Shown piece after piece: positions 1-64,000 of a stretch of 64,000 nt of DNA; within the stretch, counting starts at the first letter, position 1; the number at the start of each line of letters is the position of its first letter. Origin of the DNA: Hydrocarboniphaga sp. (GTDB lineage Bacteria > Pseudomonadota > Gammaproteobacteria > Nevskiales > Nevskiaceae); the NCBI RefSeq assembly GCF_028291725.1, contig NZ_JAQGNT010000092.1:1-64000 (forward strand), in the 5' to 3' direction. The translations under genes were made by a program, and so were the position numbers. Below the pieces are notes generated by a model. It had not been told where the DNA came from, searched no databases, and worked only from the letters and a program-made list of their open reading frames with translations.

Positions 1-2
1 AC

Positions 3-419
3 GACCGGGCGCTGGATGATCCCGAGGTCCAACTCGGCATCAGTGGCCGCAGCGGGCCGATCAGTATCGAACTCCAGTACCGCATCCCTTCCGAGAACGC
101 ACGCGATTTCTACAAGTTCATGTGCGATGTGCAGCGCGCCCGCACGCGCAACGGTGCCTACGACTGGTCACTGTCGCGCGATATCGCCGATCCCGATCAA
201 TGGTCGGAGCGTTTCCGCTGTCCCAGCTGGCACGATTACCTGCGGCTGCGCAGCCGCCGCACGCTCGACGACAACGCGCTGTATCGGCGCGTGCGTGCCA
301 TGCACGTCGGCATCGAGCCGATCAAGGTGCGGCGCTGGCTGGACCTCCCCTCCGGCTCCATGCGCTGGCGCGAAGACGCACCGGATCACGGCGACGACAG
401 TTTGCGCATCGCGGGTTGA
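3..419 (+). CDS. MFS exporter, C-terminal fragment (5' end outside window)
   Basis: This is the last ~138 codons of a protein that enters from the left edge, in frame and ending in TGA. The sequence (GPISIELQYRIP, then NGAYDWSLSRDI, then HVGIEPIKVRRWLD) matches along its whole length the C-terminal soluble extension of the MFS transporter at 60565-62202, with roughly three quarters of residues identical. In EntS-like MFS_3 transporters this cytoplasmic extension follows 12 membrane helices; here only the extension is visible. The function is therefore inferred from the paralogue. It converges on the copper operon that ends at 526. Confidence 0.8.
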   Translation, partial: DRALDDPEVQLGISGRSGPISIELQYRIPSENARDFYKFMCDVQRARTRNGAYDWSLSRDIADPDQWSERFRCPSWHDYLRLRSRRTLDDNALYRRVRAMHVGIEPIKVRRWLDLPSGSMRWREDAPDHGDDSLRIAG

Positions 420-525
420 GCAGAGTCATCGCCCTCTTCGCGCCGCAGTTGATGAAATATCTGGGCGGTTCGCCGGTGCGGCGCTTGCCGGGCCGGTAGC
501 CGTGACGTCGGCGGCGGTCTGTCGA

Positions 526-1554
526 TCAGGAGCCGGGCGGGTAGTCGCTGGACGACCAATGCAGATGCACGATACGCCAGCCCTGCGCGGTCCTGCGCAG
601 CAAAGCGGTCTCGGTGCTCAGCAAATCGATGTCGCGGCCTTTCGATGATTTGCCGCGCACGCGCGTCTCGGTGTTTACCCAGGCGGTGTCGCCGCTTTCG
701 CCACCATCGCGCTTGAGGATCTGGATCTCCGAGGTTTTCATGAAGGCGATGTCCGCGGCCAGGTGATGCGCCTGGTATTCCGAACGGGAGCGCTCGACCT
801 CTCCGCCTTCGTAGATCACAACGTCCGGCGCCAGCCATAGGGCCGCGCCGGCGGCGTCACCGGTCTTGAGCGCGGTGGTAAACGCGTTGACCGCGTCCTG
901 AGCGCTGCGCGCGCCGGGCGTTTCGGCCGCATGCGCCATGCCGGGCATGTCCATCGGTGCGTGCTCGTCATGCCCGTCGTGCGCGTCGCTTGCGGGCGCG
1001 GCGTCTTCATCCATGTCGTCGTGATCCATCTCGCTGCCGCTGCGCGCCGTGAGGATCTGGTATTGCGCCGGCGTCAGCGTCGGCAGCTTCTGCAGAAAGG
1101 CGACCATCGCCCAGATGCGCGCGTCGTCGTGGGTGGGGCCCCAGGCCGCCATGCCGCTGGCCTTGATGCCGTGCTTGATGATCCAGAACTGGCGCGCGGC
1201 GCTGGCCTTCGCGTCGCCGTCCTCGCTCGGCGCGATCGCGAGATTCGGCGGCGCCGGGTAGAGCCCCTTCGATATTTCCGAGCTGGTTTTTCCGGGTTTC
1301 AAATGGCAGCCGGCACACATCTCGTTGTAGTCCGGGCCGCCCGCGAGCAGCAGATCGGAGCTATCCAGATTCGGTACCTCGATGTCCTGCGTGCGCTGCG
1401 CGATCGAGCGCTCACGCAGAGTCTCCAGCGCCCAGAAGACCGCCCGGGTGTGAGGCACGTCCGCGCCGATCGGATAGGCGCCGGAATAGACCATCCCGAG
1501 CGCAGCCAGCAGTCCGGCGACGGCCAGGGCCGCCGCGATCTTCAGAATTTTCAT
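526..1554 (-). CDS. Monoheme cytochrome c fused to a SnoaL/DUF4440-like domain
   Basis: A 342-residue secreted or membrane-anchored protein. Residues 1-25 form one hydrophobic helix (signal or anchor). A cytochrome c domain follows with one CAGCH heme site (C80-H84) and a probable axial Met near residue 135. Residues ~172-212 are a linker rich in Asp, His and Met (for example DAHDGHDEHAPMDMPGMAH), plausible for copper binding. Residues ~217-342 resemble the NTF2/SnoaL-like DUF4440 fold (NAFTTALKTGD start, WRIVHLHWS end). It is the last gene of the copper run, 16 bp after the multicopper oxidase. The cytochrome could receive or deliver electrons for that oxidase; this is inferred from position only. 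The role of the SnoaL part is unknown. Confidence 0.82.
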   Translation of the reverse strand: MKILKIAAALAVAGLLAALGMVYSGAYPIGADVPHTRAVFWALETLRERSIAQRTQDIEVPNLDSSDLLLAGGPDYNEMCAGCHLKPGKTSSEISKGLYPAPPNLAIAPSEDGDAKASAARQFWIIKHGIKASGMAAWGPTHDDARIWAMVAFLQKLPTLTPAQYQILTARSGSEMDHDDMDEDAAPASDAHDGHDEHAPMDMPGMAHAAETPGARSAQDAVNAFTTALKTGDAAGAALWLAPDVVIYEGGEVERSRSEYQAHHLAADIAFMKTSEIQILKRDGGESGDTAWVNTETRVRGKSSKGRDIDLLSTETALLRRTAQGWRIVHLHWSSSDYPPGS

Positions 1555-1570
1555 AAGGGGACTGGCGGCC

Positions 1571-3058
1571 TCAACCGCCGTGTTGGGAGTGATCCATGCC
1601 CGGCATGGAAGGCATCAGGGTGTCGGGTGTCGCGGGCGCCGCCGCATTGGCGGCTGTGGCGCGATAAGGATTGCGCCTCGGCGGGTCGCCGAACTTCGGA
1701 TCGAGGCTGACGCGGCGGGCGACGGCGTTCTTCGGATGCCGATACCAGCCCGGATCGCGATAGTCGCCGGCCGCGATGCCTTCGCGCACTTTGAGCACCG
1801 TGAACATGCCGCCCATTTCGATCGCGCCATACGGGCCTGCCCCCATCATCATCGGCAAAGTGTTGTCGGGGCCCTGCAGGCCCATCTCGATGTGGCCGGC
1901 GTGTTCGGACATGCCGCTTTTTCCCATCGCCATGTAGCCCGGCAGCATCTTGCGGACTTCGGCTTCCACACCCGTCTGATCGACGCCGGCCACATTCGGA
2001 ACCTCATGGCCCATCGCATTCATCGTGTGATGCGACATGTGGCAGTGCAGCGCCCAATCGCCCGGTTCGGTCGGCACGAATTCCAAGTCGCGCATCTGGC
2101 CGACGCCGACGATCTCGGTCACTTCGCGTCGCCACTGCTCTTTCGGCCAGCGTCCACCGTCGCTGCCGGTTACCCAGAAGGGATTGCTGTGCAGGTGGAT
2201 CGGGTGATTCCACATCGACAGATTGCCGATGCGGATGCGGATGCGTTCGCCCATGCCGGCAACCAGGTGCTCGGTCGCTGGAAACACTTTCGAGTTGAAA
2301 GTCCACAGATCGAAGTTCTGCATCACCGACGGGTCCGGCCGGAAGGTGCCCGGACGCAGGGCCCAGTTGTGCAGCAGGAACGCATAATCGCGATCGATAC
2401 GCAGCGCTTCGCCCGCCTCGGGGTGGATGATGAACAGGCCCATCATGCCGAAGGCCATCTGCGTCATTTCGTCGGCATGCGGGTGGTACATGTGCGTGCC
2501 GTGCTGCTTGAGCGTGAACTCGTAGACGAAGGTTTCGCCCGGCGCGATGTGCGGCTGGTTGAGCCCGCCGACGCCGTCGTAGCCGTTGGGCAGATCGATG
2601 CCGTGCCAGTGCACCGTGGTCGGTTCGCCCAGCGCATTGGTCACGAAGATGCGCACGCGATCGCCTTCGACCGCTTCGATCGTCGGCCCCGGCGTGGTGC
2701 CGTTATAGCCCCAGCACTTGGCGCGACAACCGGGCGCGAACTCATGCTCGACTTCCTCGGCGACCAGATGGAATTCCTTGACGCCGCCCTGTACCCGATG
2801 CGGCAGGGTCCAGCCGTTGAGCGTGCGCACCGGCACGTAGCCCTGTGCGTCGCGCTGCAAGGCCGCCGGTGGTGCCAACTCCGCTGGTGGCGGTATCGGC
2901 TGGGTGCTCTCGCGCATCTTCATGTCGCCCATCTGAGACGAGGACATGTTGCTCATGTCGTGGCCCTCGTGCTGTGCGCGCGCGCTGGTGGCGACACCGG
3001 CCAGCAGGCCGGCGCCGCTCGCGCTCACGACCTGCAGCAGATCACGTCTTGTGACCAT
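1571..3058 (-). CDS. Periplasmic multicopper oxidase
   Basis: A 495-residue multicopper oxidase of the laccase/CopA superfamily. The N-terminus carries a twin-arginine-like signal (VTRRDLLQVV) ending near ARAQ, so export is probably by Tat in the folded, copper-loaded state. All four copper-binding motifs are visible: HWHGIDLP, HGTHMYHPHADE, HPIHLHS and the type 1/type 3 HCHMSHH near residue 340. A Met/His-rich segment follows (~residues 375-415) and the C-terminus is MPGMDHSQHGG. It is shorter than PcoA-type CopA and has an unusually long segment after the last copper motif. The likely role is oxidation of Cu(I) or phenolics in the periplasm. Its ATG overlaps the TGA of the upstream small Met-rich gene by one base, implying translational coupling. 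Confidence 0.92.
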   Translation of the reverse strand: MVTRRDLLQVVSASGAGLLAGVATSARAQHEGHDMSNMSSSQMGDMKMRESTQPIPPPAELAPPAALQRDAQGYVPVRTLNGWTLPHRVQGGVKEFHLVAEEVEHEFAPGCRAKCWGYNGTTPGPTIEAVEGDRVRIFVTNALGEPTTVHWHGIDLPNGYDGVGGLNQPHIAPGETFVYEFTLKQHGTHMYHPHADEMTQMAFGMMGLFIIHPEAGEALRIDRDYAFLLHNWALRPGTFRPDPSVMQNFDLWTFNSKVFPATEHLVAGMGERIRIRIGNLSMWNHPIHLHSNPFWVTGSDGGRWPKEQWRREVTEIVGVGQMRDLEFVPTEPGDWALHCHMSHHTMNAMGHEVPNVAGVDQTGVEAEVRKMLPGYMAMGKSGMSEHAGHIEMGLQGPDNTLPMMMGAGPYGAIEMGGMFTVLKVREGIAAGDYRDPGWYRHPKNAVARRVSLDPKFGDPPRRNPYRATAANAAAPATPDTLMPSMPGMDHSQHGG

Positions 3059-3339
3059 CAGTGGCCTCCGTGATCGTCAGTGGTCTTCGGGGCGTCCATC
3101 TTCATGCCTTTCATGTCGCCGGCCGGCATCGGCTTGCTCATGCACTTGTCGTGCATCGCCTTCATCACCGGGTCGTTCATATCCATCTTCGACATATCCA
3201 TGTCCTTCATCGACGCGCAGTCGGGGCCGGCCTTGGCGGCGGCGGCTTCCTTCTCATGTTCCTTCGGATCGTGTGCAATTGCGCTCTGCGCGATGAACAG
3301 GGCAGCGGTTACCAGCGTGATGCGGGTCAGGTTCTTCAT
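3058..3339 (-). CDS. Small secreted Met/His/Asp-rich protein, putative copper binder
   Basis: A 93-residue protein with a clear Sec signal peptide (MKNLTRITLVTAALFIAQSA, cleaved after ...AIA). The mature part starts HDPKEHEKE and is full of Met-Asp spacings (MKDMDMSKMDMNDPVMKAMH) plus two cysteines and a terminal DDHGGH. The start is chosen at 3339 because GGAG lies 7 bp upstream; in-frame upstream codons run into the preceding gene. No family is recognised with certainty. It resembles the many small periplasmic copper-responsive proteins found beside multicopper oxidases. It sits between the TolC-type gene and the oxidase and probably buffers copper for the latter. Confidence 0.78.
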   Translation of the reverse strand: MKNLTRITLVTAALFIAQSAIAHDPKEHEKEAAAAKAGPDCASMKDMDMSKMDMNDPVMKAMHDKCMSKPMPAGDMKGMKMDAPKTTDDHGGH

Positions 3340-3385
3340 GGTGTTACTCCGATTGAGGGGCGCGTCGCGCCCGGTTTGAAAATCA

Positions 3386-5206
3386 TTAATGCGCATGGGG
3401 CACTTCCTGGATGACGGGCTGTTCCGGAGACTTCTTTGGGTCGGGCATCGCCGAAGGCTCCATACCCTTCATCTCGTGTCCGCTCGCTGGCTTGGCCGGC
3501 GGTTTTGCAGTGGCGCCGCTTTGCGAGTGATCCATGCCTTCCATACCCGGCATGTCACCCATGGGCATGTCCTTCATGTTGTGCGGCGCTGCGGGCTTGG
3601 CGGATTTGGATGGGGCTGCCGGTTTCGACTGGCTGCCTTTGGGCTGCATGCCCTTCATTCCGGGCATTTCCATCGGCCTGTCGCCGCCGCCTTGCATGTT
3701 CATGCCCGGCATATCGCCCATTGGCGCTGGCTGACCAGCGGGCTCCATGCCGCTCATGCCTTCCATACCGCTCATCGAGCCGCCGTGATGCATGTGGCCC
3801 ATACCGCCGCCCTTGGGCTTGGTCAGCTCCTTGGGATCGAGCGTGGCATTCACAGCTTGATCGCTGCTCGGCAGCCGCTGCCCCACGGCGCGTGTGAGTT
3901 CGGTTCTCGCGAGCCAGTAGTCGCGCACCGCTTCGAGGTAGCCGGCGTAGGCGTCGTATTCCTGCTGCTTGGCCACCAGCAGATCGAAAATGCCGATCAG
4001 CATGTAGTTGACCTCGCCCTGCATCTGCGCAACCACCGCTTCACGCTGGGGGATCAGGCTGCCGCGGTAGCGTTCGATGCGGGCTCGGGTCGCATCGACC
4101 TTGGCGCGAGCGAGTTTGATGTCGTTGCTGCTGCCGATGACCAGCGTGTCGAGTTCGGCTTCGGCCTGGTCGAGTGCGGCTTGCGCAGCGGCTACCCGAC
4201 CGCCGCCCCAGTTGAACAAGGGCAGCTCGAACTGCAGTGTCGGCCCGACGTTGATGGCGCCGTCATAATCCTTCTCGCGCTCGACGCCGACCTCGATGTT
4301 GTTGATGAAGCGCGTATGGCGCTGCAGGCCGTAGCGAGCGGACAGCGCAGCCGCGTTTTTGCGAGCGGCCTCGATGTCGAGACGGGACTTCGCACCGAGC
4401 TGCTGCAACGCCGCCAGGTCGTCTTCCTGGGGCAGCGGCTCCGCCAGTCGCGCATCGAGCTGCCAGGTGTCCTGATCGGCAGACAGCCCCATGACGCGGT
4501 TGAGCGCGGTGCGAGCGGCCACGGCATCGGCGCCGGCCGACAGCGCGTCGAGCTGCGCCTGGCTGGCAGCAGCTTGTTCGGAGGCGAGTTCGCGCTTGCT
4601 GATGTTGCCGGCGTCGAAGAAGCGCTGGGCAAGATCGGCCGAGCCCTGCGCCGACTTCGCCACGGTCTCGCGCATCTGGGCGAGCTGGTTGGCACCGACG
4701 GCTTCGTAATATGCCGCCTCGACGTCGGCCGCGAGGTTCACCGCCGCCGAGGCTACCGACAGCTTCGCGGCTTCAAATTGCGCACCGGCATAACGGGAGT
4801 TCGCCGGGATGAACAGCAGGTTGACGAAATTGAAGGCGATACCCAGCGTCAGTTGCGCATTGGCCGCCGACGGATCGCCGGCATGCAGACGCGATGCGGA
4901 GAACACCGGGTTGGCGAGGCGCCCCGCTTCGTACACATCGGCTGCCGCCAGCCCCAGACGCGCCGATTCCTTGCGCACGGCGGGGCTGTTGACGAGCGCG
5001 ATCTGCACCGCAGCTTCGGGGGTTAGCGGACGGCCGACCAAGTCGCGGGTGAAAGATGCAGCATCCGCAGGCTGCGGTAGTGCACGACCACGATCGGCTG
5101 CGTACTGCGACGTCTGACCGCGGCCCCAATCGAATGGCACCGAAGCGCAGCCGCTGAGCATCGCCAGCGCGATGGCGCCGGGCGCGACTAATTTGTTTGA
5201 AAACAC
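3386..5206 (-). CDS. TolC/CusC-type outer-membrane lipoprotein with Met/His-rich tail
   Basis: An outer-membrane factor of the RND/TolC family, 606 residues from the chosen GTG start. That start has GGAGG 4 bp upstream; an ATG at 5221 is in frame but has no properly spaced ribosome site. The N-terminus is a lipoprotein signal ending in the lipobox LSGC. Residues ~45-455 show the OEP helical pattern (AVQIALVNSPAVRKESARLG and later LEAVRDYWLARTELTRAVG). From about residue 466 the protein continues with a 141-residue extension containing about 23 Met and several His in PMGDMPGM-like units. Ordinary CusC/CzcC end soon after the OEP domain, so this tail is unusual. No RND pump or adaptor gene is present in the window, so its partner is unknown. 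Confidence 0.87.
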   Translation of the reverse strand: MFSNKLVAPGAIALAMLSGCASVPFDWGRGQTSQYAADRGRALPQPADAASFTRDLVGRPLTPEAAVQIALVNSPAVRKESARLGLAAADVYEAGRLANPVFSASRLHAGDPSAANAQLTLGIAFNFVNLLFIPANSRYAGAQFEAAKLSVASAAVNLAADVEAAYYEAVGANQLAQMRETVAKSAQGSADLAQRFFDAGNISKRELASEQAAASQAQLDALSAGADAVAARTALNRVMGLSADQDTWQLDARLAEPLPQEDDLAALQQLGAKSRLDIEAARKNAAALSARYGLQRHTRFINNIEVGVEREKDYDGAINVGPTLQFELPLFNWGGGRVAAAQAALDQAEAELDTLVIGSSNDIKLARAKVDATRARIERYRGSLIPQREAVVAQMQGEVNYMLIGIFDLLVAKQQEYDAYAGYLEAVRDYWLARTELTRAVGQRLPSSDQAVNATLDPKELTKPKGGGMGHMHHGGSMSGMEGMSGMEPAGQPAPMGDMPGMNMQGGGDRPMEMPGMKGMQPKGSQSKPAAPSKSAKPAAPHNMKDMPMGDMPGMEGMDHSQSGATAKPPAKPASGHEMKGMEPSAMPDPKKSPEQPVIQEVPHAH

Positions 5207-5306
5207 GAAACCTCCAAGCATTCCTGGGTCGGAACATGCGGCGAGCGCATGACCGATGTTGAGAGCCGGCGGACAGGGGCACGCCCTGCCGCTAACGCGG
5301 CTTCAT

Positions 5307-5714
5307 TCAGGAAATACTGGGAGGTCGAAAGAGATCGAGTCCGTGTGCAGTGGAAACGGCAACTGACTGGGTACGGACAACGGGAAGGCTGTGCGAAAAC
5401 GTGAGGACGACAGAGCGGGCACCGGCCATACCCGTACACGAAACAGTGCACTGCCCCGAGCAGACACAGCCCGATCCACAACCGCAGATCGATGCCGCCG
5501 CCGACTTCTTGACGGCAGTCGTGTGACTGGCTCCCATCATCGAATTCGGTTCGGTGCCCATAGCGGCCATCGTCATCAGATGGCCATTCATCATGTGCTG
5601 CATCGGCTTCGTCTGACCGGCGTGCGTGCAGCGAACATCGGACACGCTCGCGACCGCCTGGAAGCAAAGCATCCAGGCCATCAGTGCCACGAGCAGGGTT
5701 CGAGTTCGTTTCAT
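5307..5714 (-). CDS. CopL-like secreted Cys/Met/His-rich protein
   Basis: A 135-residue protein starting MKRTRTLLVALMAWMLCFQA, a typical Sec signal. The mature region has Met-rich stretches (MQHMMNGHLMTMAAMG), a cysteine cluster CGCGSGCVCSGQC and the C-terminus LDLFRPPSIS. The order signal, Met/His region, Cys cluster and terminal LxRPP resembles CopL, the copper-responsive protein encoded next to copAB in xanthomonads; assignment is by pattern only. Upstream in-frame starts exist (ATG 5747, TTG 5753). An FNR-type palindrome lies at 5787-5800, about 73 bp upstream, and the TolC-type gene follows after ~100 bp. It may be a copper sensor or buffer for the downstream operon. Confidence 0.6.
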   Translation of the reverse strand: MKRTRTLLVALMAWMLCFQAVASVSDVRCTHAGQTKPMQHMMNGHLMTMAAMGTEPNSMMGASHTTAVKKSAAASICGCGSGCVCSGQCTVSCTGMAGARSVVLTFSHSLPVVRTQSVAVSTAHGLDLFRPPSIS

Positions 5715-5786
5715 CGGGTCGCAATTTGTAGTCTTTTGCAAGACCATACGCAAGCCATGGTCGTTCCGCTCACCGCGAAATCGGCT

Positions 5787-5800
5787 TTGACTCAGATCAA
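5787..5800 (-). promoter_or_regulatory. FNR/ANR-type palindrome upstream of the copL-like gene
   Basis: TTGACTCAGATCAA, two half sites TTGAC/ATCAA separated by 4 bp, fits the FNR/ANR/DNR consensus TTGAT-N4-ATCAA with one mismatch. It overlaps the stop codon of the ATP-grasp gene and lies 73 bp upstream of the copL-like start. It is the first of three such sites in the copper island. Confidence 0.6.
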
Positions 5801-6937
5801 GGGCCGCTTCACTTCATAGGCGGGTTTCATGGCTGCGGCCAGCGCCCCGATCAGGCAGCAGGCCGCCTCCACGCGCAGCGGTGCGAAGCCGCTGCCCGGT
5901 TCGCGCATGCCCACGACCTGGCCCTGGAACACGCGGGCTGCGGCGCCGATGACCTGGCCCCGATCGGCGAAGAATCGAACGTCGTACTTCCATTGCCTGC
6001 CGTCGCGATCGATCACCGGATGCGGCGCATAGCGCTGAGCGAGATAGTCGTCGGCGGGCAGCTCGGCCAGCTTGCGGCGGCTGATGCTTTTGCCGATGTA
6101 CACGCCGCGGCTGGCATAGCCGGAGACCGGCTTGAAAACCCATTCGCTTCGGTCGGCGTACCAGGCCTCCACCGTTCGTGTGTTCATGGGCAGGGTCTCC
6201 GCGATGCGAAACGACAGTCCGGTAATGGCGTCGGTTGCCAGCTCCGGCTGTACCGACCATTCCACCAAGCGCCGCTTGTCGGCGATGGCCTCATAAGCCT
6301 CCGGCGAGGGCGCGAGTATCGTCGACTTCTCCAGTACGGCACGGCGCACCGACGCGTGCCCTGGCTCGGTCAACAAAAAATCCGTGCTGCGCCAATACAC
6401 GCGGTCGATCGCCGTCTCGCCGTGCCGGAGACGCCCGTCGTGGTAGTTGAGATCGGCCGCATCGAGTACCAGAACCTCGGCGGCGAACGGACGCATCAGG
6501 TCGGCCAGAGCCCGCATCTCGGCAAGCAGGGGCTGCGCCGCGAGGCTATCGTCGACGATGGCAACGATACCGGTTCTGTCACGGTCAAGGCCCAGCAGAT
6601 CCCGGCGGAACAGCGCGAGCAATCGCGCTTCCAGTTGCCCATGCTCCCAGTCCGCGCAGCATTCATTGCCGTTGCGCGCCGCCTGCATCGCGGTCAACAC
6701 GCCGCCGGCGTTGGTGTTGACTTCGATCAGGACTGGTCCATCCGGCATCGGATGTACGTCGTAGCTCAGCAGCAGGGGGCGCGAGTCGGCCATCGGGTTG
6801 GCCGCCACGATCCGCGACCAGAGCGCGGCAATGCCCGCCGACACCAGGTGCAAGGTAAGCGGCGAGACCGGCACCGGCTGATCGAGAACGGGGACGCCGA
6901 ACGAGCTGAGAATGACCTTAGGTGCTTGCTCCGTCAC
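5792..6937 (-). CDS. ATP-grasp-like protein of unknown function in the copper cluster
   Basis: About 381 residues from the GTG at 6937, whose GTGA overlaps the copB stop; two further in-frame GTG codons lie directly upstream (6940, 6943). No signal peptide is seen, so it is probably cytoplasmic. ATP-grasp-like traits are LIEVNTNAGG in the first third and, in the last third, EWVFKPVSGYASRGVYIGKS, a glycine-rich nucleotide-binding-like loop preceded by Lys, followed by KYDVRFFADRG. This order suggests a circularly permuted or divergent ATP-grasp enzyme that ligates a carboxylate to an amine or thiol. The family is not firmly recognised. Its place immediately after copB, translationally coupled, is unusual. 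It might make a copper-binding or redox-protective small molecule; that is speculation. Confidence 0.6.
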   Translation of the reverse strand: MTEQAPKVILSSFGVPVLDQPVPVSPLTLHLVSAGIAALWSRIVAANPMADSRPLLLSYDVHPMPDGPVLIEVNTNAGGVLTAMQAARNGNECCADWEHGQLEARLLALFRRDLLGLDRDRTGIVAIVDDSLAAQPLLAEMRALADLMRPFAAEVLVLDAADLNYHDGRLRHGETAIDRVYWRSTDFLLTEPGHASVRRAVLEKSTILAPSPEAYEAIADKRRLVEWSVQPELATDAITGLSFRIAETLPMNTRTVEAWYADRSEWVFKPVSGYASRGVYIGKSISRRKLAELPADDYLAQRYAPHPVIDRDGRQWKYDVRFFADRGQVIGAAARVFQGQVVGMREPGSGFAPLRVEAACCLIGALAAAMKPAYEVKRPLI

Positions 6938-7878
6938 CACCACATCCGGATGCCCGCTACGAACCGGCGTTCGTCGATTGAACCTCCCTCCGCGCGGCGG
7001 CGGTCGGCGGTGCCGTCGAAAGATCGCTCCCACACATAGCCCACGTAGGGCGCGAACTTGCGGTGCAGCTCGTAACGCAGGCGCAAGCCGCCTTCGACAT
7101 TGCCGAGGCCCGCACCCAGGCCGCGCTCGTTCTCAGGCTCGCTGTAGGCGTTTGCTTCGATGCTGGGCACCATAAACAGGCGGTTGGTTAAACGCATGTC
7201 GTAAGCGAGCTTGATCCGCGCCGATAGTCGCCCGTCGTCGCCGACGTAGCCAGTGGCTTCGATCTGAAACAAATAAGGCGCCAAGCCCTGGATGCCCGCC
7301 GCCAGATAGGTATGCGCACCGGCGCCAAAGTCCTGGCGCAGCCCGAGCTGCGTTCCCCAGAACGCCGCGGTGGGGCGATACCACAGCACCTCAGCACTCG
7401 TGGTCGGATCGATCTCGCCCGGCAGCTTGAGGCCCTGGCTGCGCAGCCACAGCTTGTTGCGGTCGTCGCCGTAGTTGCCTTGCAGGCTCCAGGCGTAGCC
7501 CTCGCCTTCGTTGCCGGACAGAAATTCCAACTCGTCCGCCAGCAGCGTGCCGAAGGCGATCCGGTCGGTTCGTTCCATGCCCGGCATGCCGGTGTATTCG
7601 TAGCCCTCGGCGTAGGCCTCGGGATCGCGCGCGTCGGGCGCCGCGGTGTCGCCTTGCATGGGTTCCATCGGCTTCGCCGGTGCCTGAGCCTCAGCGCTCA
7701 TGCCCGGCATCGGTTCCATTGGGGGCGTTGGCGTTGGTTCGGAGACGAGAGGCTGAGGTGTCGGCTTGGCGGGCATCTCCATGCCCGGCATCGCGTCCTG
7801 GGCGGCGGCTGTGACGTTCGCCGACGCCAGCAGCAAACCGCCAGCCAGGGCAGCCCTGCGCCAAGCCCTGGCGTTCAT
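6934..7878 (-). CDS. copB: Copper resistance protein B, outer-membrane beta-barrel
   Basis: A 314-residue CopB/PcoB homologue. The ATG at 7878 forms an ATGA overlap with the copA stop. Sec signal peptide (residues 1-27), then a Met/Pro-rich domain (~residues 28-90) with repeated MPGM and MEPM units able to bind copper, then the CopB barrel domain beginning DRIAFGTLLADELEFL and ending FVAGIRMWW with an aromatic C-terminus typical of outer-membrane barrels. Conserved CopB elements include WLRSQG, EVLWYRPTAAFWGTQLGLRQDFG and YVGYVWERSFDGTAD. It works with periplasmic CopA in copper sequestration at the outer membrane. It is co-translated with copA upstream and the ATP-grasp gene downstream. Confidence 0.93.
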   Translation of the reverse strand: MNARAWRRAALAGGLLLASANVTAAAQDAMPGMEMPAKPTPQPLVSEPTPTPPMEPMPGMSAEAQAPAKPMEPMQGDTAAPDARDPEAYAEGYEYTGMPGMERTDRIAFGTLLADELEFLSGNEGEGYAWSLQGNYGDDRNKLWLRSQGLKLPGEIDPTTSAEVLWYRPTAAFWGTQLGLRQDFGAGAHTYLAAGIQGLAPYLFQIEATGYVGDDGRLSARIKLAYDMRLTNRLFMVPSIEANAYSEPENERGLGAGLGNVEGGLRLRYELHRKFAPYVGYVWERSFDGTADRRRAEGGSIDERRFVAGIRMWW

Positions 7879-9581
7879 GCGACCACCACTTCGCGGAACA
7901 TGCCCGCGGCCATGTGATAGAGCAGATGGCAGTGAAAGGCCCAGCGGCCGGGCGCATCGGCGGTCACGCCAAAGCTGATGCGCTGCGCCGGCTGCACCGT
8001 GATCGTGTGCTTGCGCACCTGGAACGCGCCACCTTCCGATTCCAGCTCCATCCACATCCCATGCAGATGCATGGGATGAATCATGTTGGTGTCGTTGGCC
8101 AGAATCACCCGCAGCCGTTCGCCGCTGCGGAAGTGTATGGGTTTGGCGTCACTGAACTTGACGCCGTCGAACGACCACTCGAAGCGCTCCATGTTGCCGG
8201 TCAGGTGCAGCTCGATTTCGCGGCCGGGTGGGCGCGTGTCGATCGAGCCTCCGGGCGTACGCAAGTCGGCGTAGGTCAGCACGCGGCGTCCGTTGTTGCG
8301 CAGGTTCGGACCCGGATCGTCGAGATTGCTGCGCGGACTATCCACGCGCATGTCCACGCCGGGACCGTATTCACTGCGTGCGTGACGGGTCTTTTTCGGC
8401 ATGGACGCTGCACCGGTGGCCCCGTCTACCATCGGGGCCATGGCCGCCATCGCTCCCATCATGTCGGTCTCGCTCAACCACACCGGCGCGTCGGGCCGCG
8501 GCACGTCGGCTTGCATGCCGGCGCGCGGCGCGAGTGTGCCGCGGGCGTAGCCGGTGCGGTCCATGGTTTGCGCAAAGATCGTGTAGGCGCGGTCGTCCGG
8601 CATCTGCACGATCACATCGTAGGTTTCGCCGGGGCCAATGCGGACTTCGTCGACTTCCACCGGCGCCACGTCCTGACCGTCTGTGGCGACGACGTTCAGC
8701 TTGAGACCGGGAATGCGCACATCGAAGTAGGTCGCGGTGCCGGCGCCGATGAAGCGCAGCCGCACGCGCTCACCCGCGCGGGCGATGCCCGTCCAGTTGC
8801 TTGCGGGCGTAGTGCCGTTCATCAGATAGGTATAGGTCGCGCCCGACACGTCGCTGTAGTCGGTCGGGCTCATGCGCGCGCGGTTCCACATTACGCGCCG
8901 CTTGTGCGCACCGGCCACACCCAGTCGCGACAGATCTTTGAGAACGTCGCCGGTGGTGGGCAGCCCGTAGTTGTAGTAGCTGCCCATCTTTTTCAGATTG
9001 AGATACACCTGCAGCGGGGCCTCGTCGGTCCAGTCGCTGAGCAGCACGGTGTAGTCGCGATCAGTGCGCAGTGGTGCCACCACGCGCGGTTCGACGACGA
9101 TGGCGCCATACAAGCCGGTCTGCTCGTGCAGCGTGTGCGCGTGGTACCAGTGGGTGCCCGATTGGCGCAGCGTGAATCGATAGGTGAACGTCTCACCGGC
9201 GGCGATACCCGGAAAACTGATGCCGGGCACGCCATCCATCTCAGGCGGTACCAGCAGGCCGTGCCAATGCACGGCGGTCGGCTCGCTCAGGCGGTTGGTT
9301 ACGCGCAAGCTGATCGCATCACCCTCGCGGATGTGCAATACCGGCGCGGGCACTTGGCCGTTGACGGCCGTGGCCATGCTGGCCCTGCCCGTAAAATTCA
9401 CCGGCAGCTCGGCGATCTCCAGGTCGAACTCGGTGCCGCGCAATTCGGTCTGCGCACCGGTAGTCGCCAGCAAGCGCGCGGGCCAGGTACCGAAAGCGCC
9501 CAGCGCGGCGGTAGCCGCCACCCCTTGTACGAAACGGCGGCGGGTCACTGGACTGGTCACTGGGGCTCGCGGGTCGATCAT
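7875..9581 (-). CDS. copA: Copper resistance multicopper oxidase CopA
   Basis: A 568-residue PcoA/CopA-type multicopper oxidase. The N-terminus has a Tat signal (TRRRFVQGVAATAALGAFG). Copper ligands appear in the expected order: VHWHGLLVP, GTHWYHAHTLHEQ, HPMHLHGMW and HCHLLYHMAAGM. Between domains 2 and 3 there is a Met-rich loop (MMGAMAAMAPM) as in CopA proteins that bind extra Cu(I). The role is oxidation of Cu(I) to Cu(II) and copper storage in the periplasm. It overlaps the preceding DUF2933-type gene and copB by 4 bp each, so the three are one translationally coupled unit. The full length and all motifs are intact. Confidence 0.95.
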   Translation of the reverse strand: MIDPRAPVTSPVTRRRFVQGVAATAALGAFGTWPARLLATTGAQTELRGTEFDLEIAELPVNFTGRASMATAVNGQVPAPVLHIREGDAISLRVTNRLSEPTAVHWHGLLVPPEMDGVPGISFPGIAAGETFTYRFTLRQSGTHWYHAHTLHEQTGLYGAIVVEPRVVAPLRTDRDYTVLLSDWTDEAPLQVYLNLKKMGSYYNYGLPTTGDVLKDLSRLGVAGAHKRRVMWNRARMSPTDYSDVSGATYTYLMNGTTPASNWTGIARAGERVRLRFIGAGTATYFDVRIPGLKLNVVATDGQDVAPVEVDEVRIGPGETYDVIVQMPDDRAYTIFAQTMDRTGYARGTLAPRAGMQADVPRPDAPVWLSETDMMGAMAAMAPMVDGATGAASMPKKTRHARSEYGPGVDMRVDSPRSNLDDPGPNLRNNGRRVLTYADLRTPGGSIDTRPPGREIELHLTGNMERFEWSFDGVKFSDAKPIHFRSGERLRVILANDTNMIHPMHLHGMWMELESEGGAFQVRKHTITVQPAQRISFGVTADAPGRWAFHCHLLYHMAAGMFREVVVA

Positions 9582-9808
9582 TGGCGTTTGTTCGACGAAT
9601 CGGCGCCGTGGCGATGCCCGCCGTGTCCGAAAATGTGCATCAGCGGACAGGCCAGGATCAGCCCCCAGAACAGCACCAGGCCGATGTGGCCTTGATGCTC
9701 GGTCGAATACCAGTAGCAGGCCGCCGCAAGCGCAAGCAACACGCCAGTGGCGAGCCAGAGCTGGGTTCGTCGGCTCAACCCCGATGAATGTTCATGAACG
9801 CTTTGCAT
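9578..9808 (-). CDS. Small DUF2933-type membrane protein
   Basis: A 76-residue protein with two closely spaced hydrophobic helices (LWLATGVLLALAAACYWY and IGLVLFWGLILACPLMHIFG) followed by the His-rich tail GHGGHRHG. The CPLMH-(3)-HGGH ending is characteristic of DUF2933 proteins, which are common in copper and heavy-metal clusters. ATG 9808 has GGAG 8 bp upstream; a GTG one codon earlier is equally possible. Its stop overlaps the copA start (ATGA). It may help copper handling or CopA maturation at the inner membrane; no biochemical role is known to me. Confidence 0.82.
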   Translation of the reverse strand: MQSVHEHSSGLSRRTQLWLATGVLLALAAACYWYSTEHQGHIGLVLFWGLILACPLMHIFGHGGHRHGADSSNKRQ

Positions 9809-9880
9809 CACTGACTCTCCGGGTTCTCAAACGACGGCTGCTGCTGCGCCGGATCTCGGTTCAGCAGCGTAGATGCCTGA

Positions 9881-10327
9881 CTACATGTCCGACATCGGCT
9901 GGTCCGGCATCGGCTTGGGATCGACGGCCGGCGGCGGCATCTTCATCGCGTCGTCGCCCTTTTCCATGCAGCCCATGCCCATGCAGCCCTTTTTCATAGG
10001 CGGATCGGCAGGCGGTGTGGCGCCTCCGTCCTTGGGCATGTTCGACATGCCCTTGCCGGGCGGCTTGCTCATCGGCATGCCCTGCGCCTGTTGCAGTTGT
10101 TGAACCTGCGCGCGCAAGGATTTGATTTCCTGCTCCAGCTGCGCGTTGCTGCGCGGTGTGGTTGTTGGCGCCTTCGCTGCCGGCGCCGGAGTGCTGGTTG
10201 TGGCGGCAGGCGGGGTCATGGGCGCCATAGGCTCCATGTCCGCGTAGGCCGCTGTCGTGGCCACACCGAGGACAAGAACGGCCGCGGCCAAGCGGGCGGG
10301 AGCGGTTTTCATCAAACGGGTTTGCAT
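9881..10327 (-). CDS. Secreted Met-rich protein with short coiled coil
   Basis: A 148-residue protein starting at 10327 with GGAG 8 bp upstream. It has a Sec signal (LAAAVLVLGVATTAAYA), a Pro/Ala/Thr-rich spacer, a predicted short coiled coil (NAQLEQEIKSLRAQVQQLQQ), then a Met-rich tail containing the motif CMGMGCMEKGDDAMKMPPP. It may trimerise or dimerise through the coil and bind copper through Met/Cys. No family is recognised. It leads the DUF2933-copA-copB-ATP-grasp unit. The promoter region carries an FNR-type palindrome at 10449-10462. Confidence 0.75.
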   Translation of the reverse strand: MQTRLMKTAPARLAAAVLVLGVATTAAYADMEPMAPMTPPAATTSTPAPAAKAPTTTPRSNAQLEQEIKSLRAQVQQLQQAQGMPMSKPPGKGMSNMPKDGGATPPADPPMKKGCMGMGCMEKGDDAMKMPPPAVDPKPMPDQPMSDM

Positions 10328-10419
10328 CGAGGTATCTCCGGTAAAAGTGGGTGCAGAGGTTTCAGCTCTTGCCGGGCGTCTTGTGCTGATGAGCCTTTGC
10401 AGCAAGCTTGATACGACCT

Positions 10420-10462
10420 CAGTGTCCGGGAGCGTCCTTCGCGGCGCATTGACTCCGGTCAA
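10420..10462 (-). promoter_or_regulatory. FNR/ANR-type box and aligned -10-like element upstream of the copA operon
   Basis: The palindrome TTGACTCCGGTCAA at 10449-10462 (TTGAC-N4-GTCAA) is followed on the minus strand, after exactly 23 nt, by ACACTG at 10420-10425. The same box, the same GGCGCAT flank and the same 23-nt spacing to ACACTG occur upstream of the 14822 gene. The geometry matches a class II FNR-dependent promoter with the box centred near -41.5 and a weak -10. Confidence 0.6.
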
Positions 10463-10471
10463 TCGAGATTT

Positions 10472-11248
10472 TCAGTGGTGTTTGTAAAAACCGACGCCGA
10501 CAATGTCGTTCCAGCTGGTGGTGTTGTGGCACTCGAAACACTGATCCACGCGCGCGCCTTCCTTGCCGGCGAACTTCTGCGAGACCATCGAGAAATGCTC
10601 CATGAGATGGCTCGGAGGCGGTTGATGGCACTGCACGCAATCCTTGGAACTGGGTGACGGATGCTGGTAACCGGGCACGACCCAAGACTCAAACGCATGG
10701 CATTGCGCGCAGTCACTGCCAAAGCGCTTGAGGTGTGGGTCCTTGTTGTCGTGGCACCCCGCGCAATTGAGAGCCTCGCGCGCCGTGCTGGCGTCGAGTT
10801 GTTTTGGGCTGTTGATGTGCAGCCAGATTTCGAGCGACTGAAGTGTGGCAGCGCTTTCCGGGTCGCTGCGAGAAGCGCGCGCAAGGGTTCTTGTACCGAT
10901 TCTGGCAAGAGCCAGGTGATCCATCACCACCGGCCGCACACCCGTCGTTTGATGTTCGATGTGACAAGCCGAACATTCCTGCACGCTCGCGTGGAAGGCG
11001 GTCGGCTGACGCCCGAGCAGTCGCTCCGCAATGGCATGGCAGGCCGTGCACTTCGCTACTGTGACTCCCACGGCCGGCTGGTGGCAGGCACCGCACTGGC
11101 TGCTGAGATAGGCGTGCCCCGGCGACAGCGGACCCGGACTGAGCATTTTCTGCGCCGCAGCCGATGCCGGCGCGTAGTGGCGCACTGCGAACACGGCGCT
11201 TGCGGCCACCACCGCGATCAGCAGCAAGCAAAGCGCGACTCGCTTCAT
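10472..11248 (-). CDS. Heptaheme periplasmic cytochrome c
   Basis: A 258-residue multiheme cytochrome. After a single N-terminal hydrophobic segment (signal or anchor, residues 4-22) there are seven CXXCH sites: C52, C67, C92, C162, C180, C204 and C237. Sites 1-3 and 4-7 form two clusters separated by ~65 residues that include IWLHINSPKQLD, resembling the tandem cytochrome c3/c7-like arrangement of periplasmic electron shuttles. The start at 11248 is chosen because ATGA overlaps the stop of the upstream b561-like gene. It is placed to take electrons from that membrane protein and pass them into the periplasm. The terminal acceptor (a multicopper oxidase, copper, or another cytochrome) cannot be read from the sequence. 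Confidence 0.88.
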   Translation of the reverse strand: MKRVALCLLLIAVVAASAVFAVRHYAPASAAAQKMLSPGPLSPGHAYLSSQCGACHQPAVGVTVAKCTACHAIAERLLGRQPTAFHASVQECSACHIEHQTTGVRPVVMDHLALARIGTRTLARASRSDPESAATLQSLEIWLHINSPKQLDASTAREALNCAGCHDNKDPHLKRFGSDCAQCHAFESWVVPGYQHPSPSSKDCVQCHQPPPSHLMEHFSMVSQKFAGKEGARVDQCFECHNTTSWNDIVGVGFYKHH

Positions 11249-11988
11249 GGCAACCACCGCAGGCCGAAGTAAATGCCGGCACCGATATGCAGCGCCAGCA
11301 GCCCGTAGAAGACGATAGACAGAGCGATGTGCAGGTTCAGCGCGCGAGCGAACCAGCGCTTGAAGAACTCATCCATGCGGATGGCATATTCGAGATCGGC
11401 CACGGACTCGGCGATGCGAGTGACCTCGGCGGCAGGGCCGCTGGCCGGCAGCCCGATCCCCAACGACGCCAGCCCCGAGCTGAAGACGAACGCCTTCGAG
11501 CCCGCGGGTAGTTCTGCCGGAGCCTGCTCGATCACGCCCCAGGCGTGATCGAGATCGCCTCTTGCGGTTTGCAGCAGGATCAACTTGTCTTTGATGTCGC
11601 GGCTGACGTAGGTCAGCAGGTAGCGAACTGCGATGCCGCTGACAACGACCAACAACAACACCGCCGTCAAGACCACGCCCAGCGGACTGTCGAACTTGTG
11701 CCCGGTGTGGATGATCGCGAGCAAGGGGCCAAAAATGCCGGCATAGACGTGCAAGCTCATCCAGGACTGCATCGAGACGTATGGCGTGATGCGCTGGTGA
11801 AAATACGGGATGCGTTTGACGATGGGATACGCGAGCGGCATCAGCATCAGCACCGCGCCCGCGATTCCGAAGGCGGTGCCAATGCCACTGCCCGGAAAGC
11901 GCGGCGAGCGATGGACGAGAAAGCCCAGCCAGGCCAGCAGCAACACACTCAGCACACCCATGACCACGATGCGTTCGCGCTCTTTCAT
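11245..11988 (-). CDS. b561/ferric-reductase-like diheme membrane protein
   Basis: A 247-residue integral membrane protein with about five hydrophobic helices (near residues 8-25, 36-55, 76-96, 104-125 and 218-243). Two pairs of histidines lie 14 residues apart, H80/H94 and H220/H234. This spacing is typical of helices that sandwich two stacked b hemes in cytochrome b561 and ferric-reductase families. The loop 130-215 between the heme helices is long and soluble. It sits directly after the NAD(P)H reductase gene (2-bp gap) and overlaps the heptaheme cytochrome gene. The natural reading is a transmembrane electron conduit. No quinone-site signature is obvious. Confidence 0.75.
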   Translation of the reverse strand: MKERERIVVMGVLSVLLLAWLGFLVHRSPRFPGSGIGTAFGIAGAVLMLMPLAYPIVKRIPYFHQRITPYVSMQSWMSLHVYAGIFGPLLAIIHTGHKFDSPLGVVLTAVLLLVVVSGIAVRYLLTYVSRDIKDKLILLQTARGDLDHAWGVIEQAPAELPAGSKAFVFSSGLASLGIGLPASGPAAEVTRIAESVADLEYAIRMDEFFKRWFARALNLHIALSIVFYGLLALHIGAGIYFGLRWLP

Positions 11989-11990
11989 GG

Positions 11991-14093
11991 CTAGGCCTCA
12001 ACCACGATCTCAGCCTTGGGCTTGGCCTGGCAGGCGAGGATGACGCCTTTAGCCTTGTCATCGGTGTCGAGAGCGTCCTCGACCGCCATCTCGACTTCGC
12101 CGGATCTCATCGTCACCTTGCACACCCCGCAGGTACCGACACGGCAGGAGAATTCGATGCCGATGCCCAACTCCTCGGAGAGTTCCAGCACGGTCTGGCC
12201 GCTGCGGCTGTTGGAAGATTTATTGCTCTTCGCAAAGCTCACCCGGGGACCGGTGGCCGGGGCCATGAGCCGGGCTGAGGTGCCCGCTGCGGCCGGGGTT
12301 GGCGCGGCACTGCCAAAGTCCTCGGTCTTCACCTGCTTGGGCGGAACGCCCATCTCTGCCAACAGTGTCTTGATAGCGTCCATCATCACTGGCGGCCCGC
12401 ACAGATGGATTCTGCGCGAGGTGAGATCCGGCACCGTCTGCGTCAGCAGTTCCCGGGTGATGCGTCCGCGTGGCCCCTGCCAGTCGGTGCCTTCCGGGCG
12501 TTCCATCGTCACGGTGACGTGCAGCTTTGAATTGAACCGCTGAAGCTCAGCGAGATCTTTCGCAAAAATGAAATCGGCGGGTGAGCGGCAGGCGTAGAGA
12601 AAGAAAATGTCGCCGGTCCATGCACGCTCGGTGAGAAAGCGCGCGATGCTCATCATCGGTGTGATCCCGACGCCGCCGGCGATCAGCACGATGCTGCTGG
12701 CCTCGGCGCCGGTGAACGTAAAGCGTCCGACCGGGCCGCCCGCTTCAATCACATCGCCGACCTTGAGCACATCATCGACGTGCCGAGAGACCGCTCCCCG
12801 AGGCTCGCGGCGCACGGTGAGGTCCACAAAGCCGCGCTGCGTTGGCGATGACGATATGGAGTAGGAGCGGTTCATCTTTGCGCCGCCAATCCACAATGAG
12901 ACGTTGAGGAACTGACCGGGTAGAAAGGTAAACGGCAGCCGTCCGGCGCCCGACGATGGCAGCAAGCGCAGCGTTTTGACGCTCGGCGTTTCGATGATGA
13001 CGCTGCCCACGCGCAGTTGCCCACGCCACTTGGCGGTCAATGGCGCTGCTGCTACGGGGGCGTCGGGAACGACGAAGGCCGACTGCACTTCAGGCGCCGC
13101 AACGAATGCTGGTGGCCTTCTAGCCAGCGAGGCTGCTGCAGCGTCCTGCGTGGCAGGTGGTGGAGCCCCGGCGGCGGGTGGCGTCGGGGGCGGCGTCGGG
13201 CCGGGTGCTCCGGCAGGCGGCGGTGACGATCCCGGCGGCGACCCATCAGGGCCGCCTTCGAGACGCCCAAAGAGTGCCGCTGCGCGGCGCATCTTGAGGA
13301 CGGAGAGGATAACCATCGCCAGCGCAAACGCGATCAACAGCAACATCGTGGTGAGGTGAAACACCTTGACGCCGGCGGACGTGTGCGATGCTCCAGTGAC
13401 AATGGGCGATGCCAGGTTCATCTCGCGCTTGAACCAGTCCAATGCCAGGTTGCGCGGCGACTTGCCCTCGGTCAGCACGCGCTGCGCGGCGATGCCAGCG
13501 CCCACTTCGCCGAGCGCCTCGCGCATCAGGCCGACCGCTTGCTGCATAGCGGCGTGGTCGCTGGCTTGCGTGGCCTGGTTGAGCGCCTCATAGCTGCTCG
13601 CCAATTGCGCCAAACCTTTGCTGAGCTGGTGATTCGCCAGTGCTTCAATCTCGGCGCGTTTCTCCGTGGTGAGTGCCGGCAGCGTCATCAGCGACGGATA
13701 AATCGGCGTCTTGGCGGCACCGCCGGCTCCACAACCCGCAGCCATGCAGCCACCCATCGCCGCTGGTGCAGCTGTGCCGGCTATGCCTGCCGCCGCCGCG
13801 CCGATTTCCGGCGCAGGCGCTGCCATCGCCGCTGCACCGGAGCCGGCGGGGGCCATCATCTTGCCCATCTTGCCCATCATGTCCATCATCCCGCCGCCCG
13901 CCGTAGCCGGTGAGGCAGGTGCGTCAGCGGTGGCGGGTGCGGCCATCGGCGCAGCGGGTGTCGTTGTGGGTGCAACGGGCGCGCCTGCGGCCGGATGATG
14001 GCTGGCATGACCGCTATCCGTCTGAGCGTCCGCGGGAAGCGCGGCGAGCGTCAGCGCCGCGGCGAAAACATGGATCGCGACTGCACGATTCAT
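11991..14093 (-). CDS. Membrane-anchored FAD/NAD(P)H reductase with C-terminal [2Fe-2S] ferredoxin and Met-rich exported N-domain
   Basis: A 700-residue multidomain protein; ATG 14093 has AGGGGA 5 bp upstream. Residues 1-23 are a Sec signal. Residues 24-130 are Ala/Pro/Met-rich (DMMGKMGKMM, CMAAGCGAGG). Residues 135-235 are helical. One transmembrane helix spans ~245-267, followed by a Pro-rich linker (280-315). Then come an FNR-type FAD domain (RSYS at 409-412), an NAD(P) domain (GGVGITP at 473-479; CGPPVM at 565-570) and a plant-type ferredoxin (C650, C655, C658, C688). With an exported N-domain the reductase faces the cytoplasm. It would oxidise NAD(P)H and pass electrons through [2Fe-2S] to the b561-like protein. 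The combination with a metal-binding exported domain is unusual. Confidence 0.85.
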   Translation of the reverse strand: MNRAVAIHVFAAALTLAALPADAQTDSGHASHHPAAGAPVAPTTTPAAPMAAPATADAPASPATAGGGMMDMMGKMGKMMAPAGSGAAAMAAPAPEIGAAAAGIAGTAAPAAMGGCMAAGCGAGGAAKTPIYPSLMTLPALTTEKRAEIEALANHQLSKGLAQLASSYEALNQATQASDHAAMQQAVGLMREALGEVGAGIAAQRVLTEGKSPRNLALDWFKREMNLASPIVTGASHTSAGVKVFHLTTMLLLIAFALAMVILSVLKMRRAAALFGRLEGGPDGSPPGSSPPPAGAPGPTPPPTPPAAGAPPPATQDAAAASLARRPPAFVAAPEVQSAFVVPDAPVAAAPLTAKWRGQLRVGSVIIETPSVKTLRLLPSSGAGRLPFTFLPGQFLNVSLWIGGAKMNRSYSISSSPTQRGFVDLTVRREPRGAVSRHVDDVLKVGDVIEAGGPVGRFTFTGAEASSIVLIAGGVGITPMMSIARFLTERAWTGDIFFLYACRSPADFIFAKDLAELQRFNSKLHVTVTMERPEGTDWQGPRGRITRELLTQTVPDLTSRRIHLCGPPVMMDAIKTLLAEMGVPPKQVKTEDFGSAAPTPAAAGTSARLMAPATGPRVSFAKSNKSSNSRSGQTVLELSEELGIGIEFSCRVGTCGVCKVTMRSGEVEMAVEDALDTDDKAKGVILACQAKPKAEIVVEA

Positions 14094-14489
14094 AGGTTCC
14101 CCTGTTTTCAAGCTGAGCCTTGGCGAGCGCTCAAGCCAGCAATAACCTCAGGGCGGCGATCGCCACCTTTGGGGGCGGCAATACCGTGATAGATCGGCGG
14201 AGTTTCGTTCTTCAGGCCGGGCAGGTCGTACACGCGATGCACGGCGCCACGGACCGAACACTCCATCGTGGAGACGACGTCTTCCGGTATTTCCACGTAT
14301 TAGCCAAGCAACGCAAACTCCTGATGCCTGGCCCAGCTAAACCCGCATATACGGACAGCCCTCATGGTGCGAGAGCTTCTACGTGCAAGGCGCCGGGCCG
14401 TCGGTCTGGCAGCGCACATAACCTGCCCCCGTCCACAACGCGGCGCTTGCGTTTGCATGGAAATGTCTCCGGGAAGAGGAGAGTACGTT
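14094..14489. other. Non-coding gap in the copper island
   Basis: This 396-bp stretch separates the small Met-rich gene from the reductase gene. It contains one 62-codon minus-strand frame (14108-14296, GTG start) that I do not recognise and do not support as a gene. No terminator hairpin or repeat is evident. A promoter for the reductase operon may lie here, but I see no convincing element. Confidence 0.4.
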
Positions 14490-14822
14490 TCAGCCCTGTC
14501 CGGGTTCTTTGTGCTTGTGCGGGCCGGTTTTCGGCTCCGGCGACGTGTCGGAGCTGTCGCAGTCTTTCATGTGCATCGCCGGGTCCATACCCTTCATGCC
14601 GCGCGTATCCGGCATCGGATGGTCCTTGGCGTCGTGCGTCATCGCTTCGGTACCCGCCTTCGGCGTGCAAGTGACGGTGGGCTTGTTGGCCGGGTCATGG
14701 ATCTTGGGGTCCATGCCTTGCATTCCGCGGGTCTGCGGCATCGGGGCGGCCTCGTCGGCGGCGTAAGCCAAGCCGGTCAAAATCAGACAGGCGGCAGCAA
14801 TGCTGAGGGACATCTTGTTCAT
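14490..14822 (-). CDS. Secreted protein with duplicated MPxTRGMxGMDP motif
   Basis: A 110-residue protein; ATG 14822 has GGAG 7 bp upstream. It has a Sec signal (MNKMSLSIAAACLILTGLAYA) and a mature part with two imperfect copies of one unit: PMPQTRGMQGMDPKIHDPAN and PMPDTRGMKGMDPAMHMKDC, separated by ~27 residues containing one Cys. The tail is charged and His/Lys-rich (TGPHKHKEPG). The Met/His spacing suggests copper binding. No named family is recognised. An FNR-type box precedes it, and the divergent P-type ATPase starts 338 bp away. Confidence 0.72.
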   Translation of the reverse strand: MNKMSLSIAAACLILTGLAYAADEAAPMPQTRGMQGMDPKIHDPANKPTVTCTPKAGTEAMTHDAKDHPMPDTRGMKGMDPAMHMKDCDSSDTSPEPKTGPHKHKEPGQG

Positions 14823-14899
14823 GAGATAACTCCAATTGAGTGTTTTGCAGCAGAGCAATACCGGCTGCCGCGAGCCCGGGTAACGATTGAACAGAGCCA

Positions 14900-14942
14900 C
14901 AGTGTCATGGCCGGACCGCCATGGCGCATTGACTCAGATCAA
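14900..14942 (-). promoter_or_regulatory. FNR/ANR-type box and aligned -10-like element upstream of the MPxTRGM protein
   Basis: TTGACTCAGATCAA at 14929-14942, flanked by GGCGCA, with ACACTG at 14900-14905 exactly 23 nt downstream on the minus strand. Box, flank and spacing are the same as at 10420-10462. Confidence 0.6.
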
Positions 14943-15049
14943 TCTGCTTTTTTGAGTTTTGGGGTGATGCTGGAGACCAGAGCACCTTTGGTGCTCCGAT
15001 GGATTGATCACACAGGTCCCACCCGAGCGCGCAAACTTGGATACAGCTC

Positions 15050-15081
15050 TTGACTCTGGACTATGGTCCAGCCTTTACAGT
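15050..15081 (+). promoter_or_regulatory. MerR-class promoter of the copper ATPase
   Basis: A -35 hexamer TTGACT (15050-15055) and a -10 element TACAGT (15076-15081) are separated by 20 bp, the long spacer typical of MerR/CueR-activated promoters. The spacer holds a perfect dyad, CTGGAC-TATG-GTCCAG (15056-15071). The ATPase start codon lies ~80 bp downstream. No MerR-family gene is in the window. Confidence 0.72.
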
Positions 15082-15160
15082 GTGCCTCGCGTCATTTTTT
15101 TACCGGACACGGTGCGCTGTCCGAATGCCCCATCGTCAACGCATTGAGCCAGGAACCATC

Positions 15161-17638
15161 ATGAGCAGCTGCGGAAACACCAAGTCTCAAAGTATCGACG
15201 CTCCTTCAAAGCCGGCGTCCCGGCCGACGGCGTCGTTGCCGACAGGCGCCCCGCACGAATCGAAATCCTGCTGCTCAGGAAAACCTGCAACAGCCGCGAT
15301 GCCCGAAGTTTCGGTACATCAACACCATCACCATCCTGGTGGCGACCGGGATAGCGACGCATCCGGGATGGAAAAGGATCCGGTCTGCGGCATGTCCGTC
15401 GATCCGAAGACCGCACGCTCTCAAGTGCATGCCGGCCACACCTACTACTTCTGCAGCCAGGGTTGTCAGACCAAGTTCACTGCCGATCCCGAGAAATACC
15501 TGAAGCCCGCGATGGCCGAAGCGGTGGTGGCATCCGAGGGCACGATCTACACCTGCCCCATGCACCCTGAGATTCGCCGGGACCATCCCGGCAACTGTCC
15601 CAAGTGCGGCATGGCGCTGGAACCGGAGATGCCGAATCTGCAGGCCGAGGATAATCCCGAGTTGCGCGACTTCACGCAGCGCTTCTGGTGGACGCTGCCG
15701 CTCTCGGTGATCGTGATGGCACTGGCGATGCTCGGGCATGGTCTTGGCCTGATGAGCATGGCCACGCAGTCCTGGGTCGAGTTGATCTTGGCCACTCCGG
15801 TGGTGCTGTGGGCCGGTTGGCCGTTCCTCGAACGCGGCGTGCGATCGATCGGCCAGCGCAGCCCGAACATGTTCACGCTGATCGGGCTCGGCGTTTCCTC
15901 CGCCTACGTCTACAGCGTGATTGCCACACTCGCACCCGGAGCGTTCCCGACGGCTTTTGCCGCGCACGGCCGCATCGGCGTGTACTTCGAGGCCGCTGCC
16001 GTCATCGTGTCGCTGACCCTGCTTGGCCAGATTCTCGAACTGAAGGCACGCTCGCAAACCTCGGCCGCGATCCGCTCGCTGCTGGGCCTGGCACCCAAGA
16101 CCGCGCGGCGTCTGCGCAGCGACGGCCTGGAGGAAGATGTGCCGCTCGACCAGGTCCAGGTCGGTGATCGCCTGCGCGTGCGCCCGGGCGAGAAGGTGCC
16201 GATCGACGGCGTCGTGCTGGAGGGCGAAAGTCACGTCGATGAATCGATGCTCACCGGCGAGCCGGTGCCGGTTCACCGCAAGCCGGGCGACGCGGTGATC
16301 GGCGCCACACTCAACGGCAACGGCAGTCTGGTGGTCCGTGCCGAGAAGGTCGGTACCGGCACCTTGCTGTCGCAGATCGTGCAGATGGTGGCGCAGGCGC
16401 AGCGCAGCCGGGCGCCGATGCAGCGCATGGCCGACGCGGTGAGCTTCTGGTTCGTGCTCGGCGTGATCGGCATCGCGCTGACGACGCTGCTGGTTTGGGG
16501 ACTGTTCGGTCCCGAGCCGTCATGGGTGTACGGTTTCATCAACGCGGTCGCGGTGCTGATCATCGCCTGTCCCTGCGCGCTGGGCCTGGCCACGCCGATG
16601 TCGATCATGGTGGCCACCGGGCGCGCCGCGAGTTCCGGCGTGCTGTTCCGCGATGCCGCGGCCATCGAGATGCTGCGCAGGATCGACACGCTGATCGTCG
16701 ACAAGACCGGCACGCTGACTCAGGGCGCGCCCGCTTTCCATAGCGTGCAGGCCGTGGCGGGCTACACGAGCCGCCAGGTGTTGCAGCTGGCCGCCAGTCT
16801 CGACCAGGGCAGCGAGCATCCGCTGGCCGCGGCCATCGTCACCGAGGCGCGGGCCAAGGGCGTCGCTCTGTCGGCAGTACAGGGTTTCGAAGCGGTCACC
16901 GGTATCGGTGTGCGCGGTGTCGTGGATGGACAGGCGCTGACGCTGGGCAATACCGCGCTGATGCAGCAGACCGGCGCGGACACCGCACCGCTCACCGCGG
17001 CGGCCGAGGCGCTGCGCGCCGAGGGTGCGAGCGTGATGTTCCTGGCCGTCGACGCTCGTCTCGTGGGCCTGGTCGCGGTTTCCGATCCGATCAAGCCCTC
17101 GACGCCGGAGGCCTTGAAGACCTTGCGGGCGCTCGGCATCGAGGTGGTCATGGCCACCGGCGACGGCGTCACCACCGCGCGTGCGGTTGCGCAGCGCCTG
17201 GGCATCACGGAGTTCTACGGCGAGATCCGCCCCGAGGGGAAAGCCAGGCTCGTGGCCGATTCCAAAGCCAAGGGACGCCGGGTTGCGATGGCGGGTGACG
17301 GCATCAACGACGCGCCGGCACTTGCGGGTGCCGACGTCGGCATCGCGATGGGCACCGGTACCGACGTGGCCATGAACAGCGCGCACATCACGCTGGTGAA
17401 AGGCGACCTGCTCGGCATCGCGCGGGCCATCGATATCTCGCAGGCGACGGTGCGCAATATGAAACAGAACCTGGGTTTCGCGCTGCTCTACAACAGCCTG
17501 GGCGTGCCGATCGCCGCCGGTGTGCTGTACCCGATTTTCGGCATCCTGCTGTCGCCGATGCTGGCGGCATTGGCGATGAGCCTGAGTTCAGCGTCGGTGG
17601 TGGGCAATGCACTGCGGCTGCGCGGCAGGACTTCTTAG
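15161..17638 (+). CDS. Copper-translocating P1B-type ATPase with YHS and heavy-metal-binding domains
   Basis: An 825-residue P1B ATPase; ATG 15161 has AGGA 6 bp upstream. The N-terminus is a Cys/His-rich leader (C4, CC at 37-38, HQHHHH at 53-58). A YHS domain follows (~72-117; C76, C98, C102), then a heavy-metal-binding domain starting YTCPMHPE (~130-156). No HMA CXXC domain is present. The core is complete: CPC metal site at 470-472, phosphorylation DKTGTLT with D514, HP of the N-domain (SEHPLAAAI), [10 protein letters not shown] hinge, and a last-helix MxxSS region ([17 protein letters not shown]). The family exports cytoplasmic Cu(I). It is transcribed away from the minus-strand copper genes under a MerR-type promoter. 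Confidence 0.95.
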
Positions 17639-17676
17639 CGGCGGTCCGTCGTGTTGAGCGGCGCGATGGCGCCGAA

Positions 17677-19431
17677 TCAGGCAGGCGAGGCCGGTGATCC
17701 GCCGGCAGCCAGCCGCTTGACGGCGATCTCCCGCAACAGCTTGAACTTGATCTTGCCGCTGCCGGTGACCGCAAGCTCGTCCTCGCTGAAGAACAGGACT
17801 TCGCGCGGCAGCTTGAAACTCGCCAGGCGCTCCTTGAGAAAATCACAGAGTTCAGCGGCGTCGAGTGTCTTGCCATCCTGCGGCACGATGCAGGCGACGA
17901 CCATCTCGCCCAGGGTGTCGTGCGGCACGCCGACGGTCTGCGTGAGCTTGACGCCGGGGAACGTGGCGATCACCGCGTCGATCTCGGATGGCGAGACATT
18001 GGCGCCGCCGGTCTTGATGATCTCGGTCAGGCGTCCTTCCCAGAACAGCCGCCCGGCGGCGTCGACATAGCCGCCATCGCCGGTCATGAAATAGCCTTCG
18101 CTGTCGAAGGTTTCCTCGATCGTCTTGCCGATGTAGCCGAGCATCAGCGTCGGCCCCTTGATGCCGATCTCGCCGCGCTCGCCGATCGGCACCAACTCGC
18201 CGGTATCCGGATCGACGATCTTCAGGACGTTGCCCGGCAGTGGCACGCCGTAGCTGCCGCGATACTCCGCTTCCGGTGTATTGGCGGGCACGGCAGTGTT
18301 GATCGTCAGGGTTTCGGTCGTGCCGAACGCGGGCCGCAGCTGCCAGTCGGTCTTGACGCTCGGATGCTTCAGCAGTGTCGTACCGTAGGTGATGTAGTGC
18401 AGGCTGCTGAGATCGACACGGGTCCATTGGTCCGAGGCCTCAAGCCGCGCCCATTGATGCGGCCGGCCGTTCGGAAAGCTCACCCTTTCTTTTTCCATGA
18501 TGACGAGCGCCTCGTCAGCCTGGAATGCCGGCTGCAGGATCACCGCGCCGCCGGTGCTCAGTGCATTACCGACGACCATCGACAGGTTGCCCGACCAGAA
18601 AAAGCCGTTGCCGGTCCAGCAGCGCACCGGGTAGCGCTCGGCGTCGATGTCCATCAGGCGCGGCCAGCGCCACCACTGGATCGCCAGTGCCCGCTGCGCG
18701 TGCAGGATGCCCTTGGGCGTGCTGGTCGTGCCGGAAGAAAAGAACAGCACGCCGGGATCGCCGGGCGAACTGGTTGCCGCGCGGGCCTCCACCTGCGCGG
18801 CATCGATCGCCACGCCGCCGGCGAGAAAGTCGGCCCAGCGCTCGACGATCGCGGCGTCCGCAGCAGCCGGGGCGGCGACGGCGGTGACCGCGTCGAGCGC
18901 GACGAGGCGGCGCAGGAACGGAAACTTCATCGAGCTGAAACGGCCCGGCGTGGCCGTCGCGATCCGCGGCTCCAGTTCGGTGAGCATCGCGCCGAAGTCC
19001 TTCTTCAACACCTGCCGCTCGTAGAGCAGCAGCGACACATTGGAGGTTTTGAGTAGATATTCCAGCTCGTAAGGCGTGGAGAAGGTGCTCAGCGCTACCG
19101 CCGTGCCGCCGGCCATCGCGATACCGAAAACGGCGGACAGGTATTCCGGCCGGTTGGTCATCAGGATGCCGATACGGCTGTCCTTGTCGACGCCGGCTGC
19201 GATCAGCGCCTGGGCCACTTCAACCGAGCGCTCCCACAGCTCGGCGTAGGTCCAGGAGATGCGGCCCTGCGGCGCATGCAGCACCAGGGCCTCGCGCTCG
19301 GCATAGCGGCGCGTGACTTCGCGCGCGTAGCCCGCGATCGTCAGCGAACCCAGGCCCGGCTCCTGCGACAAGGGCAAGCCGTGGATCAGCGACCAGGGGC
19401 CGGACCTCAGCGTGGGCATGGCGGCATTCAT
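17677..19431 (-). CDS. AMP-dependent acyl-CoA ligase
   Basis: A 584-residue member of the ANL superfamily, activating a carboxylic acid to its acyl-CoA through an acyl-adenylate. Visible motifs are the P-loop FFSSGTTSTPKG (~residue 238), ITYGTT, GYFMTGDGG with the ribose-binding Asp, and the catalytic Lys in GSGKIKFK near the C-terminus. ATG 19431 has GAGG 5 bp upstream. It follows the MaoC-type gene by 18 bp in the same operon. The substrate cannot be read; the neighbourhood suggests a cyclic or branched carboxylic acid. It is convergent with the copper ATPase (38-bp gap). Confidence 0.9.
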   Translation of the reverse strand: MNAAMPTLRSGPWSLIHGLPLSQEPGLGSLTIAGYAREVTRRYAEREALVLHAPQGRISWTYAELWERSVEVAQALIAAGVDKDSRIGILMTNRPEYLSAVFGIAMAGGTAVALSTFSTPYELEYLLKTSNVSLLLYERQVLKKDFGAMLTELEPRIATATPGRFSSMKFPFLRRLVALDAVTAVAAPAAADAAIVERWADFLAGGVAIDAAQVEARAATSSPGDPGVLFFSSGTTSTPKGILHAQRALAIQWWRWPRLMDIDAERYPVRCWTGNGFFWSGNLSMVVGNALSTGGAVILQPAFQADEALVIMEKERVSFPNGRPHQWARLEASDQWTRVDLSSLHYITYGTTLLKHPSVKTDWQLRPAFGTTETLTINTAVPANTPEAEYRGSYGVPLPGNVLKIVDPDTGELVPIGERGEIGIKGPTLMLGYIGKTIEETFDSEGYFMTGDGGYVDAAGRLFWEGRLTEIIKTGGANVSPSEIDAVIATFPGVKLTQTVGVPHDTLGEMVVACIVPQDGKTLDAAELCDFLKERLASFKLPREVLFFSEDELAVTGSGKIKFKLLREIAVKRLAAGGSPASPA

Positions 19432-19449
19432 CGTGGCCTCGACGTTGCG

Positions 19450-20643
19450 TCAATAGGGCAACTGCACTTCCGCCTTGCCGGTGACAATGGTCTCGCCGTT
19501 CTGCGTCTTCATCTTCACCTGCACCACCACCACCGGGCAGCCGTAGGGCGAGCGCTCGATCTTGTCGACCACTTCGCCGTCGATGTAGGTGATATCGCCC
19601 TCGAACGCGGGGCTGCGGAATTGCGTGGCGGAGTGCCAGATGAAGCCGTTGTGGCCGGCCCAATAGGCGATGGTGTCGACTTGCCAGGCATTCATCGAAG
19701 CACCGTAGCCATACATGCCACCCATGCCGATGTTGGACGCCTTCTCCAAATTCACATGGCCGCTCGAAGGGCCGTAATACAGGCCGTCGCCCTGACGCGG
19801 ATCGATGCGCCGCGCGTCGTGGTCGTAGGTCATGTCCTGGGCGAAGCCGGCGTCTTCCTTGGCCGGATCGTAGGCGCCTTCCGGCACGTTCCAGCGCCAG
19901 GTGCCCCAGACGTTCTGACGGTAGGCGCGGTACTCGGTGACGAAGGTCGCGATCGAGTGCGGGCCGATCACGCGGCGCGGCAGCTTGTCGCCGACGTTCA
20001 CCGTTTTCCAGGCCGGCGACTTGCCTTCGCGGTTCGACAGCAGCCAGTCGAAGCGCAGCTTGTGGATTTCGGCCAGCTCCTGCTTGTCCCAACGCTTGGG
20101 AGTGGCCTTCTCCTTGCCGTAGACCGCGCGCTTGTTGGCCTCGTCGATCAGATATCGGATCGCGGTGGCACGCTCGCGCGCCACCAGCACGCCGTCCTGG
20201 TTGCGGTGCTCGGTATCGCCGCGTGTGAACACGGTCGGTCCGGCAAAGCTGGTGTCCTTGACGTCGTAGCCGTCGAAGCGGCGCTTCTGGAACAGCTTGT
20301 CGCCCGGACGCATCGGCGCGCCGAAGAACCACCATTCTTCGCCGCCGAAGATCAGATGCGAGCCGGGAATCTTGCCGACGCAGGCCGGATGGCAGCCGTG
20401 ACCGTAATCCATCGCCACCGCGAAGGACTGCGGCGCGACGATGCCGCCGAACTGCGATTGCTGCGCGAACTCCTGATCCCAGTGGATCGGATTCGGGTAG
20501 TCCATCGCCATGACCCAGCGGCGGATATCGGTCGCGTTACACGGGTCCCACAGCTCGGCGAAAATCACCGGCTTGCCGACCCACTTGTCGACGTCGCTCA
20601 TGTCGAGCTTCACTTCGCCGGTCTGCTCCAGGTTCGCGGACAT
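19450..20643 (-). CDS. MaoC-like double-hotdog acyl-CoA hydratase
   Basis: A 397-residue protein with two hotdog-type halves. The N-terminal half (~residues 20-170) has FAS1-dehydratase-like features (YPNPIHWDQEFA, FGGIVAPQSFA). The C-terminal half (~250-397) resembles MaoC (GHVNLEKASNIGMGG, AYWAGHNGFIWHS, FEGDITYIDGEV). Such proteins add water to enoyl-CoA in beta-oxidation of unusual acids. A strong ribosome site GGAGGAG precedes ATG 20643. It is the first gene of the two-gene unit with the acyl-CoA ligase. I cannot assign catalytic Asp/His residues with certainty, so a non-catalytic hotdog role is possible. Confidence 0.8.
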   Translation of the reverse strand: MSANLEQTGEVKLDMSDVDKWVGKPVIFAELWDPCNATDIRRWVMAMDYPNPIHWDQEFAQQSQFGGIVAPQSFAVAMDYGHGCHPACVGKIPGSHLIFGGEEWWFFGAPMRPGDKLFQKRRFDGYDVKDTSFAGPTVFTRGDTEHRNQDGVLVARERATAIRYLIDEANKRAVYGKEKATPKRWDKQELAEIHKLRFDWLLSNREGKSPAWKTVNVGDKLPRRVIGPHSIATFVTEYRAYRQNVWGTWRWNVPEGAYDPAKEDAGFAQDMTYDHDARRIDPRQGDGLYYGPSSGHVNLEKASNIGMGGMYGYGASMNAWQVDTIAYWAGHNGFIWHSATQFRSPAFEGDITYIDGEVVDKIERSPYGCPVVVVQVKMKTQNGETIVTGKAEVQLPY

Positions 20644-20759
20644 CCAGACTCCTCCAAGCTAAAAAGCAATATCAGCAATCGTATGCTTTCCGCGAAGACG
20701 CGATCCCGTCATCTAGTGCCAGCCGATCAACATTTGGCGCATGGTACGGGTTTGTTCCC

Positions 20760-20832
20760 GTAGGTCGGCAATCCTTTGCCGACGTGCTCAAGTGATCAGG
20801 GTATACACGTCGGCAAAGGATTGCCGACCTAC
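20760..20832. repeat. REP-like palindrome, GTAGGTCGGCAA family, copy A
   Basis: Two ~26-bp near-perfect inverted arms (GTAGGTCGGCAATCCTTTGC and its complement) flank a short loop containing GCTCAAGTGATCAGGG. Three further copies occur at 30925, 33963 and 53135. It separates two minus-strand operons. Confidence 0.9.
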
Positions 20833-20842
20833 CGGGTGGTGA

Positions 20843-23305
20843 TCAAAACAGCCCGACCGGCCGCAGCGTCAGGCGAACCCAGAGCTCGCGGCCCGGCTCC
20901 GCATTGCAGGCCAGCTCATCGACACCGGCCGGGCCGCTGGACGTGCCACCGGTGATCTCGCCGCCGAAGGCGATGCCGCTGGCCAGCGGCGCATTGACGC
21001 AGTTGCCGGTGGTGATCGCGTTGTTCAGATTGTTGCCGATCAGCGCCAGCTCCCAGCGGTCGTCGTGGCCGCTCAGCGACAGGCTCAGGTTGGTCTTGAA
21101 GTAGCTGTCCTGAACCATGTCGCTGCGGTCGGTCAGATTGGTCAGATACTTCGACGAATACAGCGTGCTCGACGCGATTCCCGCCGTCATGTCGTGACCA
21201 ACCTGGGCCTGGTAGTCGAAGCCGAACGTCGCCGACACGGCCGGCGCGCGCACCAGCCGGTGGCCCGACAGATCCTGAGCGGTGAACAGCGGCTCGCCGG
21301 TATTCGGATCGGTCTGCGTCGCATCGGGAATACGGTTGCATCCCTCGGCCGCGGTCTGCCCGCCCCAGCACAGCGCGTCGTCGAACTGGTCGTAGCGCGC
21401 GTGGTTCCAGTTCAGGCCGCCGCGTGCCGTCAGGCCGCGCAGTATTTCGGGCCGGTAGGCCAGATCGAGATCGACACCGTAGATCGTCGACGAGGCCGCG
21501 TTGAGCGTGCGATCGATGACCAGGCCATCGGGCGTGACCTCGTTGGCGCCGACCTGCATGTCGCGATAGCGATAGCGGTAGCCGGCGACGTTGAAACTGA
21601 GCCGGCGATCGAGGAAGCGCGACTTGATGCCGGCTTCGAAGCCTTCGACTTTCTCGTCGCCGAACGCGGCCTCGCCGTTCTCGGCCGCTATCGTCACGGT
21701 GTCGAACGAGCCGGATTTGTAGGCCTGCTTGTAGGAGCCGAACACGGTCAGATTATCGGTGGGCGTGTAAGTGACGGTGACTTCCGGCGAGATGTTGTCG
21801 GATTTGATCTTGGGATCGGCGAGCGTGGTTTCCACCGGCGTTCCGCTGATCGTGTTGATCTGCGTATGCGTCCGCTCCTCCTGGGTCCAGCGCGCGCCGG
21901 CGGCGAGTTCCAGCTGCCGGGTCGCGCTCCAGCGCGCCTGGCCGAAGCCCGAGTAAGAAGTGATATCGATGTCGTGATAACCCTGCTGCAGTAGCGACGG
22001 CAGGCCGAGCGCGGTGTTGCCGCGCAGGTTGTTGGTGTTCTTCATGAAGCCGTCCTGGTAGAACGCGCCCAGTGTGAAGTTCACCGGGCTGACGAAGTCC
22101 GAAGCCAGGCGCAGTTCCTGGGTGAAATCGTGACGGCTGAAATCGGTGTCGGTCACCAGCGTCGGGCCGGCCGATGCGGCGAGGCTGCCGTTGATTTCGA
22201 CGCCCTGCCTGGTCGAGTAGTAGCCGGAGACCGAACTCAGCTGCAGGTGCGAGGGCAGCTCGTAGTTCAACTCGACGGTGCCGAAACCCTGGTTGATATT
22301 GCTGAACGGCACGCCGCCGTTTCTCAGGCCCGGGAATGCGCTCAGATCCATGTCGACCAGGCGGAGCCTGCGGTCGAAATGGCAGTCTTCGCCGGCCAGG
22401 AACGGGATGTTCCCCAGTGCCGGTATCGGATCGGTTCCGTCCGGGCAGGATTTGTATTGCAGGCCACCGCCGTCGCCGTCGATGCGGGTGTGCGCGAAGT
22501 TGGCCTTGAGCCGCGCATTGAACTCGGCGCTCGGCTTCCACACCGCGGTGCCTCGCGTCTGCCACTCCTTGTCGGGCGCGAAATCGCGGTACTTCGGGTC
22601 CACGCCGCCGTAACCGGGCGGCGTGCTCGCCTCGTTGCGGAAGAAGCCGTCGGACGACGACACCGCGGTGGCCAGCCGTAGCCCCAGCGTGTCGTTCACC
22701 GGGCCCGACACGATCAGCTCGCCTTTTCTCTCGGCGGATTCGAACTCATAGCCGCCGCGCGTGACCAGCTCGAATTCGCTGCCCGGATCGGCGGTGTGGA
22801 TCGCGATCACGCCGCCAGGGCTGCTCTTGCCGTAGAACAGAGCCTGCGGTCCCTTGAGCACTTCGACCTGGGCCATGTCGAACATGCCGGCCTTGTAGGC
22901 CAGGCCTTGAGTCATCTGCATGCCGTCGATGTTCAGCGACACCGACTGGTCGATCGTGGAGTTGAGCGTGCTGGTGCCGACGCCGCGCAGCGAAATCTGT
23001 GCGCCGAACGATGCAGTGGCGGCGCCGATCAGCAGACCCGGTATCTGGTCCGAGATCGCGTTCAGATCCGCGGTTGCGAACTGGTCGAGTTGCTGTTCGG
23101 TCAGCGCCGATTCGACCACCGGCACCTTGAGTATCGATTCCTGGCGCTTGCGCGCGGAGACGATGACTTCCTCAATTTCGTTCGGAGCCGATGCCGGCGA
23201 TGCCGGGTCTGCCTGCGGCGCTTCCGGCGTTGGCTCCTGTGCCGCTGCGAAAGTCGATGTGACGACGACGGCCACGGTGAATCCCAGCGTCATTCCTTTG
23301 AACAT
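20843..23305 (-). CDS. TonB-dependent outer-membrane receptor 1
   Basis: A ~820-residue receptor. The start at 23305 is preferred because GAGGAG lies 4 bp upstream; an ATG four codons earlier would place that site inside the gene. It has a Sec signal and a TonB-box-like EEVIVSARKR (residues ~45-55). The plug domain carries QIPGLLIG, SLRGVGTSTLN, LNIDGMQMT and VEVLKGPQALFYGKSSPGGVI. A long 22-strand barrel follows, ending ELWVRLTLRPVGLF. The closest pattern is the receptor type that accompanies catabolic genes in sphingomonads and Nevskiales rather than siderophore receptors. It probably imports the substrate of this island across the outer membrane. Confidence 0.93.
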   Translation of the reverse strand: MFKGMTLGFTVAVVVTSTFAAAQEPTPEAPQADPASPASAPNEIEEVIVSARKRQESILKVPVVESALTEQQLDQFATADLNAISDQIPGLLIGAATASFGAQISLRGVGTSTLNSTIDQSVSLNIDGMQMTQGLAYKAGMFDMAQVEVLKGPQALFYGKSSPGGVIAIHTADPGSEFELVTRGGYEFESAERKGELIVSGPVNDTLGLRLATAVSSSDGFFRNEASTPPGYGGVDPKYRDFAPDKEWQTRGTAVWKPSAEFNARLKANFAHTRIDGDGGGLQYKSCPDGTDPIPALGNIPFLAGEDCHFDRRLRLVDMDLSAFPGLRNGGVPFSNINQGFGTVELNYELPSHLQLSSVSGYYSTRQGVEINGSLAASAGPTLVTDTDFSRHDFTQELRLASDFVSPVNFTLGAFYQDGFMKNTNNLRGNTALGLPSLLQQGYHDIDITSYSGFGQARWSATRQLELAAGARWTQEERTHTQINTISGTPVETTLADPKIKSDNISPEVTVTYTPTDNLTVFGSYKQAYKSGSFDTVTIAAENGEAAFGDEKVEGFEAGIKSRFLDRRLSFNVAGYRYRYRDMQVGANEVTPDGLVIDRTLNAASSTIYGVDLDLAYRPEILRGLTARGGLNWNHARYDQFDDALCWGGQTAAEGCNRIPDATQTDPNTGEPLFTAQDLSGHRLVRAPAVSATFGFDYQAQVGHDMTAGIASSTLYSSKYLTNLTDRSDMVQDSYFKTNLSLSLSGHDDRWELALIGNNLNNAITTGNCVNAPLASGIAFGGEITGGTSSGPAGVDELACNAEPGRELWVRLTLRPVGLF

Positions 23306-23474
23306 GCGTCTCCTCATATGGTTCTGTTATCGGCATGCGTCTCTTCTGACGAGAGTTCGATGCAGGCAGAACCATACGCCGGCCACAGGCCCGAAATGCG
23401 GAATCGGGCAGCGCTGGCCGACCGGGGCAAATCTGGTTTCGGTTCACGGCAACTTGCGGGTTGAAACGAGCCGT

Positions 23475-23571
23475 GTAGGTTGGGGTGAGCGCAGCGAACC
23501 CCAACATCGGCGCGGCGCTGGCCCTGATCTGGCGGTGATCGTTGGGGTTCGCTGCGCTCACCCCAACCTAC
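23475..23571. repeat. REP-like palindrome, GTAGGTTGGGGTGAGC family
   Basis: A long inverted repeat: arms GTAGGTTGGGGTGAGCGCAG... and complement of about 33 bp each around a ~30-bp loop. It is the only copy of this family in the window. It lies in the 280-bp gap between the Rieske ferredoxin gene and the TonB receptor gene. Confidence 0.9.
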
Positions 23572-23585
23572 CCCCAAGTTACCCG

Positions 23586-23906
23586 CTAAACGAGGACTTC
23601 GATCCAGTCTTCGACGACGCGTACTTCGTAGGTCGCGATCGGTTTGGTCGCGGGCAGACACAGCGCATTGCCGGTTGCAAGATCGAAGCGCGCACCGTGG
23701 GTCGGGCAGGCGATCCAGCCATTGCCGAGGCGTCCGCGCTCCAGCGGTTTGTCGTTGTGCGAGCAGACGTTGGAGATCGCATGCAGCTGGCCGTTGACGT
23801 TGCACAGCAGGATCGCCTTGCCTTCGATGCTCAGCGGCTTCTTGGCATTGGGCGGCAGCTCGGAAGCCGGCAGCACGCGCGTGAATGCCAGCTTGTGTGG
23901 ATTCAA
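23586..23906 (-). CDS. Rieske-type ferredoxin
   Basis: A 106-residue soluble Rieske [2Fe-2S] protein, the size of oxygenase-associated ferredoxins. The ligands are CSH and CPTHG (~residues 51-75), with CSHNDKPLERGRL and ARFDLATG around them. The start is inferred as TTG 23906, which forms a TTGA overlap with the stop of the oxygenase gene; no ATG is available. It is expected to deliver electrons to the oxygenase encoded immediately upstream. No matching ferredoxin reductase gene is nearby. Confidence 0.85.
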   Translation of the reverse strand: MNPHKLAFTRVLPASELPPNAKKPLSIEGKAILLCNVNGQLHAISNVCSHNDKPLERGRLGNGWIACPTHGARFDLATGNALCLPATKPIATYEVRVVEDWIEVLV

Positions 23907-25330
23907 GCTTTCGGCTTCACGTACTTTTCGATGGCGAGCTCGAAGTGCCGCACGCGGATTTCCTGGTAGTTGCCCAATGTGATCCCGGGCTTGGCGCTGG
24001 CCTCCAGGCCTTCCTGCTGGAGCACGAGATTGTCCGTGTCCTGGTCGAGAATCGCGCCGAAGCCGGCGTCCATGCCCGCAGCTTCGCAGAACGACTGGTC
24101 GTCGCGCAGGCGGATCGGTTCGGCCGGCATCGGGCGGCTGCCATCGACCGGCACCGGGCGCATGAACAGCACCTCGTAAAGGCACTTCCGATGATCGCTA
24201 GGGTCCGGACGGAAGCGGTAGACCATTGGCAGCGAGATGCCCGGGAACAGGAAAGTGTTCGGGAACACCGTGTACGAATAGCAGTCGAGCAGTTCGGAAT
24301 CCGACACGCCGCTGAGGTCGGTATTGGTCGCCTTCTCGAACATGCCGCGGAACATGTCGGCCATCACCTGGCGTGCGCTGCCGTTTTTACCCAGTGAGCG
24401 TTCGCCACCGCCGAGGGCACCGCTGTCGCCCAGCGTGAATTGCTTGAGGATGTCCTCTTCGGTGTGCTTGCCGTAGAGGTGCGGGCTGAGCACGCCCAGC
24501 GGCGAGATGAAGCGGTTCACATGCTCGCCGTAGACGTCGTACTGCGAGTTGGCGTCGCCGTTGCTGACCGCGACCTGAGGATGCGTTTCGATGACGTGGT
24601 AGGCCTCCATGAAGGCCTCGATCGCGAGCTTCCAGTTGCACGGCAGCCGCTTGGCGACGTGCAGGTAGATGTAGCGGTTCTCGAGCTTCCAGGCGTCGAA
24701 ATGTGCCTTGATTTCAGGGCCGAGATACTCGGCGAGCGTCGGCGCGCTCAAGTCCATGTTGATGAACACGAAGCCGCCGAGGCGCTCGACCCTGGCCTGC
24801 GGCAGCGAGAAGTCCTTGGGGTCGACGTGCGGGAAGTCCCAGTGGCATACGGTCTCCTGGTGCGAGCCGTCGAGCTTCCAGCTCCAGCCGTGGAAGCTGC
24901 ACTTGAACTCATCGGTGTTGCCCTCGGTGCCGGAGGCACGCAGCTTGGTGCCGCGATGCAGGCAGGCGTTGTAGTAGGCGCGAATTTCGGTCGGCGCAAC
25001 GCGCGTGACGATGAAGGAGAAACGTCCGATGTCGTAGACGTGGTAGTCGCCGACCTCCGGGATGTGCTCTTCACGGCAGGCGAACTGCCAGGTCTTCTTC
25101 CACAGCGTATCCATCTCCAGCCGCGCGAACGCCGGATCGATGTAGCGATCCTTCGAGATGTCCTGGTCGCCGAGAAACTGGTAGGACTCCGAACGTACCC
25201 AGCCGGGCGCGCGGACCTTGTCGGAAGCGACGATGTCCTGGGTGCTCGGTGCGCCGGGGCAGCGCTGCTCGCCCTTGGCTGGTTCCGAGGACGCGTTCTT
25301 GATGCCGGGAATGAGGGTTCGCGTGTTCAA
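23903..25330 (-). CDS. Rieske non-heme iron oxygenase, alpha subunit
   Basis: A 475-residue ring-hydroxylating oxygenase large subunit. The Rieske cluster ligands are C123-H125 and C144-H147 (CLHRG, CSFHGW). The mononuclear iron site is E242-AY-H245-xxxx-H250 within NWKLAIEAFMEAYHVIETH. The start is TTG 25330 with GGAG 8 bp upstream. There is no beta-subunit gene, so it is probably an alpha-only enzyme (homotrimer). It is co-transcribed with its ferredoxin (4-bp overlap) downstream and an amidohydrolase 21 bp upstream. The substrate is unknown; hydroxylation or demethylation of a cyclic compound is likely. Confidence 0.92.
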   Translation of the reverse strand: MNTRTLIPGIKNASSEPAKGEQRCPGAPSTQDIVASDKVRAPGWVRSESYQFLGDQDISKDRYIDPAFARLEMDTLWKKTWQFACREEHIPEVGDYHVYDIGRFSFIVTRVAPTEIRAYYNACLHRGTKLRASGTEGNTDEFKCSFHGWSWKLDGSHQETVCHWDFPHVDPKDFSLPQARVERLGGFVFINMDLSAPTLAEYLGPEIKAHFDAWKLENRYIYLHVAKRLPCNWKLAIEAFMEAYHVIETHPQVAVSNGDANSQYDVYGEHVNRFISPLGVLSPHLYGKHTEEDILKQFTLGDSGALGGGERSLGKNGSARQVMADMFRGMFEKATNTDLSGVSDSELLDCYSYTVFPNTFLFPGISLPMVYRFRPDPSDHRKCLYEVLFMRPVPVDGSRPMPAEPIRLRDDQSFCEAAGMDAGFGAILDQDTDNLVLQQEGLEASAKPGITLGNYQEIRVRHFELAIEKYVKPKA

Positions 25331-25351
25331 AAGGCTTGCTCCAGATGGATT

Positions 25352-26632
25352 TCAGGCAGCAGCACGGTGCTGCACGACGCCGGTTTCGTTCTTGTAGACG
25401 GCGCCGTCCTTCATGATCAGTTTCAGGCGGCTGGCGTCGCACAGCAGCGACAGATTCGCCAGCGGATCGCCGTCCACCAGCAGCAGGTCGGCGAGGTCGC
25501 CTTCCTTGACCTCGCCCATGCGCTCGCCGTTGGCGCTGGTCATCAGCGCGCCGCCGTTGGCGGTGCCGCAGCGCAGCGCGCCGGCCGGCGTGTAGCCGTA
25601 GTAGTCGACGAAGAACTGCAGGTCGCGGGCATTGCTGCCCTGGCGGCTCCAGGCGAAGCCGTAGTCGCCCCCGATGACGTGGCGGATGCCGCGCTTGCGC
25701 AGCGCGGTGTGCGTTGCGACCGAGGCTTCGAGCAGGCCCGGGATGCCCATGTAGCCGCCGATTTCAGCGCTCAGGCCGTAGCCTGCCGCCTCGTTCTTGA
25801 CGATGGTGTGGAACAGGCTGACCGTCGGCACGACGAACACGCGGTCCTTGGCTTCCTCGAACATGTCCAGGGTTTTTTCGTCGGAATATTCGCAGTGGAA
25901 CAGCACGTCGACGCCTGCTTTCAGGCAGGCCTGGGTGCCGCCGATCGAGCGCGTATGCGCATTGACCTTGCGTCCGTAGGCATGCGCGGTGTCCACCGCC
26001 ATCAGGATTTCCTCGTAGGACATCGGCGTGGTGTTGGCCGGCGTGTTCGGATAGAACGGGTCGCCGGAGACATCGAGCTTGATGTTGTCGCAGCCCTCGC
26101 GGCAGCACAGGCGCACGGCCTTGCGCATCTCTTCGGGTCCGTCGACGATGATTGAGGGGCCCTTGCGCGGGTTGTGCAGCTTGCTCTCGTCGCCCATGCC
26201 GCCGGTGACGGTGATCTCCAGCGAGCCGGCGCGGATGCGCGGGCCGGGCAGGCGGCCGGCATCGACTTCGTTGCGCACCGCCACACCGAGCCGCAGCTTG
26301 GCCTCCGAGGCGCCCCAGGCGCTGGTGAAACCATGATCCAGAAGGACCTTGGCTACGCGTGCAGTCAACAGCGTGTGTTCTTCGGGCGGCGGCGTGATCA
26401 GGTCCTCGGTCGAGGTCACGGCCTCGAACGACAGGTGTGCGTGGCCCTCGGTGAGGCCGGGCATCAGGGTCATGCCCTTGGCCTCGATCACCTGGCAGCC
26501 GCTGCGCGAGAGCTGCCCTGGGGAGCGCGATACCGCGCTGATGCGGTTGCCGATGATCAGCACGTCGCCATCGAAGGCGGCCGCGCCGCTGGCGTCCCAG
26601 ATTCTGGCGCCGCTGATGATGATCTTGTTCAT
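25352..26632 (-). CDS. Amidohydrolase-superfamily metal-dependent hydrolase
   Basis: A 426-residue cytosolic enzyme of the imidazolonepropionase-like amidohydrolase group. ATG 26632 has GGGAGG 8 bp upstream. Metal-site motifs are GLTEGHAHLSF (strand 1 HxH), KVNAHTRS, DVLFHCEY and IGGDYGFAW (Asp). The C-terminus completes the beta-sandwich (GDLADLLLVDGDPLANL). It hydrolyses C-N or C-O bonds in cyclic amides, lactams or related rings. It is the first gene of the operon with the Rieske oxygenase and is divergent from the VOC gene. Confidence 0.87.
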   Translation of the reverse strand: MNKIIISGARIWDASGAAAFDGDVLIIGNRISAVSRSPGQLSRSGCQVIEAKGMTLMPGLTEGHAHLSFEAVTSTEDLITPPPEEHTLLTARVAKVLLDHGFTSAWGASEAKLRLGVAVRNEVDAGRLPGPRIRAGSLEITVTGGMGDESKLHNPRKGPSIIVDGPEEMRKAVRLCCREGCDNIKLDVSGDPFYPNTPANTTPMSYEEILMAVDTAHAYGRKVNAHTRSIGGTQACLKAGVDVLFHCEYSDEKTLDMFEEAKDRVFVVPTVSLFHTIVKNEAAGYGLSAEIGGYMGIPGLLEASVATHTALRKRGIRHVIGGDYGFAWSRQGSNARDLQFFVDYYGYTPAGALRCGTANGGALMTSANGERMGEVKEGDLADLLLVDGDPLANLSLLCDASRLKLIMKDGAVYKNETGVVQHRAAA

Positions 26633-26826
26633 GCGTTCTGCCTCCCAGCCCTCCAAATGGGGCTGTTGCCGGTCGATGGATTATGCGACCGGCATTCCCT
26701 GGCCAGATGACCTCGCGCGCACGCCAACTTGCCTGCCGGGGCCAGCCGCTCTTTGCGCCGCCAGCCGCTCGCTAGACTCGCCGTCTGTCAGGCAATGCTT
26801 CGTGCATGCCGAGGAGGAAGATCCAG

Positions 26827-27303
26827 ATGATCAAAGGCATCCATCACCTAGCCGTCCACGTTCGCGATATGGACCGGATGTTGAAGTTCTACAAGGAGGC
26901 CTTCGGTTTCGAGCTCGTCGGCGAGCCCTTCAGTTGGGAGAACGATGCGTTCATCGACAAGATCGTCGATGTGCCCCGGTCGGCCGCGCGCGGCGGCATG
27001 CTGCGCGCCGGCAGCTGCTACATGGAAATCTTCCAGTACCGCGAGCCCAAGCCGGTCGCGCCCGGCCCCTTGCAGCCTTTCGATCGTGGGTACACGCACT
27101 TCTGCGTCGACGCGACCGACATCGAGTTTGAGGTCGAGCGCCTGCGCGGACTCGGCATGACGTTCAGCCAGCCGGGCCCGATCGACGTCGGCCACGTCAA
27201 GTCGATTTACGGCCGTGATCCCGAAGGCAATCTGATCGAGATCCAGCAGACCGCGGAGCACTGCGATTTTCGTATGGACAGGCTGCCGCCGGTGGCGAGA
27301 TAG
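26827..27303 (+). CDS. VOC (glyoxalase/dioxygenase) superfamily protein
   Basis: A 158-residue protein with two beta-alpha-beta-beta-beta modules. Module 1 starts IKGIHHLAVHVRDMDRMLKF and module 2 starts GYTHFCVDATDIEFEVERL. Likely metal ligands are the His of HHLAV, the Glu of YMEIFQY, the His of THFCV and the Glu of NLIEIQQ, the usual VOC set. ATG 26827 is preceded by GAGGAGGAA with 7-bp spacing. It could be an epimerase (methylmalonyl-CoA type), lyase or dioxygenase. It is transcribed divergently from the amidohydrolase across a 194-bp promoter region. Confidence 0.85.
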   Translation: MIKGIHHLAVHVRDMDRMLKFYKEAFGFELVGEPFSWENDAFIDKIVDVPRSAARGGMLRAGSCYMEIFQYREPKPVAPGPLQPFDRGYTHFCVDATDIEFEVERLRGLGMTFSQPGPIDVGHVKSIYGRDPEGNLIEIQQTAEHCDFRMDRLPPVAR

Positions 27304-27316
27304 CTCCCCGAGTAAC

Positions 27317-27395
27317 GTCATTCCCGCGAAGACGGGAATCCAGCCTTCAAGGGCGGCGCTGCTCGTCACTGGATTCCCGCCTTCGCGGGAATGAC
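27317..27395. repeat. GTCATTCCCGCGAAGGCGGGAATCC inverted repeat, copy 1
   Basis: Arms GTCATTCCCGCGAAGACGGG and CTGGATTCCCGCCTTCGCGG face each other around a loop of ~25 bp. This is a widespread proteobacterial intergenic palindrome. A second copy is at 42524 and a degenerate half at ~38954. Confidence 0.9.
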
Positions 27396-27448
27396 ATGGT
27401 TTTTATCTGCTTTGCCAGCTGTTTTACCCGAGAAGCATCCAGCCCCCG

Positions 27449-30400
27449 ATGACGAAGTCCGTAACCACCCTCGACGACAAGTACCTGCAGACCGGCGGCC
27501 GCGTCTTTCTCTCTTCGAACCAGGCGCTGGTGCGCCTGCCGCTCGACCAGTCGCGTCGCGACCGCGCCGCCGGCCTGAAGACCGCCGGCTACATCTCCGG
27601 GTATCGCGGCTCGCCGCTCGGTGTCTACGACTCCGCGCTGTGGGGCGCGCAGAAGCTGATCGACGCCAACGATATCCGCTTCGTGCCGGGGCTCAACGAG
27701 GAACTGGCGGTCAGCGCGATCCGCGGTACGCAGCAGCTCAAGTGGTTCGGCAAGTCTCAGTTCGACGGTGTGTTCGGGCTCTGGTACGGCAAGGGCATCG
27801 GTGTCGACCGTGCCTGCGAATCGCTGAAGCTCGGAAATCTCGAAGGCGCGTCGGCCACCGGCGGCTTTCTTGCCATTGCCGGCGATGACCACGGCGGCAA
27901 GTCCTCGGACAGTGCGCACCAGTCCGAGCACACCCTGATTGCCGCGATGTTGCCGGTGCTGTATCCGGCGACCATCGCCGAGATCATCGAGTTCGGACTC
28001 GCTGGTTGGGCGATGTCGCGCTACAGCGGCTGCTACGTCGCGCTCAAGTGCATCACCGATACGCTGGATCTGACCGCGTCGATCGAGCTGCCCGATCCGC
28101 ATCGTTCCTACATCACGCCTAGCGACATCCTGCTGCCGCCGGCGGGCCGGAACCTGCGCCAGAACCAGCCGCCGCTGGTCGAGGAAGACTGCCTGGTCAA
28201 CCAGCGTCTGCCGGCCGCCACCGCCTTCGCTCGCGCCAACGGACTGGACCGCGTGGTCTTCGGCGGCGAGCGTCGCACGCTGGCCATCGTCAGCGCCGGC
28301 AAGGCCTATCTCGACGTGCGCCAGGCGCTCGCCGATCTCGGCCTGGACGAGCAGAACTGCTCGCGGCTCGGCATCCGGGTGTATAAGCCGGCCCTGATCT
28401 GGCCGATGGACAGGCAGCGTCTGGTCGAATTCGCGCAAGGCAGTACCGCGGTGCTGGTGGTCGAGGAAAAGCGGCCGGTGATGGAAGAGCAGGTGGCTCG
28501 CCATCTGTACGCCTTGGAAGCGCGGCGCCGCCCGGCGATCGCCGGCAAGCATGATCTCAACGGCGCCCTGCTGCTGCCGGCGGCCGGCGAACTGCGTGTG
28601 GCTCAGGTGCGCACCGCGATCCGCACGCTGCTCGAGCAGATCGGCATCGGCGACGAGCGCGTCGAGACCCAATACGCTGCGCTGCAAAAGCTGGAAACCC
28701 GCGCGGTGTCGCTGGGCAGCAGCACCGTCCGCCCGGCTTACTTCTGCTCGGGCTGCCCGCACAACACCAGCACCAAGATTCCGGACGGCGCGCAGGCTCT
28801 CGGCGGCATCGGCTGCCACGGCCTCGCGGCGGTGGTGATGGACCGCAACACCATGCAGTTCGTGCCGATGGGTCATGAAGGCTCGCCCTGGGTGTCGGTC
28901 AGCCAGTTCGTCGACATGCCACACGTGTTCCAGAACATGGGCGACGGCACTTATTCGCATTCCGGCATTCTGGCGATCCGCGCCGCGGTCGCGGCCAAGG
29001 CGACGCTGACCTACAAGCTGCTGTACAACGACGCGGTCGCGATGACCGGCGGCCAGCCGGTCGAACAGCAGATCTCGCCGATCGACATGGTCAAGCAGCT
29101 GCTGTCCGAAGGCGTGCGGCCGGTGCGGCTGGTCTCGGACCATCCCGAGCAATACGCCGATATCAAGCTGCCGCCCGATGTCAGCGTGCATCACCGCGAC
29201 GAGCTCGACCCGATCCAGCGCGAACTGCAGACGGTGAAGGGCGTATCCGCCATCGTCTACGAGCAGACCTGCGCCGCCGAGAAGCGCCGCCGCCGCAAGC
29301 GCGGCCTGATGGCCGACCCGGACCAGCGCGTCTTCATCAACTCATCCGTCTGCGAAGGCTGCGGCGACTGCTCGGTTCAGTCCAACTGCATCAGCGTGCT
29401 GCCGCTGGAAACCGAGTTCGGCCGCAAGCGCAAGATCGATCAGTCCACCTGCAACAAGGACTACAGCTGCGTAAAGGGTTTCTGCCCGTCGTTCGTAACC
29501 GTCACCGGCGCGAAGATCGCGCTGCGTTCCAGTGGCGATCCCGAGCGACTCAAGCAGCTGATCGCGGGCCTGCCCGAGCCTGCCGTCGCGGTGCTCGACG
29601 AACGGGGTTGCAACATCCTGGTCGCCGGCATCGGCGGCACCGGCGTGCTGACCATCGGCGCGCTGCTCGGCATGGCCGCGCATCTCGACGGCCGTGGCTG
29701 CACGATTCTCGATCTGACCGGCATGGCGCAAAAGGGCGGTTCGGTCACCAGCCATATCCGCATCGGGCCCGATCCGCGCGGCATCTACACTTCACGCCTG
29801 GGCGAGGGGATGACCGATGTGCTGGTGGCCTGTGACATGATCGTCGGCTCCGGTGCGCCGGTGCTGAAGTCGGTGAAGCCGGGCCACACCGCGGCGATCC
29901 TCAACACCGACGTCGCGCCGACCGGCGACTTTCAGGCCAACAAGAACCTCGACCTCGGCGAAGACCGCATGCGCGCCGCGATCGTCGATGCGCTGGACGG
30001 CGGGCCGCTGTTCGAGCTGGCCGGCAGCCGGCTCGCCACCGAGCTGACCGGCGACAGCATCGGCACCAACATCCTGATGCTCGGCTACGCGGCGCAGCGC
30101 GGCCTGCTGCCGGTGTCGATCGCCTCACTGCAGCAGGCGATCCGGCTCAACGGCAGCTTCATCGAAGGCAACCTGCGCACTTTCGCGCTCGGCCGCCTGG
30201 CCGCGCACGACCCCGAGGCGCTGGCGCGCGAACTGGGCGTCGACAAGAAGCTCGTGCCCTTGGCCACCGTCGACGACGTGCTCGCGAGCCGCATGCGTCT
30301 GCTCACCGATTACCAGGACGCCGCCTATGCGCAGCGTTACCGCAGCTTCATCGACGATGTGCGCCAGCGCGTGACCGCGCTGCGGCTGCGCGACGGCGAG

Positions 30401-30928
30401 CGCTTTGTCCGCGAAGTCGCGCTGAGCCTGGCGCGGCTGATGGCCTACAAGGACGAGTACGAAGTCGCTCGCCTGTATGCCGACCCGAAATTCATCGAGC
30501 GGCTGCGCGAGCAGTTCTCCGGCGACTTCGAGCTCAGCTTCAACCTGGCGCCGCCGATGCTGCCGGGCCGCGATTCCTCGGGCCGTCCGAAGAAGCGCCG
30601 CTTCGGTGCGTGGATGATGCCGGCGTTCAAGGTACTGGCGCGGCTCAAGGGCCTGCGCGGTACGCCCTTCGATCCCTTCGGCTACTTCCCGGAGCGGCGG
30701 CTGGAGCGGCGCCTGATCGGGGATTACCGCGCGCTGATCGGCGGCATCGTCGAACGGCTGCACCCGGGCAATCTTTCCGTCGGCATCGATATCGCGCATG
30801 CCGCGGGAGAGATCGGTGGCTACGGACCGGTGAAGGACGCCGCCGTAGCCGCCTACGAACGGCGCCTGAAGACGCTGCTGAACGCATTCGATGCCGCATC
30901 CGCCGCGCCGCAGGCACGCGCCGCGTAG
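27449..30928 (+). CDS. Fused indolepyruvate:ferredoxin oxidoreductase-type 2-oxoacid oxidoreductase
   Basis: A 1159-residue fusion of IorA- and IorB-like parts. Residues ~20-250 are the pyrimidine-binding and transketolase-like part (TAGYISGYRGSPLGVYD). Residues ~400-560 are the TPP domain (ARGxx region GIGCHGLAAVVMDRN and NDAVAMTGGQPVE). A ferredoxin domain with a [4Fe-4S] Cys cluster starts at C635 (CEGCGDCSVQSNC) and includes later Cys in STCNKDYSCVKGFC. The gamma domain starts at ~727 (GIGGTGVLTIGALL, MAQKGGSVTSHIR). The C-terminal ~350 residues are the DUF6537-type extension. The reaction is oxidative decarboxylation of an aryl or branched 2-oxoacid to an acyl-CoA. Its TAG stop lies within a repeat that starts at 30925. 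Confidence 0.93.
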   Translation: MTKSVTTLDDKYLQTGGRVFLSSNQALVRLPLDQSRRDRAAGLKTAGYISGYRGSPLGVYDSALWGAQKLIDANDIRFVPGLNEELAVSAIRGTQQLKWFGKSQFDGVFGLWYGKGIGVDRACESLKLGNLEGASATGGFLAIAGDDHGGKSSDSAHQSEHTLIAAMLPVLYPATIAEIIEFGLAGWAMSRYSGCYVALKCITDTLDLTASIELPDPHRSYITPSDILLPPAGRNLRQNQPPLVEEDCLVNQRLPAATAFARANGLDRVVFGGERRTLAIVSAGKAYLDVRQALADLGLDEQNCSRLGIRVYKPALIWPMDRQRLVEFAQGSTAVLVVEEKRPVMEEQVARHLYALEARRRPAIAGKHDLNGALLLPAAGELRVAQVRTAIRTLLEQIGIGDERVETQYAALQKLETRAVSLGSSTVRPAYFCSGCPHNTSTKIPDGAQALGGIGCHGLAAVVMDRNTMQFVPMGHEGSPWVSVSQFVDMPHVFQNMGDGTYSHSGILAIRAAVAAKATLTYKLLYNDAVAMTGGQPVEQQISPIDMVKQLLSEGVRPVRLVSDHPEQYADIKLPPDVSVHHRDELDPIQRELQTVKGVSAIVYEQTCAAEKRRRRKRGLMADPDQRVFINSSVCEGCGDCSVQSNCISVLPLETEFGRKRKIDQSTCNKDYSCVKGFCPSFVTVTGAKIALRSSGDPERLKQLIAGLPEPAVAVLDERGCNILVAGIGGTGVLTIGALLGMAAHLDGRGCTILDLTGMAQKGGSVTSHIRIGPDPRGIYTSRLGEGMTDVLVACDMIVGSGAPVLKSVKPGHTAAILNTDVAPTGDFQANKNLDLGEDRMRAAIVDALDGGPLFELAGSRLATELTGDSIGTNILMLGYAAQRGLLPVSIASLQQAIRLNGSFIEGNLRTFALGRLAAHDPEALARELGVDKKLVPLATVDDVLASRMRLLTDYQDAAYAQRYRSFIDDVRQRVTALRLRDGERFVREVALSLARLMAYKDEYEVARLYADPKFIERLREQFSGDFELSFNLAPPMLPGRDSSGRPKKRRFGAWMMPAFKVLARLKGLRGTPFDPFGYFPERRLERRLIGDYRALIGGIVERLHPGNLSVGIDIAHAAGEIGGYGPVKDAAVAAYERRLKTLLNAFDAASAAPQARAA

Positions 30929-31003
30929 GTCGGCAATCCCTTGCCGACGTGTACCTTCGATGCGCAACCGAGGCCTCACGTCGGCAAGGGATTGCCGACC
31001 TAC
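30925..31003. repeat. REP-like palindrome, GTAGGTCGGCAA family, copy B
   Basis: Same arms as copy A with CCCTTG in place of CCTTTG and a longer, unrelated loop. It overlaps the stop codon of the upstream oxidoreductase gene: TAG at 30926-30928 is part of GTAGGTCGG. It sits between convergent genes. Confidence 0.9.
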
Positions 31004-31012
31004 GATGTGGTC

Positions 31013-32047
31013 CTACATGCGCCGCGGATCGACCACGGTGCGCACCGGTGCGGCGGCGCTGCTCATCGCGTCCAGTGCCGCAGCGACGCCCGACAGGCCG
31101 ATGCGGCCGCCCAGCCAGCTTTTGATGTCGACTTTGCCGTCGACGATCGAGCGCAGCGCCAGGTCGAGATCCTGCTGCTCCTCGCCGGCGGCGAAGAAGA
31201 TCTTGAGCCGCCGCATCTGGCCGGACGGCACGTAGAGCGGCTCGGGCTCCAGGCAGAAGCCGCCGATGACGATGCGCGCGCCGAAGCCGACCGAGTTCAT
31301 GATCTGGTTGAGCAGGCCCGGTTTGCCGACGCACTCATAGATCAGCGTCGCGCGCCGGTTACCCAGCCCGTGTATCGGGCCATAGGGCGACAGCTCGCGT
31401 GGATCGATCACCACGTCGGCGCCCATACGGATCGCGATGTTGCGGCGATTCTCATCGAAGTCCGCCGCGATGATTGGGCCCATGTCCATCAGCTTGAGCC
31501 CGGCGATCACGCCCAGGCCGATCGCGCCGCAGCCGATCACCAGCGGCACGTCGTCGCGAGTCGGCTCGCCCGAGCGCGCATGTTCCAGGCCGACCGCCAG
31601 GGGCTCGGTCATCGCCGCGAGGTCGTCGTCGAGATCGGAGGGAACCTCCATCAGCGTGTTTTCGTCGAGCAGCATGTATTCGCCGAAGCCGCCAGGGCAG
31701 TCGTGGCTCTGGCCGATCACCGAATGCCCGCCGGCATGGCGCATCACCGGTTGCGATGTGACCTTGGCGCCGACTTTCAGGGGCCGCCGGCTGCCGGGGC
31801 CGTAGTCGAGGATCTCGCCGACGTACTCGTGGCCGGGAACGATGATCTGGCTCAGGTCGAGATTGGAGTAGGGGCCGCCATACTGCCGCGAGATTTCCAC
31901 CACCTTGGCGCCCAGGTGCACGAAGTGTGCGTCGGACGCGCACAGGCCGCAGCTGTGGGTGCGTACCAGCGCCTGGCCCTTGGCCGGGATCGGGTCCGGC
32001 ACTTCGCCCACGTGGATCTGGCTGTTCTGCAGATAGGCCGCTTTCAT
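31013..32047 (-). CDS. Zinc-type medium-chain alcohol dehydrogenase
   Basis: A 344-residue MDR-family dehydrogenase; ATG 32047 overlaps the stop of the upstream NTF2-like gene (ATGA). Catalytic zinc ligands are seen in HSCGLCASDAHF and VPGHEYVGE. The nucleotide fold GCGAIGLGVIAGL leads to an acidic strand end (AADFDENRR), indicating NAD preference. The usual structural-zinc Cys quartet is not evident in the lobe after GEILDYGPGS. It oxidises an alcohol or reduces a ketone in the pathway. It is third in the operon SDR - NTF2-like - ADH. Confidence 0.88.
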   Translation of the reverse strand: MKAAYLQNSQIHVGEVPDPIPAKGQALVRTHSCGLCASDAHFVHLGAKVVEISRQYGGPYSNLDLSQIIVPGHEYVGEILDYGPGSRRPLKVGAKVTSQPVMRHAGGHSVIGQSHDCPGGFGEYMLLDENTLMEVPSDLDDDLAAMTEPLAVGLEHARSGEPTRDDVPLVIGCGAIGLGVIAGLKLMDMGPIIAADFDENRRNIAIRMGADVVIDPRELSPYGPIHGLGNRRATLIYECVGKPGLLNQIMNSVGFGARIVIGGFCLEPEPLYVPSGQMRRLKIFFAAGEEQQDLDLALRSIVDGKVDIKSWLGGRIGLSGVAAALDAMSSAAAPVRTVVDPRRM

Positions 32048-32565
32048 CGGCTGTCCTGCGGTGTCGCTTTCAGCGCGGTGTAGGACGGATCGGATCGGTC
32101 GCGGCGGCCGGTATCGTGTTCGACCATCGCGGTCACATCGCGCATTTCGTCGAAGTCGCGGATTGCGATGCGCTTGTCCAGGCCCCAGCGACCATTGCGT
32201 CGCGACCATTGGTCCACGTAGCGGCTCAGCACGGTGATCTGCTTGAGCTGCTCGCCGCGGCGCATGCGCAGCCAGGCGGTCACATAGGATTCGCTGCCCG
32301 CGCGATCGCCATCCAGCTCGATGACGATGTTCGACATCTGGTGCGAGTGCACCAGCGTATGCCGGTGCTGGGCGCAGATGTGGTCGATCACGCCGCGTCC
32401 GTCGCCCTGATAGACGTCCGCACCGTAGTCGGCGATCGCGTCCTCGTGCCAGATCGAGCGGCCGAGCGCGACGTCGAGCCGATCGACCGCTCGACAGTAG
32501 CGGTAGATCAGGTCGGTGATCTGCTGGCGGTCGGCGAGCGAGCGCAGCGTTTCTGCATCGCTCAT
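32044..32565 (-). CDS. SnoaL/NTF2-like small protein
   Basis: A 173-residue protein with the SnoaL_4-type fold: an N-terminal helix pair (RQQITDLIYRYCRAVDRLDV), then DAIADYGADVYQGDG and paired strands (VIELDGDRAGSESYVTAWLRM, GRWGLDKRIAIRDF). Members act as hydratases, isomerases or binding proteins in polyketide, steroid and aromatic pathways. ATG 32565 overlaps the preceding SDR stop and its own stop overlaps the ADH start, so all three are translationally coupled. Catalytic residues cannot be assigned with confidence; an Asp/His pair (D42, H80 region) is plausible. Confidence 0.82.
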   Translation of the reverse strand: MSDAETLRSLADRQQITDLIYRYCRAVDRLDVALGRSIWHEDAIADYGADVYQGDGRGVIDHICAQHRHTLVHSHQMSNIVIELDGDRAGSESYVTAWLRMRRGEQLKQITVLSRYVDQWSRRNGRWGLDKRIAIRDFDEMRDVTAMVEHDTGRRDRSDPSYTALKATPQDSR

Positions 32566-33368
32566 GGCCGGCTTCCGAATATCTGGCTGCTGATCCGGTC
32601 GACCATCAGGATGCGCTCGCGACGCGCAGCGGCCGAGTTCGGCGCGAAGCCGGCGACATCGTCGGCTACGCCCCAGTTGTGAACCGGGCCGTGCGGCAGC
32701 CGCTCCAGGCCCATTGCGGCGACCTCCGCGGCGGACGCGACCTGGTCCGGAACCGGCTGCCCCTTGTCGGCGAGCATCTTGCGGAAGGCCGGTGTGTCGG
32801 TGCGCCCCAGCACCAGCGTCAGCACATCGACGCCCTGCGTATGCAACTCGGCCCACAGGCCTTCGGCGAAGCACAGCGTGAACGCCTTGCTTGCCGCATA
32901 CGTCGCCATGAAGCTCGCGCCGCCGTAGCAGGCCCCCGAGTTGACCAGCAGAATGCCGCCCTTGCCGCGCGTGCGCATCGGCTCTGCGAAATGGTGGCAG
33001 CAGCGCAGCGTGACCATGGTGTTGCGCTGTGCCAGGTCGATCCAGTCCTGGATGCCGCGATCGAGGAAGTGGTCGCCATGCGGATCGGCGCCGGCATTGC
33101 TGACGAACAGCCCGACTTCCCGCGACCCCACGGCGGCGACGATGCGCTCGAAGGCATCGGGCGCCGCCAGATCGACGCTCGCGACGACGCAGTCCACGCC
33201 GCTTTCCGCCTTGATCTCGGCCGCCAATGCGGCCAGCGGCGCCTCGCGGCGCGCGATCAGAATACAGGGCAGGCCCAGTGCCGCGATCTGGCGAGCGAAC
33301 GCCCGCCCGGTTCCTTCGGAGGCGCCGGCGACCACGGCCCAGGGTCCATAGCGATCGGCAAAATTCAT
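32562..33368 (-). CDS. Short-chain dehydrogenase/reductase
   Basis: A 268-residue SDR. ATG 33368 has AGGAG 7 bp upstream. The cofactor loop is AGASEGTGRAFA (variant of TGxxxGxG), with IARRE suggesting NADP preference. NAGADP and YAASKAF (catalytic Tyr-x3-Lys) are intact. It heads the SDR - NTF2-like - ADH operon and is divergent from the GbsR-type regulator across an AT-rich 84-bp intergenic region. Confidence 0.88.
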   Translation of the reverse strand: MNFADRYGPWAVVAGASEGTGRAFARQIAALGLPCILIARREAPLAALAAEIKAESGVDCVVASVDLAAPDAFERIVAAVGSREVGLFVSNAGADPHGDHFLDRGIQDWIDLAQRNTMVTLRCCHHFAEPMRTRGKGGILLVNSGACYGGASFMATYAASKAFTLCFAEGLWAELHTQGVDVLTLVLGRTDTPAFRKMLADKGQPVPDQVASAAEVAAMGLERLPHGPVHNWGVADDVAGFAPNSAAARRERILMVDRISSQIFGSRP

Positions 33369-33452
33369 CGGCTTTCTCCTCATTGCTTGTGATCGGGCCG
33401 GTGCTCCACGCTGCTGCGGCCCGGAATCGAATCTCCGTGATATTATTATCTA

Positions 33453-33947
33453 ATGAATATTAAGAAAATAGTTAATATTCCGGCCAGCCAGCTCTCCGAA
33501 GACGAGCTGCGTTTCGTCGACGACATGGCCGGACTGCTGGCGCCCTGGGGCATGGCGGTGATGTCGGGCCGCGTCTACGGCTATCTGCTGCTGCACCAGG
33601 GCCCGGTCAGCGTTAACCAGATCGCGGCTGATCTGCAGGTGAGCAAGGTCGCCGCCTGGAATGCGGCGCGGTCGCTGGAAGAGTTCGGGCACGTGCGCCG
33701 CTACGGCGAGCCCGGCAGTAAGCGGGCGCTTTACGGACCTACCGACAATTTTGACGTGCCGATGGTGAAGCAGTGCGTGTTGCTCGGAGCGCTGGGAGCC
33801 TTGCTGCGCAACAGCGCATCGACCGTCGCAAAGGGAGAGACCGCTACACGGCTACGTGCGATGTCGCAGTTCTACGTTTCGATACAGCAGGCGATGGAGG
33901 CCAGCATCCGCGACTTGAACGCGAAGAAGTCGCTCAGGAAGCGGTGA
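33453..33947 (+). CDS. GbsR/MarR-family transcriptional regulator
   Basis: A 164-residue winged-helix regulator of the GbsR group. Residues ~10-35 (LSEDELRFVDDMAGLLAPWG) and the HTH region (VSVNQIAADLQVSKVAAWNAARSLEEFGHV, residues ~52-82) are typical, followed by a wing (RYGEPGSKRALY) and a C-terminal helical dimerisation part. It is transcribed divergently from the SDR - NTF2-like - ADH operon, which it likely controls. A perfect 9-bp inverted repeat overlaps its first codons (33455-33480), suggesting autoregulation. The start region is strikingly AT-rich compared with the rest of the window. Confidence 0.87.
   Translation: MNIKKIVNIPASQLSEDELRFVDDMAGLLAPWGMAVMSGRVYGYLLLHQGPVSVNQIAADLQVSKVAAWNAARSLEEFGHVRRYGEPGSKRALYGPTDNFDVPMVKQCVLLGALGALLRNSASTVAKGETATRLRAMSQFYVSIQQAMEASIRDLNAKKSLRKR
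33455..33480. promoter_or_regulatory. Candidate operator overlapping the GbsR-type gene start
   Basis: A perfect dyad with arms GAATATTAA (33455-33463) and TTAATATTC (33472-33480) and an 8-bp AT-rich spacer. It covers codons 2-10 of the regulator, whose ATG is at 33453. An AT-rich 26-bp palindrome is not expected by chance in this GC-rich DNA. Confidence 0.6.
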
Positions 33948-33962
33948 GGGGCAGACGCGCTC

Positions 33963-34035
33963 GTAGGTCGGCAATCCTTTGCCGACGTGCTCAAGCAATC
34001 AGGGCGCACACGTCGGCAAAGGATTGCCGACCTAC
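33963..34035. repeat. REP-like palindrome, GTAGGTCGGCAA family, copy C
   Basis: Same arms as copy A and a nearly identical loop (GCTCAAGCAATCAGGGCGCA). It lies just after the GbsR-type gene. Confidence 0.9.
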
Positions 34036-34046
34036 TCAACCCGGAG

Positions 34047-34218
34047 TCCCCTCTCCCGCTTGCGGGAGAGACCGCCGCAGCTTGGCGCTGCCGGCTTGAG
34101 CCCCGGAACCGCCCCGCCCCTTCCCCCGTATGCGGGGGAAGGTTGGGATGGGGGCGAGACGATAGCGCCGCGCCTGCTCGCCCCCACCCCAGCCCTCCCC
34201 CGCATGCGGGGGAGGGAG
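34047..34218. repeat. CCCTCTCCC / CCTTCCCCC composite palindromes
   Basis: A half unit with stem CTCTCCCGC-TT-GCGGGAGAG (from ~34050) is followed by a full unit at ~34117-34218: stem TTCCCCCGTATGCGGGGGAA, a spacer with GGGATGGGGGCGAG, its complement, and stem CTCCCCCGCATGCGGGGGAG. Together with copy C it fills the 317-bp gap between the GbsR-type gene and the KstD-like gene (convergent). No gene is present there. Confidence 0.85.
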
Positions 34219-34264
34219 AGGTTCCTGGGTAGGGGATAGAAAGGTTTAAGCGAGTTCATTCTTC

Positions 34265-36007
34265 TCAAGCCGCCGCATCGACATGGCTGGCACCCGCGCC
34301 GGCCTGCTGCTGCTCGACCTTGCATGCCGCGATATGGTTGGCGGCGACGTAGCCGAAGGTCAGCGCCGGCCCTATCGTGCCGCCGGCACCGGGATAGCAG
34401 TTGCCGAACGGACTGCCGGCGTTATTGCCCGCGGCGTAGAGATTCGGGATCGGCCGTCCACTGCCGTCGAGCACGCGTGCACTCGCATCGGCCTTGAGTC
34501 CGCCCTTGGTGCCGAGGTCGCCGAGGTTGATCGGCACCGCGTAATAGGGCGCCTTGTCGATCGGCCCCAGGCAGGGATTGGGCTTGACGTTCCAGTCGCC
34601 GAACATCTGGTCATAGGCGTTGCTGCCGCGGCCGAACTCCGGGTCGACGCCGGTCCCGGCGTATCGGTTCATGTTGGCAACGGTCTGCTTCAAGGTGTCG
34701 ACCGGCACCAGGATCTTGGCCGCGAGCGCCTCGAGCGTGTCCGCCCTGAACAGGTAGCGATCCCACCAGTCCGGCGGAATTTTCCTATCCGGCATCAGGA
34801 TCGTCGGCATGATGCCGCCGGCCGAAAACTTGTCGCGGAACCTCGCGTCGAACACCAGCCAGCACGGCGTATTGGCGCCGGTCTTGAGTTGATCGGCCAC
34901 CATCGCCTTGCCGAAATCGTCATAGCCGCAGGCTTCGTCGACGAAGCGCAGGCCCTTGCGATTCACCGCCACGCTGTGCGGCCGGCCGACGTCGAAGGCC
35001 GCCTGATGGATCTCCTCGAAGTTCGAAGCCTTGGGCATCGGCATTTGCATGGTGGGGATCCACCAGCCCGACTCGGTGTGCTCGGTGGCGGCGCCGATCT
35101 GCATGCCGGCGATCAGCGCTTCGCCGCGATTGGCGTCTTCCGGCGAACTGCTGTGCCGCGTAAGGCCTGGAACCGGGAAGAAGCGGTCGCGCAGCTCCTG
35201 GTTCCATTCGAATCCGCCGGCGCACAGCACCACGCCGCAACTCGCCTTGATCTCGTAGCGGCGGCCGTAGTGGCTCAGCCGGACGCCGGTCACTTGGCGG
35301 TCGGAGACGATCAGCTCATCGAGTTTCGTGTCCAGCCGGACCTCGATCTTGCGATCGAAAACCTGTTTGTAGAGCCAGCCCATCATCGCCGCGCCCATCG
35401 TGAAGCGGCGGTCGCGCATGGTGAGCTTGCGCGTGCTGAAATCGGTCCAGTAGCGGAAGAACATTTTCAGGAAGGTGATGACCCAGCCCTTGGCCCGCGT
35501 CGAGATCGAGAAGAACTGCATCACGTCCATCGAGTAGCGGCCGAACACCTTGAAGCGGTTGTATTGCTCGCGCATCAGCGGGAAGTGCTCGCCCAGCTCG
35601 CGCCCGTCGAAGGTGTCGCAGATCAGCGAGCGGTCGGCGCGTGCACTGGCAGCCTGCGGGTAGTAGTCCGGCCAGGCCGCGACGCCGACCGGGATGCCGA
35701 GCGATTTCATGAAACGCGCCATCTCCGGCGCGTTGTCGAGATAGGCGTCGAGGCGGTCGCGCTGAATCGGGCCCGGCATGATGCTGTCGAGATATTCGAG
35801 CGTCTTTTCGCGGCTGTCGTCGTTGAGCGTGAGCTGGTGATCGGGAACCCACAGCACGCCGCCCGACGTGGCCGAAGTGCCGCCGTACTTGTGCGCTTTC
35901 TCGACGATGAGCACCGACAGGCCGCGCTCTTTTGCGCGTAGCGCCGCCATGGCTCCGGCCGCGCCGGAGCCGACCACGATCACGTCGTATGTTTCATTGC
36001 TGCTCAT
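34265..36007 (-). CDS. KstD-like FAD-dependent dehydrogenase
   Basis: A 580-residue flavoprotein of the fumarate reductase/3-ketosteroid-delta1-dehydrogenase family. The FAD dinucleotide fold is at the N-terminus (VIVVGSGAAGAMAALRAKERG, then VEKAHKYGGTSATSGGVLW). The C-terminal FAD contact is NLYAAGNNAGSPFGNCYPGAGGTIG. No signal peptide or heme site is present, so it is not a periplasmic fumarate reductase. The family introduces C=C bonds next to a ketone or reduces them. It is followed on the same strand by no close gene; upstream is a [2Fe-2S] ferredoxin gene 36 bp away. Confidence 0.88.
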   Translation of the reverse strand: MSSNETYDVIVVGSGAAGAMAALRAKERGLSVLIVEKAHKYGGTSATSGGVLWVPDHQLTLNDDSREKTLEYLDSIMPGPIQRDRLDAYLDNAPEMARFMKSLGIPVGVAAWPDYYPQAASARADRSLICDTFDGRELGEHFPLMREQYNRFKVFGRYSMDVMQFFSISTRAKGWVITFLKMFFRYWTDFSTRKLTMRDRRFTMGAAMMGWLYKQVFDRKIEVRLDTKLDELIVSDRQVTGVRLSHYGRRYEIKASCGVVLCAGGFEWNQELRDRFFPVPGLTRHSSSPEDANRGEALIAGMQIGAATEHTESGWWIPTMQMPMPKASNFEEIHQAAFDVGRPHSVAVNRKGLRFVDEACGYDDFGKAMVADQLKTGANTPCWLVFDARFRDKFSAGGIMPTILMPDRKIPPDWWDRYLFRADTLEALAAKILVPVDTLKQTVANMNRYAGTGVDPEFGRGSNAYDQMFGDWNVKPNPCLGPIDKAPYYAVPINLGDLGTKGGLKADASARVLDGSGRPIPNLYAAGNNAGSPFGNCYPGAGGTIGPALTFGYVAANHIAACKVEQQQAGAGASHVDAAA

Positions 36008-36043
36008 CTGTTTTTCTCCGGCATCGGCTTGCTGGCGCTGCCT

Positions 36044-36373
36044 TCATTCGGCGGGTGCCACGGTCACTTTCAGGCCATCCAGCTCAGGCGTCAGCACGAT
36101 CTGGCAGCACAGGCGGCTATTGCTCTGTTGCAGGTGGGACACCATGTCCAGGGTTGCGATCTCGACATCGTCGGGCGGGCCTACGCGCTGCTGCCATTCG
36201 GCGTCGACGTAAACGTGGCAGGTCGCGCAGGAGCAGCCACCGCCGCAGTCGCCGAGGATTCCGTCGACGCCTTCGGCTCTGCCGACTTCCATCAGCGACA
36301 CGCCGATCGCCGCGTTGTCGATTGTCCTCGCCACCCCATCGTTTTGAATCAGGACCACTCTGATACCGCGCAT
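36044..36373 (-). CDS. Adrenodoxin-type [2Fe-2S] ferredoxin
   Basis: A 109-residue soluble ferredoxin. The cluster Cys lie in DCGGGCSCATCHVYVDAEW (residues ~42-60) and near LCCQI (~residue 88), the vertebrate/bacterial adrenodoxin pattern. ATG 36373 has GGAG 9 bp upstream. Such ferredoxins feed cytochromes P450 (one lies at 40019-41323) or other oxygenases; it may alternatively serve the KstD-like enzyme with which it is co-oriented. An additional Cys beside the cluster region (CGGGCSC and LCC) is unusual. Confidence 0.87.
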   Translation of the reverse strand: MRGIRVVLIQNDGVARTIDNAAIGVSLMEVGRAEGVDGILGDCGGGCSCATCHVYVDAEWQQRVGPPDDVEIATLDMVSHLQQSNSRLCCQIVLTPELDGLKVTVAPAE

Positions 36374-36474
36374 AAATCGAATCTCCGTGATGCCGTGGAA
36401 TCTGCCCTCAAACTGCCATCGCTCGTTACGCTTTGAGAGCAGATTCTTGGCCGCACCGTTTGCCAGATAAAAAA

Positions 36475-38913
36475 TCAGAATGCGTAATTCAGTTCCGCAC
36501 CGAACATGCGCGGCGTGCCGACCGCGGTTGAGTTCACGCCCAGCGATGCGGTCAGTGCGAAACCGCCGGCGTAGTATTCCTTGTCGGTCAGATTCTTCAC
36601 GTAGGCCGCCAGCGAGAACTTGGAGCCGAGCATCTGCTGCCAGCTGTAACGCAGGTTGACGATTCCATAGCCGGGGAGCTGCGTGTCGGGGGTGATGGTC
36701 GAGTTGTTGTTCGAGAAATACAGGCTGGTCTGGCCATACAGATCGGCGCGCACATCCATCGCACCCCAGTGGTCGGGTGTGGGCAGCAGCAGGCTGGCAT
36801 AGAGCGAGCCCGATGCGCGCGGTGAATCGGCGTAGGGGCCGAACCGATAGGTGGTGCCGAAGACCTCAGCGGTGTTCTTTCCGTCGATGAAGCGCGCATA
36901 GGTCCAGGCGCCCGACAGGCCGGTTTCCAGCCGGGGCAGGGGTTTGATCGTGAGATCCATTTCCAGCCCGGAGACTCGCGCCTGCGGAACGTTGACGGTA
37001 TAAGCGATCGAACTTGCCGGCCCCGGCGGGTCCGGAAACTCCGCGCGCTGCACGTCGTCGATCCACTGGTTGAAGACGGCGACGTTCGCGCGCACCGGGC
37101 GATCCAGAATACGGCCCGCAAACTTGGCGCCGATTTCCACGTCGTAGGTGGTTTCGGCGTCGAAGCGATTGGTGAGCCCGGCGACGCCGGCCACGGTCGG
37201 CGGTGCGGTGCCGTTGAAGCCGCCGCTGCGCCAGCTGCCGCGGCTGGTCAGGTAAAACATCAGGTCTTCGGTGGTCTGGTAGGAAAGGCCCACGGTCCAG
37301 CTCGGATTGCTGTCGCTGGTGCTCTGATGCGTCGGCTGGGAGGGGTCGAGCAGGTTGGAGCTCAGGGCCAGCTGCTTGATGCTGACCGACTCCCAGGTGT
37401 AGCGGGCTCCCAGCGTGAAACTGAGTTTGGGCGTGAGGGCGTAGCTGCCCTGGGCGAAGACCGCCGGCGTCTCGTCCTCGATCTGGAAATGACTGTCGAC
37501 GCTGGTGCCCTGCAGAACCGGCGAGTAATCGAAGTAGACCTGCGGGAACAAGGTCTTCGATACCTCCTTCTGGTAGTAGGCACCGACGATGTAAGTCAGC
37601 GCGTCGTCCATCGCCAGGCCTTGCAGCTGCAGCTCGTCGGAATAGCTGCGGTTCTGCACATGGTTGCCGTAGTCGTTGCGGGCCAGATTCGCCGAGTAGA
37701 ACACCCCGTAAGGCGCGCCGACCGAACTGCCGAGATCGCGCGTGTCGGAATTGGAATAGCCGAAGATGTTCTTCAGCTTGATCTTGTCGGTCAGCTCGAA
37801 GCTGCTTGCATTCGACACCAAGTAGTCGGTCTCGTAGTGGAATACGGGAGCGACTTCGTTGGCATCCCAGAAGCCGATATGCGGCGAATCCTGGTCCAGA
37901 TAGGCGCCGATGCCATTCGGATTGAGGTTCGGATGGACGGCGGTATACGCAGCCCACAAGCCCGGATACTGGAAGACGGTGTCCACCAGAGGGCTGTAGA
38001 GCAGATCGGACGAGCAGTTCGCCACGTTCGGATTGACGCACTGGAAGGTGTTGGGATCGATCCGGTTGACGGTGCGCAAGCGGGTTGCAGTGCTGTTGCC
38101 CTTGACGCGATCGGCCTCGAAAACCAGGGAATTTTCGAATTTTTCGATCGGGCGCCACAGTGCACTCAGGCGCCCGCTCTGGCGGTCGATCTCGCCCAGA
38201 TCGCGGCCGTCATAGAGGTTGTGCTGGAAGCCGTCCTGATAGATCAGATCGCCGGCGAGGCGGATCAGCAGGGTCTTGTCCAACAGCGGCACGTTGACCG
38301 CGGCCTGACCTTCGCTCAAGTCGTAGCTGCCGCCACGATATTTGACGTAACCGCCGGACTCCTCGTCGGGCTTGGCCGAGGTGTACAGCACCGCACCGCC
38401 GGTGGTGTTGCGTCCGAACAAGGTGCCCTGCGGGCCTTTGAGCACCTGGATCGACTCCAGGTCGAAGAAGGTGGATGCGCCGCCGCTGTTGAGTTGCACT
38501 TCGTTGAAATACGGGATGACTGCGGTCCTGGAGCCGGTAAAGGCATCGACTGTCTGGCCGCGGATCGAGAAGGTCAGCGAGTTGGAGCCCTGGGTCTGAC
38601 GCACGGTCAGGCCGGGCACGGAGGTCTGCAGGTCCGACTGCGAGACGATGCCTTGCGCCTCGAGCGCCGAAGCACTCAGCGCGATGATCGACGTGGGCAC
38701 TTTCTCCAGGCTCTCCTCGCGACGCCTCGCGGTCACGGTGACTTCCTCGATGTCATCGTCCTGCACGGCGGCAGCGGTCGGTGGCGCTGAAGTGTCGGCG
38801 ACGGCAGCGGCCTCCTGAGCCCGGGCCGACAGAGGCCCCGCCAACAGCGCGGCAGTGAGTGCCCAGTACGGCAGTACAGCAGCGTGGTGATCGTGCTTCT
38901 TACGGAATTTCAT
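36475..38913 (-). CDS. TonB-dependent outer-membrane receptor 2
   Basis: About 812 residues from ATG 38913; an in-frame ATG at 38937 is possible. A cationic N-terminus leads into a Sec signal ending ARAQ. The plug shows EEVTVTARRREESLEKVPTS, SVPGLTVRQTQGSN, SIRGQTVDAF, VLKGPQGTLFGRNTTGGAV. The barrel ends with an aromatic C-terminus (FGAELNYAF). The pattern is that of receptors linked to degradation genes. It is distinct from receptor 1, so the island may import more than one compound or two forms of one. Confidence 0.93.
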   Translation of the reverse strand: MKFRKKHDHHAAVLPYWALTAALLAGPLSARAQEAAAVADTSAPPTAAAVQDDDIEEVTVTARRREESLEKVPTSIIALSASALEAQGIVSQSDLQTSVPGLTVRQTQGSNSLTFSIRGQTVDAFTGSRTAVIPYFNEVQLNSGGASTFFDLESIQVLKGPQGTLFGRNTTGGAVLYTSAKPDEESGGYVKYRGGSYDLSEGQAAVNVPLLDKTLLIRLAGDLIYQDGFQHNLYDGRDLGEIDRQSGRLSALWRPIEKFENSLVFEADRVKGNSTATRLRTVNRIDPNTFQCVNPNVANCSSDLLYSPLVDTVFQYPGLWAAYTAVHPNLNPNGIGAYLDQDSPHIGFWDANEVAPVFHYETDYLVSNASSFELTDKIKLKNIFGYSNSDTRDLGSSVGAPYGVFYSANLARNDYGNHVQNRSYSDELQLQGLAMDDALTYIVGAYYQKEVSKTLFPQVYFDYSPVLQGTSVDSHFQIEDETPAVFAQGSYALTPKLSFTLGARYTWESVSIKQLALSSNLLDPSQPTHQSTSDSNPSWTVGLSYQTTEDLMFYLTSRGSWRSGGFNGTAPPTVAGVAGLTNRFDAETTYDVEIGAKFAGRILDRPVRANVAVFNQWIDDVQRAEFPDPPGPASSIAYTVNVPQARVSGLEMDLTIKPLPRLETGLSGAWTYARFIDGKNTAEVFGTTYRFGPYADSPRASGSLYASLLLPTPDHWGAMDVRADLYGQTSLYFSNNNSTITPDTQLPGYGIVNLRYSWQQMLGSKFSLAAYVKNLTDKEYYAGGFALTASLGVNSTAVGTPRMFGAELNYAF

Positions 38914-38953
38914 TTTTATTTTTTCTCCCCTGTGCATTCCCGAGCGCAGTTCC

Positions 38954-38988
38954 CTGGACTCCGGATTCCCGCTTTAACCGGAATGACG
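38954..38988. repeat. Degenerate half of the GGAATGACG palindrome
   Basis: CTGGACTCCGGATTCCCGCTTTAACCGGAATGACG-like sequence resembles one arm of the repeats at 27317 and 42524, with a decayed stem. It lies in the 90-bp gap upstream of the second TonB receptor. Confidence 0.6.
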
Positions 38989-39026
38989 CCGGTAATTGAC
39001 AGCGCCCCGCTACTGGCGGTGGCTCG

Positions 39027-39878
39027 TCATGGCTTGATGGCGCGGGCGCGCGCTGCCTGGATTTCCGTCAGGTGATTCACCGGATCGCCCGCGGTGATGC
39101 CGCCGTCCACCGGCATGACGATGCCGGTGACCTGCGCCGCCCGGTCGCTGGCCAGGAACAGGACGACCTGTGCGACATCGATCGGATACCCGGTGCGCTT
39201 GAGCGGTTGATTGACGTCGAACGCAGCACCCACCGCCTGCTTCACGCGCTCCGCGACTTCCGGGCTGGCGTCGGCAGGTGCGAACGAGGTCAGCGGCGTG
39301 CGGATATGGCCCGGCGCCAGGCAGTTCACGCGAATCCCGTATTCGGCGAAGTCGATCGCGCTGGACTTGCTGAACATGATCACCGCGGCCTTGCTGGCAC
39401 GGTAGGTCATCAGCGCCTGGCCTGGCAGCACGCCGGCGATGGACGCGTTGTTGATGATCACGCCGCCGCCGTGCTTCGACATATGGCGCGCGGCGGCCTG
39501 GCTGCCGGCCATTACGCCGAACAGGTTGATGCCGATGACGCGCTGGAAATCCTTCAGGTCGTCGTCGAGAAAGCGCGGATACTGGGCGCCGGAGATGCCG
39601 GCGTTGTTGAACATGATGTGCAGCCCGCCGAAATGCGACACCGCGTAGGCGACCAGCGCCTTGACCTCGTCGGCATCGGATACGTCGGTGCGCTTGAACG
39701 CGGCCGACGCTCCGAATTGCGCCGCGAGTTCTTCGCCCTGCCGGGCATCGACATCGGCGAGGACCACCTTGGCGCCCTCGGCGACGAACAGCTCCACCGT
39801 CGCGCGGCCGATACCACCGGCCGCGCCGGTGACGATTGCCACTTTACCGGCTAGTTCCTGACCCACGGGCAACTCCAT
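39027..39878 (-). CDS. Short-chain dehydrogenase/reductase, classical type
   Basis: A 283-residue classical SDR. TGAAGGIGRAT is the cofactor loop and LADVD (Asp after strand 2) indicates NAD(H). NNAGIS, NNASIAG (Ser) and YRASK (catalytic Tyr-x3-Lys) are present, and the C-terminus has VMPVDGGITAG. The ATG at 39878 lacks a ribosome site; a GTG at 39866 has GGAG 6 bp upstream and may be the true start. It oxidises or reduces a hydroxyl/keto group, possibly at the beta-carbon of a CoA ester. Confidence 0.9.
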   Translation of the reverse strand: MELPVGQELAGKVAIVTGAAGGIGRATVELFVAEGAKVVLADVDARQGEELAAQFGASAAFKRTDVSDADEVKALVAYAVSHFGGLHIMFNNAGISGAQYPRFLDDDLKDFQRVIGINLFGVMAGSQAAARHMSKHGGGVIINNASIAGVLPGQALMTYRASKAAVIMFSKSSAIDFAEYGIRVNCLAPGHIRTPLTSFAPADASPEVAERVKQAVGAAFDVNQPLKRTGYPIDVAQVVLFLASDRAAQVTGIVMPVDGGITAGDPVNHLTEIQAARARAIKP

Positions 39879-39895
39879 AAGCTTGGATTTGATGT

Positions 39896-40010
39896 GCTCC
39901 TTCCCCCGCTTGCGGGGGAAGGCCGGGATGGGGGCGTGCGAGACTGAAAGTGACGCGCCGCGCTTTCATTCCCCCACCCCCAACCCTCCCCCGCGAGCGA
40001 GGGAGGGGGT
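39896..40010. repeat. CCTTCCCCC-family composite palindrome, second copy
   Basis: Stem TTCCCCCGCTTGCGGGGGAA, spacer with GGGATGGGGGCGTG and its complement, then stem CTCCCCCGCGAGCGAGGGAG. Same layout as 34117-34218. It fills the gap between the P450 stop and the SDR start. Confidence 0.85.
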
Positions 40011-40018
40011 TCGGTGTT

Positions 40019-41323
40019 CTAGCGGCGAGTGAACGTCAGCGGCAGCCGCTCGATCGAGCGCACCGCCACCGTCGGCTGATAGCGGATCTGCTCGACCGGA
40101 ACCGCCAGCTTGATGTCGGCCAGGCGCCTGACGACTTCGCGCGCCGCCACCTTGATTTCCATGCGCGACAGCGACGCGCCGACACAGCGGTGCACGCCGA
40201 CGCCGAAGGCGACGTGCTTGCCGATGTTGCTGCGATTCAGATCGAAGTTGCGCGGACAGGTGAACTGGGTTTCGTCGTCGTTGCCCGAGGCATACAGCAC
40301 CAGCAGGTGCGCGTCCTTCGGCAACAGCCGGCCGCCGAGCTCGATTTCCCTGGTGGTCATCTTGGCCAGGCCGCGAACCGGCGGCTCGATGCGCAGCAGT
40401 TCTTCGACGAAGCGATTCATCAGGCGCTCGTCGTCGACCGATGCCTGCAGGGCCGTGGCCACTTCCGGCCGGGTGGCCAGCACGAACAGCAGATTGCCGA
40501 TGGCGGTCGCGGTGGTGTCGTTGCCGGCGATGATCAGAGCGCGGATCAGCGACACGGCTTCGGCGAATGTCAGCTTGCTGCCGTCGTCGAGGGTGGCGTG
40601 CACCAGATCCGAGATCATGTCCTCGCGCGGCTCGGTCTCGCGTGCCTTCATCTCGGCGATGATGAAGTTCTGCAGATCGCAGATCTGCGCGGCGTTGTCG
40701 AGCATCTGCTCGCGGTTCTGCATGCGCCCGATTTGCGCGGTGACGGCCGACGACCAGCGCTGGATCTTGCCCGAGTTGAACTGGCTGATGCCGAGCTGCT
40801 CGCAGATCACCGAGATGGTCAGCGGAATCGCGAAGTCATTGACGCCGTCGACCACCTGGCCATTGGCCGCCTTGTCCGCAAGCTGCTCGATCAGGCGGGT
40901 GATGATCGCGGTGATGCCCGGCTCCAGGGTCGCCACGCGATGCGCCGTGAACGCCTTGTCGAGCAGGCGGCGCACGCGCGTGTGCGCGGGCGGATCGTCC
41001 TTGATCGCGTCCGGAAAGAAGCCGCCGCCGTCGCGCTCGAGTATCGCCTTGAACTCCTGGAAGAAGCCGCTGGCGTACTGCGCCGCGTAGCCGTGCTTGT
41101 CGGAGTAGGTCAGCGGATCGCGCAGAACGGTCACGATGTCGTCGTAGCGCGACACCAGCCACATGCCCAGCTTTTCGTCGTAGTGCACCGGGTCCTCAAC
41201 GCGCATCGCCTGGTAGTAGGCATTGGGCTGCGCGCCGATCTTGGGATTGCTCAGCGTCATGTCCGCGAGCGGCGTCTGGCCGTGACCTGTCACCGGACAG
41301 TGCCCGGCCTGCTTGGAGTCCAT
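40019..41323 (-). CDS. Cytochrome P450
   Basis: A 434-residue soluble bacterial P450. The I-helix oxygen groove is AGNDTT (266-271), the ExxR pair is E308-R311 (ELLR), and the heme Cys is C380 in FGVGVHRCVGASL. All are intact. It hydroxylates an unknown substrate in the island, probably using the adrenodoxin-type ferredoxin at 36044; no ferredoxin reductase gene is in the catabolic island. It follows the AraC-type gene by 28 bp in the same direction, so it may be its direct target. Closest style: CYP families acting on terpenoids or steroid side chains; not assignable further. Confidence 0.94.
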   Translation of the reverse strand: MDSKQAGHCPVTGHGQTPLADMTLSNPKIGAQPNAYYQAMRVEDPVHYDEKLGMWLVSRYDDIVTVLRDPLTYSDKHGYAAQYASGFFQEFKAILERDGGGFFPDAIKDDPPAHTRVRRLLDKAFTAHRVATLEPGITAIITRLIEQLADKAANGQVVDGVNDFAIPLTISVICEQLGISQFNSGKIQRWSSAVTAQIGRMQNREQMLDNAAQICDLQNFIIAEMKARETEPREDMISDLVHATLDDGSKLTFAEAVSLIRALIIAGNDTTATAIGNLLFVLATRPEVATALQASVDDERLMNRFVEELLRIEPPVRGLAKMTTREIELGGRLLPKDAHLLVLYASGNDDETQFTCPRNFDLNRSNIGKHVAFGVGVHRCVGASLSRMEIKVAAREVVRRLADIKLAVPVEQIRYQPTVAVRSIERLPLTFTRR

Positions 41324-41351
41324 GAGTCGATCTCTTTGGTTTCGCGGTCTA

Positions 41352-42365
41352 TTACTGCAGCGAGCTTTCGTTGCCGGCCGGCATTTGATAAGCGGGCGGG
41401 GACTTCGCCGGCATCTTCGAACGATATTCGCGCGGACTCATGTTGAAAGTGCGCTTGAACATCCGGCTGAAATGCGCGGCGCTTTTGAACCCCACCTTGT
41501 ATGCGACCTTGCTGACGGAGATATCGCCGGGCTTGGACGAGGCCAGCCACAGCCCCGCCATTTTCAGGCGCTTGTCCCAGATCAGGGTCGAGAACGGAGT
41601 GCCATAAACCTTGAACAGGAACGACAGGTAGCGCGACGAAATGCCGCATCCCTTGGCCACCGTCGCGACGCTCAGCGCGGGATCGGAGAGATGGATGTCG
41701 ATGAACCGCAACACATCCTGCAGGCGCTGATCGGAGATGGTCTGCCGGGCAGGGCAGGCGGCGTCGCGCTTGATCGCGTCGCTGAGCACAGACAGCGCGC
41801 TGTCGACCAGCAACTGGGCGCTGTGTTCGGCCAGCTCGCCGGCGTCTTCGAAGATGTCGGTGAGGATATGTTCGGCGATCAGGAACTCGCGCCCGCGTGC
41901 CGAGACCATGAAGCCGGTGCTCACGTCCTCGGGGATGAAGCGCCGCAGCGCATGGGCCGGAATGATCACGTGAAAGACCTCGTGGAGGCGCTCGTCATCG
42001 GTCTGGCATTCGATCGAGAACGGGGTTGCCGATTTGGTGATGACGAAGTCGCCGGCCTTGGCAACGCAGTGGCCGGTCTGGTGAGACACGCACAGGCGCC
42101 CGCGCTTGACGAACCAGAGCACGGTGACGTCGGTCGCATCTTCCCTGATATGCGACCAGGAGCGCCTGAAGAAAAGGCGGGTCTTGGAGCGCAGCCGGAT
42201 GATCGAGGAGGAGCCCACGGCTTTCTTGTCGGCGCGCACATCGATGACCGAGCCGGCCTCGATGGAGTAATCGCCCAGGTAATACTCCTGGTTTTTGGCA
42301 CCGCGAAAGCTGTTCTGGCAATTCCGATAGTTGCGCTCGTCGAATACAAAAAGTGTCTCGGTCAC
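41352..42365 (-). CDS. AraC-family regulator (AraC_binding_2-like N-domain)
   Basis: A 337-residue regulator. The start is GTG 42365 with GGAGG 6 bp upstream; longer in-frame readings run into non-coding DNA. The N-terminal ~190 residues form a cupin-like ligand domain (VLWFVKRGRLCVSHQTGHCV). The C-terminal ~100 residues carry two HTH motifs (LSVATVAKGCGISSRYLSFLF and ISVSKVAYKVGFKSAAHFSRMF) and the ending MSPREYRSKM. It is immediately upstream of the P450 gene and probably activates it in response to the pathway substrate. Confidence 0.9.
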   Translation of the reverse strand: MTETLFVFDERNYRNCQNSFRGAKNQEYYLGDYSIEAGSVIDVRADKKAVGSSSIIRLRSKTRLFFRRSWSHIREDATDVTVLWFVKRGRLCVSHQTGHCVAKAGDFVITKSATPFSIECQTDDERLHEVFHVIIPAHALRRFIPEDVSTGFMVSARGREFLIAEHILTDIFEDAGELAEHSAQLLVDSALSVLSDAIKRDAACPARQTISDQRLQDVLRFIDIHLSDPALSVATVAKGCGISSRYLSFLFKVYGTPFSTLIWDKRLKMAGLWLASSKPGDISVSKVAYKVGFKSAAHFSRMFKRTFNMSPREYRSKMPAKSPPAYQMPAGNESSLQ

Positions 42366-42523
42366 GTCAATCCTCCGGCCCGGAGCCTCTTTGCGTTTTG
42401 CGTCGAAAGGCCCCGCGCGATAGACCGATCTGATCGTCGGCTGTTTGTGACCGGATATTATCCCGGGCCTGCTGCCATATCCCCGCATTCTGCGCGGCGC
42501 CATGTACATTTCGCGCATCGCTC

Positions 42524-42603
42524 GTCATTCCCGCGAAGGCGGGAATCCAGAGCTTCAAGCGCCGCGCTCTCCGTCCCTGGATTCCCGCCTTCGCGGGAAT
42601 GAC
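42524..42603. repeat. GTCATTCCCGCGAAGGCGGGAATCC inverted repeat, copy 2
   Basis: Full inverted repeat, arms nearly identical to copy 1 at 27317 and a similar loop (GAGCTTCAAGCGCCGCGCTC against CCTTCAAGGGCGGCGCTG). It separates the AraC-type gene from the CoA-transferase fusion. Confidence 0.9.
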
Positions 42604-42640
42604 GGGGCGAGGGACGAGGTCTTGTGTCGCAAAGCGCCGG

Positions 42641-45121
42641 CTAGCGCGTGATCCCCGCTTCGGCGAGCTTGCGCTGCGCCTCGTCCGACAGCCCCAGGAT
42701 CTCGCCGAATACGTAGGCGTTGTGCTCGCCCAGCCGGGGTGCCGCGTCGGTGATGGCCGCGCTGCGCGACATCGTCCATGAGGGGCCGACGATGGTCCGG
42801 CTTCGTTCGCTGCGGTCGCCGACCTGCTTGAAGACGCCCTCAGCCCATAGCTGGGGGTCCGACACCAGGTCGACCGAATTCTGGCTCCTGGCCGCGGCGA
42901 CGCCGCGTCGCTGCAGCTCCGCTGCCAGCTCGCCGGCATGGCGCGGCGCCGCCCAATCGCCGACCAGCCGGTCCAGCTCCGTCTCATGAACCTTGCGATC
43001 GGCGTGATGCTTGAACCGCGCGTCGCCGGCCAGCTCCGGCCGGCCCATTGCGAGCGCGAGCGCGCTCCAGGCGCGGTCCGAGGCGACGGCGATGCTGATC
43101 CATTCTCCGGCCTGGCAGGCATACAGGCCGTGCGGCGCCATGTCGGGATGCCGGTTGCCGTCGCATTCCGGCACCGCGCCGTTCAACGCGAAATCCATGA
43201 TCGTGTCGCCGATCATGCTGCTCATGGTTTCCACCGCGGAAACATCGATGAACTGACCGATGCCGGCGCGTCGGCGATGCATCAGCGCCACCAGCGCGGC
43301 GTAGGCCGCGGCGGTGCCGAAAGTCGAATCGGCATAGCGCACGTTCATGCCGGCCGGCGCGCCCCCCTCGTATCCGACCCGCGCGCTGACGCCGCCGAGC
43401 GCGGCGAAGCAGGGCGCATAGCCGCTCTGATAGCTCAGCGGCCCGTTGTTGCCCCACATGCCCATCGCGACGTAGACGATGCCGGGATTCACCGCCTTGA
43501 CCACATCGAAGCCGAGGCCGAGACGCTCGACCGCTCCTGGCCGCAGGTTTTCGATCAGGATGTCGGAGTTGCGCAGCAGGTCGAGCAGCAGCGCCACGCC
43601 TTCCGGTATCTTGACGTCGATCTGGACACTGAGCTTCTGCGGATTCACCGCCTGGAAGCCCGGCGCCTCGTTGATGTCGGCTACGCCGTAAGTGCGGGTG
43701 ATGTCGAGCGAGCCCAGGCTCTCGATGCGGATCACTTCCGCGCCCAGGAAGGCGAGCAGTTTGCCGGCATAGGGGCCGGCCCAGACCTTGGTCAGCTCGA
43801 CCACACGCAGGCCGGCCAAGGGCCCGCCGCGGCTTTGCGCTTTCCCCTCTCCTCCCGGGAGAGGGGTAGGGGTGAGGGCGTTTCCGATATCGGAGAACTT
43901 GCTTTCGGCAGCGCCCTCATCCGGCGCTACGCGCCACCTTCTCCCGGAGGGAGAAGGGACAAGCACATCGTCATCGTGCTGCCCGAGCAGCGGCGCCGGC
44001 GCGACGATCCGCGCCGGCGTCACGCCGAGCTTGTACGGCACCGTCGGATAGCTGGCCGTGCCGATCACCGGATGTTTCACGTTGGCAAAAAAGCCGCGAT
44101 GCCGGTACTGCGGTGAGGCCTGCAGATCGCGTGCATCGTTGACCGCGACCAGTGTCAGGCCGAGCTTCTGCGCCGCGGCGGACACCGTTTCTTTTTGTTG
44201 TGTCGCCAGCCATGCGGAGATGTGCCGGCGGCATTCGGTAACACGCTCGGCCGTGCAGTCGCGCTCCAGCCAGCGCTCCGGAAACGCCTTCATCCACGCG
44301 GGCTCGCCGAGCAGTTGGCCCAGCGCCTGCCAGTGCGCCGGCGCCGACAACCAGATGTAGGCGTAGCCGTCCCGGCAGCGGAAAATGCCGGCGGGCCCGG
44401 ACAGCTCGAGCGCGGTCCGGTCGGCCCTGACATCCATGTCGCCGGCGACCATCTGGCCGAGCACATAGTCGAGCCGCGAAGCCAGCACCTGGTGCTTGGA
44501 GATGTCGATGAACCGGCCCTGGTCGGAAGCCTCGCGCTCGTACAGCGCGGCAACGATGCACATCGCGGCCTCCAGCCCGGCCTCGTAGCTCGGCAGAAAG
44601 CGGCCTGGCCCTTTCAGCGGTGGCAGGCGCTCGTCCGCGCCGCTCGGCGTGTGGTATCCCCAGCCGCTGCTGTGAAACACGTTCAGGTCTTCGGCATGCA
44701 GCCGGTCTTCGGGCGGTGACTGTCCGAACGGGGTGATCGAGCACAGCACCAGCCGCGGCCAGGTTTGCCGAAGCCGGCCGGGGCAAAGGTCGAGCCCGAT
44801 GCGCTGCAACCAGCCGGGGGCATGATCGTCGATGACCACGTCGACATCGCCGAGCAAGCCGGCCAGCGTCTCGATGCCGGCGGCGGTCGACAGATCGAGC
44901 ACTATCGAACGCTTGTTGGTGTTGAGATAGGCGAACAGTCCGCTGCGCTCCGGGTCAGCGCCGCCGGCTGCGAACGGGCCGAGCCTGCGTGTCGGGCTGC
45001 CGCGGCCGGGCGCTTCGATCTTGATCAGGTCGGCGCCGAAGTCGGAGAGCAGCTTGCCGCAGTATTCGCCGGCAACACCCTCCGACAGCTCCAGCACCCT
45101 GAACGGTTTTAAAGCGGACAC
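42641..45121 (-). CDS. Two-domain CaiB/BaiF-type (class III) CoA-transferase fusion
   Basis: An 826-residue protein; GTG 45121 has AAGGAG 6 bp upstream. Two complete CaiB-like domains are joined: domain 1 (~1-385) starts LKPFRVLELSEGVAGEYCGKLLSDFGADLIKIE, written here only in part as VLELSEGVAGEYCGK; domain 2 (~430-826) starts GLRVVELTKVWAGPYAGKLL. Normal class III CoA-transferases are ~400 residues and dimerise. The linker (~388-427) is encoded by a CCCTCTCC-type intergenic repeat read through in frame (43841-43960). The family moves CoA from one acyl-CoA to another acid; this gene probably activates or recycles a pathway acid. The catalytic Asp is likely in domain 2 (FIDVSAVE) and domain 1 (FIDISKHQ). 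Confidence 0.9.
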   Translation of the reverse strand: MSALKPFRVLELSEGVAGEYCGKLLSDFGADLIKIEAPGRGSPTRRLGPFAAGGADPERSGLFAYLNTNKRSIVLDLSTAAGIETLAGLLGDVDVVIDDHAPGWLQRIGLDLCPGRLRQTWPRLVLCSITPFGQSPPEDRLHAEDLNVFHSSGWGYHTPSGADERLPPLKGPGRFLPSYEAGLEAAMCIVAALYEREASDQGRFIDISKHQVLASRLDYVLGQMVAGDMDVRADRTALELSGPAGIFRCRDGYAYIWLSAPAHWQALGQLLGEPAWMKAFPERWLERDCTAERVTECRRHISAWLATQQKETVSAAAQKLGLTLVAVNDARDLQASPQYRHRGFFANVKHPVIGTASYPTVPYKLGVTPARIVAPAPLLGQHDDDVLVPSPSGRRWRVAPDEGAAESKFSDIGNALTPTPLPGGEGKAQSRGGPLAGLRVVELTKVWAGPYAGKLLAFLGAEVIRIESLGSLDITRTYGVADINEAPGFQAVNPQKLSVQIDVKIPEGVALLLDLLRNSDILIENLRPGAVERLGLGFDVVKAVNPGIVYVAMGMWGNNGPLSYQSGYAPCFAALGGVSARVGYEGGAPAGMNVRYADSTFGTAAAYAALVALMHRRRAGIGQFIDVSAVETMSSMIGDTIMDFALNGAVPECDGNRHPDMAPHGLYACQAGEWISIAVASDRAWSALALAMGRPELAGDARFKHHADRKVHETELDRLVGDWAAPRHAGELAAELQRRGVAAARSQNSVDLVSDPQLWAEGVFKQVGDRSERSRTIVGPSWTMSRSAAITDAAPRLGEHNAYVFGEILGLSDEAQRKLAEAGITR
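43841..43960. repeat. REP-type composite palindrome inside the CoA-transferase gene
   Basis: Stem TTCCCCTCTCCTCCCGGGAG with GGTAGGGGTGAGGGC, then GCCCTCATCCGGCGCTACGC and stem CTTCTCCCGGAGGGAGAAGG. This is a common intergenic element of proteobacteria. Here it lies within an open reading frame and is translated as VPSPSGRRW...GNALTPTPLPGGEG, joining two enzyme domains. Confidence 0.88.
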
Positions 45122-45172
45122 CGAAGGCTCCTTGTCAGGCTGGTTGCCGGGCCCCTGGCGTAGAGGGAATTT

Positions 45173-47248
45173 TCAGGCAAGCCGGGTCAACTCGTAGTCA
45201 CCCGCATCGTCCACCTGGGCTTTCCAGCCCGGGTAGACCACGATGGTGGTGAAGGTCTCTTCGATGATCGCGGGGCCGGTGACTTCGTGGCCCGGCTTGA
45301 ATTCGGCGCCCAGGAAAACATCGGTTGGCTGATAACCCGTGCCCAGGTTGGCGCGGCGGGTCTTGACCGGTTTGGCGGCAACGACCGGCGCGCTGAAGCC
45401 CCGGGTGACGCTCGGCGAAGGCGTGTCGACATAGGCGAGCAGGCGCACGCCGGTCACCTCGGGCAACTCGCCTTCACGCACGTGACCGAATTCCTCCATG
45501 TGGCGCGTGTTGAACGACTCGATGGCCGCGGCGCCGATGCTGCCGTCGACGAAAGACAGATCGTGCAGGCCCTGATTGAGCTTGATATCGAACGTCAGCG
45601 ACCAGTTCTGGCCCGGGTAGCGCATCTTCATCTGGTACTTTGCGGTGACCTGGTCGCGCGCAAAGTTGGCCTCGGCGAAGTATTTTTCGGCGCGGGCTTC
45701 CAGATCACTCCACAGCGACTTCAGCTTGCCGGCATCGAGACTGCCGGCCGCTGCAATATACGAGCGCTCTTCGTCGATGCAGGGGTTGGCCACCAGCGTG
45801 CCCAGAGCCGAGAACGTCGGCGATGCCTTCGGCACCAGCACTTTTTCGATCCCCAGATCCTCGGCCTGGACCGCCGCGAAAACCGGGCCGTTGCCGCCGT
45901 AGGCGAGCATCACCATGTCCTTGGGGTCGATGCCCTTGCCGGCGACGGTTCTTCTGACCGCCTGGCTCATGTTGGCGTTGACGACGCGAAAACAATCGAA
46001 GGCGGCCTGTTCCGCGCCATATCCCATGGGTTCGGCGAGTTGCTGGAACGCTTCTACGACGCCCGTCCTGGTCAGCGAAAAGCTGCCGCCGGCAAAGTCC
46101 GAATCCGCCGACAGGATGCCCAGCATCAACAGCGCATCGGTGATCGTCGGCCGCTGGCCGCCGCGCCCGTAGCAGATCGGGCCGGGGTCGGAGCCCGCCG
46201 ACGCAGGCCCCACTTCCAGTGCGCCCTTGTTGACGTGGCAGATCGAGCCGCCGCCGGCGCCTAGCGTTTCCACTTTTACCATCGGCACGCCGATCAGGTA
46301 GCGGTGATGCATGTTCCAGCCGGTTTCCGCCGGCGCGGCGCCGTTCATGACCACGGACATGTCGTAGGACGTGCCGCCCATGTCCACGCACAGCAGGTTC
46401 GGATAACCCTTGGCGCCGCCGACATGCGCCGAGCCGATCACGCCACCTGCCGGGCCCGAAGCCAGCACGCGGATCGGCGCGCCTTCGATGTATTCCTTGG
46501 TCATCACACCGCCGCTGGCCTGCATGACCATCAGCTGGTGTGCGTAGCCTGCGCTCTTCAGGCGATCGACCAGCTTTTCCAGGTAGGACGTGACACGCGG
46601 CGCAACATAGGCGTTGACCACGGTGGTGCTGGTGCGATCGTATTCCGGCGCACGCGGCAGCACTTCGTGCGAGCTGGACAGGTGCACGCCCGGCATTTCC
46701 TCGGCGACGATGCCTGCGACGCGTTTTTCGTGTGCCGGATTGACGAACGAGAACAGCAGCGAGATCGCCACCGACTCCACGCCCTGCTTCTTCAGCCGCC
46801 GGCAGCATGCCCGCACCGCCGCTTCGTCGAGTTCTTTATAGACCGAGCCATCGGCCAGAATCCGTTCCGGCACGGTCAGGCGCCGGCGTCGCGGCGTGAT
46901 TTCGATCGGCGGCGCCAGGCGCACGTCCCAGATGTCTTCCTTGTAGCCACGGCGATATTCGATTTCGTCGCGAAAGCCTTCGGTCGTGATCAGGCCGGTG
47001 ACTGCGCCGTTCATTTCGATCAGGGTGTTGTCGGCGATCGTGGTGCCGTGCACGATCGCATCGCAGCGCCGCAGGAAGTCGCCCAGCGGCAGGCCTTCGA
47101 TTTCGGCGAGCTTCTTCAGGCCGGTCATCACGCCGATGGACCGGTCCTGCGGTGTGCTCAGGTTCTTGTGGAGCACCACGTCCGCGCCTTTCAGCAGCGC
47201 GAAGTCGGTGAAGGTGCCGCCTACATCGATGCCGATACGATAGGTCAC
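45173..47248 (-). CDS. hyuA: Hydantoinase/oxoprolinase subunit A
   Basis: About 691 residues from GTG 47248 (GAGG 9 bp upstream); a TTG at 47263 overlapping the hyuB stop is the alternative. It starts YRIGIDVGGTFTDFALLKG, the ATP-binding loop of the HyuA/acetone-carboxylase beta family. Further motifs: AIVHGTTIADNTLIE, VLASGPAGGVIGSAH, VDMGGTSYDMS and LGAGGGSICHV. It pairs with HyuB to cleave a cyclic amide (hydantoin, oxoproline) or to carboxylate a ketone with ATP. It is directly downstream of hyuB. There is no third, small gamma subunit as in acetone carboxylase, favouring a hydantoinase-like role. Confidence 0.9.
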   Translation of the reverse strand: MTYRIGIDVGGTFTDFALLKGADVVLHKNLSTPQDRSIGVMTGLKKLAEIEGLPLGDFLRRCDAIVHGTTIADNTLIEMNGAVTGLITTEGFRDEIEYRRGYKEDIWDVRLAPPIEITPRRRRLTVPERILADGSVYKELDEAAVRACCRRLKKQGVESVAISLLFSFVNPAHEKRVAGIVAEEMPGVHLSSSHEVLPRAPEYDRTSTTVVNAYVAPRVTSYLEKLVDRLKSAGYAHQLMVMQASGGVMTKEYIEGAPIRVLASGPAGGVIGSAHVGGAKGYPNLLCVDMGGTSYDMSVVMNGAAPAETGWNMHHRYLIGVPMVKVETLGAGGGSICHVNKGALEVGPASAGSDPGPICYGRGGQRPTITDALLMLGILSADSDFAGGSFSLTRTGVVEAFQQLAEPMGYGAEQAAFDCFRVVNANMSQAVRRTVAGKGIDPKDMVMLAYGGNGPVFAAVQAEDLGIEKVLVPKASPTFSALGTLVANPCIDEERSYIAAAGSLDAGKLKSLWSDLEARAEKYFAEANFARDQVTAKYQMKMRYPGQNWSLTFDIKLNQGLHDLSFVDGSIGAAAIESFNTRHMEEFGHVREGELPEVTGVRLLAYVDTPSPSVTRGFSAPVVAAKPVKTRRANLGTGYQPTDVFLGAEFKPGHEVTGPAIIEETFTTIVVYPGWKAQVDDAGDYELTRLA

Positions 47249-47259
47249 GGGTTCGCGCC

Positions 47260-49080
47260 TCAAGCTGCTTTCGCCGCAATCGCGGCGCTCATCTGCTTCC
47301 GCAGAACCTCGGTTGCCGCGAAGTCCACGGCCAGGTCGTATTCGTCCAGCGTTCCGGTGAGCACGACGCCGTATTTGTCCCGGGCCGCCGCAAGGCTGAC
47401 TTTCTCGTCCAGCACGTCGTCCTTGACCGCCTCGGGTTTGCGCAACAGCGCGCGGCCGAAACCGGCGCCGCCGCCGTGCTGGTAGGCGATGACGGCGTTG
47501 GCCGGCAGTTGCGCCTGAGTGGACAGCTCGATCTTGTATTCCCTTTCGGTGCCCACTTCGAAACGGTTGGAGTAGGGGCCGGCATCGTCACCGCCGCAAA
47601 GGCCGCGCAACGGATGCGTCGCCGACACCATCCAGGCCATCGCCATCGTCGGCTCCAGCACTTTCTTGACGTTGAGGCTGCCGGGTTGCCCGCGCCACTC
47701 GCCAGCGCCGCCGGAATCGACAGTCATTTCACGGCTGATGTTGATGATCGGGAAGCGGCTTTCCGCGTCTTCTGCTTCCGACAACAACAAATTGCCGAGG
47801 CCGACGCAGGACGAACCCCAGCCGTCCACACCCTGCACGGCGGACGCATCCATCGAGCGGGCGTCGACGCCCTGATCCATCCACATGCCGCGCGCGTCGA
47901 AACCGATGACGGCATTCGGCATGCCGATCTTGTAGACCTGCGGGCAGGAGCGCTCCGGCACGACGTCGGCCAGCGCCACGCAGATCGCCTCGATGATTTC
48001 GCAGGCCGGATGGAACGATCCCAGCGCCGCCGGCTTGTTGATCGGCGGATGGACGATGGTGTTTTCGGGCAGCACGATTTCCACTGCGTGAAACAGGCCT
48101 TCGTTCTTGATGATGGTCGGGTCGATCATCGAGGCCAGCTGGGTCATCGCATAGCCGCGGCTGTTGGCGAACGTGTTCCAGACGCCGATCAGTTCGGGGC
48201 GTGCGTCGGAGCCGGTCAGGTCGACTTTGAGATGGTCGCCCTTGATCGTGCACTCGACGTGAACCTTGACGTCCTTGGTGCCCACGGTGTCGTGATCGAT
48301 CAGCACATCGGCCGAGTAGGAACCGTCGGGCCATTTCGCGATCTCTTCGCGGAAGCTTTTTTCGGTGTGATCGATGTTGTAGTTGACCGCCGCCCTGACC
48401 ACCTCGGCGCCCCATTTGCGGATCACGTCCTCCAGCAGCTTCACGCAATGCTGCACCGCACCGATCATCGCGGCGAGATCGCCGGCGAAGGACGGGAAGC
48501 GGTTGTTGCGCTCCAGCAGCTGGATGACGTCGCGGCGCCGCTCGCCGCGGTGGAGCAGCTTGAGGCAGGGGATCGCCAGGCCTTCGGTGAAGATATCGGT
48601 GGCGTCTAGCGTGAAGCCGCCCGGTGTTTTGCCGCCGGTGTCGCCCTGGTGAGCCTGCAAGGCCTGGATCAGTACCAGCTCGCCCTTGTCGTCGTACACC
48701 GGGGCGTAGACGTTGTAGTCGGGCAGATGCCCGCCACCGAAATCCGGGTCATTGCCGACGAACACGTCGCCGGGGCCCCAGTCGTAGGAATCCAGGAACT
48801 GCAGGCCGTAGCGCACCGTCAGCTGCGAGATGAACACCAGGTGCGGCGTGCCCACCGACACCCCGGCCAGGCGGCCGTGGGCGTCGATGATGCTGCCGTT
48901 GCGTTCGTTGGACTGATTGATGATCGGCGAGGATGCTGCCCGCCCCAGGTGGGTCGCGGCTTCGAAGCACACGGTCTCGAACGCGCCGCGGATGATGCTG
49001 GCGGTTACCGGATCGACCGTCGCGCTAGTGGCGAGCGGCTCGCGTTTGGCGGCAAGCTTCCTGTTCAACTCGAATGACAT
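47260..49080 (-). CDS. hyuB: Hydantoinase/oxoprolinase subunit B
   Basis: A 606-residue HyuB-family protein. ATG 49080 has AGGA 9 bp upstream. Landmarks: VDPVTASIIRGAFETVCFEAA near the N-terminus, GHLPDYNVYAPVY (metal-ligand region), HQGDTGGKTPGGF, and the C-terminal GGGAGFGRALLRKPEAVKDDV. It forms the catalytic partner of HyuA. It is first in this two-gene unit; upstream is a 195-bp gap with no repeat or clear operator. Confidence 0.92.
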   Translation of the reverse strand: MSFELNRKLAAKREPLATSATVDPVTASIIRGAFETVCFEAATHLGRAASSPIINQSNERNGSIIDAHGRLAGVSVGTPHLVFISQLTVRYGLQFLDSYDWGPGDVFVGNDPDFGGGHLPDYNVYAPVYDDKGELVLIQALQAHQGDTGGKTPGGFTLDATDIFTEGLAIPCLKLLHRGERRRDVIQLLERNNRFPSFAGDLAAMIGAVQHCVKLLEDVIRKWGAEVVRAAVNYNIDHTEKSFREEIAKWPDGSYSADVLIDHDTVGTKDVKVHVECTIKGDHLKVDLTGSDARPELIGVWNTFANSRGYAMTQLASMIDPTIIKNEGLFHAVEIVLPENTIVHPPINKPAALGSFHPACEIIEAICVALADVVPERSCPQVYKIGMPNAVIGFDARGMWMDQGVDARSMDASAVQGVDGWGSSCVGLGNLLLSEAEDAESRFPIINISREMTVDSGGAGEWRGQPGSLNVKKVLEPTMAMAWMVSATHPLRGLCGGDDAGPYSNRFEVGTEREYKIELSTQAQLPANAVIAYQHGGGAGFGRALLRKPEAVKDDVLDEKVSLAAARDKYGVVLTGTLDEYDLAVDFAATEVLRKQMSAAIAAKAA

Positions 49081-49275
49081 GCCGGCATTTCCTTTGACAG
49101 TGCGCTGTGAAAGCGGGGTTGCCCGTCCGTTGGGACAGACCCGGAACCGGATTTCACTTCTGCTGATTGGCTGGCATGTTCAAACGATCCGCAGGCCGAG
49201 TCTCGACAAAACCTGCAATTCCTTCAACAGGCCCTAGACCCGGCGCCGGGTCAGATCGGGCCGCATCTATCGCGC

Positions 49276-50160
49276 TCAGAAACCGGCGCGTGCCGCCAGC
49301 GCCTCGCTCTCGATCCACAGCCGCTCAGCCGTTGCTGCGTCCTGCGACGCGGCGCTGGACGGCGCCGGTTTGCACTGGGCGTAGTAACCGCCGCTCGTCT
49401 GCCCGGGCTCGGTCGCTGTCGCAAGGAATACCAGCGTCTCGGCGGCCTGCTCGGGAGTGACGGCGACATCGGTCAGCGTCGCCATGTAGCGCTGCATGCC
49501 GGCGTCGGCGTGACTGACGAAATTGCTGGCCAGTACCACGCCGGGTTCCATCGCATGCGCGACGATGCCCAGGCTTGCGTAGCGTCTGGCCAGCTCGCGG
49601 GTGAACAGGATGTTGGCGAGTTTCGCGTTGGTGTAGGCGCCACCAGTGCTGAAATTACGCGTGCGCTGCAGATCCTCCCAGTCGATGCCGGGGCAGTTGT
49701 TGTGGCCGATGGATGAAGTGGCAATGATGCGCACCGTGCCAGGCTCGCTGACGGCGGCTGTGGCGCACAGCAGTGGCAGCAGGCGCTGGGTCAGCAGGAA
49801 CGGGCCCAGGTGATTGCTGACGAAGCTGGCCTCGTTGCCTTCGGAGGTCATCCGCATCTCATGGGCGACGCCGCCGGCGTTGTTGAGTAGCACGTCGATC
49901 CTGTCGGTGCCTGCGATCACTTCGCGCGCTGCGCGCGCCGTGTCTGCCAGCAGCGAGAAATCGGCGCGCAGCATTTCCACCTGCGCGCCGGGCGCGGCAC
50001 TCGCCCGCAGTTCCGCTTCCGCCGCCGCGCAGCGGGCGGCATCGCGTCCCAGGCCGATTACACGCCAGCCCTGTGCCGCGAGTGCTTTCGCAGCGGCCTT
50101 ACCGACACCCGAACTCGCCCCGGTCACCACGGCAACGCGCGTTTGCTTCTGAATAGTCAT
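49276..50160 (-). CDS. SDR, retinol-dehydrogenase-like
   Basis: A 294-residue SDR; ATG 50160. The loop TGASSGVGKAA and GLGRD after strand 2 suggest NADP(H). NNAGG, TSSIG (Ser) and YTNAKLAN (Tyr-x3-Lys) are intact. The extended C-terminal part (YYAQCKPAPSSAASQDAATAERLW) is typical of the WWOX/retinol dehydrogenase-like group acting on large hydrophobic alcohols. It lies 41 bp downstream of the GMC oxidoreductase on the same strand. Confidence 0.88.
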   Translation of the reverse strand: MTIQKQTRVAVVTGASSGVGKAAAKALAAQGWRVIGLGRDAARCAAAEAELRASAAPGAQVEMLRADFSLLADTARAAREVIAGTDRIDVLLNNAGGVAHEMRMTSEGNEASFVSNHLGPFLLTQRLLPLLCATAAVSEPGTVRIIATSSIGHNNCPGIDWEDLQRTRNFSTGGAYTNAKLANILFTRELARRYASLGIVAHAMEPGVVLASNFVSHADAGMQRYMATLTDVAVTPEQAAETLVFLATATEPGQTSGGYYAQCKPAPSSAASQDAATAERLWIESEALAARAGF

Positions 50161-50201
50161 TCCCTTGCCTTCTGTCGGTGCTTGCGAATGGCGTTCGATG
50201 C

Positions 50202-51830
50202 TCAGCTGTTGGTCGCACTGCGCCGATCCGCGCGCATGATCTCCGCGCCCTTCTCGGCGATCATGATCGTCGGTGTGTTGGTATTGCCCGAGGTGATGGT
50301 CGGCATGACCGATGCGTCGATCACGCGCAGGCCACTGAGGCCGCGCACGCGCAGACGCTGGTCGACCACGGCATCGGCATCGTCCGCGCGGCCCATGCGG
50401 CAAGTGCCCACGGGATGGAAAATCGTGGTGCCGACGACACCGGCGGCAGTCGCGAGTTCGGCATCGGTCTGGTACTGCGATCCCGGCAGATACTCGTGCG
50501 GCCGGTACCGCGCCAGTGCCGGCATGGACGCGATACGGCGCGTCAGCCGCAAGGCATCGGCCGCGACTTTTCGATCCGCGTCGGTCGACAGATAGCGCGG
50601 TGAAATCCGCGGGGCGTCCGCCGCATTGCGGGATGCGATCTCGACCGAGCCGCGTGAAGTCGGGCGCAGATTGCAGACGCTCGCGGTGAAGGCGGGGAAG
50701 CGGTGCAGCGGATCGCCGAACTTGTCTAGCGACAGCGGCTGCACGTGATATTCGAGGTTCGACGTCGGCTGCGAAGGATCGGATTTGGTAAACACGCCCA
50801 GCTGGCTCGGCGCCATGCTCAGCGGGCCGCCGCGGCGCCAGGCGTATTCCAGGCCCATCAGCATCTGGCCGAAAGTGCTGCCGGCGAGCAGGTTGAGCGA
50901 GCGTATGCCTTCGACCTGGTAGATCGAGCGCAACTGCAGGTGATCCTGCAGATTCTGACCGACGCCGGGCAGATGATGGCTCGATTCGATGCCGAGTTCG
51001 CCGAGACGCTGCGCATCGCCGACGCCCGATCGCTGCAGGATCGCCGGCGAGCCGATCGAGCCTGCCGCCAGCACGGTCTCGATGCGCGCCGACACATGCA
51101 ACAACTCACCGCCGAGCGAGAATGCTATGCCGCTGACGCGCCGGCCCTCGAAGCTCAGCTTGTCGATCAGCGCGCCGGTGACGACGCGCAGATTGGGCCG
51201 CTTGCGCACCGGCCTCAGAAACGCCTTGACCGCATTCCAGCGCAGGCCGCCTTTCTGCGTGACATCGAATTGGCCAGCGCCGGTATTGTCACCGGTGTTG
51301 AAATCGGCGCTGCGCGGAATACCGGCCTGCTCAGCCGCGTCGACGAAGCGATCGAGAATATCCCAGCGCAGCCGCTGTTTTTCGACGCGAAGCTCGCCAC
51401 CGCCGCCGTGATGCGCGTCGCCACCGCGCCAGTGATCTTCGCTGCGCTTGAACAGCGGCAATACCTGCTGCCAGCTCCAGCTATCGTCGCCGGTGAGGCG
51501 TGCCCACTCGTCGTAGTCGCGTGTCTGGCCGCGCATGTAGATCATGCCGTTGATCGACGAGCAGCCGCCGAGCACGCGGCCGCGTGCATACAGGATCGCG
51601 CGGCCACCCAGGCCCTCCTCGGCCTGCGTGCGATAACACCAGTCGGTACGCGGATTGCCGATGCAATACAGATAGCCGACCGGAATGTGAATCCAGATCC
51701 AGTTGTCCTTGCCACCGGCCTCCAGCAGCAGCACCGAGACATCCGGGTCCTGCGACAGACGGTTGGCGAGCACGCAGCCAGCGGTGCCACCGCCGACGAT
51801 GATGTAGTCGAAAGTGCCGAAACTTTTCAT
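50202..51830 (-). CDS. GMC-family FAD-dependent oxidoreductase
   Basis: A 542-residue glucose-methanol-choline oxidoreductase. The FAD fold is YIIVGGGTAGCVLANRL at the N-terminus, then VLGGCSSINGMIYMRG and ETVLAAGSIGSPAILQRSG (PROSITE-type GMC signatures). The catalytic His is in TIFHPVGTCRMG and the second His/Asn in ITSGNTNTPTIMIAEK. It oxidises a primary alcohol to an aldehyde. It follows the CaiB-type gene by 3 bp and precedes the SDR by 41 bp, so the three form one unit. Confidence 0.93.
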   Translation of the reverse strand: MKSFGTFDYIIVGGGTAGCVLANRLSQDPDVSVLLLEAGGKDNWIWIHIPVGYLYCIGNPRTDWCYRTQAEEGLGGRAILYARGRVLGGCSSINGMIYMRGQTRDYDEWARLTGDDSWSWQQVLPLFKRSEDHWRGGDAHHGGGGELRVEKQRLRWDILDRFVDAAEQAGIPRSADFNTGDNTGAGQFDVTQKGGLRWNAVKAFLRPVRKRPNLRVVTGALIDKLSFEGRRVSGIAFSLGGELLHVSARIETVLAAGSIGSPAILQRSGVGDAQRLGELGIESSHHLPGVGQNLQDHLQLRSIYQVEGIRSLNLLAGSTFGQMLMGLEYAWRRGGPLSMAPSQLGVFTKSDPSQPTSNLEYHVQPLSLDKFGDPLHRFPAFTASVCNLRPTSRGSVEIASRNAADAPRISPRYLSTDADRKVAADALRLTRRIASMPALARYRPHEYLPGSQYQTDAELATAAGVVGTTIFHPVGTCRMGRADDADAVVDQRLRVRGLSGLRVIDASVMPTITSGNTNTPTIMIAEKGAEIMRADRRSATNS

Positions 51831-51833
51831 GCG

Positions 51834-53060
51834 TCAGGCGATAACGCCGGCGGACTTGAGACTCTCGATGCGATCCCAGTCCAGGCCCAACTCCATCAGG
51901 AAAGTCTCGGTGTGTTCCGAGGCCTGCGGCGCGCGCGTGGTAGTGACGGCAGCGTGATCGAACTGCACCGGCGGACGCACCAGCCGCATCGGCGCGCCGC
52001 CGTCGCCGGATTCGACCTCGATGATCATGTCGTTGGCCAGAGCCTGCTCGTCCTTGGACAGATCCATCAGACTCTGGAACGGTGCCCACTGGCCCTTCAT
52101 GGTCTTGAGGTGCCTTGTCCAGTAAGCGAACGGTTTCTTGCCGATGGCCTGCACGATCAGGGCGCTGGCATCGGCCCAATGCTTCATCAGGGCCTCGACT
52201 GCGGAGAAACGCGGATCGTCGGCCGCTTCCGGAATGCCGAGGTGCACGAAGGTGTCACGGATGTACGCGCCTGGCGTCAAGATGCAGAAGTTGATGGTGC
52301 CGCCATCCGCCGTCGTGAAATTGCCCATGAAGGGATTGCCGGGCGAGCCACCGCCCACAGGCATGCGCGTGCGCGGCACGATACCCAGTTCCATGGTCTG
52401 CGCCATGCCGGAACCCGCCGCCCACCAGGCCGTGCTCATCAGCGACACGTCGATCTCGATCGCCTTGCCGCTGCGTTCGCGGTGGAACAGCGCGCCCATG
52501 ATGCCGCCGGCGATGTTCATGCCGCCGATGCAGTCGCCGAACGCCGGGATACCCTGCATCAGCGGCCCGTCCAGGCCCGGCGGCGACATCGAATGTCCGA
52601 CACCGCTACGCGTCCAGAACGCGGTGCCGTCGAAGCCGCCGGCTTCGCGCTCGGGGCCCTTGTCGCCGAAGGCGCTGCCGCGCGCGTAGATGATGTTCGG
52701 ATTGGCGGCGCGGATGTGCTCGACGTCGAGCTTCAGCTTCTGTCTTTGCGCTGGCAGATAGTTGGTCAGAAATACATCCGCAGTTTTGGCGATTGCGTAG
52801 ACCAGCTGCTGGCCGTCGGGCGTGGACACGTCGATACCGACACTGCGCTTGCCGCGGTTGGCTTGCTCGACCAGTGTGTGGCGGTTCGGGTTGTGCGCCA
52901 CGCCACCGGTGCTGCGGAAGCCGCGCATGGTGTCGCCGCGCAGCGGGTGCTCGATCTTGACCACGTCCGCGCCCCAGTCCGCCAGGATTGCGCCGGCCGC
53001 AGGCACGAAGGTGTGCTGTGCCACTTCCAGGATTCTCACGCCCTTCATGATCTGCGTCAT
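51834..53060 (-). CDS. CaiB/BaiF-type (class III) CoA-transferase
   Basis: A 408-residue single-domain class III CoA-transferase of normal length. It begins [20 protein letters not shown], with [31 protein letters not shown] and the catalytic Asp likely in [13 protein letters not shown]. It has no in-frame repeat, in contrast with the fusion at 42641. It probably activates a pathway acid by CoA exchange. It heads the unit with the GMC and SDR genes. Confidence 0.92.
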
Positions 53061-53134
53061 TTTCTGCTCACTTCATTTTTATGCACGTACAAAGGAGTCC
53101 CCTTTCAGTGAACCGGCGCTGCCCCCCAAGCGAC

Positions 53135-53207
53135 GTAGGTCGGCAATCCTTTGCCGACGTGCGCGCCCTGATTGCTTGAGCACGTCGGCAAGGGATTGCC
53201 GACCTAC
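53135..53207. repeat. REP-like palindrome, GTAGGTCGGCAA family, copy D
   Basis: Same arms as copies A-C. Its loop (GCGCCCTGATTGCTTGAGCA) is the reverse complement of the loop in copies A and C, so this copy is inverted. Confidence 0.9.
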
Positions 53208-53278
53208 CTCCATCGGGCTCATGGTCCGTGAGCAGGTCCACAAGGAACACGGGGCTCTCCATGAACCACAGGTCTCAT

Positions 53279-53343
53279 GTAGGGCGGGAGCATCCCGCCT
53301 TTCGGGCAACCGGCCCACGAAAGGCGGGATGCTCCCGCCCTAC
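53279..53343. repeat. GTAGGGCGGGAGCATCCCGCC inverted repeat
   Basis: Arms GTAGGGCGGGAGCATCCCGC and complement around the loop GGGCAACCGGCCCA. It is the only copy in the window, with the same GTAG...CTAC frame as the other REP-like families. Confidence 0.88.
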
Positions 53344-53366
53344 GAGAGCCACACCGGTTCAGGGCT

Positions 53367-54620
53367 TCACACGCGCTCGATGATGATCGCCGGCGCCATG
53401 CCGCCCGCGGCGCACATCGTCACCAGCGCACGCTTCAGGTCACGGCGTTCGAGTTCGTCCAGCACGGTGCCGATCAGCACCGCGCCGGTGGCACCGATCG
53501 GATGGCCCATCGCGATGGCGCCGCCGTTGGCGTTGACGCGCTCGCGGTCCAGCCGCAGATCCCGAATGAATTTCTCGACCACCACGGCGAAGGCCTCGTT
53601 GACTTCCCACAGATCGATGTCGTCCACCGTGAGGCCGGCCTTGGCCAGTACCTTTCTGGCCGCCGGCACCGGCGCATTGAGCATCAGTGTTGGATCGTCG
53701 CCGATGTTGGCGGTAGCGATCACCCGGGCGCGCGCTTTCAGTCCACGCTTGCGCGCGTAATCGCTGGAGGCCATCAGCAGAGCCGCGGCGCCGTCGACGA
53801 CGCCGGACGAGGTGCCGGCGTGATGGAAGGCCTCGATCTTCAGGTTTGGATAGACCTGATTGATGAGCTGGCGGAAAGTCGGCCCGTCGGGGCTGCTCGG
53901 CATGTCGGCGATCTGCGCGAAGCTCGGCTTCAGCGCGGCCAGGCCCTCGGCCGTCGTGTCCGGGCGCGGATACTCGTCCTTGGCCAGAATCACCCGGCCT
54001 TCGTCGTCGATCACCGGCACGATCGAGCGATCGAACCAGCCCTGGGCAATGGCGCGCGCGGCGCGGCGCTGGCTTTCGAGGCCGAAGGCGTCGAGCGCTT
54101 CGCGGCCAATGCCTTCCATCGATGCGATGGCATCGGCGCACACGCCCTGATTGGACTGCGGATACTTGCGCTGCAGCCGTGCGTTGCCGGTGCCCAGGCC
54201 GCCCGAGCGCAGGCCCGCAGCCGCCTGCAGCTGGCCCAGCGCGGTGACCATCGACATCATCTCGGTGCCGCCGGCGATCAGCAGATCCTCCATGCCCGAC
54301 ATCAGCTGACCCGCAGCCAGATTGGCGGCGGTCAGGCCGCTGCCGCAGAAGCGGTCGAGCGTCACGCCGCTGACGCGGATGTCGAAGCCCGCGTCGAGCG
54401 CCGCCATGCGGCCCATGTCGCCACCCTGCAGGCCCATTTGCGCGCTGGTGCCCCAGATCACGTCATCGATGTCGGCGGTATCGAGGTCGTTGCGCTGCTG
54501 CAGGGCTTTCAGGACCGTCGCGGCCAGGTGCTGCGGGTGCATGCCGGCGTAGGCGCCCTTGCCCGGCTTGCCGATCGCGCGTGGGGTACGCACAACATCG
54601 ATGATCAGTGCTTCGGACAT
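53367..54620 (-). CDS. Acetyl-CoA acetyltransferase (thiolase)
   Basis: A 417-residue thiolase. AGGAG precedes ATG 54620. The nucleophilic Cys is C92 in LDRFCGSGL; the active-site motif GHPIGATGAVL supplies His; the second Cys is in TMCAAGGMAP near the C-terminus. It cleaves a 3-ketoacyl-CoA in beta-oxidation. It is divergent from the LysR gene across 139 bp, and the probable LysR operator lies between them. Confidence 0.94.
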   Translation of the reverse strand: MSEALIIDVVRTPRAIGKPGKGAYAGMHPQHLAATVLKALQQRNDLDTADIDDVIWGTSAQMGLQGGDMGRMAALDAGFDIRVSGVTLDRFCGSGLTAANLAAGQLMSGMEDLLIAGGTEMMSMVTALGQLQAAAGLRSGGLGTGNARLQRKYPQSNQGVCADAIASMEGIGREALDAFGLESQRRAARAIAQGWFDRSIVPVIDDEGRVILAKDEYPRPDTTAEGLAALKPSFAQIADMPSSPDGPTFRQLINQVYPNLKIEAFHHAGTSSGVVDGAAALLMASSDYARKRGLKARARVIATANIGDDPTLMLNAPVPAARKVLAKAGLTVDDIDLWEVNEAFAVVVEKFIRDLRLDRERVNANGGAIAMGHPIGATGAVLIGTVLDELERRDLKRALVTMCAAGGMAPAIIIERV

Positions 54621-54730
54621 CTTCTTCTCCTGATGAGACGGGCCGGCTACGGCCGTTGGCTTGGACGCCTAGGTATCCCGCATTTAGCGCGCATCCCGAA
54701 CGCAAAGGCCAATGAGTTAAACTGGGTGAC

Positions 54731-54751
54731 GATATAAGAATGGCCAATATC
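54731..54751. promoter_or_regulatory. LysR-type T-N11-A operator candidate
   Basis: GATAT-N11-ATATC, a perfect dyad with the T-N11-A form recognised by LysR regulators. It lies 9-29 bp upstream of the LysR ATG, in the divergent promoter shared with the thiolase gene. Confidence 0.55.
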
Positions 54752-54759
54752 ACCCGCTC

Positions 54760-55695
54760 ATGGATCTGAAACAGCTACGCGTGTTCGTGTTGATTGCACA
54801 GCACGGCAGCATGACCCGCGCAGCCGAGGCGATTCATCTCACGCAGTCCGCGCTGAGCCTGCAGCTGAAGACACTGCAGGATGAGATCGGCACGAGCCTG
54901 TTTCGGCGAACCTCGCGCGGCATGGAGCTGTTGCCGGGCGGCCGCGATCTGCTGCCGTATGCGGAGGCGGTACTCGCGGCGACATCCGAATTTCAGTCGG
55001 CCGCCGCGAGGCTCGCCGCGCGCGTTGCCGGCACGCTCAGGCTGGGCACCATTCTCGACCCGGATTTCCTGCGGCTCGGCGCGCTGCTGGGGCTGATGCT
55101 GGAACGCTACCCGTCGGTTCAGACCGATGTTTCACATGGCATCTCCGGATCGGTGCTGTCGCAGATCGAGGACGGGACTCTAGACCTGGGCTTCTATCTC
55201 GGCCGGCCGCAGGGCTCGCGCCTGCACGTCGCAGGATTGACGCCCTTCAGCTACCGCGTCGTCGCGCCGCGCAAATGGAAGGATCGCGTCGCCCATGCGA
55301 GCTGGGAGGAGCTGTCCCGGTTGCCGTGGATCTGGACGCCGCCGGAATCCGTGCACAACCGTCTGCTGACGGCGCAGTTCAGCCGCCTGGGCGTCACGCC
55401 GAACATCGCAGCAACCGTCGACGTCGAGCCGTCGATGCTCGATCTGGTCAAGGCCGGGGTCGGCCTGTCGCTGGTTCGCGAGTCGGTAGCGCGCCACGAG
55501 AGCCGTGCACGGCGCGTCGCACTGACGCCGGTGTCGGTTGCGACGGAGCTGACCCTGGTCTGCCTGGAAACCCGCCGGCGTGAACCGCTGGTCGCTGCGG
55601 CCTTCGAACTCGCAGCAGAGTTGTGGAGCGATGCAGAGGCGGCCACCACCGCCGCGCAGGACGCGGATGCCGGGTCACCGGTGGCGGGCCCATAG
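54760..55695 (+). CDS. LysR-family transcriptional regulator
   Basis: A 311-residue LysR regulator. The N-terminal winged HTH is complete (LKQLRVFVLIAQHGSMTRAA, ALSLQLKTLQDEIGTSLFRR). The substrate-binding domain starts ~residue 90 (GTLRLGTILDPDFLRLGALL). It is the natural controller of the divergent thiolase gene. It is convergent with the enoyl-CoA hydratase gene (43-bp gap). Confidence 0.93.
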   Translation: MDLKQLRVFVLIAQHGSMTRAAEAIHLTQSALSLQLKTLQDEIGTSLFRRTSRGMELLPGGRDLLPYAEAVLAATSEFQSAAARLAARVAGTLRLGTILDPDFLRLGALLGLMLERYPSVQTDVSHGISGSVLSQIEDGTLDLGFYLGRPQGSRLHVAGLTPFSYRVVAPRKWKDRVAHASWEELSRLPWIWTPPESVHNRLLTAQFSRLGVTPNIAATVDVEPSMLDLVKAGVGLSLVRESVARHESRARRVALTPVSVATELTLVCLETRRREPLVAAAFELAAELWSDAEAATTAAQDADAGSPVAGP

Positions 55696-55738
55696 AGCGG
55701 CGCGATCGCCGCCCTATCGGTTCCGGTGCAGCGTCCCG

Positions 55739-56710
55739 TCAGGGCTTGCGGCGATTGGAGCGGCTCAGGCGCCATTCGGGCGGATAGTCCATGTCGAGGT
55801 CCTTGACGACATTGTTGAGCCCTTTGTCGAAGACATCACCGCCGAGCTGCACGTCGCTCTTTCGGTCGTTCTTCATCATCGGCAGCATGCCTTCGACGAA
55901 GCCGGTGAGCAGGCTGCCCATGTATTCGCCGCGATACTGCTTGTACATCTCCAGGAAGGTCTTCTGCACCGCGACTACGTCCATCGGACGCGTGCGCGAG
56001 CAGGCCATCGCGTACTTGAGGGTTTCCTGCTCCAGCTTTTCGCGTGGCACAACACTGTTGATGAAGTTGCAGTCGTACATCTCCTTGGCGGTGAACGGGC
56101 GCCCGGTGAACAGCATCTCCTGGAACTTGCGCAGACCGATGGTTTCCACCCAGGTCCAGAGCCGGGGGCCCCAGCCCGCGTACCGGAACGCCGGGTGGCC
56201 GAACAGGGTGTCGTCGGACGAGACCAGCAGATCGGCGTCCGCCGCCTGGTAGAAGTGCCAGCCGTAGCAATAGCCCTTGGTCTCGACGATGCTGATCTTC
56301 TTGAAATCCTGCAGCGGCCGGTTGCCTGCCCTGGGTTTCGCGTAGTGATCCGTAAGGCCATGAAGGAACCGGAACGAGTCCTTCGGCGGATACTTGACGC
56401 TGGGGTCCTTGATCCCGAACTCGTGCAGCAGCGATACATCCTCGTCGGATTCAGACAGCATTTCCGCCTGTTCCGGCAGGTCGCCGCCGCCGCCGAAATT
56501 TTCGCCGGAGCCGCGGATGACCAGCACCTTGACGTGGTCGTCGATATTCGCCTGGAACACCAGGTCGGCGTAGACCTGGCGCATGCCGATGGTCGTCGCA
56601 TTCAGGCGGTCGGGGCGGTCGAAGCTCAGGTAGGCGATGCGGTTCTCGGTGTCTTTCTCGTAGCGTATGTACTTCCTGGCTTCTTTCTTGAGGTCGTCGA
56701 TGTCGATCAT
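55739..56710 (-). CDS. Enoyl-CoA hydratase/isomerase (crotonase family)
   Basis: A 323-residue crotonase-fold protein, longer than the usual ~260. ATG 56710 has GGAG 9 bp upstream. Oxyanion-hole motifs are VIRGSGENFGGGGDLPE (first) and KGYCYGWHFYQAADADLLVSSDD (second, with GWHF instead of the common GGG). The C-terminal part has extra residues (YPPEWRLSRSNRRKP). It acts on an enoyl-CoA or a cyclic ketoacyl-CoA. It is divergent from the AraC gene (140-bp gap), its likely regulator. Confidence 0.88.
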   Translation of the reverse strand: MIDIDDLKKEARKYIRYEKDTENRIAYLSFDRPDRLNATTIGMRQVYADLVFQANIDDHVKVLVIRGSGENFGGGGDLPEQAEMLSESDEDVSLLHEFGIKDPSVKYPPKDSFRFLHGLTDHYAKPRAGNRPLQDFKKISIVETKGYCYGWHFYQAADADLLVSSDDTLFGHPAFRYAGWGPRLWTWVETIGLRKFQEMLFTGRPFTAKEMYDCNFINSVVPREKLEQETLKYAMACSRTRPMDVVAVQKTFLEMYKQYRGEYMGSLLTGFVEGMLPMMKNDRKSDVQLGGDVFDKGLNNVVKDLDMDYPPEWRLSRSNRRKP

Positions 56711-56850
56711 GGCCTTGCTCTCCGCTGGCGGGTGTGAATATTTGCCACACCGAGGGCGCCCATGTCCTGACATCTTGTGTGCTAGCGTCTACAGTGAGTG
56801 CAAAGCCGCGCTGTCCCCCAGGCGCAGGCTCGATGAGGAGGAATACAACA

Positions 56851-57918
56851 ATGGGCGAAACTGCTTTTTTCAGCCTGGAGGGGCCGCTGGATTCGATGCC
56901 CGCCGAGGGCCAGATGCGGACCGCCAACCTGGGCGGTTTTGCGGACCTGGTTCGCGGCCTCGGCGCCGATCCCCGGCCTATCCTGGAGCGGCATGGACTC
57001 GATGCGCGGGCGATCCGCGACCCGGATTCCTATATCAGCTGCAAGAGCCTGGTTTCGCTGCTGGAGGACTGCAGCACCCGCTTCAACCAACCCTTGTTCG
57101 GCCTGCGGCTGGCGCAACTTCAGGAGCCGGACCTGTTCGGCTCCGTCACCGCGCTGTGCCGGGCGGCGTCCACGTTCCGGGAAGCGATCGTAGGCTTCAT
57201 CGACTACCTGCCGGTGGTTCACTCGCCGGTGATCCTGATGGAACTGGTAGAAGGCAAGGAGACAGCGGAGCTGAGGTGGTGCGTCCGCAGCGATCTGGGT
57301 TCGAACAACCAGGCGAACTACCAGGCGGCGCTGCTGGACGTGAATTTTCTTCGGCTGATCGGCGGCCGCAATTTTCGCCCGAGCTATGTGAACCTGGCTG
57401 TCGACACGCGCCTGAAGGATATCGCCGAGCTCGAGAACCAGCTGGGCTGCCGGTTCAACGCCAGGGCGACGACGAATGCGATCGCGTTCCCGGTTGAAAA
57501 TCTGAGCCAGGCCGTCACCACGTCGAATCGCCTGCTGTTCAGACTGCTGGGCGGCTACCTGGATCGGGTCAAGGTGGCCTCGAGAAAAACCGTGGTGGAG
57601 CGGGTGGAGGACTATGTTCGCGGGTCGCTGCCGTCGGGGAATTGTTCGATCGAGCATTGCGCGAAGAAGCTTGGGACTTCGGTGCGCACGCTGCAGGCGA
57701 ATCTGAGCGACTGCGGCTTGAAATTCTCGGACCTGCTGGAAAAACAGCGTATCGAGATGGCCAAGATCTATCTCGAACGGGGGCAGTTGTCCCTGGACGA
57801 TGTCGCAGCTTCGCTGGGCTATTCGGAGCAGTCCAGCTTCGGCCGTGCGTTCAAGCGCTGGACCGGGGATACGCCGCAGCAGTACCGGCGTGGGTTGGTC
57901 GCCGCCGGGGTGCACTGA
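56851..57918 (+). CDS. AraC-family regulator (Arabinose_bd-type N-domain)
   Basis: A 355-residue regulator. ATG 56851 has GGAGG 9 bp upstream. The N-terminal ~220 residues match the PF12625-type domain (GFADLVRGLGADPRPILERHGLD, SCKSLVSLLEDCSTRF). The C-terminus has two HTHs (SIEHCAKKLGTSVRTLQANL and LSLDDVAASLGYSEQSSFGRAF) and GDTPQQYR. This type often controls lipid, terpenoid or steroid catabolism (for example the OruR/ArgR-like group). It is divergent from the enoyl-CoA hydratase and has its own terminator. Confidence 0.93.
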   Translation: MGETAFFSLEGPLDSMPAEGQMRTANLGGFADLVRGLGADPRPILERHGLDARAIRDPDSYISCKSLVSLLEDCSTRFNQPLFGLRLAQLQEPDLFGSVTALCRAASTFREAIVGFIDYLPVVHSPVILMELVEGKETAELRWCVRSDLGSNNQANYQAALLDVNFLRLIGGRNFRPSYVNLAVDTRLKDIAELENQLGCRFNARATTNAIAFPVENLSQAVTTSNRLLFRLLGGYLDRVKVASRKTVVERVEDYVRGSLPSGNCSIEHCAKKLGTSVRTLQANLSDCGLKFSDLLEKQRIEMAKIYLERGQLSLDDVAASLGYSEQSSFGRAFKRWTGDTPQQYRRGLVAAGVH

Positions 57919-57944
57919 GGCCCGCAGCACATCGCCCGGGCCAG

Positions 57945-57973
57945 AAAAAGCCGCGTTCCGACGCGGTTTTTTT
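57945..57973 (+). terminator. Rho-independent terminator after the AraC-type gene
   Basis: Stem CCGCG-TTCCGA-CGCGG at 57951-57966, preceded by A-rich sequence and followed by seven T. It lies 26 bp after the AraC stop. Confidence 0.85.
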
Positions 57974-57994
57974 GTGGGGACGATGGAACCGGGG

Positions 57995-58017
57995 ACTATC
58001 GAGTCGATGTCGATAGT
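57995..58017. promoter_or_regulatory. Candidate TetR operator
   Basis: A perfect dyad ACTATCGA-N7-TCGATAGT, 23 bp in all, located 58 bp upstream of the TetR-type start codon and just after the AraC terminator. Confidence 0.6.
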
Positions 58018-58074
58018 TCGCTCCTCTACAATGCGGCGAACCCGTATCACCACCAACGGATCGATCGAACCGCA

Positions 58075-58716
58075 ATGAGTCCGCCACGAGGAGCGAAGGG
58101 CAAGAGCGTGCCGGCTGCAGAGCGCCGTCGTTACGACAGCCCGCTGCGGCAGCAGCAGACTACCGAAACACGGGATCGGATCCTGGCTGCGGGCGCTGAT
58201 CTGGTTCGCGGCTTTCCGAGCTGGGATTGGCAGGGCCTGACGTTCCGCGCCGTGGGTGAGCGCGCCGGTGTCAGCGAACGCACCGTGCACCGGCACTTCT
58301 CTACCGAGCGCAAGCTGCGTGACGCTCTGGTGCAGCGCTTGACCGAGGAATCCGGCGTGACGCTGGAAGGCCTGAAGCTCGACGATTTCGTCGCGGTCGT
58401 TACGCGGATGTTTTCCTACCTGTCGTCCTTTGCCGTGGCACCGGCGACCGTGGCCGATCCCTCGTTCGCCGCCGTCGATCAGCACCGGCGTGATTCGCTG
58501 CTTGGCGCCGTGGTCGGCGCAACACCGGGCTGGTCCGTTACCGAGCGTCAGATGGCAGCCGCGGTGCTCGACATGGTCTCGAACGTGCCGCCCTACGAGC
58601 GTCTGATCGCCGCCTGGCACATGCAACCCGAACAGGCGATCCGCTGCGTCACCTGGGTCATCGGCCTGGTGGAAGAGGCGATTCGCCAGGGCCGGCGGCC
58701 TGGTCTCGGCCCATAA
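58075..58716 (+). CDS. TetR-family transcriptional regulator
   Basis: A 213-residue TetR regulator. The HTH occupies ~residues 32-80 (ETRDRILAAGADLVRG, LTFRAVGERAGVSERTVHRHFSTERKL). The rest is the helical ligand and dimer domain. The protein begins with a basic, Pro-rich arm (MSPPRGAKGKSVPAAERRRY). A palindrome sits 58 bp upstream and is probably its own operator. The downstream SDR, transcribed in the same direction after ~210 bp, is a candidate target. Confidence 0.9.
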   Translation: MSPPRGAKGKSVPAAERRRYDSPLRQQQTTETRDRILAAGADLVRGFPSWDWQGLTFRAVGERAGVSERTVHRHFSTERKLRDALVQRLTEESGVTLEGLKLDDFVAVVTRMFSYLSSFAVAPATVADPSFAAVDQHRRDSLLGAVVGATPGWSVTERQMAAAVLDMVSNVPPYERLIAAWHMQPEQAIRCVTWVIGLVEEAIRQGRRPGLGP

Positions 58717-58927
58717 AAACCCGGCGGGCTAAAGTTGCGGCAAACGCCTGGTGATTTCCTCCCAAGTGGTCTACCCAGGAGCGGCGAGATGTCTGCAGCT
58801 GCAGTGCGCCGCCGCGCGGCGGCGACACCCGCGCTTCAGCCCCCGGCTTGCGCATAAGATTTCGACCGGCTCAATCGAAAAACCGGCGCAATGGCCGTTC
58901 GCGCACACAAAAGCGAGGGGGGATGGC

Positions 58928-59722
58928 ATGGCGCTACGCGCTTCTGAGAAGCCCGTTGTTCTGATCACGGGGGCAAGCGCCGGCATCGGCGACGCGGTGG
59001 TACGCCGGTTCGCAGCGGGCGGTTTCAGGATCGTCGCGCTGGCCAGAAGGCAGGAACGGCTGACGCAGCTGGCCAGTGAATTGTCGGCGATGGCGGAAGT
59101 GGAAACGCTGGCCGCGGACGTGACCGCCACCGACGCGCCGCAGCGTGCGGTGCAGCTGGCGATCAAGGCGTTCGGCAGGCTCGACTGCCTGGTCAACAAT
59201 GCCGGTTCCGGCAGGTGGGCGCCGGTGCACGAGACCGACGACGCGATGATGAACGAGGTCATCGATATCAGTTTCAAGGCGCCGTTTCGTTTCTCCCGTG
59301 AAGCGCTCGGCGTGATGAAGTCCGGCTCCTCGATCATCAACGTGGGTTCGGTCTATGGGCTGATCGGCGGACTCAACGGCGGCATCTACTGCGCGGTCAA
59401 GGCCGGCATGATCGGCATGACGCAGGCACTTGCAGTGCAGTACGGCGCCAACGGCATCCGCGCCAACGTGGTTGCGCCCGGTGTCATCAAGACCGACATG
59501 ACCCGGGACTTCTGGGACACGGCAGGCTTCCAGCGCACCAACCAGGAGATGACGCCGTTCAATCGCGACGGCACGGTCGATGACGTGGCCAATGCCGTCT
59601 ACTTTCTGGCCTCGCCCGAGGGCAGCTACATCAACGGCCAGACCATCGCGCTCGACGGCGGTTGGTCGACGACGAAATTCCTGCGCCACGACGCGCTGGT
59701 TTGCGAGCGGGTCCCTGCCTGA
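58928..59722 (+). CDS. Short-chain dehydrogenase/reductase
   Basis: A 264-residue classical SDR. ATG 58928 is preceded by GAGGGGGGA with ~4-bp spacing. The loop TGASAGIGDAV, ALARRQERL (NADP type), NNAGSG, NVGSVYG (Ser) and YCAVKAG (Tyr-x3-Lys) are present, and it ends INGQTIALDGGWST. It is an oxidoreductase of a hydroxy/keto intermediate. It follows the TetR gene, which may repress it. Confidence 0.9.
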   Translation: MALRASEKPVVLITGASAGIGDAVVRRFAAGGFRIVALARRQERLTQLASELSAMAEVETLAADVTATDAPQRAVQLAIKAFGRLDCLVNNAGSGRWAPVHETDDAMMNEVIDISFKAPFRFSREALGVMKSGSSIINVGSVYGLIGGLNGGIYCAVKAGMIGMTQALAVQYGANGIRANVVAPGVIKTDMTRDFWDTAGFQRTNQEMTPFNRDGTVDDVANAVYFLASPEGSYINGQTIALDGGWSTTKFLRHDALVCERVPA

Positions 59723-60124
59723 GAATAGGGCACGACGGCGTCGAAGCTGATGGGTTCTGATTGGAGCCCTGAGCAGGACAGTTCCCAGTCGGCGGTTCGC
59801 GCTTTCCTCACGTCATCCGAAATCTGCAACCGTTAAGCGGTCGCTTGAGTGATCGCGGCCGATGTCGCGCTATTCGAAGTGAAGCTGCGGATCTTCGCCG
59901 GCTTCATCTTCATCACTTTGATTCAGACCCCGAATCCTTCGGCGATCCCGCAAATGGCCGTTGCGAGCGACCAGACAGAACAGTATCGATTTGTGGCCGC
60001 AATGAATGAGTCGGGACATCGAGTTGACGTTCATGGCTCGTGTGCTGAAATTGCGGACGGCAACGCCAGTAGATTCGCTTTCTATGCGGCCTGCCACCAT
60101 GCTGACTGTTTTTGTGAGAGCACT
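59723..60124. other. Low-information gap before a truncated SDR
   Basis: This 402-bp stretch has visibly lower GC than its surroundings. Short frames on both strands show no recognisable protein. No repeat, terminator or RNA is evident. It may be debris of a rearrangement, as the genes on its right are damaged. Confidence 0.4.
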
Positions 60125-60568
60125 GTGAATTTGAATTTTGCCGGCAAAGTCGTGGTCGTCACCGGCGCGACGTCCAATATCGGTTGTGCCACCGCGCTGG
60201 AGTTCGCGAGCGAAGGCGCAAAGCTCGTCGTCGTCGGATGTGACGAGGAAGCGGGCAGCCGCGTTGTCGGCGAGGCCTTGTCGCGGGGAGCGCAGGCCGC
60301 CGTCTTCGTGCGCGCCGACATGCTCGACCCGCTATCCCCCGCGCGCATTTTGCAGGCCGCCGCGCAGCTCGGCCCGGCCCTCGTCCTCGTGAACAATGTC
60401 GGTGGTCATGTCGGCGCCGGCTTCTTCGTCGATTCCGAACCCCCGAGCGGGCAGGCCGATGTCGACCTCACGCTGATGACCACGCTGCGGATGCCGAGAT
60501 CACCGGAAGCCAGAGCGGCAAGCGGATCACGCGATGCCGCGCCGCGTGACGATGGATCGCGTCCATGA
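60125..60568 (+). pseudogene. Truncated short-chain dehydrogenase
   Basis: An open frame of 147 codons from GTG 60125. Its N-terminal ~100 residues are a normal SDR Rossmann half (FAGKVVVVTGATSNIGCATA, VVVGCDEEAGSRV, VLVNNVGGHVGAG). After a short DLTLMTTLRMPRS stretch, which resembles the alpha4-alpha5 region, the frame becomes unrelated (PEARAASGSRDAAPRDDGS) and stops at 60568. The Ser, Tyr-x3-Lys and C-terminal halves are missing, so it cannot be an active SDR. The stop overlaps the MFS gene ATG (60565). Confidence 0.75.
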
Positions 60569-62202
60569 GCGGCAAGGGTATTTTTTCGCCGCTGCGGCAC
60601 GCGACATTCCGCAACATGTGGCTCAGCAGTACGGTGTCCAATACCGGCAGCCTGATCCAGAGTGTGGCCGCTGCCTGGACCATGGCCGGTATCGCAACGG
60701 CGGACTATGTAGCGCTGGTGCAGACCGCCAGCTTCCTGCCGATGGCCCTGTTGGCACTGCCGGCAGGCGCCATTGCCGACATCTACGATCGCCGCAGGGT
60801 GCAGATCGCGGCGCTGTCGCTCGCCTGCGTAGGCGGCACGCTGATGACCCTGGCCTCGATCCTGGGCTTGATAACACCCTGGGTGTTGCTGGGCTTCTGT
60901 TTCCTGGTCGGGAGCGGCGGTGCCTTGTCCGCCCCGGCCCGAGGCGCTTCGGTCGGCGAACAGGTGCCCAAGGACTTGCTGCCGCAGGCGGTCGGGCTCA
61001 ACAACATCAGCTACAACCTGGCGCGCAGCATCGGCCCCGCGCTGGGAGGCGTGATCGTTGCAGCGCTCGGCGCAACCGTGGCCTTCGCCGCCAATGCGCT
61101 GACCTATCTGCCGATGCTCTACTCGCTGCACCGATGGAAGCGCGTGGCCGAAGTCTCGCGCCTGCCGCCGGAAGGGCTGTTGCGCTCGGTCAACTCGGGC
61201 CTGCGCTACATCGTCCACATGCAGCCGGTGCGCCGGACCGTGCTGCGGGCGTTCATCATCTGCTTCCTGGGCGGCGCTCTGCATTCACTGATGCCGCTGA
61301 TCGCCCGCGATCTGCTCGGCGGCGGCGCCAGGACCTTCGGCTTGCTGCTCGGCTGCTTCGGCGTCGGTGCGGTGTCCGGCATCTTCGTGCTGCAGCCGAT
61401 GCGCACGGCCTTGGGCAATGAAAACACCGTGCGCGCCTGTAGCCTGATCCTGGGCGCCAGCCTTGCGGTGCTGGCCTTCAGCAACAGTTTTCTACTGGAC
61501 ATCGTGGTGCTGCTGGGCGCGGGCATGGTCTGGATGGTGCTCACGACGACGATCAGCGTCGCGGTGCAGCTGTCGGTGCCCCGCTGGGTAGCGGGCCGGG
61601 CGATCGCGATGTCGAGCGCCGCCACCTCGCTGGGCATCGCCACCGGCGCCTGGGTCTGGGGCCTGGTGGCGAAGGAGCATGGGGTGTCGCTGGTGTTCCA
61701 GATAGCGGCCGCTGCGCTGCTGGTGTCTCCACTGCTGGGACTGTTCCTGCGCGTCGCCGACCGCACCTCTTCCACCGAGTCGGACGAGCGTGCACTGGCC
61801 GATCCCGATGTCAAACTCGGCATCGGTGGCCGCAGCGGGCCGATCAGCATCGAGCTTCAATACCGCATCCCATCTGCAAAAGCGCGCGACTTCTACAACC
61901 TCATGCGCGAGCTGCAGCGTATCCGCTCGCGCAATGGCGCTTACGACTGGTCGCTGTCGCGCAACATCGGCGATCCCGAGCAATGGTCGGAGCGATTCCG
62001 CTGCGCCACCTGGGACGACTACCTTCGCCAGCGCAGCCGGCGCACGCTCGACGACAGCGCGCTGCATGAGCGTGCGCACGAGATGCACGTTGGCATCGAG
62101 CCGATCAAGGTCCTGCGCTGGCTGGACCGCCCCTCAGGCTCGGTGCGCTGGCGCGACGATGCGCCTGACCGCGGAGACGATGCCTTGCGAATCCAGGTCT
62201 GA
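60565..62202 (+). CDS. MFS exporter of the EntS/MFS_3 type
   Basis: A 545-residue transporter. It opens with FRNMWLSSTVSNTGSLIQSV, typical of MFS_3/EntS, and shows ~12 hydrophobic helices to residue ~400. A soluble C-terminal extension (~residues 415-545) starts LGIGGRSGPISIELQYRIP and resembles an antibiotic-monooxygenase-like dimeric barrel. These proteins export siderophores or other small hydrophobic compounds. Its extension is the paralogue of the fragment at 3-419. The ATG overlaps the truncated SDR stop (ATGA), so expression may be driven from that relic. Confidence 0.92.
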   Translation: MSGKGIFSPLRHATFRNMWLSSTVSNTGSLIQSVAAAWTMAGIATADYVALVQTASFLPMALLALPAGAIADIYDRRRVQIAALSLACVGGTLMTLASILGLITPWVLLGFCFLVGSGGALSAPARGASVGEQVPKDLLPQAVGLNNISYNLARSIGPALGGVIVAALGATVAFAANALTYLPMLYSLHRWKRVAEVSRLPPEGLLRSVNSGLRYIVHMQPVRRTVLRAFIICFLGGALHSLMPLIARDLLGGGARTFGLLLGCFGVGAVSGIFVLQPMRTALGNENTVRACSLILGASLAVLAFSNSFLLDIVVLLGAGMVWMVLTTTISVAVQLSVPRWVAGRAIAMSSAATSLGIATGAWVWGLVAKEHGVSLVFQIAAAALLVSPLLGLFLRVADRTSSTESDERALADPDVKLGIGGRSGPISIELQYRIPSAKARDFYNLMRELQRIRSRNGAYDWSLSRNIGDPEQWSERFRCATWDDYLRQRSRRTLDDSALHERAHEMHVGIEPIKVLRWLDRPSGSVRWRDDAPDRGDDALRIQV

Positions 62203-62424
62203 GGGCGACAGGCCCTAAACGTTCACATACTCGAAAATATTTGCCTGGATATCCAGTCGATCTGTACGCCGCTCGTCGATGGGCTTTTGGTGCGCTCTTT
62301 TGGCCGGAATTCTCAGTCGAACGTCCGCGAGTCTCACCCCTGGCCGAGTGATACCTCGCCAAAATGGGCGAGGCTGTACTCCGCGTCGAATCATTCAAAT
62401 TTGAAACACTGACGGAAGGCCGCG

Positions 62425-62793
62425 ATGCAACGCAAACCCCTGGAAGCCGAGATGGAGCTGTTCCGCGATTCGGCGCGCAAATTTTTTCAGCAGGAGATCC
62501 GCCCGCACAGCGAGCGCTGGCGCGAAGCCAACCCGATCGATCGGGAGGCCTACCGAAAAGCCGGCGACATGGGCTTGCTGTGCATGTGGGCGGACGAGGA
62601 GTATGGCGGGCAGGGCGTCCAGGATTTCCGCTACGAACAAATCCTGATCGAGGAGAACGTCTTCCACGGCGGCGCCGGCTACATGGATGAGTACACGATC
62701 TGCCGGCTGTACCAGGACGAGCGCGTGCATCGCATCCTCGCCGGCAGTTCAGAAATCATGAAAGAACTGATCGCGCGTTCCATTCTGGATTGA
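62425..62793 (+). pseudogene. Acyl-CoA dehydrogenase with the central ~250 residues deleted
   Basis: A 122-codon frame made of the two ends of an acyl-CoA dehydrogenase. Residues 1-~77 are the N-terminal helical part (ELFRDSARKFFQQEIRPH, EEYGGQGVQDFRYEQILIEE). Residues ~80-122 are the C-terminal helix (HGGAGYMDEYTICRLYQDER, AGSSEIMKELIARSILD). The whole middle, including the beta-barrel, FAD site and catalytic Glu, is absent; intact enzymes are ~380 residues. The junction at FHGG is in frame. It cannot be a working dehydrogenase. Confidence 0.88.
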
Positions 62794-62842
62794 GACCCAT
62801 CTCTATGGGCTACCCAGACTTGACCAGACGGAGGAGTCGATC

Positions 62843-63328
62843 TCAGTCGGCCCTGAAGCTGTGATGGCAATCCGAGCAGACGCCGCCCAGCGTCTTCGCC
62901 TGTGCCCGGACTGCTGCCATGTCATCGCCGGCCAGGACCGTGGTCATGGTCTTGGCTTCCGGTGCGAGTCGGTCGGCGATCGCATCGAACTTGGCGCGAG
63001 CCTCCCAGATGTAGGGCAAGGCATCGGTGTCGACGCCGGCTTCAGCGCCGCTGCCGGCCGGAAACCAGCCGCGCACTTCCGCTGTGTATGAGCCGATCAC
63101 TAGTGCCGCCGCCGCCATCCTGGCCTTGTCCGGGGCGTCGGTCTTCAACTGATCGACGATGGTCTTCATCGCAGCGCCCATCTTCTTGAAGCTGGCCTGC
63201 CGCACTTCAATCACGGCCTGAGGTGATCCGGCGTCCGCGGCAGCGGCCATGCCGGACGACAGTGCCGAAAGGCCCGCCAGCACGAGCAGCGCGCCACCGG
63301 TCATCAGGCGTGGATGCGAGCGGCTCAT
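62843..63328 (-). CDS. Cytochrome c' (class II)
   Basis: A 161-residue secreted cytochrome. Sec signal ends near GMAAAA. The mature four-helix bundle begins AVIEVRQASFKKMGAAMKTI and ends with the single heme site CSDCHHSFRAD at the C-terminus, as in class II cytochromes c'. It binds gaseous ligands such as NO in known members. Its ATG overlaps the stop of the ankyrin gene (63325-63328), so the two are co-translated. Confidence 0.9.
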   Translation of the reverse strand: MSRSHPRLMTGGALLVLAGLSALSSGMAAAADAGSPQAVIEVRQASFKKMGAAMKTIVDQLKTDAPDKARMAAAALVIGSYTAEVRGWFPAGSGAEAGVDTDALPYIWEARAKFDAIADRLAPEAKTMTTVLAGDDMAAVRAQAKTLGGVCSDCHHSFRAD

Positions 63329-63999
63329 AGATTTTTCACCGTTTGATTCACTGCTTGATTCACTGTTTGATTCGCCGATTGTTTGGCAAAGATGGCGTCG
63401 AAGGCCGGCTTCAATTTGAACTGCGGATCGCCGGCGATATCGGCGGATGTCTGGCCCGCCTTGTTCTTGATGTCGGTGCGCGCGCCCTTGTCGTGGAGCA
63501 GCTGGATCATTGCCACGGTTTCGCCGCCTGCGCCTTCGGCACCGGAACCGTTGGATAGCAGCACGTGCAGCGGCGTCTGGCCATCGGCGGCAGCGGCATT
63601 CGGCTCGGGGTCCAGCTGTAGCGCCAGCGCCAGTGCCGGCAGCTTGCCGCTGCTCGCGGCGGCCAGCACGATGTTGGTGCCGTCGGCGGCGCGAAAGCGC
63701 GCGTCTGCGCCGGCCGTGATCAGCATCTGCATCAGATCAGTGGACCCGCGTTCCGCCGCGAGCTGCAGCGGCGTCTTCGGCGGTAGCTCGTAGTCGCCGG
63801 TCCTGAAGTTGCTCTCGAAGCGCCATTTGACCTGCGCCGTGCCGGTGGGCGCGTTCGGGTCGGCGCCCTTGGCCAGCAGCAGCTGCACCAGTGAGGGCTG
63901 CTCGGCGAGAATCGCCGCGTGCAGCAGTCGGTTGCCGTTGCGATCAAGCGCCTTCAGGTCCGCGCCGCGCTCGATCATGCGGGCCGCGAACGCGTAGTC
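63325..63999 (-). CDS. Ankyrin-repeat protein, C-terminal part (5' end outside window)
   Basis: At least 224 residues of ankyrin repeats reading in from the right edge. Repeat units include MIERGADLKALDRNGNRLLH, LVQLLLAKGADPNAPTGTAQ, TPLQLAAERGSTDLMQMLIT and GADARFRAADGTNIVLAAAS, with a C-terminal QSANQTVNQAVNQTVKNL tail. The 5' end is outside. It is translationally coupled to cytochrome c', so it may chaperone or dock that cytochrome; this is inference. Ankyrin proteins coupled to periplasmic catalase-like proteins (AnkB) are a known precedent. Confidence 0.85.
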   Translation of the reverse strand, partial: DYAFAARMIERGADLKALDRNGNRLLHAAILAEQPSLVQLLLAKGADPNAPTGTAQVKWRFESNFRTGDYELPPKTPLQLAAERGSTDLMQMLITAGADARFRAADGTNIVLAAASSGKLPALALALQLDPEPNAAAADGQTPLHVLLSNGSGAEGAGGETVAMIQLLHDKGARTDIKNKAGQTSADIAGDPQFKLKPAFDAIFAKQSANQTVNQAVNQTVKNL

Positions 64000-64000
64000 C

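Follow-up and report, generated by a model that had tools for sequence, protein, structure and literature searches.

A conserved reductase-cytochrome gene trio, frequent near copper genes, as a candidate electron conduit from NAD(P)H to the periplasm

The closest described relatives of the locus studied here, which encodes a reductase (RED), a membrane protein (CYTB) and a multiheme cytochrome (CYTC), are the PCC3 and PCC4 clusters and related porin-less multiheme clusters (He 2017, PMC5566968). According to the available text of that paper, their inner-membrane proteins resemble CYTB in having five long helices, two HX13H motifs and an adjoining multiheme cytochrome c. Compared with these clusters as described there, the trio has a shorter CYTB, a seven-haem cytochrome and a dedicated FAD/[2Fe-2S] reductase with a predicted exported His/Met tail; it forms a conserved block that appears to lack an extracellular multiheme cytochrome and a porin, and it occurs in a copper context. 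A further point of contact is the hyn cluster of Alteromonas (Weyman 2011, PMC3102683), whose orf1 and cyt match CYTB and CYTC by gene order (loci L148 and L153, with RED directly upstream). The accessible part of that paper treats orf1 and cyt as candidate hydrogenase accessory genes and proposes no conduit or copper role for them, and its clone list, orf1 to hypE, does not include RED.

Metalloreductases offer a different comparison. FRE/NOX and STEAP proteins (covered in part by PMC7558416) resemble the trio in passing electrons from NAD(P)H through a flavin and two haems b across the membrane to an outer metal site, and share with CYTB the HX13H motif occurring twice. The trio differs from FRE/STEAP in its separate flavin and haem proteins and in the additional [2Fe-2S] cluster and seven haems c. 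Reduction of Cu(II) in bacteria, which we propose for the trio, was also proposed for the cupric reductase CcoG; in the account available (PMC7558416) this protein has two 4Fe-4S clusters, whereas RED has FAD, NAD and [2Fe-2S] domains. PepSY_TM reductases such as FoxB and CrpH (CrpH in PMC13038864) are also diheme membrane proteins delivering electrons to the periplasm; likened by description, the trio adds a multiheme c and a dedicated fused-tail reductase. An earlier note on this DNA knew of no named system with such a composition. This holds for the trio as a whole, as a literature search with most subscription papers and supplements outside its coverage yielded no paper treating it as one system, but not for its parts: CYTB and CYTC, equated by gene order, appear to be the Alteromonas orf1 and cyt (Weyman 2011), and the available text of He 2017 already notes the CYTB superfamily, with WX3HX13H occurring twice and SGXXG as its features.

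In the 64,000-nt window, i.e. the whole stretch of DNA that was analysed, the three tightly linked genes reported in the earlier note were all located at 10472-14093 of the minus strand, upstream of copA and copB and on the same strand as these. CYTB is present in a single copy in the genome. The features of the region are as follows:

~6934-7878 (-): CopB outer-membrane copper protein (PF05275, 230.3 bits)
7875-9581 (-): CopA multicopper oxidase (TIGR01480, 812.9 bits)
9881-10327 (-): coiled-coil protein, exported and Met-rich by sequence, encoded between CYTC and copA; start inferred
10472-11257 (-): CYTC, open reading frame of 261 aa, predicted heptaheme c3/c7-type periplasmic cytochrome with an N-terminal signal or anchor (seven CxxCH motifs, Pfam)
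11245-11988 (-): CYTB, open reading frame of 247 aa, predicted diheme-b inner-membrane protein with a cytoplasmic loop at ~128-210; five long modelled helices at 3-23, 35-59, 73-95, 102-155 and 185-243 (mean pLDDT 83.6)
11991-14093 (-): RED, open reading frame of 700 aa from the ATG at 14093
RED, residues ~25-130: predicted exported tail, HxxHHP and Met-rich
RED, residues 143-224: helical hairpin in the predicted model
RED, residues 244-278: one modelled membrane helix, N-terminal to the flavin domain
RED, between the membrane helix and the predicted cytoplasmic FAD/NAD(P)H domain: proline-rich linker
RED, reductase part: FAD/NAD(P)H domain, then C-terminal [2Fe-2S] domain (Pfam, model, PDB fold matches)
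14490-14822 (-): small protein upstream of RED, exported and Met-rich by sequence; start inferred
15050-17638 (+), divergent: heavy-metal P-type ATPase, start uncertain; YHS and HMBD domains (Pfam)

Residues 388-693 of RED match FAD_binding_6, NAD_binding_1 and Fer2, each over its Pfam cut-off, which is the domain order of FNR-like reductases with a C-terminal [2Fe-2S] domain (Hcr/PaaE/GbcB-like). Fold matches in the PDB were phthalate dioxygenase reductase and cytochrome b5 reductase, and an NCBIfam search reached no equivalog cut-off. The model had a mean pLDDT of 74.5, with the flavin/ferredoxin part mostly above 85, and the alignment places KMRR at residues 267-270, within the modelled helix. 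The Met-rich exported part that the earlier note had seen in the reductase contains, besides the Met-rich stretch, the cluster H29/H32/H33. HxxHH is present in 55 of 61 full-length RED proteins as trimmed, and in 58 once the sequence upstream of the trimmed start is read; H29, H32, H33, M76, M79, M80 and M90 are at least 90% conserved in a 46-row alignment, and the HxxHH motif and Met residues are kept across phyla.

Among the best 80 of 282 relatives, RED is in two pieces at 12 loci, 11 of which are cut at the linker; no membrane helix is predicted in the second piece at 10 of the latter. The split reading frames overlap by 4 nt in L050, L059, L063 and L066, as in ordinary gene pairs; in L044 and L111 RED is interrupted by insertions. 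As the splits fall at the linker, they support a cytoplasmic reductase. Together with the model they are consistent with the topology suggested earlier for the 700-residue protein, i.e. a cytoplasmic reductase anchored by one helix and an exported His/Met tail, and neither places the reductase domain in the periplasm, the arrangement that the earlier note had named as contrary to its proposal.

The two His pairs of the membrane protein, 14 residues apart, proved to be H80/H94 and H220/H234, all four residues being invariant in a 60-row CYTB alignment. Two HX13H motifs occur in all 60 rows and in all 20 control proteins (distant PCC3-like relatives). By inference, H80 and H220 would bind a haem on the cytoplasmic side and H94 and H234 one on the periplasmic side. 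The label of cytochrome b561, used in the earlier note, had to be rejected, as PF01292 (Ni_hydr_CYTB) scored 19.9 bits against a cut-off of 30.1. The CYTB of the window likewise has no match to the ferric reductase domain PF01794, which is found in 5 of 60 CYTB members with E values no higher than 0.01, the lowest being 3e-4. Homology was found with PCC3-like inner-membrane proteins (probability 99.4, E 3e-21, 236 columns) when the 60-row alignment was compared by hhalign with the 20 control proteins, which were called PCC3 from their cytochromes. WX3HX13H occurs twice in 4 of 60 CYTB rows versus 20 of 20 controls, and SGXXG in 30 of 60 versus 20 of 20; the window protein has W76...H80 but lacks both a W before H220 and the SGXXG motif. 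Comparison of the CYTB sequence with solved structures gave no clear match (best E 0.07, a putative ferric reductase at 0.84), Foldseek with the model returned nothing at E <= 0.001, and VIA-align gave Z values to 10 against unrelated helical proteins, which may reflect a common arrangement only; the model therefore does not identify the fold.

CYTC has the seven CxxCH motifs expected of the seven-haem periplasmic cytochrome described previously, with Cytochrome_C7 and Cytochrom_c3_2 over the Pfam cut-off and a tetraheme cytochrome as the best PDB match (E 2e-5). Its relatives carry seven motifs in 78 of 79 cases and six in one.

All three genes are present at each of the 80 kept loci (the best 80 of 282 relatives, with near-copies such as L042/L043, L052/L053/L065 and L098/L099/L100). 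By aligned positions, the order RED-CYTB-CYTC with gaps below 300 nt is found at 74 of them, and the remaining six differ by an additional gap, at most 2.3 kb long. Plasmid records were recovered separately with RED (51) and CYTC (52), 50 of the 53 being common to both searches. The three proteins have correlated pairwise distances over 63 loci (r 0.63-0.71, a level reached in none of 1000 permutations), and carriers on plasmids and islands belong, by record title, to at least ten phyla. Viral carriage was rejected: 12 stretches of viral contigs matched a pattern and none encodes a relative. No anti-phage families were found. Because the trio recurs as a block at every kept locus and on plasmids, these comparisons show that it is a real co-conserved unit and not a chance association; the independent occurrence of the three genes, which would have spoken against the earlier note, was not seen.

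The same note had assigned the trio to a copper island, and copper genes are strongly over-represented near the block. They lie within ~10 kb at 43 of 65 trio loci and at 1 of 20 control loci (Fisher p 9e-7), a count restricted to loci of at least 12 kb (15 shorter ones were left out beforehand) and made against controls that are distant relatives all of one class, while the block loci span phyla. With most near-copies removed, 39 of 52 rows, the window included, bear the copper label, in a set which also takes loci below 12 kb if a marker is present. The copB gene lies inside the trio locus in 15 of 39 genomes, versus 0.16 expected from copB density. A Spy/CpxP-like metal-resistance gene is found just upstream of RED at 31 of 70 loci, and multicopper oxidases are near the block in 22 (MCO_copA) and 20 (MCO2) of 65. 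By these counts the trio is linked to copper genes beyond chance, as a component of copper-resistance islands.

Copper genes are not obligate partners of the trio. The idea that copAB always accompany it failed, as no copper marker lies within ~10 kb at 22 of the 65 loci, and copB, found in 26 of the 39 genomes searched, is absent from 13; independence from copper genes is thus a property of a minority of loci. A wider search of the same contig, to ~31 kb, covered 18 of the 22 marker-less loci (all except L044, L067, L099 and L100): a Cu-ATPase, multicopper oxidase or CopB turned up at 11 and none of these at 7, the 11 being weak evidence since Cu-ATPases are multi-copy. On the tree of CYTB the copper label switches at least 12 times. 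In the window, the Met-rich protein at 14490-14822 has no Pfam match, lies outside the conserved trio and has a homologue in L041; that at 9881-10327 has nothing over a Pfam cut-off and has homologues in L041 and L045. A CueR-like palindrome gave two window matches with 3 mismatches, none near the trio, a number no higher than chance would give (mean in shuffles 1.5).

Other neighbours were also recorded. A [NiFe] hydrogenase adjoins the block in Alteromonadaceae, where it follows the trio, and in one Cyanobacteria MAG. Hydrogenase genes are near 3 of the 80 loci (best 80 of 282) and in two Alteromonadaceae plasmids; the block directly precedes them in L148, L153, L115 and L116 and is near them in L062. 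The RED tail is conserved there as well. In a Salinimonas relative, whose CYTB and CYTC are identical to the Glaciecola copy, the trio stands beside a Cu-ATPase on a plasmid with no NiFe large subunit. Among the best 80 of 282 relatives, zwf is near 12 loci and gnd near 6, and phosphoketolase, glutamate dehydrogenase and an N-type ATPase (7 Legionella loci) were also found. As sugar/NADPH, phosphoketolase and ATPase genes share these islands, the copper linkage may be partly one of shared cargo. Neighbour clustering, run without a porin model, did not place a porin or an extracellular multiheme cytochrome among the recurrent neighbours.

The sequences give the domains, haem motifs, block conservation and copper linkage; for the direction of the electrons, the order of the haems, the acceptor and the purpose we infer the following. 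Cytoplasmic NAD(P)H would reduce the FAD of RED, from which electrons would move to the [2Fe-2S] cluster at the C terminus of RED and then into CYTB, first to the haem b on the cytoplasmic side and next to the one on the periplasmic side, before reaching the seven haems of CYTC. At the exit the exported tail would present copper, its His cluster suiting Cu(II) and its Met clusters Cu(I). Copper is the likeliest acceptor in this scheme, and Cu(II) would be converted to Cu(I), the form handled by Met-rich carriers, P1B-ATPases and RND pumps. As the potentials of NAD(P)H and Cu(II)/Cu(I) are ~-0.32 V and ~+0.15 V, respectively, outward flow would be downhill. MsrPQ also uses a diheme membrane protein to pass electrons to the periplasm; by description, it lacks the multiheme c and the dedicated fused-tail reductase of the trio.

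We give close to an even chance to the trio being such an outward conduit, linking NAD(P)H to the periplasm, in which the tail presents copper and Cu(II) is reduced. More tentatively, it is possible that it constitutes a dedicated, plasmid- and island-spread extracytoplasmic cupric reductase powered by NAD(P)H, in which a single polypeptide would oxidize NAD(P)H on the cytoplasmic side and offer copper on the other, while haems b and c complete the circuit. The trio would then be a multi-protein functional counterpart, on copper islands, of the eukaryotic FRE/STEAP metalloreductases. It is a concrete candidate, being a mobile and strictly conserved putative circuit from NAD(P)H to the periplasm whose His/Met exit site is conserved as well. 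It also suggests that NAD(P)H may directly power diheme-b/multiheme-c modules, hitherto thought to be quinone-fed, a point of relevance to bacterial metal reduction outside the cytoplasm.

The copper-reduction reading is weakened by the loci without a copper marker, by the hydrogenase contexts and by the nearby multicopper oxidases, which would reoxidise Cu(I), so that an adjoining reductase resembles a futile cycle. These enzymes, as well as the hydrogenase contexts, would suit a general periplasmic electron supply, in which the same conduit serves any oxidoreductase present on the island and the tail is a metal sensor, sink or protective tether, not the electron acceptor. We consider this unlikely, as conservation of the tail does not depend on the neighbours and extends to loci with a hydrogenase, the Salinimonas relative keeps the trio without a hydrogenase, and Orf1 and Cyt were reported, in the accessible part of Weyman 2011 (PMC3102683), as not needed to reach maximal hydrogenase activity in E. 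coli. The loci with the block directly before hydrogenase genes are also what would be expected if electrons flowed inward, a periplasmic donor (H2 via hydrogenase, or another) reducing CYTC and RED reducing NAD(P)+. FNR-type reductases can indeed work in both directions. Such flow nevertheless seems improbable, given the few loci with hydrogenase genes, a membrane potential opposing inward electrons, and Cu(I) being too weak to reduce NAD(P)+.

The homology of CYTB to PCC3-like membrane proteins, for which the available text of He 2017 (PMC5566968) proposes quinone activity, could point to a quinone-linked module as proposed for PCC3/PCC4, with CYTB exchanging with the quinone pool and RED secondary. 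This is very improbable in our view: RED is present at every kept locus, no quinone site was identified, and PCC3-like control loci also have an oxidoreductase nearby, of the FAD/4Fe-4S type, in 18 of 20 cases. Finally, the conduit might serve low-oxygen or stress metabolism, with mobile islands merely collecting both it and copper genes. The changes of copper label on the CYTB tree and the metabolic neighbours agree with such coincidental cargo, which we hold to be quite improbable in view of the conserved His/Met tail and the strong copper excess over control loci; moreover, zwf and gnd can equally be read as an NADPH supply.

The window carries the trio within a copper island, the features of which are as follows:

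526-3058: second multicopper oxidase, then a protein fusing a cytochrome c domain and a SnoaL-like domain
3386-5221: TolC-like protein of the outer membrane whose long C-terminal tail is rich in Met and His, within the island
5792-7033: 413-aa open frame in the island, start uncertain, without a Pfam match, possibly an ATP-grasp protein
10472-14093, minus strand: RED (reductase with an exported tail), CYTB (predicted diheme-b membrane protein) and CYTC (heptaheme cytochrome c), spacing almost nil between genes
downstream of the trio: Met-rich exported protein, copA, copB

The tight linkage of the three genes, followed by copA and copB, is confirmed. RED begins with an N-terminal signal and a tail that bears H29/H32/H33 and repeats rich in Met; a helical part and a single membrane helix come next, and the FAD/NAD/[2Fe-2S] reductase is at the C-terminus. 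CYTB, which reached no curated Pfam cut-off, has four His in two pairs with a spacing of 14 residues, and CYTC has seven CxxCH motifs. The genome contains a CcmE gene, so at least part of c-type cytochrome maturation is present.

Scanning genome contigs yielded 282 CYTB relatives, of which the best 80 were retained. RED, CYTB and CYTC lay on one strand in 80 of these 80 loci, with gaps below 300 nt in 74 (median intergenic gaps 2 and -29.5 nt) and a longer gap in the remaining six. When 72,556 plasmid records were queried independently with CYTB, RED and CYTC, 52, 51 and 52 records were matched, respectively, and 50 were common to the complete RED and CYTC lists; CP099473 had only a partial RED match, and CP001771 and NZ_CP102495 only CYTC at the cut-offs used. 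The inter-protein distances of the three proteins are correlated (63 loci). The trio is one unit, and the neighbourhood check proposed in the earlier note bears out a co-conserved block.

The trio is real and widespread. Ten phylum names occur among the records of the 60-row CYTB tree, many of which are metagenome bins whose single placements may be wrong, and 26 of the 52 CYTB plasmid records are predicted to be conjugative. Its occurrence is sporadic: counting the window's own genome, it was present in 2 of 61 relatives and in 7 of 398 genomes of the phylum, and it was absent from all three other members of the genus. The Bradyrhizobium BTAi1 plasmid bears two copies (L031, 14363-16517 and 23456-26728), the first with a shortened RED beside an IS3 element.

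RED is encoded by two ORFs in 12 loci. The split falls in the linker in 11 of them, the first ORF comprising the tail and membrane helix and the second beginning just before the flavin domain; in L073 it falls inside the flavin domain. The second ORF has no predicted membrane helix in 10 of the 11 linker-split loci, the exception (L066) having a hydrophobic stretch within the flavin domain that triggers the predictor in unsplit relatives too. Together with the KMRR after the membrane helix, these ORFs support the predicted topology, i.e. a cytoplasmic reductase and a periplasmic Met-rich tail, as the earlier note had proposed. Transfer would run outward, starting at NAD(P)H and passing via FAD, [2Fe-2S] and two haems b to seven haems c; this core scheme is the best fit to the parts and their topology and is probably correct.

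Upstream codons included, 58 of 61 full-length RED relatives have HxxHH after the signal peptide (L064 and L110 lack it, L118 is cut off), and a regular expression found a Met cluster in 59 of the 61. In the 46-row RED alignment conservation is 90% or higher at H29, H32, H33, M76, M79, M80 and M90, and H246, where the membrane helix begins, is invariant; in CYTB, H26 and H97 are invariant besides the four predicted haem ligands. CYTB H26 and H97 and RED H246 lie near the periplasmic side.

Of the 65 loci that were 12 kb or longer, 43 contained a copper marker (CopA-type oxidase 22, CopB 19, other multicopper oxidase 20, CPC-type P-ATPase 21; more rarely DUF411 3 and four-helix copper protein 3), compared with 1 of 20 control loci of distant relatives (Fisher p 9e-7). 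CopB lay inside the trio locus in 15 of 39 genomes, against 0.16 expected from CopB density. From the conserved His/Met tail and this linkage we infer that copper is the likeliest single acceptor. The strongest objections are that adjoining multicopper oxidases would reverse Cu(II) reduction, and that some loci have no copper genes: 22 of the 65 had no marker, in 7 of 18 such loci searched further none occurred within about 31 kb, and CopB was missing from 13 of the 39 genomes searched. The expectation that copAB always accompanies the trio therefore does not hold. In 31 of 70 loci RED is immediately preceded by a Spy/CpxP-like gene. The loci also often carry genes of the pentose-phosphate pathway (zwf in 12, gnd in 6), phosphoketolase and ATPase genes, which may either supply NADPH or be passengers. 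In Legionella (L098-L101, L105, L108, L109) the trio comes after a second-type ATP synthase cluster.

CYTB shows homology to membrane proteins adjoining cytochromes with at least 21 CxxCH motifs in all 20 control loci (L120-L139; 21 to 67 by ORF), which resemble the PCC3 clusters of He 2017 (PMC5566968). That paper attributes to PCC3-type membrane proteins five helices and two motifs of the form HX13H, and proposes quinone exchange. The strict WX3HX13H and SGXXG signatures of those proteins are missing from CYTB; judged by these motifs, the trio is a separate branch. As 18 of the 20 control loci have an FAD/4Fe-4S pyridine-nucleotide-type oxidoreductase nearby, the PCC3-like conduits may likewise be linked to NAD(P)H and not to quinones. 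The trio is a novel form of diheme-b/multiheme-c modules, with a putative copper role that is testable.

The earlier note knew no named system of this composition, and the literature searched yielded no description of the trio as one unit; the note's statement is mostly right, but two of the genes seem to have been named. The plasmids pAM1A3 of Alteromonas macleodii and pGLAAG01 of Glaciecola share the gene order RED, CYTB, CYTC, a 407-aa protein, protease, HupH-like protein and hydrogenase small subunit, in agreement with orf1/cyt/orf2/hynD/hupH/hynS in Weyman 2011 (PMC3102683); by this order, orf1 would be CYTB and cyt would be CYTC. According to that paper, Orf1 and Cyt are dispensable for maximal hydrogenase activity in E. 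coli.

Salinimonas iocasae plas12 and the Glaciecola plasmid share identical CYTB (252/252) and CYTC (264/264), a RED matching at 632 of 645 positions, and a 6.7-kb stretch that is 98% identical (L152 5194-11890 versus L153 5188-11884). Past this stretch the hydrogenase genes of plas12 are gone save hypE, and MerR, a Cu-ATPase and a cupredoxin follow; a search of the plasmid alone found no NiFe large subunit. The hydrogenase structural genes have been lost naturally from the Salinimonas plasmid, with the trio retained and hypE left, and the trio thus persists without this hydrogenase.
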